Below are positions 1 through 64,000 of a DNA stretch of 64,000 bases, in pieces. This DNA is from Hysterangium stoloniferum (lineage: Eukaryota > Basidiomycota > Agaricomycetes > Hysterangiales > Hysterangiaceae). The position numbers and the translations under genes were made by a program. Every line of letters begins with the position of its first letter. The first letter of the stretch is position 1. Below the pieces are notes generated by a model. It had not been told where the DNA came from. It saw only the letters and a list, made by a program, of their open reading frames with translations, and did not search any database. The stretch lies in NCBI GenBank assembly GCA_015178975.1, contig WHVD01000055.1, forward strand, positions 248,001-312,000, read 5' to 3'.

Positions 1-2606
1 GACAGAAATGAAAATCGATTCCTCATCAATGATATGTACTTGTCCTTGTACACTTAATCCATAAACCATTTCATAAGCCCTTTGATCCTCCGCCTCCTCC
101 ATTGGGTTCTGCACGGAGCACTTGTTAATAGAGACATAGTGCGACATCCTGCCCACATGGGGGCAGTCGATCTTGAAATGTTCTAAACTCCCGCAAATCC
201 AACACTCCTTCGGGGGTTTGGCGATGCTTTTCTTGTCACTTTGTTCGAAAAAGAACTTGCCGTGTTTCTTACCCTGCTTTGCGTTCGATCTCCTAGGGAC
301 GGTTTTATCCTCGAGTTCGCCGAGGAGGACGTGACCTCGGTTAGTGGGGTCGATTCCTCTAGAGTGTTCTTCCTCATGCCAGGGATCCGACTCGTCTTGC
401 TTGGCGATCATGACTCTGGGCTTTTGGAACCAATAATGCTCTCGATGTGTTTGAACCCAGGCGTTAATCAGAGCCTCCTGTAAATTGTTAAATTGTTCAC
501 ATAAGTCTGCAGGCTCATGATGTCGTCGATAGGTTGTCCCTGTAGAAGGTAAAGCCATTCCGTGGGCAGCGTCAGGATGTGTCTGCATGTTTCATCCTGC
601 CAGTTTTGGTGGAACCCGTATAAGAATCGATAGAGCTTGACCCTCTGCTGAATGTAATGAATGGGTGTCTCACAATTATGCCCGATTTGTCGAAATTTCA
701 TGGCTTCCCATTCTAGAGCTAAGGATTCGCGCCAACGAGTTCCAAGTAATCCTTCTACGATACCCCAAAGAAACGATCCGTGAGATTGACTGAATTCAGT
801 GCGATGTTCACGGTCTAAAGTGCTCCACCAGATCTTGGCATTGCCGGTAAGTCATCTTGGCAGAGCGACCCCCAACAATGTACTCATGGAGTCTGAGATC
901 TCTGAGAGACTCATAATATCCATGATGTAATCCAATGCCTTGGACTGAGTTCCGTCATATTCGGGAAGGTCTGACCATTTTATCTTGATGTCGTTGGTGT
1001 TAAGAGCGATCTTTTTATCCTTAGGTAAGTCATCGATAGGTGCTCTGGCTTGAGGCTGCATCGGAGTTTGAAAGGGAGAGTTAGGTACTCTATTGTAATG
1101 CCCCCCACATCCCGAATTCTCTCCATAGCTTGAGGCACTAGAACTCCCAGATGAATTACTAGGGTGTCCTCCTGCTGGCAGAAAGGGGTTCAAGGAGATT
1201 GGCAGGGAATGGTGGGGATCGACTGGATTCAGCGATCCTCGACCAGCAACTTGACCAGCTATACCCTCGGTGAATGCAGTAGAGAAAGACGGTCGACCCC
1301 TGTTGGCAACTGATCAATTCCTAGTCGCAGCTTGTTGATCACCAACATTAGGACTACTCGGAATTCATTTGAACGTGACATGAGAACGGTGAATTCCCTG
1401 ATGGGGGGTAGGGCTAGGTTCCATTGTGATGCCTCTCTCGATTTCGGTCGTATTCAAAGGTCAACGAGGTTGAGGTTGATAGAGGGGAGTGCAGATTTCC
1501 ATTCCCTTTTCCTGAAGACGTTCTGCAACTTGTGTCCTCATATCCGACGGGAAGTCTTGCAAAATAATGGGACGATTGATCGAATGAAGGAAACAAGTGT
1601 TGGGAGACCCATTCAGGGTATGAACAAATGAACTGGTTGTGGAGATGGGCGAATCGGGTACCTGAATGGAATCACCGTAAGGGTAGAGCACTTCCAAAAC
1701 CATCTTATCAAGCCTCCTCTGGTTTCGCCTTAACCGACCCCTTAAAGTAAAATACACAAACGAAGAATTCTGAGTGATCCCATTAAGAGACTCCTTCAAC
1801 ATCCGGATGTATATATACTGGTAGTCAACTTTGGGGACAATGTGATCCCCACTGAGCAGGACGTGAAGGATTTGCAATGTGTCATCATGTGTGCGGAGCA
1901 CTTCTAGAAATGAAGAGAACACTTCTTGCTTAAGAATCGTCCTTCCTTCTTCCATAACAGAAGTAACCTCACTCAACCATTCGGGAATCGAGCGGGTCAA
2001 GTCCTCAAGGGTTCCAGGTCACATGAATAGATCTTGCACCGATAGAATGGCCTGATAACGACCTAACCAGACTGCTACAGTTGTTGGTAGAAGAGGGTAA
2101 TCCGAATTATACTCCTCCATGAAGGGAGTAACCTGATCCACAGGGATTCGATTGGCGTAGTACGCATCCCATTGTAAGTCAATGGGTTGAGCGTAGATCA
2201 TATGACCCCCGAAGAATTGCTTAAGGATGACCTGTCTAGGCAGGAACGAGAGAATGGGTTCGGAAGCACAGGTAGTCTCGACGTTAGCTCCTGGAACGTT
2301 CAACTGCTCAGTCAGCGGACATTCTTCTCGTGGACTTGGGGGGGCTTCCGTTGACGGTCCAGCAGCTGCTCTGGGAGGACTCCCAGGAAAAACTGGTTTT
2401 TGAGAAGTCAACGAAGACTTCCTCATGGTGACGTTATGGGGTGGTTCCAGACTTGCAGGTCTTTGACGAGGTTTTGAATTACTCGGGGTCATCGAAGGAC
2501 TCAATGTTTGGTTCTTGCCAGTAGTCATTTACGTGCTTAGAAGCTTATAGTCGTAAGATATTGTTTTTTCTTCATAGGGAAAGAGTGGTCCGGCTCGGAT
2601 CACCAC
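1..2606 (-). mobile_element. Ty3/gypsy fossil, gag end (continues beyond the window)
   Basis: Reading leftward from about 2528 there is a gag-type coding region: a Pro/Ser-rich N-terminus, a capsid-like middle, and a CCHC zinc knuckle (C-W-I-C ... H ... C) near 165-212. Between gag and the LTR at 2607 the minus strand starts TGGTGATCCGAGCC about one base inside the LTR, which fits a tRNA primer-binding site. The part beyond position 1 is unseen. The copy is broken, with several interruptions. A related copy lies at 36687-42139. Family placement rests on the gag layout and on the RT of that relative. Confidence 0.75.
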
Positions 2607-3236
2607 TGTGAAGAGTGGTAGAAGTTCTAACTGTTCTATATACGAAGAATATCGACCGTTTAGGTACGATACCACGATGTATTGACTGTCTAAGTCTAAT
2701 ACAAACTGAACGCGTATTGACTACTTAGTTCAATACGGTAGAGAGAAGTAGCTATCTAAAGTAAGGTAGATAGCTAGAACAAATAAGTAGAATTGACTGT
2801 TAAGTGCAATTCTGGACAACTGCTCAAGTGCAAGTAGAGTAGTTAGAGAGTCGAATAATAGAGTAGCGTGGATGTAGTCCACATGGGTTGAGATAAGGAT
2901 CGAGTTTCAACTGGTACAGTTTGAAACTCAGATTGAGTGAGTAGCTAAAGCCCGTCTGTGATGGTCGAGACGATACACCAATCACAACTTACGGGACACT
3001 AACAGGTGTCTGGGTAAGTCGTGGTTGCGGTGTAAAAAGTGTCTGAGTTCTAAACTACGGGCACTAGAATACATAAGTCTGGCGTGTGTGTGCCCACAAG
3101 AGTCGATGTACCGCATACATAGGTCGTCGAACTAATTATAGATATAATAAAAGAGAGAAAACAGAAATAATAAAGGAAATATAGTAGAAGCTCATTCGAC
3201 TATATTTCCTGAGTGTATTTCGCCATACCTCTCACA
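2607..3236 (-). repeat. 5' LTR of the gag-bearing fossil (LTR family A)
   Basis: On the plus strand it runs TGTGAAGAGT ... CTCACA, with TG/CA ends. The primer-binding site sits on its left, so the element's sense is minus. Relatives with the same ends occur at 14541-15188, 34892-35527, 29946-30419 (shorter subfamily) and, inverted and partial, about 24240-24723. Confidence 0.8.
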
Positions 3237-4427
3237 CACGGTCTATATGGTCTGGCAGATGTTGTCCATACAATCCAGTCAGAAAATTGGCTTAGATTCC
3301 CCCCAGTAATCTAATACATTTTCTGCTCTAAACTCCTCCTTAAATTACACCACTCACGCTAGTCAGAGCCCACGGGCTCCAACACATCTATTTCTCTTAT
3401 TTATCTCAACTCCCGACCTCTCGACCCATGATCTCCAACCTCTGATGCTAGGATACATACAGGGTGGGTCTCTGGAGAAACCCGCAGAATATCCGGTAGG
3501 ACTTGGCTTTAGCTTATAGGCTGCCCCCTCGCTAGATCATGTCGTCCAATTTCAGACAGGTGGACGGGAATCCCGGGGAGTCTGGGCGGGGGTCATGGTC
3601 GAGAGGTCATAGGTCGGAGGTCGTGGGTCGTGAGTTGAGATGGCGTGAGAGAGATAGATACGCCGGAGCCCATGGGCTCCAACTAGTGCGAGTGGTGTAA
3701 TTCAAGTAGGGATTAGAGTGGGAAAATGTATTAGATTACTGGGGGGAATCTAAGCTGATTTTCTGACTGGATTGTATGTACAACATCTGCGAGTTTAAAT
3801 AGACTGTGGAGTAAATGTCATACCAAATCCAGTAATAATGAAACGAAGTGAGCAAAACATAAAACGGGAATAGTAAACACCAAATTGGTGTTAGGAATGG
3901 GATGGAACAGAGCGGAGTCCAAATAGTGACAAATCATGAACCATAATGGGAAACGGAGTGGGAGTGGAGTCCGAATCATGACAGGTCATTTGACTAAAAT
4001 GGGAACGGGGCTCTGTTAGAGAGGTGACGGGTTTTACTGAGCAGGGTCTGGTGACTGACACGTGGGACGAGGTCGGACATAGACAGAATGGAGTCCGGTG
4101 GGTTTTCCGGTGACTGAAACACAACGTAACGAAGACAAATGTAAACGAGTCTGACGTATGGAGTCCAGTGGGAATTCCAGTGAACTGATAATGGGTGCGT
4201 ATAGGGTGCGGGTGCATATAAGTTAGTGCCTGGAGTCCGGCAGGATTTCCGGTTGTAACATCTGACCCCTCGACCCACGAACCCCACCTGGACTCCCCAG
4301 GTTTCCCATCCACCTGTCTGAAATTGGACAACACGATCTCGCGAGGGCACAGCCTATAAGCTGAAGCCAAGTCCTACTGGTTATCCCACAGGTTTCTCCA
4401 GAGACCCACCGTGTATGTACCCTAACA
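3237..4427 (+). repeat. Partial LTR of family B, split by another family B LTR
   Basis: The pieces 3237-3445 and 4266-4427 match, in order, the LTR at 28787-29511 and end in CCTAACA. Between them lies an inverted member of the same family (3446-4260). The left side abuts the family A LTR. Confidence 0.7.
3446..4260 (-). repeat. Solo LTR, family B, inserted in an older family B LTR
   Basis: Starts TGCTAGGATAC and ends TTGTAACA on the plus strand, so its sense is minus. It is flanked by the 5-bp target duplication TCTGA (3441-3445 and 4261-4265). Length 815 bp. It looks like a whole solo LTR. Confidence 0.85.
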
Positions 4428-5162
4428 AAAATACAATAAATGAAAATAAAATGCTTCAAAATTAAATAAAATCAGAAAAATCAAAATAAAATACAATAAA
4501 TCAAAATAAAAGCCAATAAAATCAAATATATCAAGATACAATACAATATATCAATGCTCTATCCATGCTCTATTAATGTTTCTTCAATGCTTATCAATTC
4601 TCAATCAATGCTCCATGAATGCTTAATAAATGTTCTCCTCTTCTCAATCAATGCTATATCATATCAATGCTATGTCAATTGTAAATCAGTTCCAGTAGAA
4701 TCAACTCAATTTTGATGCAGAACTGTACAGTTACTTCATCTGAAACCATTGCTTTTTTGAAACCATTACTCCTTTTGAAACCATTGCTCCTTTTGAAACT
4801 TTTGCTCCTTTTGTACCCATTGTTCCATTTGTGATATTTCTTTCTGTCTTTTGTAATACCTTTTGCAATGGTTTCTGTTCTTTAAACAGTTTCCATTTTT
4901 ACACTTTTGTCACTGTTGTTTTCTTTTCTGACCATTGTTTTCTTTTGTGACTGTTGTGTTCTTTTGTGACCATTGTTTTCTTTTGTGACTGTTGTTTTCT
5001 TTTGTGGCCATTGTTTTCTTTTGTGACCTTTGTTTTCTTTTGTGACTTTGTTTTCTTTTGTGACCATTGTTTTCTTTTGTAACCTTTGTTTTCTTTTGTG
5101 ACCTTTTCTTTTGTGACCATTGTTTTCTTTTGTGACTGTTGTTTTCTTTTGTAAACTCTTGC
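4428..5162. repeat. Low-complexity stretch: AT-rich and TTTTCTTTTGTGAC minisatellites
   Basis: 4430-4540 is built from AATAAAATCAAAATA-like units, 4740-4830 from TTTTGAAACCATTGCTCC-like units, and 4910-5150 from about a dozen units of roughly 18-20 bp around TTGTTTTCTTTTGTGAC. Long open frames on the minus strand (4882-5190) are a product of the repeat and are not called as genes. Confidence 0.75.
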
Positions 5163-5472
5163 TGTTAAAATCTGCTAGCCTGGTGATCACAGTATGAGGA
5201 CTCTCTACTGTTGTAGCATAGCCACTAAGAGTAGAGAGGGTAGATGCTAAACTGGTGATATAACTAGGCTTTCAGATGAGGGATCTACTCCTCATCTGAA
5301 CTAACTATATACTAGAATACATGGTCTGTGCACTGGTCTGTGCACGATGGTGTGCTATGGATCTAGTGAACTTAAACTAAATATAACTATCACATGCATG
5401 AACCAGCCGGAACCTATACAGTGACAAGACAAGATATGAGATTACGATTAATCACATTATCATATTCTAACA
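5163..5472 (-). repeat. Solo LTR, family J (shortened)
   Basis: Inverted relative of the LTR at 52570-53256, with ends TGTTAAAATC ... TTCTAACA on the plus strand. It is flanked by the 5-bp duplication CTTGC (5158-5162 and 5473-5477). At 310 bp it is shorter than its 687-bp relative. Confidence 0.8.
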
Positions 5473-6043
5473 CTTGCATGTCACAGAAATACTTCGGCAT
5501 GTTGAAATATTAGCATTATGTAAGCTACCTTTGGTAAGCTGGAACACAGTGTAGGGTAACTGTATAGTTACATTACGCTTATGGATACTATATTAGCATA
5601 GAGACTGATCGTGTAGCCTCTCAGTGAAGGTTTATCACTCACTGAGAGGTATGCAATTTTCCCTAGTTCTACATTAATAGTTTACTTACTATTAATTCAG
5701 TATTATTTAGGTAGATAACAATAGATGTTATAGTGAAGGTTTATCACTCACTGAGAGTATTATTTAGAACTGCGCAAATAATCTCAACACGGCGGCCACT
5801 GAATTGCTCCCGCGCGGCACCAATACTCCCACACTCCTTAAATGGCTTTTCCGGAGGCAACCTTGCACCTAATTTGCTCCCGCGATTACAGAATTACTTC
5901 CGTGCTGCCACAAATGGCTCCGTGCGGACGAATCAAAGCTTTGGGTGCCTAAATTCCCAAATAGAATTGTTGGTATAGAGTAAAGTTGTGGGGGTGGTGG
6001 GGGGCTCGGGTCACAGCCTTGTAGCTTCGCAATCATCTCAGCC
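5473..6043. other. Upstream region of the GTPase gene; repeated hairpin
   Basis: No gene seen. A palindromic arm CTCTCAGTGA ... TCACTGAGAG (10-bp stem) occurs near 5618-5652 and a partial second copy near 5732-5758, so the same motif lies twice within 120 bp. The last 280 bp are richer in GC than the repeats to the left and probably hold the promoter and 5' leader of the gene starting at 6044. No clear TATA box was identified. Confidence 0.4.
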
Positions 6044-7363
6044 ATGTCGCAAGAACAGCTCAATAATCTTGTAGGGAGTACTCATAACAATCGCAGATTT
6101 CCTTTCTAATATCCAAATAGTACGTGGATCGTTTTCGAATTTTGGTTATTGGCAACGCCAACGCTGGAAAGACAACCATTCTGGAAAAGGTGTGCCATAC
6201 CCAGGGTCTCGAACCGGTCTATCTCAATGTAAGTCATCTGTGCCATACCTAACTACAATATCCTCAATGCAGTTTACTTTATTCTTTTGTTACTTCCCTG
6301 ATATAGAGCGATTCAAAGTTGGAGCCGTCGGCCTCGGTCTGTGTTGGATCGAATTACACCTCCAGTGGTGGTGCACTCATGAGAGTTTTTTAGCGCGGAA
6401 ACCATGAGATCGAACATCAGTTTCAATATCCAACTGCTCACGGCTTTGTATTCCATGACTCCTGCGGGTTCGAAGCGGGTGGTGCTGTCGAACTGCAAAA
6501 AGTCAAGGACTTTATCGAAAACCGAGCAAAAGATGGGCAATTAAAGGATCAATTGCATGTCATCTGGTGTGCTGAAGTTCTATGTTATTTTTCCAATTTC
6601 TGACTTTTGCGGTTCAGGTATTGCTTGCCAACTAGTAACGATAGAGGGATGACCAATGCAGAGATGAGTCTGTTTGAGAGCGGCACGGGAAATGGTCAGC
6701 GAGTGTCTGCGTCATGAGCTGAGCCTACTGATTATCATCCAAGTCCCCATTATCGCCATTTTCACGAAGATGGATGCTCTGGACCAGGTCGCACGCAACC
6801 AGTTAATGTTTGATGACGATGACCTTTCTTGTGAAGAAATTGAAGAACAAGTTCCCAAACTGGCAGAGGCCATGTTTCAAGAGAAATATCTCAAACGACT
6901 CGATGAAGTAAAACACAAGCCTCGTTATGTCGTGCTGCTTCGTGGTATGCTCCTTGTCGATGACACAGCAACCCGCTCAGCCATACTGCTCAGACACGAA
7001 CAAAGAGGATACTAATTGTGATGAACTGATCCTGAAAACCTCACAGGCCCTTGACCGTGACACTCTCAAACTGTTCTATCTGTCGATATTTCGGATCGAT
7101 ATTGACTCTCGTATCAAACAAGTTATCAACAGGTGAGCTACCCAGTTCTCCGCCTTCAAAGCAGACGACCAATGCATGCATATCCAAGGATAATTATACC
7201 GCAGGTGCAAGGTGAGGGAAGATATGACCAATGCAAGATGCAAGACAGACTATTGAATTCATGGGTATCACTATTCTCAGCTGTTCTCGAATTAGGCACA
7301 TTTTCCGAAGAACAAGCAAAATCCCTGTTCTGCGAGATCATGTGTTGTTTTCCACACGTCTTG
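6044..7363 (+). CDS. Small GTPase of the expanded Agaricomycete P-loop family, core exons
   Basis: Nine exons join in one open frame: 6044-6070, 6121-6228, 6307-6336, 6394-6566, 6618-6694, 6744-6944, 6994-7132, 7189-7211, 7281-7363 (861 nt, 287 codons). All intron ends are GT-AG and every phase fits. G1 is GNANAGKT (residues 20-27), G3 is DSCG (77-80) within HDSCGFEAGG, and G4 is TKMD (146-149). The segment RGNHEIEH before G3 and the C-terminal block ending FPHVL also fit the family. Such proteins bind GTP and are probably cytosolic; their cellular roles are largely unknown. The start was chosen because it opens a short exon that splices in frame to the P-loop exon. The exon at 6307-6336 is the least certain. 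The frame leaves this block in phase 0 and enters the microexon array at once, which would give the protein an unusual C-terminal tail. A length near 290 residues is typical, so the tail is extra. Confidence 0.82.
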
Positions 7364-8850
7364 GTGCGAGAATGTTGTAACTCCTGCACTTACATGTTTT
7401 AATGTTGGTAACAACAGCCCGTGAGTGACTCGCAGCTATCCTCTTGTCATGTCATTCCCTGATATTTCATTGGTAGAGTGTGAGTGTCCATACATATGCT
7501 GACAATATCCGGAGATTATTGATTCCAGTATCTTGGCCTTGAGTTTGTGAGTTGCTCTTCCTTGGGATTGTAATTGCCTTATCTAACTGCTTCTGAACAG
7601 AATGTAGGTCTACCTTGGGAAGTGTTATCATTATGTTGATCTCCACTTCTCCTTGCTCATCACAGAAAGTATGTAACACAATTTCACTGCAGTCTGCTTT
7701 TTCTGTTCACAATCAATGAATTATTTTATTATTATGTCTCCAGCTGGTGAGTACTTTAGCAAATGCGATTATAATAGTGCTCACGCTAGTTTATCATCCA
7801 CTGCCCTCTTTTAGATTGTGAGTATGGCTTCTTCATATTTTTGTTTGGCTTCTGACATATTTGACAGGTGGTAAGCCCTTGCTGTTGTTTCAAGGCTGTA
7901 TAAGCTTCATCTGGTACATTGCGAATAGGATGTGAGTCTGTCTCCGCCCAGTTTTGCATATACTGGCTCATAGCTGTTCCTGTAAACTACCATGTCGCAG
8001 ATGGTGAGTCTTTTTTGTTCCTTTAGTGGCCTCAATGACCTGTGGATGACTCAGGATGTAAGTATGCACATCCAATGCACAAATGATTGATGTACACTAA
8101 TAAGAGTATGATCCGACTGGTTTTAAACTGCACAGAAAGTGAGCATTCATATGATTATATTGAAGTTAGCCTTATATGATTTCTATATTCTGAAAAGAAT
8201 GTAAATTCCCTTTGAGGTCTAATTACACGCTTCATTCACTCACAGCAATTTTCTGCCTCCTTGGACTTGATAGGCTGTAAGTTGGAATATTCTGTGGATT
8301 TGGTTACTAAGAAATTCTAATACCATATTTGTAATCCTCAAACAGGTTCATGTGAGTTTCTCTCCCAAACAACAATAGTATGCTTATTAAAAACTGTTGG
8401 AGATAGGCTGTAAGCACTGCCCATTGAAGGTTTGGAACCCAGTTCATGATGCATTGGTTTCATCTTGCCAACAGTCTGTATGTGTTGTCTGGTTAAATGC
8501 ATTGTCAAAGTCTGGATAACAATGTTTATGCTCTTTGGTTATGTGGATTGTGTACAGAGAGTGAGTATATCTGACTCTGTTGCATTTCATGGCTAAATGG
8601 GGCGTGGACAATTTAGGAGGTTAGTCATCTACTCATTGTTATGTATAGGAATGTATTGATTGGTGGATTCATTGGATGTAAATCAGAGTGTATGTGTTTT
8701 CCTTTTTGTAACAAATTGAACAAGGTACTACATGGGATATCTGTCTGGGATTGCAGGTGGTGAGGATTCCTTGCTTGCTTGTAATCAGAATGATTATCAC
8801 AAAATAAACTGACATCTTGAACAATTCTTTTTTGGTGGTCATTATAGGAT

Positions 8851-11800
8851 GTAAGTTTTTCCTCCTTTTCTGCCCCTCAAAGCTCATCTCCCTTGTTCTT
8901 CCCAGCGAGTGAGTTTCTGACTTTGTCCACCTTGTCTACCCCTCATAGCTCATCTCCCTTGGCATGCTCTTCCCAGTTTGTGAGTTTCTGACTTTTTCTT
9001 CCTTCTCTGCCCCTCATGGCACATCTCCCTTGGCATGCTCTTCCCAGGGAGTGAGTTTCTGACTTTTTCCTCCTTCTCTGGCCCTCATGGCTCATCTCCC
9101 TTGGCATGCTCTTCCCAGCGAGTGAGTTTCTGACTTTGTCCTCCTCCTCTGCCCCTCATGGCTCATCTCCCTTGGCATCCTCTTCCCAGTTTGTGAGTTT
9201 CTGACTTTTTCCTCCTTGTCTGCCCCTCATGGCTCATCTCTGTTCTTCCCAGGATGTGAGTTTCTCACGGTCCTCCTTGTCTGCCCCTCATTGCTCATCT
9301 CCTTTGGCATGCTCTTCCCAGCGAGTGAGTTTCTGACTTTGTCCTCCTTGTCTGCTCCTCATGGCTCATCTCCCTTGGCATGCTCTTCCCAGTTTGTGAG
9401 TTTCTGACTTTGTCCTCCATGTCTCCACTGCATGGCTCATCTCCCTTGGCATGCTCTTCCCAGCGAGTGAGTTTCTGACTGTGTCCTCCTTGTCTGCCCC
9501 TCATGGCTCATCTCCCTTGGCATGCTCTTCCAGCAAGTGAGTTTCTGACTTTGCCCTCCTTGTCTGTCCCTCATGGCTCATCTCCCTTGGCATGCTCTTC
9601 CCAGTTTGTGAGTTTCTGACTTTGTCCTTCTTCTCTGCCCCTCATGGCTCATCTCCCTTGGTATGCTCTTCCCAGGATGTGAGTTTCTGACTTTGTCCTC
9701 CTTATCTGCCCCTAATGGCTCATCTCCCTTGGCATGTTTTCCCAGGATGTGAGTTTCTCACTTTGTCCTCCTTGTCTGCCCCTCATTACTCATCTCCTTT
9801 GGCATACTCTTCCCAGCGAGTGAGTTTCTGACTTTGTCCTCCTTGTCTGCCCCTGGCTCATCTCCCTTGGCATGCACTTCCCAGTTTGTGAGTTTCTCAC
9901 ATTGTCCTCTGTGTCTCCTCCCCATGGCTTATCCCCCTTGGCATGCACTTCCCAGCGAGTGAGTTTCTGACTTTGTCCTCCTCCTCTGCCCCTCATGGCT
10001 CATCTCCCTTGGCATGCTGTTCCAGCAAGTGAGTTTCTGACTTTGCCCTCCTTGTCTGTCCCTCATGGCTCATCTCCTTTGGCATGCTCCTCCCAGTTTG
10101 TGAGTTTGTGACTTTGTCCTTCTTCTCTGCCCCTCATGGCTCATCTCCCTTGGTATGCTCTTCCCAGTTTGTGAGTTTGTGACCTTCTCCCCCTTGTCTG
10201 CCCCTCATGGCTCATCTCCCTTGGCACATTCTTCCTAGGATGTGAGTTTCTCACTTTGTCTTCCTTGTCTGCCCATCATGGCTCATCTCCCTTGACATGC
10301 TCTTCCCAGCAAGTGAGTTTCTGACTTTGTCCTCCTTGTCTGCCCCTCATGGCTCATCTCCCTTGGCATCCTCTTCCCAGCAAGTGAGTTTCTGACTTTG
10401 TCCTCCTTGTCTGCCCCTCATGGCTCATCTCCCTTGGCACACTCTTCCCAGAAAGTGGGTTTCTGACTTTGTCCTCCTCTGCCCCTCATGGCTCATCTCA
10501 CTTGGCATGCTCTTCCCAGGATGTGAGTTTCTGACTTTGTCGTCCTTCTCTGTCCCTCATGGCTCATCTCCCTTGGCATCCTCTTCCCCCTTGGCACACT
10601 CTTTCCAGTTTGTGAGTTTCTGACTTTGTTCTCCTTATCTGCCTCTCATGGCTCACCTCCCTTGGCATGCTTTTCCCAGCAAGTGAGTTTCTGACTTGGT
10701 CCTCCTTGTCTGCCCCTCATGGCTCATCTCCTTTGGCATGCTCTTCCCAGCGAGTGAGTTTCTGGCTTTGTCCTCCCCATCTACCCCTCATGGCTCATCT
10801 CCCTTGGCATCCTCTTCCTAGTTTGTGAGTTTCTGCTCCTTGTCTACTCCTCATGTCTACCCCTCATGGCTCATCTACCTTGGCATCCTCTTCCCAGGAA
10901 GTGAGTTTCTGACTTTGTCCTCCTTGTCTGCCTCTCATGGTTCATCTCCCCTGGCACCCCCTTCCCAGAAAGTGAGTTTCTGCCCTTGTCCTCCTTGTCC
11001 GCCTCTCCTGGTTCATCTCCCATGGCATGCTCTTCCCAGCCAGTGAGTTTCTGCCTTTGTCCTCCTTGTCTGCCCCTCATGGCTCATCTCCCTTGGCATG
11101 CTCTTCCAGCAAGTGAGTTTCTGACTTTCTCCTCCTTCTCTGCCCCTCATGGCTTATCTCCCTTGGCATTTCCTCCCAGAATGTGAGTTTCTGACTTTCT
11201 CCTCCTTGTCTGCCCCTCATGGCTGACCTTCCTTGGCATCCTCTTCCCAGTTTGTGAGTTTCTGACTTTGTCCTCCTTGTCTGCCCCTCATGACTCATCT
11301 CCCTTGGCATCCTCTTCCCAGTTTGTGAGTTTCTGATATTGTCCTCCTCCTCTGCCCCTTATGGCTCATCTCCCTTGGCATACTCTTCCCAGGAAGTGAG
11401 TTTCTTTTTCCTCCTTGTCTGCCCCTCATGGCTCATCTCCCTTGGCATCCTCTTCCCAGCAAGTGAGTTTCTGACTTTGTCCTCCTTGTCTGCCCCTCAT
11501 GGCTCATCTCCCTTGGCATGCTCTTCCAGCAAGTGAGTTTCTGACTTTCTCCTCCTTCTCTGCCCCTCATGGCTTATCTCCCTTGGCATTTCCTCCCAGA
11601 ATGTGAGTTTCTGACTTTCTCCTCCTTGTCTGCCCCTCATGGCTGACCTTCCTTGGCATCCTCTTCCCAGTTTGTGAGTTTCTGACTTTGTCCTCCTTGT
11701 CTGCCCCTCATGACTCATCTCCCTTGGCATCCTCTTCCCAGTTTGTGAGTTTCTGATATTGTCCTCCTCCTCTGCCCCTTATGGCTCATCTCCCTTGGCA

Positions 11801-12855
11801 TACTCTTCCCAGGAAGTGAGTTTCTTTTTCCTCCTTGTCTGCCCCTCATGGCTCATCTCCTTTGGCATCCTCTTCCCAGTTTGTGAGTTTCTGACTTTGT
11901 CCTTCTTCTCTGCCCCTCATGGCTCATCTCCCTTGGTATGCTCTTCCCAGAATGTGAGTTTCTGACTTTGTCCTCCTTATCTGCCCCTAATGGCTCATCT
12001 CCCTTGGCATGTTTTCCCAGGAAGTGAGTTTCTCACTTTGTCCTCATTGTCTGCCCCTCATGGCTCATCTCCCTTGGCATCCTCTTCCCAGGAAGTGAGT
12101 TTCTGACTTTGTCCTCCTTGTCTGCCCCTCATGACTCATCTCCCTTGGCATCCTCTTCCCAGTGGGTGAGTTTCTGATATTGTCCTCCTCCTCTGTCCCT
12201 CATGGCTCATCTCCCTTGGCATACTCTTCCTAGCGAGTGAGTTTCTTACCTTTTTCCTCCTTGTCTGCCCCTCATGGCTCATCTCCCTTGGCATCCTCTT
12301 CCCAGGAAGTGAGTTTCTGACTTTGTTCTCCTTGTCTGCCCCTCATGACTCATCTTCTTTGGCATGCTCTTCCCAGCGAGTGAGTTTCCCACTTTGTCCT
12401 CCTTGTCTGCTCCTCATGGCTCATCTCCCTTGGCATGCTCTTCCCAGAAAGTGAGTTTCTGACTTTGACCTCTTTGTCTGCCCCTCATGGCTCATCCTCC
12501 CTTGACATGCTCTTCCCAGCGAGTGAGTTTCTGACTTTGTCCTCCTTGTCTGTCCCTCATGGCTCATCTGCCTTGGCATGCTCTTCCCAGCGAGTGAGTT
12601 TCTGACTTGGTCCCCCTTGTCTGCCCCTCATGGCTCATCTCCTTTGGCATGCTCTTCCCAGCGAGTGAGTTTCTAGTTTTGTCCTCCCCATCTACCCCTC
12701 ATGGCTCATCTCCCTTGGGACACCCTTTCCAGGATGTCAGTTTCTGACCTTTTCCTCTGTGTCCCTTGTGGCTCATCTCTCTTGCCATGCTCTTTCTAGG
12801 ATGTGAGTTTTTGATATTTCTTCTCCCCGTTCCCTCCCATGGTTTCTCTTACTAG
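8851..12855 (+). repeat. 71-bp intron satellite (microexon array, homogenised half)
   Basis: About 56 units of mean length 70.8 bp. Each starts GTGAGTTTCTGACTTTGTCC, holds TGGCTCATCTCCCTTGGCAT and ends CTCTTCCCAG, followed by a variable triplet. Triplet counts: TTT 14, CGA 12, CAA 8, GAT 7, GAA 6, AAA 3, AAT 3, and one each of GGA, CCA and TGG. Unit bodies differ by only a few bases; the triplet is the most variable site. The unit at 10523-10608 looks like two units fused after loss of the inner AG. Open frames on either strand here are repeat artefacts. Confidence 0.9.
11055..11860 (+). repeat. Recent 420-bp tandem duplication inside the satellite
   Basis: 11055-11440 and 11475-11860 read identical base for base at an offset of 420 bp (six units with their microexons). 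Differences reappear just outside (11041 versus 11461, and 11441 versus 11861). This is block-wise growth of the array, and 6 x 3 nt keeps the frame. Confidence 0.8.
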
Positions 12856-12947
12856 GTGTGATCTCCCTATCTTTTGCAATTGTTTCTATTTTCTATTTTT
12901 TTTCTTTCTTTGATAATTGTGCTGTCCTCATTCTTTTATTCCCTCAG

Positions 12948-13446
12948 AATCACTACTCCCAAAAATGCTTTTCCTCCATCTCAACACATCCAATATATGA
13001 GGTATGATAAACTTTGTAAATATCTAGCTAGTGGCTACCATTGGTTTATTTAACCTCTCAGTCATGTTCTGGCCTGCCCCAATACAAGGTTGTCTGGCTT
13101 AGCATTGGTACTTTGCACTTATTTGTTCCACTCATTTCACTCTAACACATTATTCTTAGCTGCCATGGTCATCAGTTGTCATTTGCTCGATACTTCACCA
13201 AGTGTGGACTTTCAGAAGACTGCTAAGTCTTATATGGCTTCCTCAGCTAAGACTTTGGTAGATGATGTCAAGAGAGTATTTCAGAAAACAATCTCTTGTA
13301 GTGATGGAGCCAGTGATGTGGTCTTTGATATAATGAAAAAGAATGTCTCAGGTATGTTTCTTCCCCTTTGTGATCATCTGCTACTGATGATACTTACTGG
13401 ACCACTTGTGGTTGTTGTAGCTTTTGCCATTTCTAGTCAGTATTAG
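12948..13446 (+). CDS. Possible 3' exons of the microexon gene
   Basis: Candidate exons after the array are 12948-13001 (54 nt), 13062-13088 (27 nt), 13160-13351 (192 nt) and 13421-13446. All have GT-AG borders, and the first two stay open in the phase carried from the array. The last two read through to a stop only if one base is carried in (frame containing KTLVDDVKRVFQKTISCSDG), which does not match phase 0 coming from the array. Either a 1-nt shift occurs within the array (a 4-nt exon GAAT at 8649-8652 would give it), or an exon border is wrong, or the gene no longer ends in frame. I do not recognise a domain here. Confidence 0.35.
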
Positions 13447-13593
13447 CTCTCATTTGTGCATCATGTTATGGAAGACTGGGGGGGAGTACTTTGCTGCTCA
13501 TGGTTTGAATACATCTGTCCCTGTATCTTGCAATTCTATAAATACTTTGGAGATCCATCCTTGTCTTTCTTCATGCACAACATCTGTGAACAG

Positions 13594-14361
13594 TGTTAAG
13601 ATCTAAGCTAAAGAAGGAGAGGGGGCTCTAAGTTGGAGGGCTGTAAGTTGGAGGGCTGATGATGGTAACTAAGTCAATTGGGAAACTGATAATAGAGCTT
13701 GTACTAGTTAGGAGGTCTGACTCTATAAATGTAGTGGAGCTTGGCTTCAATGTATGTGTAGTACTCTTGTATGAACTGTTAGCATGCTCTGGTATTTCAA
13801 ACAGAGTGGATAGTACAATTGGAAATGAAGATCAACACTTACATACATAGCTCAGTTGACTGGGAGGCTGAATTACTAAGAGTTGTGGGGTAAGGGGTCA
13901 TGGCTTGCCAAAGAGCCTTTGAGAACATTAGATAGGAGGAGTATTAGGACTTAAGAAAAGGGGATGATCTAAGTTGATATTTGAACCTGTAGCATACTTG
14001 AAGGAGCTTTAGACTACAGTAAGATGAATGATCAGAAGGTCTATCAGAAAAGTAAGAGTGATGATGGGTCAAAAGGAAGTGGGAGAAGGAGTGGGAATCC
14101 ACATGAGACTAAATACAATATAGCAAAGCATTCTAAACTGGTGTGAGGTGGCAAATGGGTTGTACATATATGTGGAATGGTGATAGGAGGAGTGCATTAA
14201 ATGGAGACAGGATGGAAGGCTAAGGTACTAATCTACAGAGAAACAAGTGTTGGGGGCACCACAGGCAGTGCTACCATGAGTGGGGGTACCAATAGTGGGA
14301 CACTGGATGGTTAGGAGGCTAAAACAACTTGTGGCAGTCCAAAACAATGGGGATCCTAACA
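13594..14361 (+). repeat. Solo LTR, family H
   Basis: Ends TGTTAAGATC ... GATCCTAACA, flanked by the 5-bp duplication AACAG (13589-13593 and 14362-14366). Partial relatives lie at about 35875-36686 and 49902-50540. It landed just downstream of, or within, the last exon of the GTPase gene. Confidence 0.85.
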
Positions 14362-14540
14362 AACAGCCTACATACTGAGCACTACCATCTTACAGTTATG
14401 TGAACTGTCTGGGCTGTGGATGCTTGGAAATCCACAAAACAATGATATGTAGATGAGCTCAGCTTGTTCCATGGATTAGTTTTTCTTCACCTGGAGGTTC
14501 TTGATTGTTCCTGGGTGGTCCATGTATGTACATAACCAAT

Positions 14541-15188
14541 TGTGAAGAGTTGTGGAAGTTATGACCACTCAATATATGAAGAATAATGACTGTCTAGGTA
14601 TAATAGGGTGATGTATTGACTATTGAAGTACAATATATATAGTAAGATAGGATTAGTCAACTTTAGTAACCATAGGATAGTTAAGATGACTAAAAGGAGA
14701 ATGGGATTGACCTTACAGTACAATTCCAAAGGACAGATTCAATGAAGTAAAGAGTTAGGAGAGATCTGGTTACAAGAATGATGAGGTGCAAGTAGTTATC
14801 AATGATAGTTCGAGCTTTGACTATATAGTACAAAGTTAGAATGTTATGGCAAGTTCTAGTTGAAAGCCATTCAAGACAACTGAGATGATACCCCAGTCAC
14901 AGCTTGCAGGACATTTCAAAAGGGTGTCTGGGCAAGTTGTGGTTACAGGGTAAAAGTGTCTGAGTTTCTAGCTACACCCACTAGTGTACATACAGTAGGT
15001 GTGACAGTATGTAAGTGCTCATAAGGTCTATGTATGTACCTACAGGCATACATAGATCTTCAAACTAATATAAACATGTGTAATCAGAGAATTAGATGGT
15101 TTTAAAAATAGTAGAAAATAAGGAAAAAATATGGGGAATATAGTCTGATAAGATGGTTACATTCCCATGAAAAAGGGTACCTCTCACA
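14541..15188 (-). repeat. Solo LTR, family A, strongly CpG-depleted
   Basis: TGTGAAGAGT ... CTCTCACA flanked by the 5-bp duplication CCAAT (14536-14540 and 15189-15193). It aligns with the LTR at 2607-3236, but nearly all CpG sites have become TpG or CpA, so it looks older. Confidence 0.85.
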
Positions 15189-16190
15189 CCAATTGTTCTA
15201 AGTTGGTTTTATGTGTTATTATATATGTATTACATATTGCTCTAAAAAGCTAATGTCCCATGTGAGGTATCAGCATTATCTCATAATATTCTCTTAATTT
15301 TCTGTGAATTATTTAATATTTTCTCGAATTTATTGTATTTTTATTATCATTTTATTGTGAAATCTAAGGTCTGGTTCCTTTTAACTTCACATAATAATAG
15401 GATATATGAGCTCATATAATGCTATTATATCTTAATTAATTTATCATAATTTTTAACTAACTGTTTATATTTTATTAACTTAGTTATGGTATCCCAGCAC
15501 ATTGCCTTGTTGCTGTGTGCGCATTTTTGGTGTCATGTGACCTGTCACATGACCCATTAATTAAGCTTCAAAGGCTCAAGTCATTGGCATTTGATTCCGA
15601 CCCAGATCTTGGCCTCTGAACCTTCGAGTTCAGGCTTAGAGTAGAACCCTTGTCTCAGACATGGGAGTCATATGATAGAAAAAGGGTAATAAATAGCTAG
15701 ACATGATCTCATTACTGACTCAGTGATGATATCAAATAGTTAATTATTTAGTTATCAAAATGTATATAAGGAGGGCCAAGTTTCCAATAAAATCATCTTA
15801 TCACACTCATATTTTGCAACACAGCACAGAAGCTTATCTAATCATCCAAAGGACAATAATAGCCTTAGTCTGATACACTAACTGCAAGCACCTACACTTG
15901 CAGCATCTTGAATTCTTTGTCAGCAACTCTTGAACTTAGCTAATCACAAGGCTGTGACCCATGGGGGCAAGCCCCCATCACACTACCACCCCACAACCTT
16001 ACTCGGTCGCTTCACGACCTGGTGGATCAATAATAATGTCTTTAAACATACATCAACAGCCATATCTTATTCTAATTCAGAGACTTATTTTAAAGTGATT
16101 AAAGTTTACATTATTCAGAATTATATACATTATATACATTTGTAAATTCACTGAACCTAAAAAACATAAGTCAGTCTCCTTTTGGAATGT
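15189..16190. other. AT-rich spacer with palindromes; possible Helitron 3' end
   Basis: No gene seen. 15532-15553 is a perfect palindrome (GTCATGTGAC, CT, GTCACATGAC). TATATAAGGAGGG at about 15771 looks like a core promoter, perhaps of an LTR-like repeat. A GC-rich hairpin ATGGGGGC-AA-GCCCCCAT lies near 15960-15977; on the minus strand it is in the right place for a Helitron 3' hairpin, but no CTRR follows within 12 nt. 16020-16080 repeats, in diverged form, the last Helitron helicase bases at 16204-16260. Confidence 0.35.
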
Positions 16191-19100
16191 TACTGAATAC
16201 TTACTCATGGATCAATAATAACATCCTTAAACACTACATTTGCAGTCATATCAGTGTCATGGAGTAGGATTTTCACTCTTCCCCAATTTGCCCCTCTTAA
16301 AAATGCCAACATAAAGTGTCCATGTGAGAACACAGGACTACACAGATCCAATCCAACTAATTTTAAAGATTGACCTTGTGATTTATTGATAGTCATAGAA
16401 AATAGTAGCCTGACTGGAAACTGCCAATGATGCAGTTCAAATGGCACTTGTTTTGTAGTTGGAATAATTGTTATTCAAGGGATGAATGCCAGCTCTCCTG
16501 CTGAAGGTCCTGTAATGATCTTTACTTCAAGTACTCTGTGAGTCATTTGTATTAGCTGCAGTCTTGTTCCATTACAGAGTCCTTGTCCTGGATCCAAGTT
16601 TCAAAGCAGCATCAATGGCACTCCAGGTTTCAAATGCAATTTACTTGGTGACAATCCTCCAAAGTTGATTGAGTTTAAGTACTCAGGATATAATGTCTCA
16701 TTGGCTCCATCTTTGACACTGTCTGCACTGTGGTAGGTTTGCCCAATCCCTGGAAATTTTTCAAAGAGCATGTCATTGACTTGATCTACATCTGAATTTC
16801 AAGGACAGAGAATAGCCTGCTCCAAGAAAAACTCATCAGTAAAAGCCTCAGGATCATGTATGTTTGGATAAATAGTTGAGACTAAATCATCTACTGTTGG
16901 TCCACATAGCATGTGTTCAGGGACTTTAAACATATGATCAAGAGGCATGTCCTTTCCATGTCCAATATCCAAAAGCCACTGAGCAAAAACAGCACTCTCT
17001 TGATCAGTAGGATCTACATGCATATTCTCAGTCAAAAACAGAATCTTGGCATTATGCCAAAGGTGAGACTGTGAGATACATGCACCAATAATATCTTCTT
17101 TTGAACCTTTAGGAATGACAGGCAATGTCTGTTGAAAGTCACCACCCCATGCTACTATAATGCCTCCAAAAGGAATATCCTTATTAAGGATATCTCTAAG
17201 ATGCCAATCTACTGCCTCACAGGCAAAGCAATTCTGCATTGGAACCTCATCCCAAATAATAAGGCTGACCTCTTTCATTAGATTAGCCTTATCTGAGCCT
17301 TTTGTAATCCTGGTGCCCCCAGTCTTACGCACGGACCCTTTAGTTTTACGTGATTACATAATCACCGCGTTTTACGGTATAAGTAGCCGGGAAGTTTTCA
17401 GGACCTTAGATCCTACCGTACGCTGCACTTGCCTGTATCTTGTTCTGCTCTGGACAATACACTGTGGTCCTGTCAACTTGTGTGACCGCCAGTGATCCCA
17501 ATTGACGACGGGATTACACTTTTTTTTTGACACCGGCCATTTGTTATTTCTCATCCAGCACTTCGTTGTGTTTGGCCCTCCAGACCCTTGGCTCTTTCGT
17601 TCCACTGGATCTCATTCATTCATTCCAAAAGAAACCAACTTCTTACCTTCCTGGTCGAACCCGATCTGCATCACCACCGTTCACTCGTCAGACCGCTCAT
17701 TCACATTCCCTAGGGTTCCACACTCCCTTGTCCCGTACACGCCTCGCAACCTCGCGTATACGTGCCGCCGCACACCCTTGCAAGTGCTCCCCGTGCAAAT
17801 ACGCAGCGCCGCACACCGCCGCACCCTCGCACGCGCACACATCCGTGTCGCCGCACCGCTGCGCACCCTGCACACGTACGCGCACCCGCGCACGCCGCCG
17901 CACCGTCGTCGAGTGCCCCCACACGTACGCGCGCATGCACACACATCCACGCCGCCATGCACCGCTGCGCACCCTGCACACGTACGCGCGCCCGCGCACC
18001 CGCGCACGCCGCCGCACCGTCATCGAGTGCCCTCACACGTACACGCGCATGCACACACATCCACACCATCGCGCACCCTTGCACACTGCACACGTATGCG
18101 TGCACACACACCCATCCACGCTGCCGCGCACCCTTGCACACTGCACACGTACGGGCGCCCCCGCATGCCCTGCACCGTAGTCGCGCACCTGCATTTGGAG
18201 AAATGTTTTATGTGAATAATTGACGATTAGAAGCCATTATTTTGGATCCCCTTGTGTTTTTTTTGTTTGTTTTTTTTAGTGCCGTATCAATTTCCGTCGC
18301 TACCGTGTGTTTTTTTGGTCGGGATACAGACTCCGCCGCCTGAAGCTCCGCATTAACAGAGGAGGTCCAGCAGGGTTGAATCTGGGGTGGTGGGTTGGTT
18401 TTTGTGTGGGGAGGGGTGTAATCCTGGTGCCCCCAGTCTTACGCACGGACCCTTTAGTTTTACGTGATTACATAATCACCGCGTTTTACGGTATAAGTAG
18501 CCGGGAAGTTTTCAGGACCTTAGATCCTACCGTACGCTGCACTTGCCTGTATCTTGTTCTGCTCTGGACAATACACTGTGGTCCTGTCAACTTGTGTGAC
18601 CGCCAGTGATCCCAATTGACGACGGGATTACACCTTTCTTCATTGTACACATGGATTTCTCATCAACTTCAAGGGGAATTTGACACATACTGTGAGATGT
18701 CTGCCCACCACTCAGAATAAGTGAAGCAATGCCAGAGGAGGCAACACAGAGTACAATGAGTCCTTTTCCTCTACAGGCATGTGCCAAAGTATTCCAAACA
18801 AATGATTTTCCAGTACACCCAGGTCCATTTAAAAAGAAAAGCTTTCCATCTACTCCAGTTTCATGCCTTGCAATGACAGCATCCATAATTTGATTGTATG
18901 CAACCTTCTGGCCCTCATTCAACTTTTCAATATTTATATGTGCTTTTATTTGCTCAGTTGCCTTATCATATGCCCTTTGTTCATTGATGAATCTATTTCC
19001 CACTCTGTCTTCCCATGGCTCTGTAAATTGAGGCATATAAGGGTACTCTGAGAGTGGTTTCCCACTTGTATGAAGAATTTCATCAAGCTTAAAGAGGCCA

Positions 19101-19690
19101 AAGTCATGGACTGTCTCATCAGATGGCTCTGATTGATTTGGTTGAGGAAGATGTGTCTGAATAAAGTGTTTCAAGTCATCACAAATGTCTGCTTTAAATT
19201 CATGCCAGAGTGCAGCCAGATCAGAAGGAAAGCATTGGCAGAGAATAGTAGCAAATAGTTTTCTTAATTGAGATCCAGTCTGCATAGCCTTTGGCTCTCT
19301 AAGACACAACTTCCATTCTTTATCATCTTCAAGTAGACCACGTGCCATGCAGGCTGCTTGGAAGGAAGGATAGACCTGTCCTTCATAGGTCCTGAGATCT
19401 TCAAAAGAAGTTGTCCCCTTGACAACTGTAAGTAAAGTATGTAAGAAGAACCTTGGGCCACTTGAGGGTCCTGCAAAATGAATACGTCCAATGGCAAATC
19501 CCCTTTTCCTTGGATTCCATTTTCTGTTTTTTGAATTCCATGTGAAAAATTCTGGAAAATCAACATAGTGAAGTGAATTGGCTGCTCTACCATTAAGGCC
19601 TATTGTATTGTTAGAATTGGCCTCAGAGTATGCCATCAACTTAGTCTTGGAACAATGGGCACCATCCAAATCTTCTTCTGGACCCTCCAT
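16190..19690 (-). pseudogene. Helitron PIF1-type helicase domain, interrupted
   Basis: From the right: Helitron linker and helicase N-part (18638-19690) with Walker A LNGPGCTGKS and the block VASSGIASLILSGGQTSHSM; after the inserted element, 16799-17302 with Walker B LIIWDEV and GGDFQQTLPVI; finally 16205-16500 with helicase motif VI SMTINKSQGQSL. Helitrons are rolling-circle DNA transposons and this domain unwinds the donor strand. The frame is lost between Rep and helicase near 19700, at least twice more between 16440 and 16800, and by the 1.33-kb insertion at 17303-18632. It was coding for the mobile element and is now inactive. Confidence 0.9.
17303..18632. mobile_element. TRIM-like non-autonomous LTR element, young and whole-looking
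   Basis: Two 216-bp direct repeats, 17303-17518 and 18417-18632, read identical. Both start TGTAATCCTGG and end GGGATTACA. The flanks carry the 5-bp duplication CCTTT (17298-17302 and 18633-18637). A purine run GTGGGGAGGGG precedes the right LTR, as a polypurine tract should. The 898-bp interior has no recognisable gag or pol. Its middle (about 17750-18190) is GC-rich with diverged tandem units of roughly 105 bp (CACACGTACGCGC, CGCCGCACCGTC), which create overlapping open frames on both strands that I do not call genes. It sits within the Helitron helicase, so it is younger than the Helitron. Confidence 0.88.
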
Positions 19691-19704
19691 GCCATCAAAG
19701 ATAA

Positions 19705-21116
19705 CTACTGGTGATTCTCTAAATGCACAGCTATGACAGCAGGAATTTGAGTATGTATCTCATTTTCCAAAAGTCTCCAAAATGCTTCATGTGCACTGAC
19801 ATAGCAGGCATCAATATATTGTTGAATTTCATTTTTGTTCTTGCCAAACTCCATTGTTGTACGATCATGTCCTTTGTATATATACTTGTGAATATACTTA
19901 ATGGAGCAAACATTAAAAGTCATCTCAACATTGATATGACATTCCAGAATGAGAAGAAGGGCAGCACAGTAAGGGACAACATGTCGATTGTCCAGCTCAT
20001 GACCTCTGACTTTATGTTTTCTGCCATCATTTCTATGGCAGTACTTTGAATAGCCATCTTCATTTATACTTGTAGATTCACAAAAGGGCTTGGGAAAATG
20101 CTTTGTACATCTGTTATCTTTGATACATTTTTCACCACATACATGAGTCATGAGCTCAGATACCAACTTGTAAAGCTTTGGTTGCTCCTCTTGATCTGGA
20201 AACTCTGCAGATATCATAGAATCAACTTCTACAAGAGTCTGAAGCTTTGCCCCCTCTTCAAACCATATGAGCAAATGCATATGAGGGAATCCACACTTCT
20301 GAAATTCAATGGTATGGACATGGGCAACTGTTTTACCAAGGTAATTCTTCTTCATAATGAGCTGAAGCAAGTGTGCCTTTTTCAATGCAAAAACACATGA
20401 CACTATATCTGGGCGATCGGCTGCAGTTTGGCCTGGAAGAAGTGCTTCAGTTATTTCCCTCCATTTGGGGTTGGCTGTCATAGTAATAAACATGCTTGCA
20501 TTGCCATATTTGCATGATATAGCCAGTGAATTTTGCAAATTTTCCATCATATCCTGACTACTACCTTGGAAGGTTGCTGGCAGTATAAATCTACTTCCAA
20601 TTTCATTTGGCTCAGGTTGCTGGTTATTATCCTGTACTGTGAAGGCATCAACCACCTGATGGTACATTTCAGCTCGTAAAGTGCCTTGATTGTGTCTTAT
20701 CCATGATAGCCTGCTTTGCTCCGCTGCTGCCCATGCATCTACAATGTATTGCTGAAGCAGTTTTCCACCCCTTAGAATTGTAGTTGCTTCACCAATTCTT
20801 TGAAAGAGTCGATAAGCATAATACTTTATCTGGGAGACTTTTGTCTGCTTTTTCTTCTGCCTATTCTCTGTCACTTGTTCAGGTTCAAGTTCTTCAGTAA
20901 TTCCTTGCACCTCATCCTGCTCCATAGCTAGCTCAGGAGGTGGTATAGCATTATCAACTGGAATATCTATTTGCTCAGGTGGGAGAGGTACAACTTGGGG
21001 AACCACTTCAGGTTGAGGAATCACTACCTCTGGCAAGTCAGGTACTATCTCCTCAGGAGCTGGTTCAAAGACTTCTGGCTCTGGAGCAATCTCCTCAATG
21101 GCTGCTGGGGCTGGCT
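19705..21116 (-). pseudogene. Helitron Rep (HUH endonuclease) domain
   Basis: One open frame of about 440 residues. It has the Rep-typical stretch SRFILPATFQGSSQDM, the HUH-region motif GFPHMHLLIWF, and the tyrosine region IKYIHKYIYKGHDR with two candidate catalytic tyrosines. The upstream end is acidic and Pro-rich (PEVVIPQPEVV). The frame runs upstream to a stop or possible splice acceptor near 21113; the usual N-terminal helitron-like region was not found further right, so the copy is 5'-incomplete. It ends next to the helicase frame at 19690 with a frame change, and in an intact element the two would be one protein. Rep nicks and joins single-stranded DNA during rolling-circle transposition. 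Confidence 0.9.
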
Positions 21117-22325
21117 AAGAAAATTTCATCTCTCTTCCTTTCCTACCCCCACTACAAATGCACAAGCAATTGCACCATGTTTCAGGAATGACAAGACAAG
21201 CCTAGGTTCCCTAACTTCAAGAGGATACCTCGACCTCAGGCTACTGTTCCTCCCATCCCTTTGTCTCATAGAGAAAATGTTGACCATCAGGGGAACAACT
21301 CCAAGACTATTCCATCAACATACCCAACCTCTGTTAGAGTATGATACTACAGCTCTAACATAGTCTATTATGATCTCCATATTTTTCTGATATTTGTAGT
21401 ATTTTTCCCACCACTGTAGGTGCAGTATTGAGTGAGTTACCTTAGGTCAGTAACTACTGTATAGGTGCTTAGATAAGCACCTAGTAGTATAGTCCACTGT
21501 GGGTGTGGGAAAGTCTCCTTAGTGTTTACTTTCCAATCACACTCACAGGTATGTCTTTACAGTTGAATATACTCAGTATTTACTTTCCAATCACACTCAC
21601 AGGGGTGTTCTGCAAAGTGTTATTCAACTGTTTCAACAACCTCAATGAGCAACAGGAATGAAATCCCTTCCACATCACAGGGCCCTCTCCCCAAACTGAA
21701 GTTCCCTAACTTCAAAAGGATACCTCAACCTCAAATGATCATATCTTCCACCCCCTCCTCTCATACAGAAAACATTGAGCACTATGGGAGTAACCAGGAG
21801 GTTTCATCATCAACTTCTTGAGCAATGATGAGCTACACTAGGGGAAGTCTCACTGGAAACCAGAATGAAGGTCCCCCTGCATTGTACAACAGATCCCTTG
21901 CTGAACTCTGAGAGAATCCAGCCAGCAACTGGAGTGAAACCCCTCCAGTACCATGCAGCATATTCCCTTCTACCAAGGAGGAGATCCAATCTCAATGATG
22001 GAGTGAGGAATTCCACCATTGGGCCCAAGAGGAACTAAAGGAGATCAAAAGGAAAAGGAGAGAGGAATATCTAGAGCATCAATAAGGGATAGGTGCCAAG
22101 GTCAGAGTCCCTTCCAGACAGATACATAGGGATTGGAGAAAGAGGGAAGGGAACAACAATCCTCTAGTCCCCCAGGTGAGAGATGGGCAGACTTCACTGA
22201 AACTGATTGTAGTGATGGAGGCATGCCATGCATCTGAGCAATAGGAAATAAGAGCAAGAAAGGAAGGAATGGGGTTACATTTTACAACTGGGAAAGAGGA
22301 AGAAGGATCTAGGTACAGCACATTG
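21117..22325. other. No gene recognised; two diverged internal duplications
   Basis: 21204-21310 and 21702-21800 share TTCCCTAACTTCAA-GGATACCTC and following bases. A 28-bp stretch around TTTACTTTCCAATCACACTC occurs twice, at about 21527 and 21575. Short open frames show no known domain. The region probably holds decayed transposon leader sequence. Confidence 0.4.
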
Positions 22326-23400
22326 TGTCAGGAACCGGAAAACCCGCCAGCCTCCGGGCCCCCGGACCCCGTCCTACATGCTCCCGACCCTCTATATTGT
22401 ATAGTTACAACTGGAGTTCCCGCCGGAGCCCGCACATCAACTTGTTTATGCCTGACTCTCTGTATGCACCCCACATGTCTGCACCTAGCCCTCTGTGTCT
22501 CATACACCAGTCCTCGGACTCCACCCTATATACACCTGACACTCTGTGTCTTATGTCCCAGTCACCGGATCCCAACCGGACTCCCGGAACCCCTCTAACA
22601 GAGCATAGAACCCTGCTCCTGTTATGATCTTTCTCTGCATCTCACACACCAGTCATCGGAAAACCCACCAGACTCCACCAGACCTCCAGCACATCAAACC
22701 TGTCTATACCCGACACTATCTTGTGCACCAAGTCACCAGACTCCGACCGGACTTCCAGAGCCCTCTAACTGAACCCCACTCCCATTATGGTCTAATGACC
22801 TGTCATGTTTCAGACCCCGCTCCCATTCCGTTCCGTCCCTAATACCTAGTTTGGTATTTACTTGTTTCATTTTATGTATGTTTAATAGTTCTGTCCCTCA
22901 TTAATACCGGATTTGGTATTATTACATTTCACAGTCTATATAAGTCTGCTATATTCATGTACTTACAATCCAGTTTCAATCTCGAACAAGTTTTCCCCCG
23001 AACAAGTTTTCCTCAAACAAGTTTTCCCCCAAACAAGTTACACCCTGGACCCAGTCTCTGCTCCAGTCCCTACTCCTCTTGTCTGTCTACATGCTCAATT
23101 CCCGGAACTCCCATGGGAACTCCTGAATCTACATCTTCCTGTACGCATTCTGTCAGCTCAAAATATGGACACCCAAATGAGTGTACGAGGGCACAGCCCA
23201 TAAGCTGAAGCCAAATCCATCTCAGCCATACCCGTTCTCTGGTAACTATTCTGATACAATGTCTTGTACTACTAATATTCCCGGAAACTCCCAGACCTAT
23301 TACCTGGGGATTCCATGGGACTATTACCCGGAAAGTGTGTGTTCGGAATATAGTTACTGGAGAAATCCACGGGACTTCCTCAGAATTTGCAAACTTAACA
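22326..23400 (+). repeat. Solo LTR, family F
   Basis: TGTCAGGAACCGG ... AAACTTAACA, 1075 bp, flanked by the 5-bp duplication CATTG (22321-22325 and 23401-23405). It carries the shared LTR motif CATAAGCTGAAGCC at about 23200. It looks like a whole solo LTR. Confidence 0.85.
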
Positions 23401-24239
23401 CATTGACTTGCAATGGGGAGATGGAGTTGAACTACCTCCAAAACCTCTTGAACAACATGGACCTGAAGGAAAAACTTATTGAATGGGACCCATAGATTCG
23501 TTGTCCAATTCTGATGAAAACTTGCCAGGCAACCCTACCTACAACAACAAGTATTTGGGTGTGGACTGCTATGAGGGATTTTTACTCCCAAATAGAGTCC
23601 CAGCAATCCCAACCAATGAAGGAAGCTACCACCTTCCATCAGAGTGTGGAGAGGATATTGCCCAGTAAACTGACAACCATGACCGAGTCTACCACTACGC
23701 CCTCATCCACCACACAGCCAATTGTAATGCTGGTGCCGATCACCCCCTCCACACTTCCTCCATTAGACTGTTTTACACCATTTTCCGAACCAGAAACATC
23801 TTGCATCCATTTCCTTCCACTCCCTTCTGCACCAGAGTTTCTCCCCCTCCCAGAGACCTCCCCCATACCAGGGCTCTCTCTTGCCACACTGTCTTCCAAG
23901 CCTTTGAAAAGCCTAGAAATGCCTCACATCCCCTCCCCTTCATTCCTCCAGGTGCCAGAGTTTCTTCTCTTACCAGAGCGCCCTACCACACCAGAGCTCC
24001 CTCCTGCCAGTGATCCCTACACCAGCACCTTCCTCCTCTCCTTGTGTGTCTCTCAGGAGCCCTATCCACCGACCTGACAATGAGCCAATGGAAGTTGACA
24101 TACTGATCATGGAACTGACCCAGCTGAGGAACCCCCTCAAATGAGTGAGAAAGTGAAAGGAAAAAGTCCAACTTTCAATGTTTCGATCATTATTGGTGAA
24201 TCTCTACCATACTCCCCCTGAACACACAGCTATATCCAC
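23401..24239 (+). other. Pro/Ser/Thr-rich open frame of unknown nature
   Basis: The frame 23514-24077 (187 codons) is open and low in complexity, rich in P, S, T and L, with no domain I can name. It lies between a solo LTR and a plus-sense LTR remnant, so it may be internal sequence of an LTR element rather than a host gene. Without homology support I do not call a gene. Confidence 0.3.
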
Positions 24240-24723
24240 TGTCATGGACCTAGTTGACCTACACTGTAGTTTTATGTACATTGGCATGCATAGTTGGAAC
24301 TCAGACACATTTTACCCCATAACCATGACTTGCCCAGACACCCTTCTAGTGTCCTGCAAGTTGTGATTGGGTATCATCTTGGCCATCTTGAATGGCTTTC
24401 AACTTGAATTTGCAATCACTATCTAGCTTTGAACTGAATAGTCAAAGCTTGAGTCATTACCAGTTTCATCTTGTACCTCACATTACTCATATCAACATCT
24501 CTCCCTTACAGCTCATTTATTCATTAGCTCACTTCTTAGAATCATACTGAAAGGTCAATTCTAGTTTCCTTTAGTTGTCATAGTCACCTTGCAGCTACTA
24601 AAGGTCAACTAAAGCTATTTGCTATTCATATTGTACTTTGATAGACAATATATTGTCGTATTGTACCTAACTGGTTGATATTCTTCATATATAGAATGGT
24701 CAGAACTTCCACAACTCTTTACA
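24240..24723 (+). repeat. Partial LTR of family A, opposite orientation
   Basis: The reverse complement matches the LTR at 34892-35527 over its terminal two thirds, ending AACTTCCACAACTCTTTACA. CpG sites are mostly gone. Only part of the LTR is present. Confidence 0.7.
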
Positions 24724-25159
24724 AAGAAAACTGCAAATATAGTATATAAAGCTGTATTATTAGATTGAAGTTTTAATGTATTTATTGAATTTGTTTTGAT
24801 TGATTTTTTCTAACAGTGATTGTCATAAATACTTATGTAGAAACACTCAGAAATACTTGGAAGTACTCAGAAAGACTTAAGAGTCATGGACACAGGGGGG
24901 TTTGGGGGCAAAGCTCCCTGACAACCTGAAGCCCACAGCAAGGAGTGGGGTTGGTCATAAAGCAACCACCTCACAGTGTAGCAAGGGTTCCCAGGCTTGT
25001 ATATCTTTAAAAACCAGCCACCTAGTGCTTATTACATGACATATGGGAATATTGTCACTAATGTGGCAATTGACACAAAGTGTTGACATAAAGGTGTGAC
25101 TGTTGTCACAAACACAAGAATATTGTGACATGTGTGCAGTAACCTCATGATGCATGGGA
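24724..25159. other. No gene recognised
   Basis: AT-rich spacer. Near 25040-25130 there are several GTGACA/TGTCAC inversions, similar in flavour to 35530-35640, suggesting remnants of one repeat family. Confidence 0.35.
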
Positions 25160-26210
25160 ACATTACATCAGCATATATGCTACAATGGAAAGTAATAGAA
25201 ACTACTGGAATATTCCAGCAGTTTCCAGGTAAAATAGCTAAAAAATAGGATAGAAATAATTACTAGAATATTCTAAATGTCTCAGATCTCAGTGTATATA
25301 AGGAGCTCTGCTCCAGCCATGAAATATATGTAACTTATCTTAACCCATTTATCACCACATCTGTGTGTCACTGCAGCAGCAATTACATGTAAATTCCACC
25401 CCTAGTTGGGCTGTTGGACCCTCTAGTTGAGCTTCTGGCACAAACTCTGGATCTCTTGTCACTTCTAGTTGAGCTTCTGGCAATAATCCTACCCCTGGTC
25501 ACCTCTAGTTGAGCTTCTGGCACTAACTCTGGATCCTTGCCACCTCTAGTTGAGCTTCTGGCAATAATCCTACCCCCTTGTCACCTCTAGTTGAGCTTCT
25601 GACAACAATCCTGTTCTCCCTTGCCACCTCTTAGTTGAGTAGTTGGCTATCAATTAAAGTAATAATTTTTTTTGGTTACATTGTTGAGATTAGAAATACA
25701 ATTCTAATTTCTCCTGGTATTGATCATAAATACTGAGAATATTCTTGCATAATCTTTGAGACTACATTAAGATCCTGATAAGTTAGTATCACAGTAGATC
25801 TGGTAGGCTGGTTTAAATACATAAAGCATATATTAGCCAAATATTGTTTTATTCTATAACTAAGCCTTTGACCTGTTTATAAATATTTTTACTGTTTGTT
25901 AAATATGTAGTATAGTATATACATATATAAACTACCTAGAATCAAAGTGGAATCAAGTTTTGGAATCAGTGAATTGTTATTTGTATTCTAGTAGTTGTTT
26001 TCATGGAAAAAGAACAGCTTGCAAAAGCAGCTCTTAAAACCTTCTTTGCAAAGTAGGGTGCATATATTCAAGTAAACTCTTGACTTCAGGGATTCTAAGT
26101 CTATTCAGGCTGCCACTGATTAATATCAAATACTTAAATTATTTTACCCTGCAGTGAATTGAGCATATAGTAGTAAAATAAGGGTAATACATCACATATG
26201 TACTGTACTA
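25160..26210 (+). repeat. Dispersed LTR-like repeat, family G, copy 1
   Basis: Aligns over about 1 kb with 48428-49475. Both copies carry TCTCAGTGTATATAAGGAGC (a core-promoter-like TATA box) and then several diverged tandem units of about 45 bp built on CACCTCTAGTTGAGCTTCTGG (25400-25640). The layout (promoter, then repeats, then AT-rich tail) suggests an LTR, but I could not fix its ends. Confidence 0.6.
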
Positions 26211-26967
26211 ACCTAACCTTGCACACCCCCAACATTCCATCCCCATTTAACTTTAGACCTTAACTCTTAACACTTGCCTGCAACAGTATAGTATGTCTTG
26301 ATTTCAGTAGGGACACCATATCTCTGGTCTGGCATTTTCCGGTCTGAAATACAGGGTGTATTTTTTGTAAAAAAACTTCAGTCCTGACCTGGCAATCTTT
26401 AGTCCCAGAATATTTCAAGATATAATAATCCTATATTTCCTCAGCTTTCCACCTAGTTCTATGTGAGTCAAAGTCTTGTCCTAACATTTTCAGTGCTAAT
26501 CATTATTCTCTGACACCTATGCTAAATAATCTGAACATTTTTGCCTTAAATATTAATGGGCTGCTTATAAGCAAATGAAGTCATCAGCCAAAACTCCAAA
26601 GTGTTGGATAAATTTATTTCAAGTCTTCTACAACAAAGTACATCCTGTACTTTGGTTAAGAATATGTATGTACCTTCTCAAGGTAGGATCTCCATATGCT
26701 GTCAGGGTTCATATATTTTATTTTATTTTATTTTATTTTTGTTTTGTCTGTTTGTCACATGTCACATGTCACAGTGCACACACATGATGTCAAGTGAATG
26801 TGAAATGGCTCAAAAGAGTGTTCACAGCCACACAATGACAATCATGTGATATATGTACACATGTCAAATGTAAAACTTAACTTTATTTTAATTTTCTTCT
26901 AAAGTTTCAACCTTCATTAATAACTTTATTTAATTTTCCCTTTAGTATAAATGTACATATGTACATA
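26211..26967. other. No clear gene; possible LINE endonuclease trace; TTTTA repeat
   Basis: 26523-26640 reads LNIFALNINGL in one frame, which resembles the start of LINE apurinic endonuclease domains, but it decays at once. 26716-26752 is a (TTTTA)n run. 26755-26775 is built from TGTCACA units. Confidence 0.3.
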
Positions 26968-28564
26968 CAGTGAGGGACAAAACCCTTCCAATGATTTTTA
27001 GTTGTGCAAAGATTCTTGAATAACTCAAGAACTACTGTAGATACCGACCTGAAATTTGGAGGTTTGTTAGGTCTATATGTTATCTATATGCCTTTAAAAT
27101 ATTATGACATAAGCATAAGCATTAGTATTTCCCATGCTATAAATAAAACACTAATAAAATCACATTGGAAGGGTTTTGTCCCTGGTATATAAAAAATACA
27201 AATTAAACAATCTAGTACCTGGTATAGCCTCCCTTGGCCTTCAAAACAGCCTCAACCCTTCTAGGCATACTCTCTATCAAGTTCTGACAAGTAGAGGCAG
27301 GGATCTTCTCCCACTCTGTCTGAACCCTCTCCCACAACTCATGAATACTCTTGGGTGCCACCCAGCCTCCTTTTGAGGTAATACCAGAGGTGTTCAATTG
27401 GATTAAGGTCAGCAGACTGAGGTGGCCATACTATGACCACAAATCCATTGTCTTTAAACCAATTGGTGGCCTTTTTGCTCTTGTGTTTGGGGTCATTGTC
27501 TTGCTGAAAGACCACATTCCCTGCGTTCTTGCCATAATACTCCATGATTTCTTGAAGTTCATCTTCCATAATGCTAAAATAAAGGTCAGCATCCATCCTT
27601 CCATCAATTTTGGTGGAATATCCTGGTCCTTCCCACAACATACAGCCTCACAACATCAGATTTCCTCCTCCAAACCTGATTGTACCTTCAGCCACCCTAT
27701 CACTGAGCCCCTCTCCTGCCCTTTTCCATGCCTACTTCCTCCCATCTGACTCCAAACAATTGATTTTTGTCTCATCTAACCAAACAGCCCTCTTCCAATC
27801 ATCCACAGTCCAGTCCTTGTGTGCCAGAGCAGAGTCCATCCTTGCCTTCCTATGCCTCTTAGTGAGTAAAGGCCTTTTCTCTCCACCACAGCCCTCATTC
27901 CAGCCTTCTTGAGTGCTCTATGAACAGTCTTCACTGAAATGGACTCTCCAGTCATATTTTGAAGGATTTTGGTCACCTCAGTGGCATGTTCTGCCTTCTG
28001 AGAAGTGATTTGTTAGAAGGAATAATGAATATCTGAGGGAGAAAGCTTGCATGGATGGCCACCAGGTTCTTTGGCAAGTGATGGGCAATGGGTAAAGTGA
28101 ATTCTGGATATAGTAAACAGATCTCTGCCAGTGATTGCAGAGATCTGAGAAGTAGACTTGCCCTTATTGAGCAAAATGAGAATGTGGCAACCTGAGGAGG
28201 AGTAAGAGCTTTCATGGTGTAGAATGTTGAGTTGGGGGGATGTCGTTGAACTAAAAAGTGAACAGCTATATATATATCTAATTTTGACAGGTCACATGAT
28301 TAAACAAAACCTTATTTGCTGATAATCAATAAGGTTTTGTGTTAATCATGTGACTGGGACAAAACCCTTCCAATGTGATTTTATTATTATTTTATTTATA
28401 GCATGGGAAATACTAATGCTTATGTCATAATATTTTAAGGGCATATAGATAACATGTAGACCTAACCAACCACCAAATTTCAGGTCTGTATCTATAGTGG
28501 TTCTTGAGTTATTCAAGAATCTTTGCACAACTAAAAATCATTGGAAGGGTTTTGTCCCTCACTG
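26968..28564 (-). mobile_element. Tc1-type DNA transposon with about 210-bp inverted ends, decayed
   Basis: Starts CAGTGAGGGACAAAACCC and ends with its inverse GGGTTTTGTCCCTCACTG, flanked by TA (26966-26967 and 28565-28566), 1597 bp. Each terminal repeat (26968-27185; about 28345-28564) itself begins and ends with inverted copies of GACAAAACCCTTCCAAT, an arrangement like the IR/DR ends of Tc1 elements. The transposase reads right to left from 28215: start MKALTPPQV, helix-turn-helix part near 27900-28000 (TKILQNMTGESISVKTVHRA), then the DDE core 27339-27641 with FQQDNDPKHKS and WPPQSADLNPIEHLW. The frame changes at least three times, so it is inactive. The third copy at 62257 is a close relative in opposite orientation. 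Confidence 0.92.
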
Positions 28565-28786
28565 TATGTAGTTAGGAGAATAGTCACAATTCATTGAATA
28601 TACAAAATTTTATGAAAAACTCCTCATATTTTTAAGTGAGACTATTTCCCCTGGCTCTGACTACATGTTTTAGGGATTTATATTTCATTAACCCAAAACT
28701 TCATCTTTAAGACTTGTACACTCCCTTAAAATATACACAAATGTCATGGTTATACAAGATTATTTGGGTTATGACTTAATCTTTCT

Positions 28787-31700
28787 GGACTCCGTACATC
28801 AGACTTGTCTATGTTCAACTTCGTTACATTGTGTTTCAGTCACCGGAAAACCCACCGGACTCCGTCTCTGTCTATGTCCGACCTCGTCCCGTGCGTCAGT
28901 CACCAGACCCCACTCAGAGAACCAACCCGTCATCCCTCTAACAGAGCCCCATTCCCATTTTAGTCAAATGACCTGTCACAATTCAGACTCCACTTCCGCT
29001 CCATTTCCTGTTATGGTTTATGATTTGTCACTATTCGGACTCTGCTCCGTTCCGTCCCATTCCTAACACCAAATTTGGTGTTTACTATTCCTGTTTTATG
29101 TTTTGCTCATTTCATTTCATCATACTGAATTCGGTATGACATTCACTCCACAGTCTATTTAAACTGGCAGATGTTGTACATACAATCCAGTCAGAAAATC
29201 GGCTTAGATTCCCCCCAGTAATCTAATACATTTTCCACTCTAAACTCCTACTTGAATTACACCGCTCACACTAGTCAGAGCCCATGGGCTCTGGCGCATC
29301 TATCTCTCTCACCAATCTCGACTCACGACCCATGACCTCCGACCTACGACCCCTCGACCCACGACCCCTGCCCGAACTCTCTGGGATTCCCATCCACCTG
29401 TCTGAAATTGGACAACACAATCTAGCGAGGGCGCAGCCTATAAGCTGAAGCCAAGTCCTACCAGATATCCCGTGGGTTTCTCTGGAGACCTGCCTTGTAA
29501 GTATCCTAACAGTATCTTCTGACTAAGACTCGCAGATTGTTTTCAATATGCCACCAAGAAATAAAGCTAACACAGAGGCATCATTACCTGGACCGTCAAC
29601 TCTTCATTCCCCGTTAACTTTGTATACCAGCCAGACACTTGCAAACCAGTCGGAACCCATGGAAGAAGCCCATATCAAAGAAGTCCCAGAAAACCAGGAT
29701 GAATCTGAGCATGAGGACAAATCCGTGGCCCCCGACAAGGGCAAAGGTGTCGAAAATCCTCCGTCTAACCAACAACCGCACTTGGGGGACCCTACTTCTG
29801 AATTTTTATCAGGTACTATAGATAAATGTATGACACACCTGCTTGAAGAATGAAAGAAAAAGGAACAAGAACCTCCACAGTCAAAAGTCAATGCTCTGGA
29901 ACCCTTCATGGGTTCCAACCCAAACAAACTCTCTACTTTCCTCATTGTGAAGAGTGGTAGAAGTTCAGACCGTTCTATATACGAAGAAATGAGTAGAAGA
30001 GGAGGATATTGACCTATTCAGTGCAATATAAGAGAAAGTGAGAGAAAGAGCACAAGATGACAAAGGAGTCAACGAGTGCGATGGTTCGAGTGGAGGCCTC
30101 GACTATTACAGTTCGAGGCCAGAAGTATTCAGTAGTTCAGATAATGCTACCTATGTGGTAGCTGACACGTTACCCTGATCACCGCTCATAGTAGACCTAG
30201 TTTGTGTCTTACGAGTGGTGGTTCTTGGGTTAAAGTGTGTCTGAGTTCTAATTGGTGCTGAGTGCACCCACAAGTATACACAATGCTTCGAACTAATGAA
30301 ATATGCAATATTCGAAGAATATGAAAGATAGGAAAATATGAATAGAATATGTAAAATATAAATAAAATAAAAGGAGTGTTTTACCACAATGAAACTGTGG
30401 TAAAAGCATACTCCTCACACTCATGCAATGTCACTTCAATTTCCGCGATCGATCTGCCACATTCTCCACGGACTCCCAAAAAGTCAACTACGCACTTTCA
30501 TACTTGTCAGGATCTGCATTGAAATGGTTCGAACCAGCTTTTAGCGGAATTTCCGAGGAAGAGCCACTTTGGCTCGAAAATTGGGATGCTTTTGTTGAGA
30601 AGCTTGAAACCAACATTGGCCTGTATGACCCGACAGGAGAAGCCGAAAACAGTCTCACAAATCTTCATATGAAGGACATGCAGTGCATCACGGACTATAT
30701 CGTCCAATTCAATAATCTTGCAGCTCATTGTCAGTGGGGCGATCCCGCTCTCCGCCACCAATTCTACGCTGGTCTGCCATCCCGTCTTAAAGACAAAGTC
30801 TCGAAAGGAGAAGATGGCAAGCCAAAAACCCTGTCCCATATGCACCTCAAAGCTCAAAATGTGGACACATGTTATTGGGAACATCATGCAGAAGTTGCCC
30901 ACGAGACCTCCGTGGACAAAGTAAACAAGTCCACGGCCAATAAAACCAACAACAACAACTTGTCAACCAGCAACCAAAACTCCACACAATCTGACAAGAA
31001 GAACAATAAAAAGTCTTCTAACAACAACAACAACAACAAGGACAATAACAAAGGTCAACAGTTCAGCAAGCAAGCTGGAAAACCCGACCTCTCAGGCAAA
31101 CTCGGATCCGATGGCAAATTGACCCCACAGGAAAGACAACGTCGTATGGATAATAACCTCTGTCTCTTGTGTGGGAAACCCGGTCATCGAGTCCCAGAAT
31201 GTCTGCTGGCAAAGCAAACTCTTCAAAGGGTCAAACAGCCAAGGCCTCCACGGAAACCCCATCGAAGGACAAACTGGCTTCCCACTCGAAAAAAGAGTAA
31301 GCAACCACTCCACACGGGTTGGGGGTTGTGTTGCCTCTCCACACATTCAAGAGTTTACTCACCTCAACGCATCCACTCTTTCACATTCTGATTCATTTTT
31401 CGTTAAACTTATGTCTAATATGATTCTGAAATTCGTTTTTTCAGCTCTTATAGATCCCGGCTCGACTCATTGTTTTTTAGATACAAAATTCACGCAAAAA
31501 AATTCTTTGTCAACTTATCCGATAAATCTGTTGGTCTCCACCTCTTTGATGGCACAAGTAATTTGGTTGTTACCCAAGCTTGTGATTTATCCATCTGTTT
31601 CCTGTGTGGAACATCTCATTTGGTCACTTTCTATGTGACCCAGTTAGACTCAAGTTGCTCAGTGGTCCTTGGACACAACTGGCTTACCCACTACAATCCA

Positions 31701-34700
31701 TTGATTGACTGGATAGCTAACAGGATAACATTCTGGACTCCCACGGCAGCTGAGGAAACTGCACCTGTCCCAGCCTCCACGGCACCCATGGCCTTCCTGG
31801 CACCTGCAGTCTCAAGGACTCCTGTGATCCCTATGGCACCCATGGCTTCCCCGGAACCCACGGCACCTCCATCTATTTCTCTGATTAATGCTGCAGCTTT
31901 TATTAGGGCTTCAAAAATGGACAGGTCCCAGGCGTTCACTATCAACTTAAAAATTGATGAAGCAACTGGACATTTTTCAACCCCAGTATCTGAATCTGAG
32001 CAAGCCGCTGATCTAGAAGGCATCCCGGAAAAATATCATGACTTCGTGGATGTTTTTACCAAGCGGAAAGCTGACCGGCTTCTGCCCCACAGAGAATATG
32101 ACTTAAAAATCGATCTTGAAGATGGTGCCCAGCCACCCCTAGGACATATTTACCCACTCTTGTCCACGGAACTTTCCACAATCTGCGATTTCCTGGATGA
32201 ACATTTGTCCATAGGTTTTATTAGACCCTCAAAGTCTCCTTTTGGAGCACCTGTTCTGTTTGTCAGAAAAAAGGATGGATCCCTTTGACTATGTGTTGAT
32301 TTTAGAGGACTCAATGCTGTCACAAAAAAAAATAAGTATCCACTTCCACTCATATCTGATCTGCTCAATGCTCTGCAGAATGCCTGGATTTACACCAAAA
32401 TAGATCTCAAACACACCTATCATTTGGTCCGGATCGCTGCGGGTACGAATGGAAAACCACTTTTAGAACCCGCTATGGGGCCTTTGAGTGGTTGGTGATG
32501 CCCTTTGGACTCACCAATGCTCCATCTGTTTTTCAGCATTTTATCAACGACATTTTCTCCAACATGCTTGATGTATGCATTATTGTTTACCTGGACGACA
32601 TTCTTATCTACTCCGAGAATCCCGTGGAACACGACAAACAAGTCCATGAAGTTCTCCAGAGACTCAGACAACATGGTTTATTCGTGAATGGAAAAAAATG
32701 TACTTTTGACATGGACTCTGTGGAATACCTGGGTTTCATCATGGGACCCAATGGACTCCCATGGACAAAACTAAAGTGCAAGTCATCAAAGATTGGCCTG
32801 AACCCCAAAAAGTTAAAGATATACAATCCTTCCTCAGCTTTGCCAATTTTTACAGACAGTTTATCCGTGGATATTCCGACATCACAGTACCCCTTACCCA
32901 TCTTACACATAAGGATACTCTGTGGAATTTTAACGATAAGTGTCAAAAAGCTTTCAATCTTTTAAAAAATTCTTTTTCCTCTGCTCCTATTCTGTCGCAT
33001 TGGAAACCGGACTTCCCACTCATCATTGAAATGGATACCTCGGATTACGCACTTGGAGCCATTCTGTCTATCCAGGACTCTGACAGAGAAGTCCACCCCA
33101 TGGCATTTCTGTCCCGGACCTTTACCAGAGCAGAGCTCAACTACGACGTTCATGATAAGGAACTCCTGGCAATTCTTTCAGCTTTCAAAGCGTGGCAACA
33201 CTATTTGGAAGGCTCAGGAACTCCTATTGACATTGTAACAGATCACAAAAACCTGGAATACTTTTCTACCACAAAACTTTTGACCTGCCGGCAGGCCCAC
33301 TGGTCTGAATACCTATCTGCCTTCAACATGATTATCTGCATTTACCCGGCCATCTCGGCAGCAAACCTGATGCTTTAACTAGATGATGGGATGTCTATCC
33401 TAAAGAGGGGAGCAATGACTATGCCATGGTAAACCCACACAACCTGAAAACTATTTTCACAAATCAAAAACTTACCACATCGGTCCGTGCAACTTTCCTC
33501 ATCAATCCCATTGTCTGTGGAATTATCATTATGGATATTGAGAAGTTACATCAAGATATTCTATCAGCAATTCCCCTAGACCCAATAACTAAAGCTCATC
33601 TTGACAATGCCATGGACCCTGATCAACCTCAGTGGTCTCTTGATCAGCATGGTTTCATTAGACTTGACGATCGGATCTATGTACCGGACTCTAATGGCCT
33701 CCGCCTCAGGATCCTTCAATACAAACATGATCATCCACTCTCAGGACATTTCAGGTACAACAAAACTCTATCATTAATAAGAAGAGAATACACTTGGCCC
33801 AGACTCCGTGGATTCATTAAGCACTATTGTAAATCTTGCACTACTTGTCCCCACTCAAAATCTCAGTGACACAAGCCATACGGCCTTTTGAAACAATTCC
33901 CGGTACCAGAACACCCGTGGAATTCTGTCTCTATGGATTTCATTGAACACCTACTGGATTCCGAAGGCTTTTCCACCATTCTAGTCGTTGTTGACAGATT
34001 CTCAAAACAAGGTATATTCATCCCTACATATGACACAATTATATCCATGCAGTTAGCAGAACTTTTTATTATCCACGTATTTTCCAAGCACGGGGTTGCA
34101 TCCCACGTAACTTCTGACTGAGGATCAGAGTTTGTATCTCACTTCTTTAGATCCCTTGGGAAATCCTTGGACATGACATTACATTTCACATCCGGACATC
34201 ACCTGGAAGGTGACGGACAAACCGAATGTGTCAACCAAACATTGGAACAATATCTCCGCATATATTGCAATTACCAACAGGACAATTGGAAATCCTTGTT
34301 ACCACTTGCAGAATTTGCTTACAACAATGCACCTTCAGCCACTACTGGTGTTTCCCCGTTCTTTGCAAATAAAGGATATAATGCAAATATTACAGTACAT
34401 CCAGAATGAAATCTCACCTCTGCTCGCACTCAAGAGTTCACTGTGGACCTCCACAAGCTCCACGAGGGACTCCGGACTGCAATATTGTCCACCCAAGAGC
34501 AATACCAACATTCAGTGGACAAACACCGGATCCTGCCACCAAACTTCAAGATTGGGGATCATGTTTTTGTCAAAGCTCAATTCTTCCGGACTACCTGTCC
34601 ATCAAAAAAGCTTGCTGAAAAATATTTAGGTCTGTTTGAAATTATCACACCAGTAGGTTCAGTCTCTTGGACTCTACGGCTTTTGGATAGCATGCATGTG

Positions 34701-34891
34701 GTACACCCGGTATTTCATGTTTCTATGTTAGAACCTTGTACTGCTAACACTATCCCAGATTGCGTGCAATCTCTGCCTCCTCTGGTCATTATTGACGGAG
34801 AACCCGAGTTTGAAATCTTGCAAATTTTAGATTCGAAAATCAAAAAGCATTGATGCACTTGTAAACTGTTTTACTTGGTCAAGTGGGCAGG
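28787..34891 (+). mobile_element. Ty3/gypsy chromodomain-type fossil, nearly full coding set, broken
   Basis: Partial 5' LTR (family B, about 28787-29511), gag from 29548 with an acidic N-part, capsid (30421-30900) and zinc knuckle near 31160, aspartic protease (31440-31500 region), reverse transcriptase (about 32100-32760) with YLDD, RNase H (32980-33390), integrase (33540-34420) with HHCC finger and core, and the start of a chromodomain (about 34800-34890), where the family A LTR cuts it off. A solo LTR of another subfamily sits inside gag (29946-30419). The copy is broken, with multiple interruptions, and no 3' LTR of its own is seen. It is moderately old: the reading is still easy to follow. 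Confidence 0.9.
29946..30419 (-). repeat. Solo LTR (short A subfamily) inside gypsy gag
   Basis: TGTGAAGAGTGG ... CTCCTCACA, 474 bp, flanked by the 5-bp duplication CTCAT (29941-29945 and 30420-30424). The gag reading is found on both sides of it. Confidence 0.85.
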
Positions 34892-35527
34892 TGTGAAGAG
34901 TGGTGGAAGTTCTAACCGTTCTATATACAAAGAATATTGACCGTTTAGGTACGACACATAGTGGGATTGACTGTCTAAGTTCAATACATGCTGAACAAGT
35001 ATTGACTATTTAGTTCAATACATCTGGGTGAAGTAACTATCTAAGGTAGAGTAGATAGCTAAAACGAATAAAGGGAATTGACCGTTAGGTGCGATTCGGA
35101 GTGACTGCTCGAGTGTAGAAAAGAGTAACAAGAGTCGAATGATAGAGTAGCACGGATGTTGTCCGTGCGGATGAGATATAAGTGGAGTTTTGACTGGCAC
35201 AGTTCAAAACTATGATTGCGTGGATAGATAGTTGAAGCCCATCTGTGACGGTTGAGATGATACCTCAATCACGACTTACAGGACACTAACTGTGTGTCTG
35301 GGTAAGTCGTGGTTGCAAGGTAAAAAGGTGTCTGAGTTTTAACTACAGGCACTAGAATACATAAGTCTGGCATGTATGTGCCCACAAGAGTCGATGTACC
35401 ACATACATAGGTCGTTGAACTAATTATAAGTGCATAATAAAATAGAGAGAGTAGAAATAATAAAGGAAATATAGTATGAGCTCATCCAGACTATATTTCC
35501 TGAGCATATTTCGCTGTACCTCTCACA
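34892..35527 (-). repeat. LTR of family A at the cut end of the gypsy element
   Basis: TGTGAAGAGTGG ... CTCTCACA, 636 bp, close to the copy at 2607-3236 and still rich in CpG. The flanks (GCAGG and CCCGG) do not match, so this is not a simple solo insertion; recombination or loss has joined unrelated DNA on one side. Confidence 0.8.
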
Positions 35528-35874
35528 CCCGGACATGTCACAGTGTTTTCATATGTGTGACATTCAGCTGTTTGTGATGGCTGGGTCGCATTTGTGACAA
35601 TTGTCACAGAATGTGACAATATTCCCACACATTGTGCAATAAGTGCCAGATGGCTGACTTAGAAGATATTTAGATAAAAAGAATAAACAGTAGAAATTTG
35701 ATAGCTCTCCCAAAATAATGATAAAAATATGAAATAAATTGTAAAAATCAGGTTAATTTCAGGAGACTATTGTACAATAATTCTGTCACAATATAAGTAC
35801 ATTTAAACTTGTTTTTATCAATTTATTTGGGGAATTTTGTAAAAAATAGAAAAACCTTAGAAATACATAACAGA
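35528..35874. other. AT-rich spacer, no gene
   Basis: It begins with several GTGACA/TGTCAC inversions (35535-35625) and then becomes plain AT-rich. Nothing coding is seen. Confidence 0.4.
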
Positions 35875-36686
35875 GCTAATCAGGGGGCTGACAATAGAGA
35901 TCATACTAGTTGGGAGGTCCAACTCTATGAACATAGTGGATAGACAAAGTTCAATACTTAGCTCAATTGGCCAGGGGACCGAAATACTAAGAGTTGTAAG
36001 GTAAGAGTTTGCAGCTTGCCAAGAACATCTTTGAGGATATTGAGAAGGGAGAAAAGAGACTGAGAACTAGTAGATGTAAGGGCTACCTCTAACAGGACCT
36101 GTGGTACTCACACTAGGCTAGCAGAGGGATATCCAAAGTATATTAAGTACCTAATATATACAGGAGACTAAACTACTCACCTAGCAGAGGGATATCCAAA
36201 GAGAAAAGGATAAGGGGACGGCCTCTGCTAGGCGATCCGAAACTAGGGGGTGGCTAAAAATAGAATGACAGCTCACCCCAACGGTCACTAACTACCTACT
36301 CTACCCTGGAGATATTCCTAGGGAGTGTTAGAAGTCATGGAAAAATACGAGAAGATTACAGGAAACAGTACTAATAACCCTCTTGGGGCTAGATTACTCA
36401 GAGGAACTTATTGGGGTTTTAGCAATATATATATCAACCATATTGAAGGCACAAATTGAACGTCCCCTTACAGTAGAGGGTAATCTAAGTTGATTTTTGA
36501 ACTGAAGAACTGTAGCATACATGAAGAAGATTTATACTACAATGAGACATGACCAGAGGGCTGATCAAGGAAGAGAAGAGTGAAATGGATTATAAGAAGT
36601 GGATGACAAGGTACTGATAGTAGGATGATGGAGGGCTACAAGACTAAAAACAGCTTGTCAGGGTCTGAAACAATGGGGATCCTAGC
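35875..36686 (+). repeat. Partial LTR, family H
   Basis: Aligns with 13594-14361 and ends GGGGATCCTAGCA. It directly abuts the gypsy pol remnant on its right. Confidence 0.65.
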
Positions 36687-39522
36687 AGAGTTCTGTTATT
36701 TTAGTAGGTGGGGCCAATTCCAATATAGCAGAATCCTTCTCTTGATGGGTTGAAAAACCAAGTTGAAGTACTTTATGTCCAAGTAAAAGAATAGAGTTGT
36801 ACCCTACATAACATTTATTGGGGGAGAGTGTTATGCCAGCTGCAATAATTGCTTGTAGTATCCAATCCAAATGGTCCAAATGGTCATCCCAAGTCTTAGA
36901 AAAAATCACAATACCGTCTATGTAAACCAAACAGAAAAGCCATAGATAAGGTGTTAGTACAGTTTGCATAACACTCTGAAAGATCAAGGCTCCATTCCTT
37001 AGTCCAAATGGCATCCATTTAAACTGCCATGGTCCTCTATGGGATCTGAAAGCAGTTTTCAGCTTGTCTTCATCCAGCATCTCTAGTTGGGTGGATCCTG
37101 CTAGTGTGTTGAATGAAGACAAGACATTAGATCCAGATAAGGCTTGCATTATTTCAGACTGGCATGGTAACAGAAATTCATCAGGAATGGAGACTGTTCA
37201 ATTTTTGATAGTCTATTACTACTTGAATCTTTCTATTGTGATAGAAGTTCAATGACCCTTTGTGTTGAAACCAAGTATCCATTTGTTCATTGATAACCTT
37301 TCTGTTTGCTGGAGAGGTCTGGAACATAGGCATCGAGATTGGCTGAGCATCACTCTTCAAGGGGATGCTAGCTTTAATGTCAACTTGTCCTAATTGTCCA
37401 TTGACCCCAAAGGCCTGGGTGTTCTTGGTCAATATAGAACTAAAGCAGGGTGAAACATTGATGGGGATATCAGGTCCTAGGTTGACCAGTTTATGTAGGT
37501 CCTCAGAGTGAAGTGTCTCAGTAGTGGTGACCTCTGAAGTCTTAGGACCTGCAGGGTTGAAATTATCTTCTGTGTCACACTCAAAAGATGGTTCAAATGA
37601 TTGAGGGTTAAGAATCCGATCCTCTTCTATCTTGGAAAGACCCTTGATTAGATGAGTGATCTTCATTCTGGTAGACTGCATCATCTGTCTCTCTGTTGGC
37701 AATGCAGATTTATGAGCCCACCTATTGGCATCATGGATTAATCCAATGGTTTCTCCTCTCCTGATAATTCAGGAATTAGAGATGGATTAGCAAAGGGTAT
37801 AGTGGCTCTTTCCTTAGAGATTGTGGTAGTGGGGGCTGCAAGTATAGTGCCATTGTCATTTTGCAGAATAATACCTTCGACTATCCATTCATCACCCATG
37901 AGGTCTCCAACATACATAAATGGACACCAGTCTCACTGATTCCAGTTCAATTGTGCAGTCCTTTAGTGCTCATGCAACCTTTTCAGTGTGCACTCCCTTG
38001 TCTGGTTTGGAAGTCAATTCAGGTTAATTATTGAATCATTCTTTGAAAGGGGCTTTACTAATCAAAAAAGTTAGAGGTTGTGATTCCTTTGAGGAGCTGA
38101 CTGGGATGGAACCCATCCTTCCAGGGAGGATAAACCTGGATCCTAACAGTTGATATCATTTAGAGTCCCAACTTCATAGTTAATGTGGAAATCTTCTCCT
38201 AGGAGGATTGGTATGGTCATTCCTCTGATGACATAAGTTTTGGCCATGAACCTGAGTAGTATTCCATTTTTGTCCTCAAAGTAGATGGGGAGGTTGATAT
38301 ATCCCAAGATTTTAGCATTACCCATAAGCTGAATGAGATGCAATTTAAGGCCTTGCTTCAGTTTTGGTTGGTTCTCTATCCCTTGTAGAAATCTTCTGAA
38401 ATTAAGGATAAGTTGGCTCCAGCATCCAGTCTGATCTTAATTAGTTCAGATGACTCCAAGCTCCCTATACACCTGTATACATGCTGCATGGAAATCCCTA
38501 TACTGGAGTAACCACTTGGAGGGTCTCTTTTTTGATAAATAATGGCCATATCTCCTTTCATTATTCAAACTAGGTCAAGGATACTGTATTCTAGGCCTCT
38601 TGTTCTCTTGTTCCAATGCTGGTTTGACATCCCTTCTGATGTGTCTGCATGGCATCATCATCTTCCTGTTCCAAATCAGAGTTCTCATAATGCATTGGTG
38701 CAGGCAATGGCCCTGGATCAAAAGGGAAGGTGTCATCTTGAGACTCCTTCAGTTGGGAGGGATCCTCTATGTGTTCCTGACTGTGGCATCTTGACTAATT
38801 AATAAATACTTCTTCATCTATGACTTCCTCAATGGATAGTGATTCAAGCTGTTGCAAGTTCCTTTCTACCTTCAGGCCCTTAGGGTCCTGATGGTGGACA
38901 TTTAGCCAATCTCCTTTCATTAGAAACTCATGATCTGATATTGATATATGCTTCTGATACTTCATTCACAAATGAATTACATTCTGACTCTATGGGGGCA
39001 TCATCCTCTAATTGAGGGGCATAGGTGGAAATGAAAATTGATTCATTATTGAAGTTATTTACTTGTCCTTGTATACTTGATCCATAAACCTCTTTATACA
39101 ACCTCTGATCCTTGGCTTCCTCAACTGGATTCTGCATGGAGCATTTGTTGATTGAAACATAGTGAGACATCTTGCTGTGTGAGGACAATCAATCTTAAAA
39201 TGTTCCAAGCTCCTGCAAATCCAACACTCTTTAGGAGGTTTAACAATGCTCTTGTTGTCACTTCTCTCAAAGAAGAGCTTCCCATGTCTTTTGCCTTGTG
39301 CCAGGCTAGCTCTTTTTGTGTGTTCCTGTCCATAGTTTGACTAATGAGAATGTGGCCACAAGTGATCAAATTATCCCCAGTGAAGGACTCCTCTATTGTT
39401 TTAAGACTAGGCTCCTCCTGTTCCACAATCATGACCCTAGGGTTTTGGAACCAATAGCATTCTTGATGCATCTGATTCCGGATGTTAACAAGGGTTTCTT
39501 GTAGGTTGTTGGTATAGGTCTG

Positions 39523-40644
39523 TGTAAAGATCCGTTCCCGGAAACTCTTCAGAGTATTTCCCGGATATTATCTCTGGGTCCAAACTATCTTCCGGACCAG
39601 TATCAAGATCCGGAATCCACTGGAACCTGAACCTCATCCCTTCAAGGTGACTTCCGGTCAGACTTCCGGTCAGACTTCCAGTCAGAATTCCAGTCAGACA
39701 TCTGGTCAGACTCCCGGTCAGACTCCCGGTCAGACTCCCGGTCAGACTCCCGGTCAGACTCCCGGTCAGACTCCCGGTCAGACTCCCGGTCAGACTCCCG
39801 GTCAGACTCCCGGTCAGACTCCCGGTCAGACTCCCGGTCAGACTCCCGGTCAGACTCCCGGTCAGACTCCCGGTCAGACTCCCGGTCAGACTCCCGGTCA
39901 GACTCCCGGTCAGACTCCCGGTCAGACTCCCGGTCAGACTCCCGGTCAGACTCCCGGTCAGACTCCCGGTCAGACTCCCGGTCAGACTCCCGGTCAGACT
40001 CAGTCAGACTCCCATCTCTGATCCGACTTTCCACCCCAAGTCTCCGATCCGACTTTCTGACATCCACCTCAAAATCCGACCTGACTTCCGACTTTGGAAC
40101 ATTTGTAGTTTCCATATTTCCGAACCTCATCCTTGTTCCGTATTTAGTAACTGACAGGTTAACAGTTATTCATTTGCTTGTTTATTGTTCTTGTTGTATT
40201 CCTGTTTCGGAATCTTCAGCCTAATCTGTCTTATTATACTTCTAGATTTGTAGTACAATTACTGGAACATCTATATAGTCTTCCATAGCCATGTATTTAC
40301 TCTTTAGTTTTAATCTCGAATTAGTTTGTATCTCTTCTGTCTCTCTGTACGCTCAATCTTCGGAACTCTCTGGACTTCAGATATCCAGAACTCCCAGAAC
40401 TTCTGAGTATCTGTAAACATTCTGACATATATTCATCCTCTGAAATATGGACACCCGAGTGAGTACACGAGGGCGCAGCACATAAGCTGAAGCCAAGTCC
40501 ATCTGTACTCTGGTAATATTCCGATACTCCCATTACTAATTCCCGGAAACTCCCGGACTAATTCTCCGAAACTCCGAGGACATATTTCTGGGAAGTGTCC
40601 GGAATATCCATTGGAAATTCTGCCCCGAGATCCGGAACTTAACA
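39523..40644 (+). repeat. Solo LTR, family C, with a 12-bp minisatellite
   Basis: TGTAAAGATCCG ... GAACTTAACA, 1122 bp, flanked by the 5-bp duplication GTCTG (39518-39522 and 40645-40649). Inside, about 39707-39998 is some 24 near-perfect copies of ACTCCCGGTCAG. It also carries the shared LTR motif at about 40480-40500. Confidence 0.88.
39648..40010. repeat. 12-bp minisatellite (ACTCCCGGTCAG)n
   Basis: About 24 uniform copies bordered by diverged ones (39648-39706). Because 12 is a multiple of 3, one plus-strand frame reads (TPGQ)n and one minus-strand frame reads (ESDR)n, giving open frames of 124 and 162 codons. These are repeat products within an LTR and not supported as genes. Confidence 0.9.
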
Positions 40645-40740
40645 GTCTGTAGTCCCATGATATTGTCGATGGGTTGACCTTGTAACAAGTAAAGCCACTC
40701 AGTGGGTAGAGTCTGAATTAGATGATGTGTTTCCTCCTTT

Positions 40741-41975
40741 TGTTAAGAACTGGGAACTGACTAAAGTTGGTTGGCCAACAGGGACCGATCGGAAGGACTT
40801 GGCTTCAGCTTATGTGCTGCGCCCTCGCAGTTATCTGTCGGGTGTCCTTAAATTTCAGGCGGGCAAAGACTAGTCTCAACGAATACCTCTCGGTGAACTA
40901 CTGATCAGAATTGAGAGATAAGTTGAGTGTTGGGCCAAGGGATTGGGGACCGAAGGGGGGCGAGTGCATGTGAAGGCTGTCACGAATGTACAAACCCAAA
41001 TTTCGATAATATTCAATTTAATATTTCTTCGACATTTCTTCGACATTCCTTCGACTTTCCGACTCAATTTCCAACTCGACTACCAACTCGACTATTCTTC
41101 AACAATATCTTCAACAATATCGAATATCTTCAACTTGTCTCAGGTTGATGTCATTGATGATTTCACTTTAATATCATATTATCATCGTAGGTAAATGATA
41201 TATAGTATATAAGGGCAATGATAGGAACGAAGGAAGTCAGTCAGAAAACCTGTATTATATTATATTATTACTGTATTACATAATTGTCAAACTTTTCCGA
41301 GTCCTTCTTTGACTTATTTATTCATGAGCCTCTGTGTCCTATCTTTGCCTCATGGTTTATCAACAGGATGAATTAATACTTCGTCGAATGAGGCATCTTT
41401 ATTCAATATTGTTGAATATTCTTCAATTGTTTATTCGACTTTATTGAGTAAAATTCGATTCGTGACAAAGGTGGATAGTGGAATTCTTAGTATGAGATTA
41501 CTATAGATGTAAGAGGGTGTTCTGAGTCGATATTCTGATTGCCTAGTAACTACAACTACAGCGGGTTCATATACAAGTATCAGGTGTCTAGAAAATACTA
41601 ACTAGGAGAAGGGTGGAAAACGGTATTAACAATAAGCTTGACTAGGAACGGGAAGTTTATGATTAGTTCAGAGGCCGATGATAACCGAGAGTGGAATTAC
41701 GGTAAAAGGAAATAGTTTGAGGGTTACAAATATATATAGACATATGTGAAACATAGGATAGAGCGGATCATCATAATAAAAGGGACGTATCAGAGTTTAA
41801 CCAGATAGTTCGAGTATATTTTGACATGGGCATAAACAGAGTTTGATCACCGCGAAAGTGTACATCAGCATCGGGATGCCGATGGTTTCCGATGTGGTGA
41901 CTTGAACAGTAACTTGAATTGTCGATATGTGGCGATAACCTTGGGAACCAATAGGGTTGCGACACGGTCATAACA
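40741..41975 (-). repeat. Solo LTR, family E
   Basis: TGTTAAGAACTGGG ... CGGTCATAACA, 1235 bp, flanked by the 5-bp duplication CCTTT (40736-40740 and 41976-41980). Shared LTR motif on the minus strand at 40795-40829. Gag reading resumes on both sides. Confidence 0.85.
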
Positions 41976-42139
41976 CCTTTTGATCTTGATGGAAGCTGTA
42001 CAAGAAATGGTATAGTTTAATTCTTCACTGAATGTACTGGACTGGGGTTTTGCAATCATGATATGAGGTTGACAAAATCTCATTTCTCCCCATTCTAGAA
42101 CCAAAGATTCCCACCATTGAGTTCCCACCAAACCTTCAA

Positions 42140-42590
42140 GCAAGGTGCAGTGTGTGATAATGGGATGGGAATCCAGCTGACATTTGAGCAAAGCTGAATT
42201 TCAAGCTGCCTTTGCACCTGCCATCTCCACCATTGTTGTACTGTTGAAGGACTTGGGCTGGTGTGTTCAACCAAGTGCATTATCAGCCTGGGGAAGGTTT
42301 CAGAGCAAGGCACAGTGTGTGATAATGGGATGAGAATCTGGCTGACATTTGACCACAGCTGAATTTCGAGTGGCTATTGCAGGTGTCATTCCTGCCACTG
42401 TTGCACTGTTAAAGGACTCTCACTCTGATATTTGATCAAACACAGTATCCATCCTGGGGAAGGTTTCAGAGCAAGGTGTGGTGTGTGATAATGGGATGGG
42501 AATCCAGCTGACATTTGACCAAAGCCAAATTTCAAGCTGCCATTGTGCTTGTCATTCCCAACATTGTTGCACTCTTGGAAGACACAGCAG
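42140..42590. repeat. Tandem repeat, three units of about 166 bp
   Basis: Units start at 42140, 42305 and 42471, each with GCAAGG, then GTGTGTGATAATGGGATG and CAGCTGAATTTC-like text. The unit is unrelated to other repeats in the window. It lies at the end of the gypsy fossil. Confidence 0.75.
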
Positions 42591-43080
42591 GTAGGACTTG
42601 GCTTCAGCTTATGTGCTGCACCCTTGCACAATTGTCATGTCCAATTTCAGACAGGGAAAATGGGAAACCTGGGGGTCCAGGAATATGCAAGGTTGTTGGA
42701 GACAGGAGACCCAAGGATTCTGAGAATACACTATGTCAAGTCAGAATGCCCATGGGCTCTGGGAATATATACAACTCATAAGCCCATATGCCACAATGGA
42801 TGACATAGACATATCAGAATGTATACCAATGCTGCTCTAAAGGTATCAATGCCAAGATAGAGGCCGAATATCTAAGGGAAATAGTAGTATTCTGAGCAAG
42901 AGATATTGCTTATGTACTTTAAACATTTAATTTTCATCTTGTGATTGGAAGGTGATGAGTGACTGCCTCCTGATGAAGAGATGGGGCCACAGGAGCTCTC
43001 CATGATATTATATACTACTATTAATTAATTGAGAAGCTACTTAATTTTTACAAATTTATTGAGTTCTTAATCTTGTAATT
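42591..43080. other. LTR scrap and AT-rich spacer
   Basis: 42593-42628 is the shared LTR motif on the minus strand, followed by LTR-like text to about 42780. The rest is AT-rich with no gene seen. Confidence 0.4.
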
Positions 43081-43858
43081 TAAATGTGGAGATATCAAAG
43101 CTTGCGACGATCAGTGATGCGACCGGAAGGTGTTCCGCTGCGACCCTATTAGGTCAGGCAGAGCGGCGAGGCATTCAGCCATGAGGTGACTGTATCACCT
43201 GTGATGTATTTCCGTTTCTTGATCAATTATGTGTTTTATTGTTGGGTAATTATTTTCATTACATAGTTATGGGAATACATCCTCAAACGAATAGAAGTAT
43301 ATTGTACTGATGATCAGAGCATCTCGCACTCGATGCGTCGTGTGTGGGATGTCGGCGCGATGTTCATACGCTGGCGTCAGTGTTCGTATCAGTAGTTGTG
43401 TATACCCCCCAAGTATGTAAAGCAAGTAGGACCCAAAAACAGAGGAATCACGTCACAACTGCAAAATACTCATTCAGAGCATACCTATAACAATATTCGT
43501 TCTAATAAAAAACATATCCTCGTGTGCAAAGCATATACTTGCTCATACAACAGACATATACATGCTATATACCAAGCAAAAATGGGGTGAATGAAAGGAA
43601 GGGCAAAAAAGATTACGAGGAAGAGGGCGGAAACAAGAGCATGTGAAGAGACGGTGCAGTCCAAATACACAAAACGCGACAAAAAGAAAACAACAGGGGG
43701 GCGAACCAGGATTCCATCCGGCTGAATTGATATTGAATGTTGAACATTAGACATGATGCCCATGTCGTGTGGTAAGGGTGTCGATGCGATGCGATGTTAT
43801 AGATAATTGTGTGGTGGTGGTGTGATTGAGATGATGCCAGACTTCACTTCCCTCCGCT
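43081..43858. other. Intergenic, downstream of the Whi5-like gene
   Basis: Base composition changes to the CpG-normal pattern of host DNA. No gene recognised. It should hold the 3' end of the minus-strand gene ending at 43859. Confidence 0.4.
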
Positions 43859-45142
43859 TCACTTCGCCTCGACGAGATCGATCCCCTTTCCAAGACTGAA
43901 TCCTCCACCACCAGCACCTCCCCCTCCCTTATCCTCCTCGTCCGCAAACAGCTTTCTCGACACGTCGAAGGGGGTAGACGATGAAACACCAAAAGGCGTA
44001 CTCTTCCGCGATGAAGACGCGTCCGCACTCTTCCTCAGCTCCGGTGGAGGATGTAACAATCCTTGCGACGACTCCTGACTAGCAAACGACGACGCCTGAC
44101 TGTGACTCAGCTCCGGCGTCGTGTCGCGATCCCGGTCCTTCGCCTCTTCCCCCGTACCAGCTGCGAACAATACCCGTCCCATCGAGGTGGGCGGCGCACG
44201 CCTCGCAACTGTGGGTCTCGCAGGCGAAGGACTTGTAGCCAGATATAACATCAATTCGGCCGCGTCCGCGTCCTCAGTCGGCTTGGCCAGGGGCGGCGCA
44301 GGTGTGCTCGTTCGGCCGCCGCCTTGTCTGGGCGACGCGCGATTGTACATGAGCGCAGTGAGCGTTGCAGCCGCGTTCATGTCTTCTTTCTCCGTCACAG
44401 TGCGTACAGAGCGCACGGTGCGCCCTTGGCCGCTGAAGGGCGAAGGTTGGCCTTTCCGGGGCGTTGCAGGGGTAGCATGGTACGATGCAAGGAGATCACT
44501 TGGCGAGGGTCCTGATCCGGGTCCGTTGGCCGGTCCATACACGTGTCGAGCGCGTTTGTTAGGTGGGCCAAGAAGAGAGGAGTACAGACTGCGGGAAGAT
44601 GACGATGGTGATGCAGGCGGCGCCATTGTAGCTGCGCGGCGCTTATGGGGGCTGGGAGGGGCTGGTGGAGGTGAGGGCGAGGGCTGGATTCGGTCTTCAA
44701 GCACAGGAAGGGGCACATGGGACAGGTTGTTGGTGGCCTTGTACGACGCGTAGGCGAGGCGGGCACGTAGGCTTCGGGTGAGCTGGACAATAAGACACGT
44801 GTCAGCGCGAGAAAAATACAGAGAGGTGAACAACAACACGAGAAAGAGTCGACGGGTAACATAGGGAGTGATTGATGCCTATCGACGCGTCTTGCGCGCC
44901 GCTATCGGGCTCATCGCGGCGACGTCGCAAGCATGTCTTATTTGGGATCCGAGGAAGGAAATACTCACTTTTGAGAACTCTGCGCGTGCTAGAAGTCGTT
45001 GTACAGCCCGTTGGCGTTCTTCACGCTCTTGTGGGTCGAGGTCGGCGAGTTGTAACGCATCCAGTGCTTCTGATGGCTGTCGGTAGGGGAATGATGGGGA
45101 CGGCGTTGTCGTTGTTGACGACGAAGAAGGAGGAGCTTGCAT
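43859..45142 (-). CDS. Whi5/Nrm1-like cell-cycle transcription repressor (two exons)
   Basis: Exon 1 is 45142-44969 (58 codons) and exon 2 is 44782-43859 (307 codons plus stop), giving 365 residues. The intron is 186 nt with GTGAGT and CAG, both borders in phase 0. The spliced region AEFSKLTRSLRARLAYASYK, followed by NNLSHVPLPVLEDRI, fits the short helical motif shared by yeast Whi5 and Nrm1, which bind SBF/MBF and hold G1/S genes off. The rest is Pro/Ser-rich and probably disordered, with many S/T-P sites (TPATPRKG, STPFGVS, STPFDVS) suited to CDK phosphorylation, and a C-terminal Gly run. The composition is GC-rich with normal CpG, unlike the flanking repeats. An MCB box lies 109 bp upstream. 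The family call rests on the motif and layout only; the ORF and splicing are firm. A non-homologous S/P-rich nuclear protein remains possible. Confidence 0.6.
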
Positions 45143-45250
45143 CGTTCAATACGATAAACTAGAGTAGTTGCTCGTCAGTAATAATGTTGAGGGCGAAAGG
45201 AACAATCTCAATGCTGGGGATGGGAGAGCTAAGGGCGACAGGGAAACGCG

Positions 45251-45256
45251 ACGCGT
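45251..45256. promoter_or_regulatory. MCB box (ACGCGT) upstream of the Whi5-like gene
   Basis: ACGCGT, palindromic, 109-114 bp before the start codon at 45142. In yeasts MBF binds this sequence in G1/S promoters, and Nrm1 is itself an MBF target, so a feedback loop would make sense. Binding is inferred. Confidence 0.45.
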
Positions 45257-45290
45257 GAAGGAGTTTCCGGCGCCGGCCGATAATTGTCCC

Positions 45291-45299
45291 TTCGCGCCC
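45291..45299 (-). promoter_or_regulatory. E2F/SBF-like site (GGGCGCGAA)
   Basis: The minus strand reads GGGCGCGAAGG, close to the E2F consensus, about 150 bp upstream of the same start codon and 35 bp from the MCB box. Confidence 0.35.
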
Positions 45300-45417
45300 A
45301 TCAGCACCCACAAGGAACCCTCATTTCATCGGATCCTATATCCGAGCCAACCAGAGCTCACACAGTTTACGTTTTTGTTTAAACATATCAAACCCGTAGA
45401 TAATCTCACGAATCATT

Positions 45418-45442
45418 GCCCCCCGCCCTTGGAGGGCGGGGC
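45418..45442. other. GC-rich hairpin
   Basis: GCCCCCCGCCC-TTGGA-GGGCGGGGC can form a 9-10 bp stem with one bulged C. It lies about 280 bp upstream of the Whi5-like gene. Role unknown. Confidence 0.4.
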
Positions 45443-45456
45443 ATTTAGGAGGTAAA

Positions 45457-47434
45457 TCTCTCTCTCTAGCATACATCTTGGTGGTGGCCTTTCCATGTGA
45501 GAACTTTAATGAGAATCATGTGCCATCTCGCTTTCTTATGCCTCGTGGGGGAATCATCTTGACTTGGCCTCACTTCCTCGCAGAATGTTAACCCTACCGT
45601 CGGGGATGTGCTCCGTTAGTCCGCGGAAGGCGGTGCGACATGAATCAAACTACGCGTCCTCCTGGATCCTCCGCCCTTAGCATAGCATCAGTCGCAACAG
45701 CTCTCCTATCCACACGCCACGCCCTCCCCCCGAGATGATCTCCGAATCAGAAACACAACGCCGGTAAGATAGCCGCACGTTCATTTGATGGCTGATGACA
45801 GTGAAGCGGTCAATTGATATGCATGGTGGGCACTGGCGGCCAAGGTTGGTTGACATGAATTGTGCATGCCAGTAAAGGCCGCACTTGGAATCGAATCCCC
45901 CGAGTCTTGACCTGATTCCTGCATCCCGTATGATTCCTGACCCGCACTAAGTAAGTGACAGGGGCGTAAGTCACAAGTAGTTATTCACTCAAAGTAATCG
46001 TTGGTCACGCTCTCACGAGTGACAACTTCCCTCACTAGACCGCGTTGTTGCACCAATCACATCAATAAATAGTATTTTAACTTCCCTTCTATCAATCCTG
46101 TAACACCTCAGGCACTCCTTTTCTCTCTCTATCTATCCAATAGGAGCCTATAAGTACTAATTTTGAGATAACTGACTATGCGACTTCAACTGATCTTCTC
46201 AGAATGACCGAACCATCACGCGCAGCTCCTTCATTCGGTTTTATGTTCTCATACTGAATTTCCTGTGGAATGACGGTGGAAATCGCCAATGATAAGGGAA
46301 TTTGAAGAGTAAAGTCCTCCAGAAGTCGAGCGATTTGGAGTACTACTAGCCTATACGCTGTCGTACCGGCGAACTGGGGTAAGTATAGCTTTGGCGGCAG
46401 TATTCAAATAACGTGTCGATACTAAAGGCGCCGATTTCTGCATTGACGTCAAAAGAGGATAAATATACATTTGGAGGGCCTTGATTCCAGAACATCGTGA
46501 ACAATCACCCAATATTCACATGCAATCCGCCCTTCCAGGTTCACGAGGTTGTGAACCCAGGTCTAATCGTTTGCTCGCTACATTGATTTCATTTCCACAT
46601 TGCTATTGTTATCTAATAAACGTTGTTTTCGACGAAGTTATGACGAGGGACGTTGCCGTGGGCATGGTTCTTCCCCGCAACGCTCGTGTTCACTGCGACC
46701 GAGGCGAGCTGGGCCTCCCACCACTTGACAGAGATGACGCACGCCCGTGGGCTCAACGGGTGCTTTGTAGTTTGATTCCCTTACTTGAAACGCGCACCAT
46801 ACCAAGTTCGAACCATCCTTGCCATCACCCTCTCCGCCGTGAAATCATTCTTTTCTTGTTTTGGTTTCTCCTGATGCGAAGGTGTTTCCTCCATCATGGA
46901 AAGCCGTCTGCTTGAGTTGCAAATATGAGGCTGCTACTGAGGAGTTAAGGCTGGAATACAAATTTGGAGATATCAATGACTAATAGTCACTCCACTGTTT
47001 GCGAGTCATTTGAAATAGCAGCAAACTGACCGAATTGTTGGATCTGATCTATGTGAGGTGAAGTTCTGGCAATGAAGCTGGTCATCAAGCTTTTGTAAAT
47101 CATAAGTATACCCATCATTAACATTAATGTCCTAGTGGGAATATATACATGTAAGGACACCGTGATTTATTTATGACCATGGCAGATATGTTCCCTTATA
47201 AAACAGAAATAAAATAAATACTTTCCTCATTTACAAAATGATTATTTGAAACTGATAGATATTTCAACATAGTTCATAATTGTCATGGGTTAGTGTTTTA
47301 GGAAGATCATGGGTGCAGATTTATATTCACTTCTTCCTCAGACAAGGCAAACCCTGCTATACCCTTGAACTACAGTATGTTGTTAACAGATGATCTTATT
47401 GAAGTACTTTGAATGTGACTTTTCTCAAGTGCTG
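45457..47434. other. Intergenic, no gene recognised
   Basis: Mixed composition with normal CpG up to about 46900, then AT-rich. The frame 46481-46915 (144 codons) shows no known domain and unlikely composition. Nothing else is supported. Confidence 0.4.
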
Positions 47435-48427
47435 TTAAGACCCTCCATCCATCCTACCATCAATCTTGCTAGCAAAGCCAACTCCCTCCCAAGTCATACA
47501 ACCCCACATCATAAGAGAACCTCCTCCAAACTTCAGAGTTCCCTCTACCAGCCTATCATTAAGGCCTTCACCTGCCCTTTTCCATGCCCATTTACATTTA
47601 TCTGAGCCTAGGCAATTGATTTTGGTTTCATCAGACCATATAACCTTCTTCCAGTCCTCCATAGTCCAATCCTTGTGAGCATAAGCAAAGTTCAAGCGAG
47701 CTTTGCAATGCCTAGTGGAAAGAAAGGGGCATTTTGACTTGACCACAGCCTTCATACCAGCTTTCTTCAAGTGGAGGCGAACTGTACTGGCAGAGAGGGG
47801 CTGGTTGATAATGTTGGTAAGGGCTTTGGTCACTTGGACAGCATTTTCAGCTTTGCCAGAGGTGATGAGATGCTGAGCATGTCGAATATTTGTAGGAGAA
47901 AGCTTTGAGGGACAACCCCCAACAGCTTTGGGAAGGAGAGAACAATGTTTGGAGTGAAGTTTGGATATGGCAGATGGGCTAACACCAGTTCTCATAGCTT
48001 CACCAGAGTGGCCAGAATCAAGCAAGGAGAGGATGGTATTTTGTTGAGTAAGAGAGAGGGATCTGACCATGATAGTGGTTAGGAATCAAGAAGTGTGGAA
48101 GTGTGAGAACTTTTTTAAACTCAGACATACTATTTACATGTATATATCTATTTGTACCAACAAATAATAGCCATTATTCTATGATTTGACTGAGATCCTA
48201 GTCATCAGTTCAAAAGTGCAAAAACTCTTTCCATGGTATTGCTGTTTTAAATTAATCATATCTCTACACCCTGTGATTGGAATCACATGACCCAGGAAGC
48301 AATATTGTAGCCAAGAGGATGTACTATGTATGACCCCACCAAAGCTAAGTGTAATTCCCACACTGTAAGGCGGTGTTCTTCAAACACTGCATTTGGGGTC
48401 AACATGGAAAGGGTTTTTGAGGTCACT
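47435..48427 (-). mobile_element. Tc1-type transposon fragment with transposase N-terminal two thirds
   Basis: A 211-codon frame opens at 48070: helix-turn-helix part (SLTQQNTILSLLDSGHSGEA ... ISKLHSKH), linker, first catalytic Asp in VIWSDETKINCLGSD, then GGGSLMMWGCMTWEG. It stops near the point where the second Asp block would begin, so the 3' part is missing. The right end GGGTTTTTGAGGTCACTG before TA (48426-48427) is its terminal repeat; no left end was found. It is a different subfamily from the copies at 26968 and 62257 (protein clearly diverged, frame still open). Confidence 0.88.
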
Positions 48428-49475
48428 GTATATGCTACAATGGAAAATGGCAGAAACTCCTGGAGTATTCCAGCAGTTTCCAAGTAAAATAGCTAAAATG
48501 GGATAGAGTTAGTTACTAGAACATTCTGAAATGTCTCAGATCTCAGTGTATATAAGGAGCTCTGCTCCAGCCATGAAATACAACCATCTTAACCAATATA
48601 CTACACCACATCTGTGTGTCACTGCAGCAAGCAGTTTATTGCCACCTCTAGTTGAGCTTCTAGCACCAATCAGGATCCCTTGTAACCTCTAGTTGAGCTT
48701 CTGACAATAATCCCACCCCCTGGTCACCTCCAGTTGAGCTTCTGGTATTAATCCTAACCCTTGTCACCTCTAGTTGAGTTGTTGGCTATCAATTAAATTA
48801 ATAAACAATCTTGGATACCTTTGTTTGAAATCAGAAATACAATTTGAATAGCTAGCCTTTATTACTTTTCCACCTCTAGTTGAGTTGTTGGCTATCAATT
48901 AAAGTAATAAACAATCTTGTTATCATTGTTTGAGATTAGAAGCACAATTCTAATTTCTCCTGGTTTTAGGCATAAATGAATACTGAGAATATTCTTGCAG
49001 AATCTTTGAGACTACATTAGGATCCTGATAAGTTAGTATCACAGTAGATCTGGTAGATTAGTGTAAATAAAGCATATATTAGCCAAATAGTGTTTTATTC
49101 TACAACTAATCTTTTGACCTGTTTATAAATATTTTTACTGTTTGTTAAATAGTATAATAAATATATATAAACTAGCTAGAACTGAAGTTGAATCTAGTTT
49201 TGGAATCAGTGAATTGTTATTCATATTTTAGTCGTTGTTTTCACAGAAAAAGAACAGCTTGCAAAAGCAGCTCTCAAAACTTTCTTTGCAAAGTAGGATG
49301 CATATATTCAAGTAAACTCTTGCCTTCAGGGGGTTCTAAGTCTATTCAGGCTGCCACTGATTAATATCAAATACTTAAATTATTTTACCTTGTAGTGAAT
49401 TGAGTATTTGTACATTTTGATAGAGTATTGGACTCCTTTTTCAGAAGATAGTATAAAATAAGGCTAATACATCAT
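48428..49475 (+). repeat. Dispersed LTR-like repeat, family G, copy 2
   Basis: Parallels 25160-26210: the same TCTCAGTGTATATAAGGAGC box (48537-48556), then CACCTCTAGTTGAG-type tandem units (48640-48900), then the same AT-rich tail ending near ATAAGGCTAATACATCA. Confidence 0.6.
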
Positions 49476-49901
49476 AGGGGCTCACAGGTGGGTCTCTGGG
49501 GGAAACCTGTGGAAGATCCAGGGAAGGACTTGGCTTCAGCTTATGTGCTGCACCCTCACAAGATCATATTGTCCATTCAGACAGGAGCAGATGGGAAACC
49601 CATGGGTTCTGAGAATACACTGAGGCAAATACTAAGTTGAAGTTGATTTTCTGATCAGATTGTAAGTACAGGTAGTAGTTAGACTATATACATAGACTAG
49701 TAGGCTATTGTACTACATATCCAGGGATACAAAAAGACATATCAAGCTTACAATATAAACCAGATGTCAGACTGATTTGGAACAAGGGGCAGACTGAACC
49801 AGATGTCAAATGGGCAAAGATGGAGGCTAGTTCATACAATATAGAGAGTCAAATACTTATAGGATGAGTTCTGGGTCCCAGCAGGTTTCCTGGTCCTAAC
49901 A
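49476..49901 (-). repeat. LTR remnant with shared motif (family I-like)
   Basis: The minus strand carries the shared LTR motif (49526-49559) and text like the LTR at 53270-53789. It ends CCTAACA at 49901. Confidence 0.5.
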
Positions 49902-50710
49902 AGGTCTGACTCTATCAATGTAGTGGAGTTTGGCTTCAACTTATGTATTGTGCCCTCATACAAACTGTTAGGCTGCTCCAGTATTTCAAACAGACCAGAT
50001 AGTACAATATGTAGAGACAGAGGTCAACACTTAGCTCAATTGACCTGAATTACTAAGAGTCATGAGGCAAAGGGTCATGGCTTGCTGAAGACACCTTCGA
50101 GGGTATTAGAATAGGAGTAATAGGACTAAGAACTAGAAGGGGGTAATCTAAGTTGATTTTTGAACTGCAGGACTGTAGCATATGTACATGAAGGAAGCTT
50201 TATACTACAGCTGGACAGATGATTGGAAAGCCAATCAAAAAGTGAGGGGTAAAGTGGATCAAGAGAAATAGGTTACAAGGTGGGGAAGTGAAGGGGATTA
50301 AATGTGAAGTAATAAAACAATACTAAAGGTCTGAGGTGGCAAGTAAGACATATATGTATGTGGAAATGGTGACAGGGGAGTGAATGGAATGGAGACAGGA
50401 TGGGACACTAAGGTGCTACAATATGTAAATAGAAACAGTGTTGGAGACACTGGCTGTGAGCGGGGTACCAATAGTCAGATGATGGGGGGTTTTGGGACTA
50501 AAAAAGCTCATGGGGGTTTGAAATGATGGGGATCCAAACACTTACAGCTCTTAGTATATCAGCCCCCCCTGTCTGTAAGTGTTGTCTTCAGTTCTTATTG
50601 TCACTCTGTGAAGAATACCAGAGCACCTTCACAGTTCATATGAGGGTGCCAGAGGGCTACATGAGTAAAACCAAGTTATGGGGGTCTGAAATGATGGGAT
50701 CCTAACAATT
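49902..50710 (+). repeat. Partial LTRs of family H, two ends in tandem
   Basis: Aligns with 13700-14361 and 35900-36686, ending GGGGATCCAAACA near 50540. A second, shorter end (GATGGGATCCTAACA) follows at about 50694-50708. Confidence 0.6.
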
Positions 50711-50731
50711 TTAATTTGATCTATTGTATTT

Positions 50732-50800
50732 TGTTTTGATTTATTGTATTGTATTGTATTGTATTGTATTGTATTGTATTGTATTGTAGTATTTTATTTT
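50732..50800. repeat. (TTGTA)n microsatellite
   Basis: Ten or more consecutive TTGTA/ATTGT units between the family H end and the gypsy remnant. Confidence 0.9.
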
Positions 50801-52569
50801 AGCCAGTGCAAGAAATCATTATCTCACATGCTCATTCCATTTTGGCCCATCTAGGGGCAAGGAAAACTACCATGTATTTGCAAGCAATGGTGTGGTGGCC
50901 ATCAATGACAAAGGATATCAAATCATTCTGCAAGTCATGTAGTGTATGTGCCACATCCAAATCAGATATGTAGAAATCCCAGGGACAACTCCACACATTG
51001 GAAGTACCCTCACATCTGTGGGAGGCCATTGGCATTGGTCCACTGCCAGTGTCCAAGAATCACCTTGGGGAGTTTGACAGCATCTGCATTATAATTGACC
51101 ATTTAACCTGCATGGTCCATTTAGTTCTCACATGTACCAATTACATGGCCACTCACATGGCCAAGGTGATATTTGAACATGTTTATAAGCTGCATGGGTT
51201 ACCAGTGAGGATTATTAGTGACAGGGACCCTGTTTACTAGTATATTTTGGAGAGAGCTTCATTGGCTGATTGGAGTCAAATTACGGATGTCATCAGTTTA
51301 CAACCCACAGAATAGACAGACAGAGCCACTGAAAGGGTTTGGACTATGATGCAGATGCTGTGGCAATGTGTTGCACCAAATCAGAGAGACTAGGTCTCGA
51401 AGCAGCTATTGAGTTTGCAATGAACAATGCTACCTCTGAAACTACAGGGTTTTCTCCATTTTTCCTGTATTATGGGTGGTTGCCTTGTCCAATGATCTGG
51501 GATAATAACACAGTGTACCCTGGTGTCCATGAGTTCACAGTGCAAATGAAACTGGTGATTATGACTGCCCACAATGAAATTGTTGTGGCTAGGATAAAGC
51601 AAACAAGGCAGGCAAATCATCATCAGTGGATATTTATCTGCAAAGAACTTATGGTTTCCAAAGCATTGCACATGAATGTTAATGCCTAAATATATCAGAC
51701 CATTCAGGGTCATTTGTGAACTAGAACCAGGGGCCACTTACAAACTGGAACTGTCACCAGAGTTAAAGAAACAAGGGATTAACCCTTCTTTTCATGCATC
51801 CTTGCTGCATATCCACATCCCAAATGACAATCATCTATTTCCCAGCAGGCAGCTGCAACAAATTCCGGGTTTTGGTCAACCATCCAAGGAGTGGGTCATT
51901 GATAAGATTGTTGCTCACACTGAGAAGGGCACCAGTGCCTTGTTTGAGGTCATATAGAATACCAGACAAACCACTTGGCTTCTGTATAAAGATGTGCAGC
52001 ACTTGCTGCCATTGAAGGTGTACCTGGAGGCTGTCAGTGTTGTGAGTGTGTAATCATTGAAAAACAGGTCAGGATGATCCATCAATCCCACTCAGATTGG
52101 TCAGCAAGCTGAAGGAAACAATCAGTTTCCAGAGTCTCACCTCTCAAGTGTGCAATGCTCACCTTGTATTTATGTTGGCTCAGCTGCACCACTCACCTCC
52201 CTGGTCTCATCTGACTTCCACACTATGTCCACTGAGGATGACCCAACACAGATTGCATCGGAGGTCTTCACTGCAACCTTGAATGCCATTCATGATAGTG
52301 CTCTAAAAAGAGTGCAGATTGCATGGGCATTGCAGAGGGAGGAAGCTGAAAGGGTTCACCAACATATAGTTGAGATGCAGCAGCCCTGGAGACTGCCAAT
52401 GGCTGCTCCTGTGACTACACCTTGCAGCAGAGACCACACTTGTGCATGGAAGGAGTGGAACCAGTCTGCTGGACTGGGTGAGAGATTAGAGCCACAAGTG
52501 GTCACAACAGGACAGCAGGAGAGGGTGCAGGATGCTAGCAGTCATTGTCATCAGGGAAAGCGAAAAAAG
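50800..52569 (+). mobile_element. Ty3/gypsy fossil, integrase to 3' end
   Basis: Integrase finger and core (about 50820-51480, with IISDRDPVY), the linker region, then a chromodomain-like segment (51690-52040, EWVIDKIVAHTEKG), and a separate downstream frame around 52220-52575 of unknown role. A purine run (AGGGAAAGCGAAAAAAG) sits just before the LTR at 52570, as a polypurine tract should. Gag, RT and RNase H are absent. The copy is broken, with several interruptions, and CpG-poor. Confidence 0.8.
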
Positions 52570-53256
52570 TGTTAGAATATGGGATACACATTTAAGTCTA
52601 ATCTCATATCTCATCTTGTGACTGTATGGATCTGACCGGTTCACACATATGATTGTTATATATAGTTTAGTGTTCACTAGATCCATAGCATGTTCATGCA
52701 CACACCACTGCCACATTTGTGCACAGACCAGTGCACAGACCATATATTCTAGTATATAGTTCAGTCTAGCTGAGGAGTAGGATCCTCATCTAGAAGCCTA
52801 GAAATATCACTGGTTTAATACCTACACCGCTCTACTCTTAGTGGCTGTAAGGGAGTGGTACTCCCTACATGGTGATCTTGTCATTAATACGCGTGACGTC
52901 ACGCGTTCTATTGTGTTGAGTGGTTAGTAGCCACATGTTCCTTTCCCATTGTCTCTATATTTCCTTTGTTCTATATCATTGTGCGAAGATTATATTGTCA
53001 TATTCCGCTAGAATATTCCACCACCATTGTTCTTTTTTTTCATTGTCTTCAACATGTGCTTTGTTCTTTAAAAGTTGTGCCACTCGAGTTTACTGTATAT
53101 AAAGTCTCTCAAGTTCTCTAGAATATCATCAGATTTTCCAGATCTTTTCACTTTAGATATTTTGCGCTCATAGCACAACATATCTTACATGGCTATGATC
53201 CAACAGTAGAAAGTCCTCACTACTGTGATCTCCAGGCTTGTAGATTACCTTTAACA
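52570..53256 (+). repeat. 3' LTR of the gypsy remnant (family J)
   Basis: TGTTAGAATATGG ... CCTTTAACA, 687 bp, preceded by the purine tract. The inverted, shortened relative at 5163-5472 shares ends and text (GTGCACAGACCAGTGCACAG). Confidence 0.8.
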
Positions 53257-53269
53257 AAAAGGAGAGGAT

Positions 53270-53789
53270 TGTCATGCCTACCACAGGTTCACTCCTCCAG
53301 GGTATTGAACCTCTTTCCCTGGTACCCAATTACCTATAGATATCTGCCTCCCTGTAATGCATGAATGAGCCACTGGACTCCACCCAGACAACCTGGACCA
53401 TGCCAGACTGCCCAGCTCCATGGATTATCAATCCATCATCACATGCACATCATCTGGTTCAATTATGCACCTTGTTTCATATCCATCTTATTGTCTTTGT
53501 TGTGTTCTTAATCTGTTCTTGTTGTCTGTCTTAATATGTAATACAATAACTATGGATCTATATAGTCTAGCTACTACATGTATTTTAGGACCCAATCAGA
53601 AAATTGACTTAGCTTCACAGGATCCATTGTGTTTTCTCACACTTCTGGAACCCATGGGTTTCCCATCTTTGCCCATTCAAAGTTGGACATTGCAATCTTG
53701 TGAGGGTGTAGCACATAAGCTGAAGCCATGTCCTTCCTGGAATATCCATGGGTTTCCCTGGAGACCCACCTGTGAGCCTGCATTTAACA
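53270..53789 (+). repeat. LTR-like repeat, family I
   Basis: TGTCATGCCTACC ... CATTTAACA with the shared LTR motif at 53699-53733. The flanks (AGGAT and GGGAA) give no convincing target duplication. Confidence 0.55.
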
Positions 53790-54345
53790 GGGAATGGTGA
53801 TGCATACTGGCCTTATGTAGTTGGCATAATGCATAATGCATGCTTCAGATATGGATTGATAGGCTGGTGGAGTGCTAAATTGATAAAAATGAAGAATATT
53901 GGTATACAAAAGTAACTACAGACAGGTGGACAAGCAATATATCCCCTTAACAATAGTGCAGTTATCAACATTGTTCTTGGAAAATATGATATCCTTCTTC
54001 ATTGAGGATCTTGTACAACTCCACTACTGGTGCCAACTTCAAACAGGTAATGTGCTGTATGACATCCCCTTCTGTCCAGTACTGAAACACATGCTTATGT
54101 ACCTTCCCACTAGACCTCAAACTTGCTCTAACATTTCAAATGATGTAACTGACCAACAGCTGTCATATTGCAAGGTGATCAGAGAGGTGAACTGAACATA
54201 CAGTACACCCTTCATAATGGAGAAGGACATCTGAAACTTATGACATCTCCTGCTAGACATGGAAATGTGCAAACCTTGACTGGTGACCTTGTAGGCAAGA
54301 TAACAACATCCTTACCAGGCAGAGACCCAAGTACTACATACAGTA
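53790..54345. other. No gene recognised
   Basis: CpG-poor, repeat-like text. The frame 53899-54195 shows no domain. It ends at a Tc1 terminal-repeat scrap. Confidence 0.35.
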
Positions 54346-54375
54346 ACTCAAAAAACCCTTCCAATGTTTGGTACT
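54346..54375 (+). mobile_element. Tc1 terminal-repeat scrap
   Basis: TACAGTAACTCAAAAAACCC followed by TTCCAATG resembles the Tc1 ends at 26968 and 48427. It directly abuts the duplicated host segment, so a transposon end lies at the breakpoint. Confidence 0.5.
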
Positions 54376-55031
54376 TCAGATGTGTTTGAAGAATATCTTC
54401 ACGACCCAGATATTCTCATACAGTGAAAATAATTTGTATGTGTCACATTCCAGGATGGCTATGTCCATGTTTATGGTGTCCGTTGTACTCTTCAATAGAT
54501 CTCCAGCAATATCTCGAAACCACCCATCTTCATTGATGCAGCACAGGAGAAGTCTCAAATACTATTTATGAAGACAGAGCCGTCGCTGGTTAGTAAGTCT
54601 GGGATGATTCTAGTCAGCAGGATGTAAAGATGCGACGTCGCGACGCACGCGTGTTGTAGCAAGAATTCAAAGAAGCCTCTGATCGCAGTAAGTTCCTCTC
54701 CAGACAGCTGACGCGTTTGCCATACACCTTCCACGATACTCACAAAGCCGGCAACGAGTGAATCGTCGTGGTTTTCGACGGATGATAAGTGTCCGGCTAA
54801 TTGTACGATAAATTCCGATGCAACCTCATTAAAATCGGTGTGCAGTGCTGATTCGATTACGGCCTTGTAAAGGGATGACGTAATCGGATCAGAAGCTTCC
54901 CTTCCACAATGCGGCCCTGGGGCAATTTGCGAAGGCCCAGCCCAAATATACCATAACCTCGACATTGTCACCATTTTTCGTTTGATCTGTATCAATCGGC
55001 GAAGCCCGGGCATTTCTAGTCGAATGTACAA
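54376..55031 (-). pseudogene. Broken partial copy of the 58003-59878 gene
   Basis: Matches the end of exon 3, intron 3 and the start of exon 4 of the intact gene at high nucleotide identity (for example SALHTDFNEVASEFIVQLA and GVWQTRQLSGEELTAIRGFF), in the same orientation about 4 kb away. Its left edge meets the Tc1 scrap and its right edge ends near 55040. It has lost the flanking exons and the exon 4 frame changes at once, so it cannot make the protein. Intron 3 is retained, so the copying was at the DNA level. Confidence 0.8.
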
Positions 55032-55059
55032 CCAGGCTTCCTAACCTCACCTTATTGGA

Positions 55060-56162
55060 CCTAGGTTGTTCATACTCCGTTTTCCGGCTGCAAACTCGAT
55101 TATTGGAGCTATGAAGAAGCTTAAAGCGATTAACGACGTTAAATTTCCACGCACGAGTGCCGTTTTGGCTTCTGTTGCGGATTTGCCTGTTTGGATGCTA
55201 TTCAATGGGAGTATTGTATTCAAGGAGAAGGCGACGTGAAAGCCGTTGAGACATTTGAGCTGGTGGAACAGCGTGGATCCTTCATCTCATTGGTTGACAT
55301 CAGTCTCGAAATTGACTTTACAACTGCAATTAACCTTTTCGAAACCGCAACCTTTCCCACTCGTCTAACATCCCTTATGATCCCTTATGATGCGTTCCAT
55401 TGCCACGGTGACGCCCACCCTGTGCAATTTTTTGCAGCTCTGCGCCACTAGATGTCGCGCACTTAGCACTCTCTATCTCGAACTGTTCCCCAATAAGCCT
55501 CAGCAAGTCAGCGGCTCACATGACATAACATTTGAAACACTACAACCTCTTTTATCATGCTTGAAGATCATTCGATTCTCAATTTCCTGGCCATCGCAGC
55601 TTTGTCTTACTGACAACGATGTGGAAGAAGTCATACGGCGATGGCCTAATTTAACAGAGCTTGGCCTGGCGTTTGATCCATACAAACCCTCACCGCCTGG
55701 ATTGACGCTCGCCAGTCTTAGCTACACATTACCCCAAACTCCAGGAGCTTGAAATTTACCTCGATCTCACCTCCCCCCCCCTCCACCCATCCCGTCATCA
55801 TCATCTTCCTCCTAAACTATACCCTGTCTCCCAAACCTCCGCAATATTTACATTGGTCCTTCCCCAATATCGGAAGAAAATGCAAAGCCAACTGCCCTTT
55901 TCCTGAGTCGCTTGTGCATCTCACCTTCCTCGTTCCACCTACAGGTACACCCAGGCATTCCCCGGGAGCCCATATCCAAGCGACCATAACCCCGGAGACA
56001 AGAGATGTTTTCATGAAGTACAGCCTGTTGTGGAAGACGGTTGGGGAGTATTTGCCAATGTTGGTTAGCTTGAGATCGGAGGAATTGGCGAAAGTGAGGA
56101 AGCTGGAGAGGGAAATAGAGATCTTGAGAAGTGGAGGGAAGAGGAAAGAAGGAAAGAAGTAG
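55060..56162 (+). pseudogene. F-box/LRR-type basidiomycete protein, 5'-truncated and frameshifted
   Basis: Readable pieces include the LRR-like segment LTDNDVEEVIRRWPNLTELG (about 55605-55665), then PPGLTLASLSY, and in another frame a C-terminus LLWKTVGEYLPMLVSLRSEE with KVRKLEREIEILR (about 56025-56135). This order (leucine-rich comparisons, then a coiled C-end) is typical of the large basidiomycete F-box-like family, in which the F-box recruits SCF ligase. No F-box is visible at the 5' end and at least two frame changes lie between 55450 and 55950. Introns could explain one of them, so a diverged but live gene is not fully excluded. Confidence 0.5.
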
Positions 56163-58002
56163 GAGTGTGTGTTTTCTTTATTTTTCAGACGTAATGGGGT
56201 GAAGCGTAAGATCGATTTAACTAAGAACTCGGAAAAGCATGTATTTTTGCTACCTCTTAACACAACACTCCTGACTCCTCAATTCATGGAGTAAGTATGG
56301 ACTCCTGTATTTTGCCTTTTGTTCTACAAACTTTTTTCGCCTCACATTATCTGTTTTCAATAAAACAAGTTGTGGAAAGAGCTGATGACCCTATCAGCCT
56401 GGTTAGAGATAGATGTTTCACTGGTGCATTTCGTATCCCACAAGGATCCTACGACCAGATATTTACGTATTGCGGTCCACATAACTAGCAGATTATTTGT
56501 AACTGGTAGAGGAGGACACTAAGCCGTATTGGTCTTCTTCGACGTGCCAGACTTACATGGGCGTTCCAAAAATGAATAATCGAGTGAAATGTCTTCATAT
56601 TCCATCGCATTTCAATTATCTTCCCCTTCCCATTTAAAAATCATACCCCAATAATCCATGACAACGAATTATGTGATTGTTACCCTGTAGGTGAATGTCA
56701 CTGCCGGTATGCACATATGATTCTGACTATATATGGGTGGCTCACAAAACCTTGATTTTCACGAAACTCATTTTTATGGTGCACCCTCCCACTGTCGTAA
56801 TCCTGATGATCTCCTTTTAATTAATGTGCATTCTTTGTGGACTGGGCTGGGTTTGGTAACCCCACTGTCTGATGTCTCGACAGCCAGAACAGCTTCTCCT
56901 AAACAGGTTGAACTTTGCATTGAATTTAAATGTAAGTATTTATATATTGTCGTTGTAATGTGAGATGCGATACTTGGTGAGATATACAGTAAAGTTGTGT
57001 TAAGCCCTTTTGGTCTCGCCGTACTCTCCATCCCGCTCTGCTGTTCACATATATTTATGATTAATAGTATCATTCAGTGTGACCTCATGAGTTTGAGACA
57101 TAGCCCTCAAATGGTGAGTATTCTGTCAAGGCAATTTTTGAACATCAAACAGGAAGGTAACTTGGGAACAAAAGCCCCGAAGATATATAACCAGCTATGA
57201 CGAAGTAATTCTATTATTAGAGGCAGAGACAGCAGCCCATTCACAAGCTTGTCAGTGTCATTGGGGCTAAGAAAGTGCGGCGCAGGGGTGATCTTTCCGC
57301 TCATGCTCTCCCGGGAAATGTGCATTGACTATTGTTCCATCCTTTTTGTTTATTGATTCGGGCTGGTATCACATGAGATTATGTCATGCGAGGTCAATTT
57401 TATCAGTCCATTCTAAAGAGATCTGAGGCAGTGACGGGGAACATCAGCTCTACTAGGTTATCTCTAATCTTGGGTGAAGCTCATAATCAACACACCATGA
57501 ATTCAAAAGAAAGAACTCGATTAACGCAAAGGCTCCGCTTTATCGCAAACTCTTTGGTTAAAATACTTCCGACCTGGGATCAAAAAGCATTCTTCAAGGT
57601 CTTATCCTGAATGCGACAGAAATGGGTATGAATCACTAAGTGACGGTAGCCGATCTTTGTCCTCAAAACTCCGCCACACAAGGGCGTGTTTCGTACTCTT
57701 TCGTTTAACTGACACGAGAATAATGGTGACGGGGTTCTCATTGACCCTTCCAGCCGTATTTGAATTAAGATTGACATCCTCACGTATGTATGTATAGTAC
57801 CAACGCTCACGGCGATAGTAAGAAGTGACTATATGCGCAGTTAAAACGGCAGATTGTTTAGCCTTATACAACTTGAAAATGTGCCCATAAAGCGAGTTAA
57901 CTAAAGGAAAATGGGAATTCTAGTTCGGCTGAGCTGTGTGCGTGTGGTGCATGAGAAATACTAGAAATTGAGCCACATTGAAAGAAGAATACGTGCGGCA
58001 GG
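56163..58002. other. Intergenic, no gene recognised
   Basis: Composition is like host DNA. Short frames on both strands (for example 56297-56488, 57386-57610) show no domain or plausible splicing partner. Confidence 0.4.
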
Positions 58003-59878
58003 TCAACGATATTTTCCCAACACTGATACCCCGTTTAAATTAGACGTTATTGATACTCCAGTGAATGGGTTGGCGATAACGCATAAGAAATCATGGGTGA
58101 TGAAAATTAAGTCATTAAGACAGTGAATGTCGTGGACAGAGCCGTACGTTGCTTCACAATGCGCAAGAAGAGAGACGAGAACGGGGATGGTATTGAGGCT
58201 GCGTACTGTCGTGCACGCTTCTTCGGGCTCGGCAGATGCAGATATCAGCTTCAGAGCTACTCCGATAATTTTGTCACTTAAAGCATAGATGTACCACCCC
58301 GGACCCCCCCCCCAGAATAAGCCTAATAGGAGAGTTGGATAATCGGATTTAAGACGATGCCCACAATATACATTGTTAACATACCGTATCACACGCCCAA
58401 TGAGCATGGAAACCACATCCAGCTGGTTGATGTGATCGGTGAGAAGCGTGCTGTGTTCGAAGAACCTCTTCACGACCAGGGTATTCTCCTGCAGTGGAAA
58501 TGAGTTGGACAAGTGATTACCACGTTCCAGGATGGCTATGTCCATGTTTATGGTGTCCATTGTACTCTTCAATAGATCTCCAGCAATATCTCGAAACCAC
58601 GCATCTTCGTTGATGCAGCACAGGAGAAGTCTCCAAACCTCTCTATGAAACCAGGGCGCGCGCTCGTTAGTGGGTCTGCGATGATTCTAGTCAGCAGGAT
58701 GTAAAGATGCGACGCCGCGACGCACACGTGTTGTAGCACGGATTCAAAGAAGCCTCTGATCGCAGTGAGTTCCTCTCCAGACAGCTGACGCGTTTGCCAT
58801 ACACCTTCCACGATACTCACGAAGCCGACATCGAGTGAACCCCAATCGTTTCCGACGGATGATAAACATCTGGCTAATTGTACGATAAATTCCGATGCAA
58901 CCTCATTAAAATCGGTGTGTAGTGCTGATTCGGTCACGGCCTTGTAAAGGGATGACCTAATCGGATCAGGAGCTTCACCGGGGCAATGTGCGAAGGCCCA
59001 GCCCAAATATACCATAACTTCGACATTGTCACCATTTTTCGTTTGTTCTACATCAAGATGAGACCACCAGCCGCCACCTAAGATTCTCCGCGCCCGTTCT
59101 CGAATTCGGCGAGGGTATGAGGGTCTATGAAGGCAGAAGCAGTTTGAGTATATTCAATGCTTGACGCTGAATGAATTCTTACCTCAACAAATCAACGCAA
59201 TCCTGAATTAGTCTTCCCACAGTTGACGGAGTTAAATGCTTGCACCGGAACGTGGGGTTGCGGTCAGTGAAGTCGCCGTTATCCAACACACCTCCCATTC
59301 GCTCGTACATCATCAATTTTGCCCTCAACGAGACAATTTTCGCGTAGTGGAGCACTTTCCCACCAAACCTTTCCAACACCACTCCGCCGTAGTACCCAGG
59401 GCTAATCGCAATACTTGAAGATGAGACCACGTCCGGTGAGACCGCCCCCCAGTCTCCGCCATAACCCCGATATGGACTATCGTTCGTAGATTTCCTTCCC
59501 ATAATAATAGCAGGCGGTGGCTCGTGATACGAGGTCTCTCCTGCGCACTGAGAAGCATAGAATGTGAGATAAATCACGTCATAAAAGCATTATACCCTTT
59601 TTTTTACCCACCATCTCGTCAACCCAAACCTCTACATCTTTTGCAGACAGTGCTATGTGCGCAGTATCATCTGATGCTCGGTAACATAAGTCGTGCCCCG
59701 GTTCGTCACAGCTCCATCGTCCTCGAATCTTTGCTCGGAAGTTTCCCCTCGTCCCCGACGACAACAACGAAGGGAACCAATCAATGCCTTCCAGGAGAGT
59801 CTCAGCCGGGACTATATCATCGTTGCTCAGAGGCATCTCGTTAGACGCAGACATTGGTAGGTAGGCCGAGTCATCCAC
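58003..59878 (-). CDS. Conserved-looking protein of unknown function, four exons, 567 residues
   Basis: Exons: 59878-59612, 59547-59183, 59124-58726, 58675-58003 (1704 nt including stop). Introns of 64, 58 and 50 nt all have GT-AG ends, and all phases fit. The N-terminus is MDDSAYLPMSASNEMPLSND; exon 2 reads SPGYYGGVVLERFGGKVLHY; exon 3 ends with the block also seen in the broken copy at 54376-55031; exon 4 holds CCINEDAWFRDIAGDLLKS and a mostly helical, Leu-rich C-half. No signal peptide or membrane segment is evident. The C-half has the look of an armadillo/HEAT-like helical protein, but I see no diagnostic motif and do not assign a function. The gene is divergently arranged with the thioredoxin remnant at 59981. 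Its duplicate upstream suggests a locally unstable region. Confidence 0.75.
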
Positions 59879-59980
59879 ATGCCAGAGGACGGTGCGGCGC
59901 TTTTAAGGCATAGCTAGACATTGGGTAATTCCCACGCACAGCTTGGTGGCCGTGCGTGTACAGGATACACAACCTTTCAT

Positions 59981-60223
59981 GACTTCCATAGGCCGGAAGT
60001 TGGTATCCGCGTTATGCCCACATTCTTCACCTTTAAACTAGGGGAGAAAATTGACAGTATTATGGGTGCTAATCCTGGAGGTCTCGAGGCATGCGTCTTT
60101 AACTTCGCTTGTTATTTGTTTTGCTGATATTTGATGCATATAGACACTCATCAAGAAGGCTATTGAATCCTGCAATACTGCGAACGAGGAGTCCGATGCG
60201 ATCTCTGACCCTGGGAATGCTTA
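59981..60223 (+). pseudogene. Thioredoxin-fold protein, C-terminal half only
   Basis: Exon 59981-60094 reads [20 protein letters not shown] and [15 protein letters not shown]; a 49-nt intron (60095-60143, GTCTTT ... TAG) follows, and 60144-60223 reads TLIKKAIESC and ends at TAA. The cis-proline loop MPTF, the FK-GEKID strand pair and GANP-GLE are thioredoxin hallmarks. The N-terminal half with the redox motif CxxC is absent; the DNA upstream is the promoter side of the divergent gene. It therefore cannot be a working oxidoreductase as it stands. A thioredoxin-like protein with a far-upstream exon is less likely. Confidence 0.65.
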
Positions 60224-61684
60224 ATGCGTTTGTATCAAGATCTTTGTACTAATTGTACCTGACCTAGAAAAATTTGTCAACTTTGCTCTTTCTTTGACAG
60301 CTGCGTCGTATGTAAGCCGAGCCTGGGACGACGTAGTTTTTCACTTTCAATGTGCACGTGTGTGTCGCGGATGGGATACACGCCCTCTAGTTTTCAAAAG
60401 AGCTTCTACACTGCCATTATATTTTAGCTCAATTTGGCCTTGACTATTTCAGTTGGACAAAACTTGCAGTTCGTCAGTAAGTGTATAGCAGGAATCTACC
60501 AGGTTATCACGTCGGAGCTTTCGCTCGAGTTTAAAATGGGCTTTAGCATGATCTCTAGCTCTCCAGTGTCCTAGCCTGCTCCAGAGGCTTCTTTAAGCCT
60601 CTTGGTCGAACCAACTCACCGAATCGGGTCCGGTATCATACATGGGGGGTTCATAAAGACCTTCGGTATTGAATTTGAACGTAAATTTCTTTTGAGCTTT
60701 GATCTGAGTGGTTCGTGCTTGAGTAGACCGTACCAGGATGTGCACCACCGTTTCGTCTTTTGCGAGGCCAACTGGACCTTTGTTGATTTATATGTATAAC
60801 CCCAATATATAAGATCTTTCTAGAGGGAATGTAGAAATAATCATTCCTTTCAAGTACATCAGAGATTTGGGAATGTCTATTCCCTTTATGAAGACTACCT
60901 AAACTCCCTTCCCTAAATCCAATGTAAGATTTTCTATCGACTAGTAAATAGGGATGCTAACAAGTTCTCCTAGATAGTTCTAGACAATATATACAGCATG
61001 CTTACTGATCTTCCCATTTTCCTGATGTAGCATGAAAATGATACTACGGCGTAAGCCACCAGACCCACACTCCGTTACGTAGATCAGAGACTTGAAATAA
61101 ACCCATATGCAAAACACTAGTAAATGCAAGGAGTGTACAAGCGGTACCCTAACAAAAGTGGTAAGACATGTGTATGAAACTGTCTTAAATATAATCAAGA
61201 AAAATGCACGATGCCTCAGGAGACTCAAAATATTTAATCCTGTGTCAAACCATATATCAATAGAAAACTAATGCTATTGTATGTAAATTGTGCACACGAA
61301 TGAGCCACCTGCACTTTTGCCATCTTGGATCATCGAGTACGTTTTGCGAAGCAGAACGTGGCTTCCCATAGTTCGAGGCAGCGTGCCAGGTTGGCGGTGG
61401 CGTTGCCCGATATGTGTTAGAATTGGTGATGAAACCACCCTTTTCTTAGGGGCAGTTCACCTATTTTCCCACTTTTTCATAGGAGGATGCTAATTGTGGA
61501 CCATGTTTTTGGAGGTTAATGCATGCCAGAACCAGTATACACCTCAGGGAGCATCCTACCTACTATGTCAGAAGGTGATTCACTAACTGACACATTGATT
61601 GAGAGATAAATACTTATATTACAAGACTATTACCACCTTGTTGATTGTGTATTACAATAAGCCAACTCATACTATTTTTAATAA
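60224..61684. other. Intergenic, no gene recognised
   Basis: Small frames at 60602-60799 and 61290-61493 show no domain. 60800-61250 is AT-rich. Confidence 0.4.
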
Positions 61685-61990
61685 TATGTTAGGTGCCATG
61701 TCGGAGAAGACAAGATCTACAACGCCTCTCTCCATCCCTGGCAGCAGATGTGAGTGAATGAGTGTGTCCGCTAGCGGGAAAAGGAAATCTTCTTGTATTG
61801 TCAAGACTCCAGGAATAGGCCGTATGGGCAGCAGGTTGACGGCAATTAGTTGAGATGGGGCCTCTGTTGGCCATGTGGACTTATTCTTAATTCGTAGTGG
61901 TTTTGCCGGCACATCGTACGAGACAGATCCATCGCCCCCCCTTGACACAGCTCCATGGTGCTTGTCATTCCATCTTCGCCTTTTCATTAA
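61685..61990 (-). pseudogene. FtsJ/MRM2-type rRNA methyltransferase fragment
   Basis: One open frame reads SQLIAVNLLPIRPIPGVLTI then QEDFL and, further on, GVVDLVFSDMAPN. In FtsJ-family 2'-O-ribose methyltransferases the first block precedes, and SDMAPN forms part of, the SAM/catalytic pocket. The glycine-rich SAM loop (DLGAAPGG) that should come before it and everything after SDMAPN are missing on both sides. It is a middle fragment, so not functional here. Which rRNA methyltransferase it derives from cannot be told; mitochondrial MRM2 is a guess from the text. Confidence 0.55.
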
Positions 61991-62126
61991 GTCCAAAAAG
62001 CATGCCCTGTTGGGACGATGACACGTCTTTCCCGTCTACACATCAGTACCATCTCTAGACTTCACAGAAAACAGTCCTTCCCTACAGAAGCCCACTGGTT
62101 GACATCCTTCCAAGCTTTCTGAGAAT

Positions 62127-62252
62127 AGTCACTATGCCCAGTATGTATCTCATCACCTCAGGGAAGGCTGAAAATGCCTCTCAGATCACCCAAATCCTTC
62201 AGAACACTACCACCCAGTCTCTCACATCCCAGACAACTCATAACCACCTAAA
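62127..62252 (+). mobile_element. Tc1 transposase scrap, older host of the next element
   Basis: Reads YLITSGKAENASQITQILQN and then TTTQSLTSQTTHNHLK, parallel to the linker region of the transposase at 47435-48070. The third Tc1 copy entered at a TA just to its right. Confidence 0.55.
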
Positions 62253-62736
62253 GTTACAGTGAGGGACAAAATCCTTCCAATTATTTTTAGTTGTGCAAAT
62301 ATTCTTGAATAACTCAAGAACCACTGTAGCTACAGACCTGAAATTTGGTGGATGGTTAGGTCTATATGTTATCTATATGCCCTTAAAATATTATGATATA
62401 AGCATTGGTATTTCCCATGCTATAAATAATAATAATAATAATAATATCATATTGGAAGGGTTTTGTCCCAGTCACATGATTAGCACAAAACCTTATTGAT
62501 TATCTGCAAATAAGGGTTTGTTTAATCATGTGACCTGTCAAAATTAGATATATATATAGCTGTTCACGTTTTAGTTCAACAACATCCCCATAACTTGACA
62601 TTCTACACTATGAAAGCTCTTACTCCTCAGGTTAGCCACATTCTCACCTTGCTCAATAAGGGCAAGTCTGCTTCTCAGATCTCTGCAATCACTGGCAGAG
62701 GCTTGTCAACTATATCCAGAATTCACTTTACCCATT

Positions 62737-63156
62737 CCACCATCACCTTGCTGTATGGACATCGGCAAATCCAGCCCAGCAGGGAAACCTGCTGGCCCGG
62801 TACATGCTCCCAACCGTATACTACCCACCACTGGGTCACCAAGATTCTCAGAGTTTGATGCACATGTAGGTTGGCACGAATCGACTATCTTATCACTCCC
62901 TTTGGACCAGGCTCAGTAGTAGACTCCTATCAGTAATTCTGGATGGTCGAAATGGTCGGGGTAGTGGTATCCCCCTGATGAGAGCTCTCGTTGGCTCGAA
63001 ACCGTTACTATCCCGTTTCCCCTAGCCACCCTCTAACACTAGCTGACAAAGTTCAATCTTCAGAGACAACTGTTTGCGGCGAGTGATAAGGTGGTGGTCC
63101 ACCCAGCGGCACTCTGGTGGACACTGGTGACCTCATGTTGTCAAGGCCACCTGGCT
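62737..63156 (+). mobile_element. 420-bp insertion bearing a hammerhead ribozyme
   Basis: The Tc1 copy at 26968 runs through this point without it. The flanks show ATT on both sides (62734-62736 and 63157-63159; CCATT against CTATT if one mismatch is allowed), consistent with a short target duplication. The insert is GC-richer than its host, has no open frame of note, and contains an 8-bp stem with GAAA loop (62776-62795, CCAGCAGG-GAAA-CCTGCTGG) and the hammerhead at 62951-63006. It is probably a non-autonomous retroelement of the retrozyme or SINE type; ends and family are not settled. Confidence 0.7.
62951..63006 (+). ncRNA. Type III hammerhead self-cleaving ribozyme
   Basis: All conserved parts are present in order. 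Stem III strand AATGGT (62951-62956), cleavage residue C62957 in the triplet GTC, stem I GGGG/CCCC (62958-62961 with 62971-62974, loop of 9), core CTGATGA (62975-62981), stem II GAGC/GCTC (62982-62985 with 62994-62997, loop of 8), core GAAA (62998-63001), then CCGTT, closing stem III (63001-63006) with 62951-62956 by six pairs including one G-U. The open stem is III, so this is type III. Cleavage is expected 3' of C62957. The fit covers 11 invariant core bases plus three stems, so chance is very unlikely; activity is untested. Confidence 0.88.
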
Positions 63157-63540
63157 ATTGCCCATCACTTGCCAAAGCACCTGGTGGCTTTTTCCCTCAA
63201 ATATTCATTATTCCATCCAACAAATCACTTCTCAGAAGGCAGAACATGCCACTGAGGTCACCAAAATCCTTCAAAATATGACTGGAGAGTCCATTTCAGT
63301 GAAGACTGTTCATAGAGCACTCAAGAAGGCTGCGTGGTGAAGAGAAAAAGGCCTTTACTTACTAAGAGGCATAGGAAGGCAAGGATGGACTTTGCTCTGG
63401 CACACAAGGACTGGACTGTGGATGATTAGAAGAGGGTTGTTTGTCAGATGAGACAAAAATCAATTGTTTGGGGTCAGATGGGAGGAAGTGGGTGTGGAAA
63501 AAGGCAGGAGAGGGACTCAGTGATAGGCTGGTTGAGGGTA

Positions 63541-63830
63541 CAGTCAATATTGTGTATAGTGTATCATTGTTTGTGGTCAACACTTTGCAACTTTGTGTGA
63601 CACTTTGCAACTTTGTGGAGACACTGCAATGTTTTGTGATGCTTTGTGACTTTTTGTGACACTATGCAACTTGTCACAAAAAGTACAAAAGTTGCAGTGT
63701 GCCACAAAAAGTCACAAAGTGTCAGGGCAATATATATAATATATAGTTACCATTTATTTTATTTAAGTTTATTATATTTTTCTATATCTTATAAAGTGCA
63801 TATATGCACCTACACACAGATATGGGTGTG
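63541..63830. repeat. Imperfect inverted repeat of TGTGACACTTTG-like units
   Basis: 63580-63670 and 63680-63725 are built from CACTTTGCAACTTTGTG and TTTTTGTGACA and their inverses (CACAAAAAGT, CACAAAGTGTCA), which could fold on each other. This may be a MITE or satellite scrap at the truncated Tc1 edge. Confidence 0.5.
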
Positions 63831-64000
63831 AGCACGATTATGTAATTGCACTGCTGTTGCAAGATTGCCATCACCATTGCAAGATTGCCATTGCCATTGC
63901 AAGATCACTGTTGCCATTGCAGGATTGCCATCACCATTGCAAGGCCACCATCACAGTTACAAGGCTGCCATTGCAGTTGTTTGGCCGCCACCACTGCCCA
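63831..64000. repeat. Minisatellite built on CCATTGCAAGATTGCCAT
   Basis: About eight diverged units of 18-21 bp (CATTGCAAGATTGCCATCAC-like) run to the window edge. Confidence 0.75.

Follow-up and report, generated by a model that had tools for sequence, protein, structure and literature searches.

Micro-exon genes (MEGs) have been described in schistosomes and tapeworms, in which several micro-exons are divisible by three and skipping generates proteins that differ by as little as one residue (PMC7653826). The criteria given for MEGs are at least seven exons, at least half of which are micro-exons (<70 nt, divisible by 3), and a run of at least four (PMC7653826). In the sources cited here, exons of 1-3 nt are reported one per gene, as the single-nucleotide exons of Arabidopsis APC11 (PMC4674806) and Fusarium CYP621A (PMC12940212) and the 3-bp micro-exon of Drosophila homothorax (PMC7392893), and for APC11 the authors' preferred mechanism is intron definition, the two introns being excised in succession (PMC4674806).

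In the 64-kb stretch of fungal DNA analysed here (the window), 78 consecutive putative micro-exons were found on the + strand at positions 7418-12802, of which 76 have 3 nt, one has 6 nt and one has 18 nt. All lengths are multiples of three, the introns that separate them measure 49-88 nt, and the block occupies 5,385 nt, of which 252 would be coding. The predicted gene model, with 90 exons and 78 consecutive micro-exons, falls within the operational definition of a MEG, sharing with MEGs the multiple micro-exons divisible by three, but it differs from those described in that source in the above exon and intron sizes, in being mostly satellite and in encoding a fungal GTPase (PMC7653826). APC11 and CYP621A show that extremely small exons can be spliced, but each gene has a single tiny exon in the accounts cited, against 78 consecutive ones here (PMC4674806, PMC12940212). 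Likewise, homothorax shares the 3-bp size, but its micro-exon is reported as alternatively spliced from another exon and is not an array (PMC7392893). Near-identical introns also multiply as introners or introner-like elements, whose copies enter many genes, whereas those of the present locus lie head to tail in one gene with one codon each (PMC9860276, PMC4457414). Finally, stwintrons and recursive splicing involve the successive excision of nested or abutting introns, but, as the cited abstracts describe them, one intron interrupts a splice element of another or acceptor and donor are juxtaposed, with no mention of successive coding triplets being kept (PMC8469720, PMC8605326).

Table 1. Features of the predicted gene and of the micro-exon block (positions in the window).
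Feature	Position	Strand	Description
GTPase exons 1-4	6044-6070, 6121-6228, 6307-6336, 6394-6566	+	joined stop-free frame
GTPase exons 5-8	6618-6694, 6744-6944, 6994-7132, 7189-7363	+	joined stop-free frame
Hand-over intron	7364-7417	+	54 nt, weak donor GTGCGA
5' part	7418-8850	+	22 micro-exons: 20 of 3 nt, one of 18 nt (7529-7546), one of 6 nt (8346-8351)
3' part	8851-12802	+	71-bp tandem repeat; 56 single-codon exons at 8906-12802
Recent tandem duplication	11055-11860	+	386 bp identical, offset 420
Last intron of block	12803-12947	+	145 nt, the only block intron >88 nt
C-terminal exons	12948-13001, 13062-13107, 13160-13351, 13421-13446 (TAG)	+	in-frame joins

The gene model consists of one stop-free frame of 499 codons running from the ATG at 6044 to the TAG at 13446 through 8 GTPase exons, the 78 micro-exons and 4 C-terminal exons (Table 1). 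The upstream GTPase exons had been said to share one frame and to hand over in phase 0, which is the case (the series ends with FPHVL), although the donor at this point is weak. Acceptors of the form CCAAG are needed at two GTPase junctions (before 6744 and before 7189), the 46-nt C-terminal exon was picked for frame preservation, and CTAAC occurs close to the 3' end of the C-terminal intron 13108-13159. The translated GTPase exons contain, in order, GNANAGKT, DSCG and TKMD, which we take to be the P-loop, DxxG and [NT]KxD of GTPases, and by these motifs the product would be a member of the P-loop GTPase superfamily. Searches of Pfam (E up to 1) returned 11 families, none of which reached its cut-off (for example, MMR_HSR1 with 17.7 bits against 21.9), PDB gave only four weak P-loop matches (E 0.45-0.95), and Rfam had no match at the gathering score. 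The predicted tail encoded by the block has 84 residues, in line with the approximately 85 proposed beforehand, and the concatenated micro-exons have no stops in frame 0, compared with 1 and 15 stops in the other two frames. A long conventional ORF over the block was discarded, since the longest stop-free run is only 94 codons (+) or 93 codons (-).

The initial annotation had stated that YAG-NNN-GTRNGT occurs at every step. This motif has 71 matches on the + strand of the window, 69 of them falling into 1-kb bins between 7 and 13 kb, and two matches on the whole - strand, but one acceptor is AAG and some donors are looser. A chain search allowing GTNNNN donors recovered 75 three-base exons between 7400 and 12810; the 3-nt exon with the AAG acceptor and the exons of 6 and 18 nt were added by hand, and an overlapping match at 11041 (CAG TGA GTTTCT), 4 nt past the used match at 11037, was left out. 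The earlier count of about 78 exons thus stands, with slight corrections to the number of 3-nt exons (76 instead of 75) and to the intron range (49 instead of 50 as the lower bound). When 7381-8856 was shuffled 300 times with dinucleotides preserved, the motif count reached at most 3 (mean 0.35; 18 observed) and the longest chain with the stricter donor at most 2 (mean 0.31; 9 observed), and for 7381-12860 a chain of 57 was observed against a shuffle maximum of 1. No chain longer than 1 was found on the rest of the + strand or on the whole - strand of the window. The micro-exon chain is far beyond chance, and its observation is confirmed at the level of the sequence. Its description as a run of some 78 steps also holds as a chain, but 8856-12814 is a 71-bp satellite, and the exons there are consequently not independent events.

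The two parts of the block differ in their composition. The region 7418-8850 is absent from the tandem-repeat listing, and 21 of its introns have no clear mutual similarity (210 pairs, mean z 0.28, with six pairs at z 3.0-4.4), which indicates that the 5' part is not a satellite; nevertheless, donors and acceptors are retained there, with 3, 6 or 18 nt between an acceptor and the next donor. The tandem repeat at 8856-12814 has a period of 71 bp and about 56 copies, each unit corresponding to one intron of approximately 68 nt plus one codon, and contains a three-unit (212-bp) higher-order repeat. No copy of the unit or of the consensus intron was found outside the block in the window (blastn, E up to 1). 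Throughout the block the intron lengths cover all three classes modulo 3 (10/20/47 of 77), and it is thus the exons, rather than the length of the unit, that preserve the frame.

Sequence variation in the repeat units is distributed unevenly. Among 55 units, non-consensus bases occupy 2/330 cells of the 5' splice site (+1 to +6), 4/157 cells of the 3' splice site and 225/3217 cells (7.0%) of the intron interiors, the 5' splice-site columns being approximately ten-fold less variable than the interior, whereas exon bases 1, 2 and 3 are non-consensus in 62, 53 and 44% of units. The candidate branch point, A44 of the unit in GCTCATC, is changed in none of the 55. The eight core splice columns (GTGAGT plus the final AG) have a summed variability of 0.036, compared with 0.50 for random eight-column sets (P 2e-5), and the exon triplet reaches 1.58, whereas no three neighbouring intron columns exceed 0.65; three single intron columns nevertheless match or exceed the third exon base. 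Mean pairwise divergence is 63% for exons and 14% for introns. Besides, the recent duplication has a period of six units, with the codons QNFFE in both copies of the identical stretch. When both flanking introns are at least 97% identical the codon is the same in 6/7 unit pairs, five of which stem from the recent duplication, and single-intron pairs at least 95% identical have a common codon in 21/63 cases against about 15% overall, suggesting that the codons are not reshuffled at will. An origin of the units from successive insertions that each duplicate a 3-nt target is not supported, as adjacent identical codons (9/54) are about as frequent as expected from codon frequencies (0.149 of all pairs identical). 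The F and W residues of the array show a suggestive helix-like spacing (p 0.0048, 5000 shuffles), which is confounded by the 212-bp three-unit repeat and was therefore given no weight.

None of the 76 triplets is a stop, compared with 5.5 expected by permutation (P 0.00075), although the permutation breaks up the frequent TTT and thus inflates the expectation, and the test has no power for the 5' part by itself (20 triplets, 0.18 stops expected). Codons for Q, K and E end with A in 19/20 cases in the micro-exons against 44/78 elsewhere in the gene (p 0.0012), a pattern to be expected from avoidance of a further AG acceptor within the 3-nt exons, and codons for F, D and N end with T in 29/29 cases against 42/68; these codon-usage and stop tests overstate independence, since the repeat units are kin by duplication. 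Moreover, GTRAGT donors follow 66 of the 78 micro-exons but begin only one of the 11 other introns of the model, and such strong donors would fit a compensation for the near-absence of an exon.

Altogether, the block is probably a genuine series of spliceosomal introns alternating with 78 micro-exons (76 of a single codon), and these exons would encode an 84-residue linker that joins the GTPase domain to the C-terminal segment. Among the three options offered in the initial annotation this one is the best supported, given the continuous frame, the absence of frame-0 stops, the near-invariant splice sites and the variable codon. Recursive removal of a single 5.6-kb intron, in which the sites would serve as ratchet points and few or none of the codons would be retained, leaving no protein tail, is unlikely. 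It would agree with the in-frame join of the donor GTAACT (7377) to the exon that starts at 13160 (giving FPHVLVREC-SAMVISCHLL), by which the gene may also yield a shorter isoform or lose the block stepwise, but a skip of this kind has one-in-three odds of being in frame by chance. Known ratchet points juxtapose acceptor and donor (PMC8605326), whereas none of the 78 steps has the two abutting with 0 nt kept; moreover, recursive removal has no evident need for a fixed 3-nt spacer or for multiples of three (the 6 and 18 nt included), nor an evident reason for the stop avoidance and excess variability seen in the spacer.

It is highly improbable that the block is a long intron or dead sequence filled by the 71-bp satellite, with meaningless splice-like motifs. 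The clean tandem repeat and its exact recent duplication are what such filling would produce, but within it the 5' splice-site columns vary about ten-fold less than the interior and no triplet is more variable than the codon, and this option of the initial annotation fails for the 5' part, whose 22 micro-exons keep splice signals and spacing outside any satellite. An array spliced and translated until recently, in an allele that is now silent or degrading, appears very unlikely; the transposon-rich surroundings (Helitron, gypsy-type and Tc-type elements within the window) and the odd acceptors at two GTPase junctions would be compatible with decay, but the 499-codon model has no stop, the GTPase motifs are intact, and the splice sites of the repeat units are near-perfect, the recent exact duplication included.

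If the consecutive micro-exons are indeed spliced, each intron may be recognised by intron definition through its own short and strong signals, and neighbouring introns would be excised in succession, as simultaneous binding of two splice sites is hardly feasible at a distance of 3 nt; every step would then add one codon to the growing exon and expose the next donor. The gene could lengthen by tandem duplication of intron-plus-codon units without a frame shift, and skipping of a single unit would yield an in-frame protein lacking one residue, so that one gene may give rise to a family of tail variants. We tentatively suggest the notion of a 'codon satellite', in which almost every tail residue has a repeat unit of its own, bounded by introns: introns would be homogenised and constrained by splicing, codons would diversify under protein-level selection, and one-residue length changes by unequal exchange, together with in-frame skipping within an individual, would result in a tunable hypervariable GTPase tail.

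Confirmation by RNA would place this gene far beyond the exon splitting known from other genes, and to our knowledge no other gene is comparable in this respect. A gene that needs about 78 serial micro-exons would test the spliceosome at sites 3 nt apart, the order in which neighbouring introns are removed and the accuracy per step, since even 99% inclusion per exon would leave under half of the transcripts complete (0.99^78 = 0.46). Such a gene would also document, in nature, how introns multiply through tandem duplication with the frame unharmed, and it would be an unusual case of exons far more variable than introns; ordinary gene prediction is expected to miss it.

Searches for GTPase relatives returned 8 stretches fitting the pattern in viral_contigs and 29 in genome_contigs, none of which was confirmed; these collections comprise viruses and prokaryotes and are uninformative on fungi. 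A two-gap pattern for similar arrays matched 23 stretches of viral_contigs, and none was taken as related to the array: the longest chain was 10 (L005), followed by 4 (L016) and at most 3 in the other 21, and L005 turned out to be a 27-bp repeat within a long ORF of bacterial type, phage-like judging from its neighbours. Within the window itself, a Whi5-like ORF, which points to a fungus, was also observed.

A run of about 78 consecutive single-codon exons had been claimed in the initial annotation, and 78 predicted micro-exons, each bounded by an acceptor and a donor, were found in succession on the + strand at 7418-12802. Of these, 76 measured 3 nt (75 had been counted before) and the other two 6 and 18 nt, and the separating introns spanned 49-88 nt rather than 50-88 nt. 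The acceptors were CAG in 66 cases, TAG in 11 and AAG in one, and the donors were GTGAGT in 63/78 and GTRAGT in 66/78. The strict motif YAG-NNN-GTRNGT, previously assigned to every step, occurred 69 times in the block (71 on the + strand of the window and two on the - strand), although some steps deviate. Three exons (the one with the AAG acceptor, the 6-nt one and the 18-nt one) were added to the chain by hand, and a match at 11041, which overlaps another, was excluded. In 300 shuffles of each region, the longest chain never exceeded two for the 5' part of the block (nine observed) or one for the full block (57 observed).

Upstream of the block, eight exons of the predicted GTPase gene (6044-7363) join in one frame ending ...FPHVL, and both the single frame and the phase-0 hand-over proposed earlier hold, although the hand-over donor GTGCGA is weak. 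The micro-exons contribute 84 codons, close to the tail of about 85 residues first suggested, and four exons 3' of the block (12948-13446) bring the predicted protein to 499 residues with no internal stops. Further points of doubt in the model are the CCAAG acceptors at two junctions among the upstream exons, the 145-nt last intron of the block, and the 46-nt exon at 13062-13107, which was picked for keeping the frame; the 52-nt intron 3' of this exon contains CTAAC. The sequence GTTTATCACTCACTGAGAG occurs exactly twice on the + strand of the window, at 5630 and 5739, both 5' of the gene.

Alternatives to the splicing of each micro-exon are stepwise removal of the block and a single long intron filled with satellite, and a direct join from GTAACT (7377) to 13160 is likewise in frame. 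Tandem Repeats Finder placed a 71-bp satellite at 8856-12814, its unit comprising an intron of about 68 nt and a single codon. However, the 22 micro-exons upstream of it (7418-8850) are not explicable as satellite with chance splice-like words, since 21 of their 22 introns show no clear mutual similarity (mean z 0.28 over 210 pairs, of which six reach 3.0-4.4) and are unlike the satellite consensus (z ≤1.7 in 20/21, 2.9 in one); the remaining intron, at 8851-8905, is satellite-like (z 9.8). All donors of this part are GT (GTRAGT in 12/22), and 21/22 acceptors are YAG.

Concatenated, the micro-exons have no stop in frame 0, compared with one and 15 in the other two frames. Among 76 triplets, no stops were observed against 5.5 expected when bases were permuted within codon position (P 0.00075, an optimistic value because the units are related and permutation splits TTT); the 5' part alone, with 0.18 stops expected, gives this test no power. 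Besides, Q/K/E codons end in A in 19/20 cases in the micro-exons, whose units are related, versus 44/78 in the remainder of the gene, the direction expected for exons that avoid a second AG.

In 55 aligned satellite units, changes from consensus affected 2/330 cells of the 5' splice site and 4/157 cells of the 3' splice site (and eight cells at its C were gaps, missing bases having been placed there in the alignment), compared with 225/3217 cells of the intron interior. The constancy of GTGAGT and AG was matched by random eight-column sets with P 2e-5, and the putative branch adenine A44 was unchanged in all 55 units, as were further columns. Departures from consensus at exon columns 1, 2 and 3 affected 62, 53 and 44% of the units, respectively, and the summed variability of these columns (1.58) exceeded that of all three-column intron windows (maximum 0.65, mean 0.19); exon positions 1 and 2 ranked highest in entropy, while intron columns I58, I26 and I17 equaled or exceeded position 3. 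Codon identity was 12-17% across intron identities of 65-95% (about 15% for all pairs) and 33% (21/63) at intron identity of at least 95%, and one pair with identical introns carries TTT and GAA. Where both flanking introns were at least 97% identical, codons agreed in 6/7 pairs, five of the seven belonging to a recent duplication. Codons thus move with the DNA in fresh duplications and later diverge far faster than introns. The recent tandem duplication is an exact 386-bp match at offset 420, starting at 11055, with a period of six units and five codons (QNFFE) common to both copies; the satellite half shows a route by which such a gene can grow.

Short fungal introns are generally recognised across the intron. 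With an acceptor and the next donor 3 nt apart, both sites could hardly be bound simultaneously, so adjacent introns should be removed in succession, each excision adding one codon and re-forming a donor behind a longer upstream exon. A similar argument for successive removal has been made for an Arabidopsis single-nucleotide exon (PMC4674806). GTRAGT donors follow 66/78 micro-exons but begin only 1/11 of the introns elsewhere in the model, and strong donors would fit the lack of helpful exon sequence. Since every micro-exon is a multiple of three, skipping a unit would leave a shorter tail still in frame.

By the operational rule in the portion of PMC7653826 consulted, the predicted model qualifies as a micro-exon gene, differing from those described there in its single-codon unit, run length and satellite origin. 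The listings from a mainly open-access literature search on exons of one codon, arrays of micro-exons, fungal micro-exons, introners, stwintrons and recursive splicing contained no gene with single-codon exons in a row.

Other predicted features of the window
Feature	Position	Strand	Evidence
Helitron-type element	16799-21114	-	Helitron_like_N domain (E 1.1e-53), two PIF1 helicase pieces
Retrotransposon remnants	30393-32965	+	gag and reverse transcriptase matches
Retrotransposon remnant, second reverse transcriptase piece	36682-37197	-	domain match
Whi5-like ORF	43859-44878	-	E 3.2e-6, 27.1 bits (cut-off 25)
Tc-type transposase ORF	47435-48085	-	HTH_Tnp_Tc3_2, E 4.8e-11

We read the retrotransposon remnants as gypsy/Ty3 type. 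The Whi5-like ORF, together with the short introns and the kind of GTPase, suggests that the host is fungal, probably an agaricomycete. Two ORFs on the - strand, at 54555-55040 and 58569-59153, share long stretches (HTDFNEVASEFIVQLA, VWQTRQLSGEELTAIRGFFE) and are apparently paralogues. Additionally, a 12-bp unit, GACTCCCGGTCA, is repeated about 30 times at 39649-40013 (96% matches) with several frames open, and near-identical 41-bp consensus units (CCTCTAGTTGAGCTTCTGGCAATAA...) characterise two small tandem arrays, at 25420-25639 and 48639-48778, separated by 23 kb.
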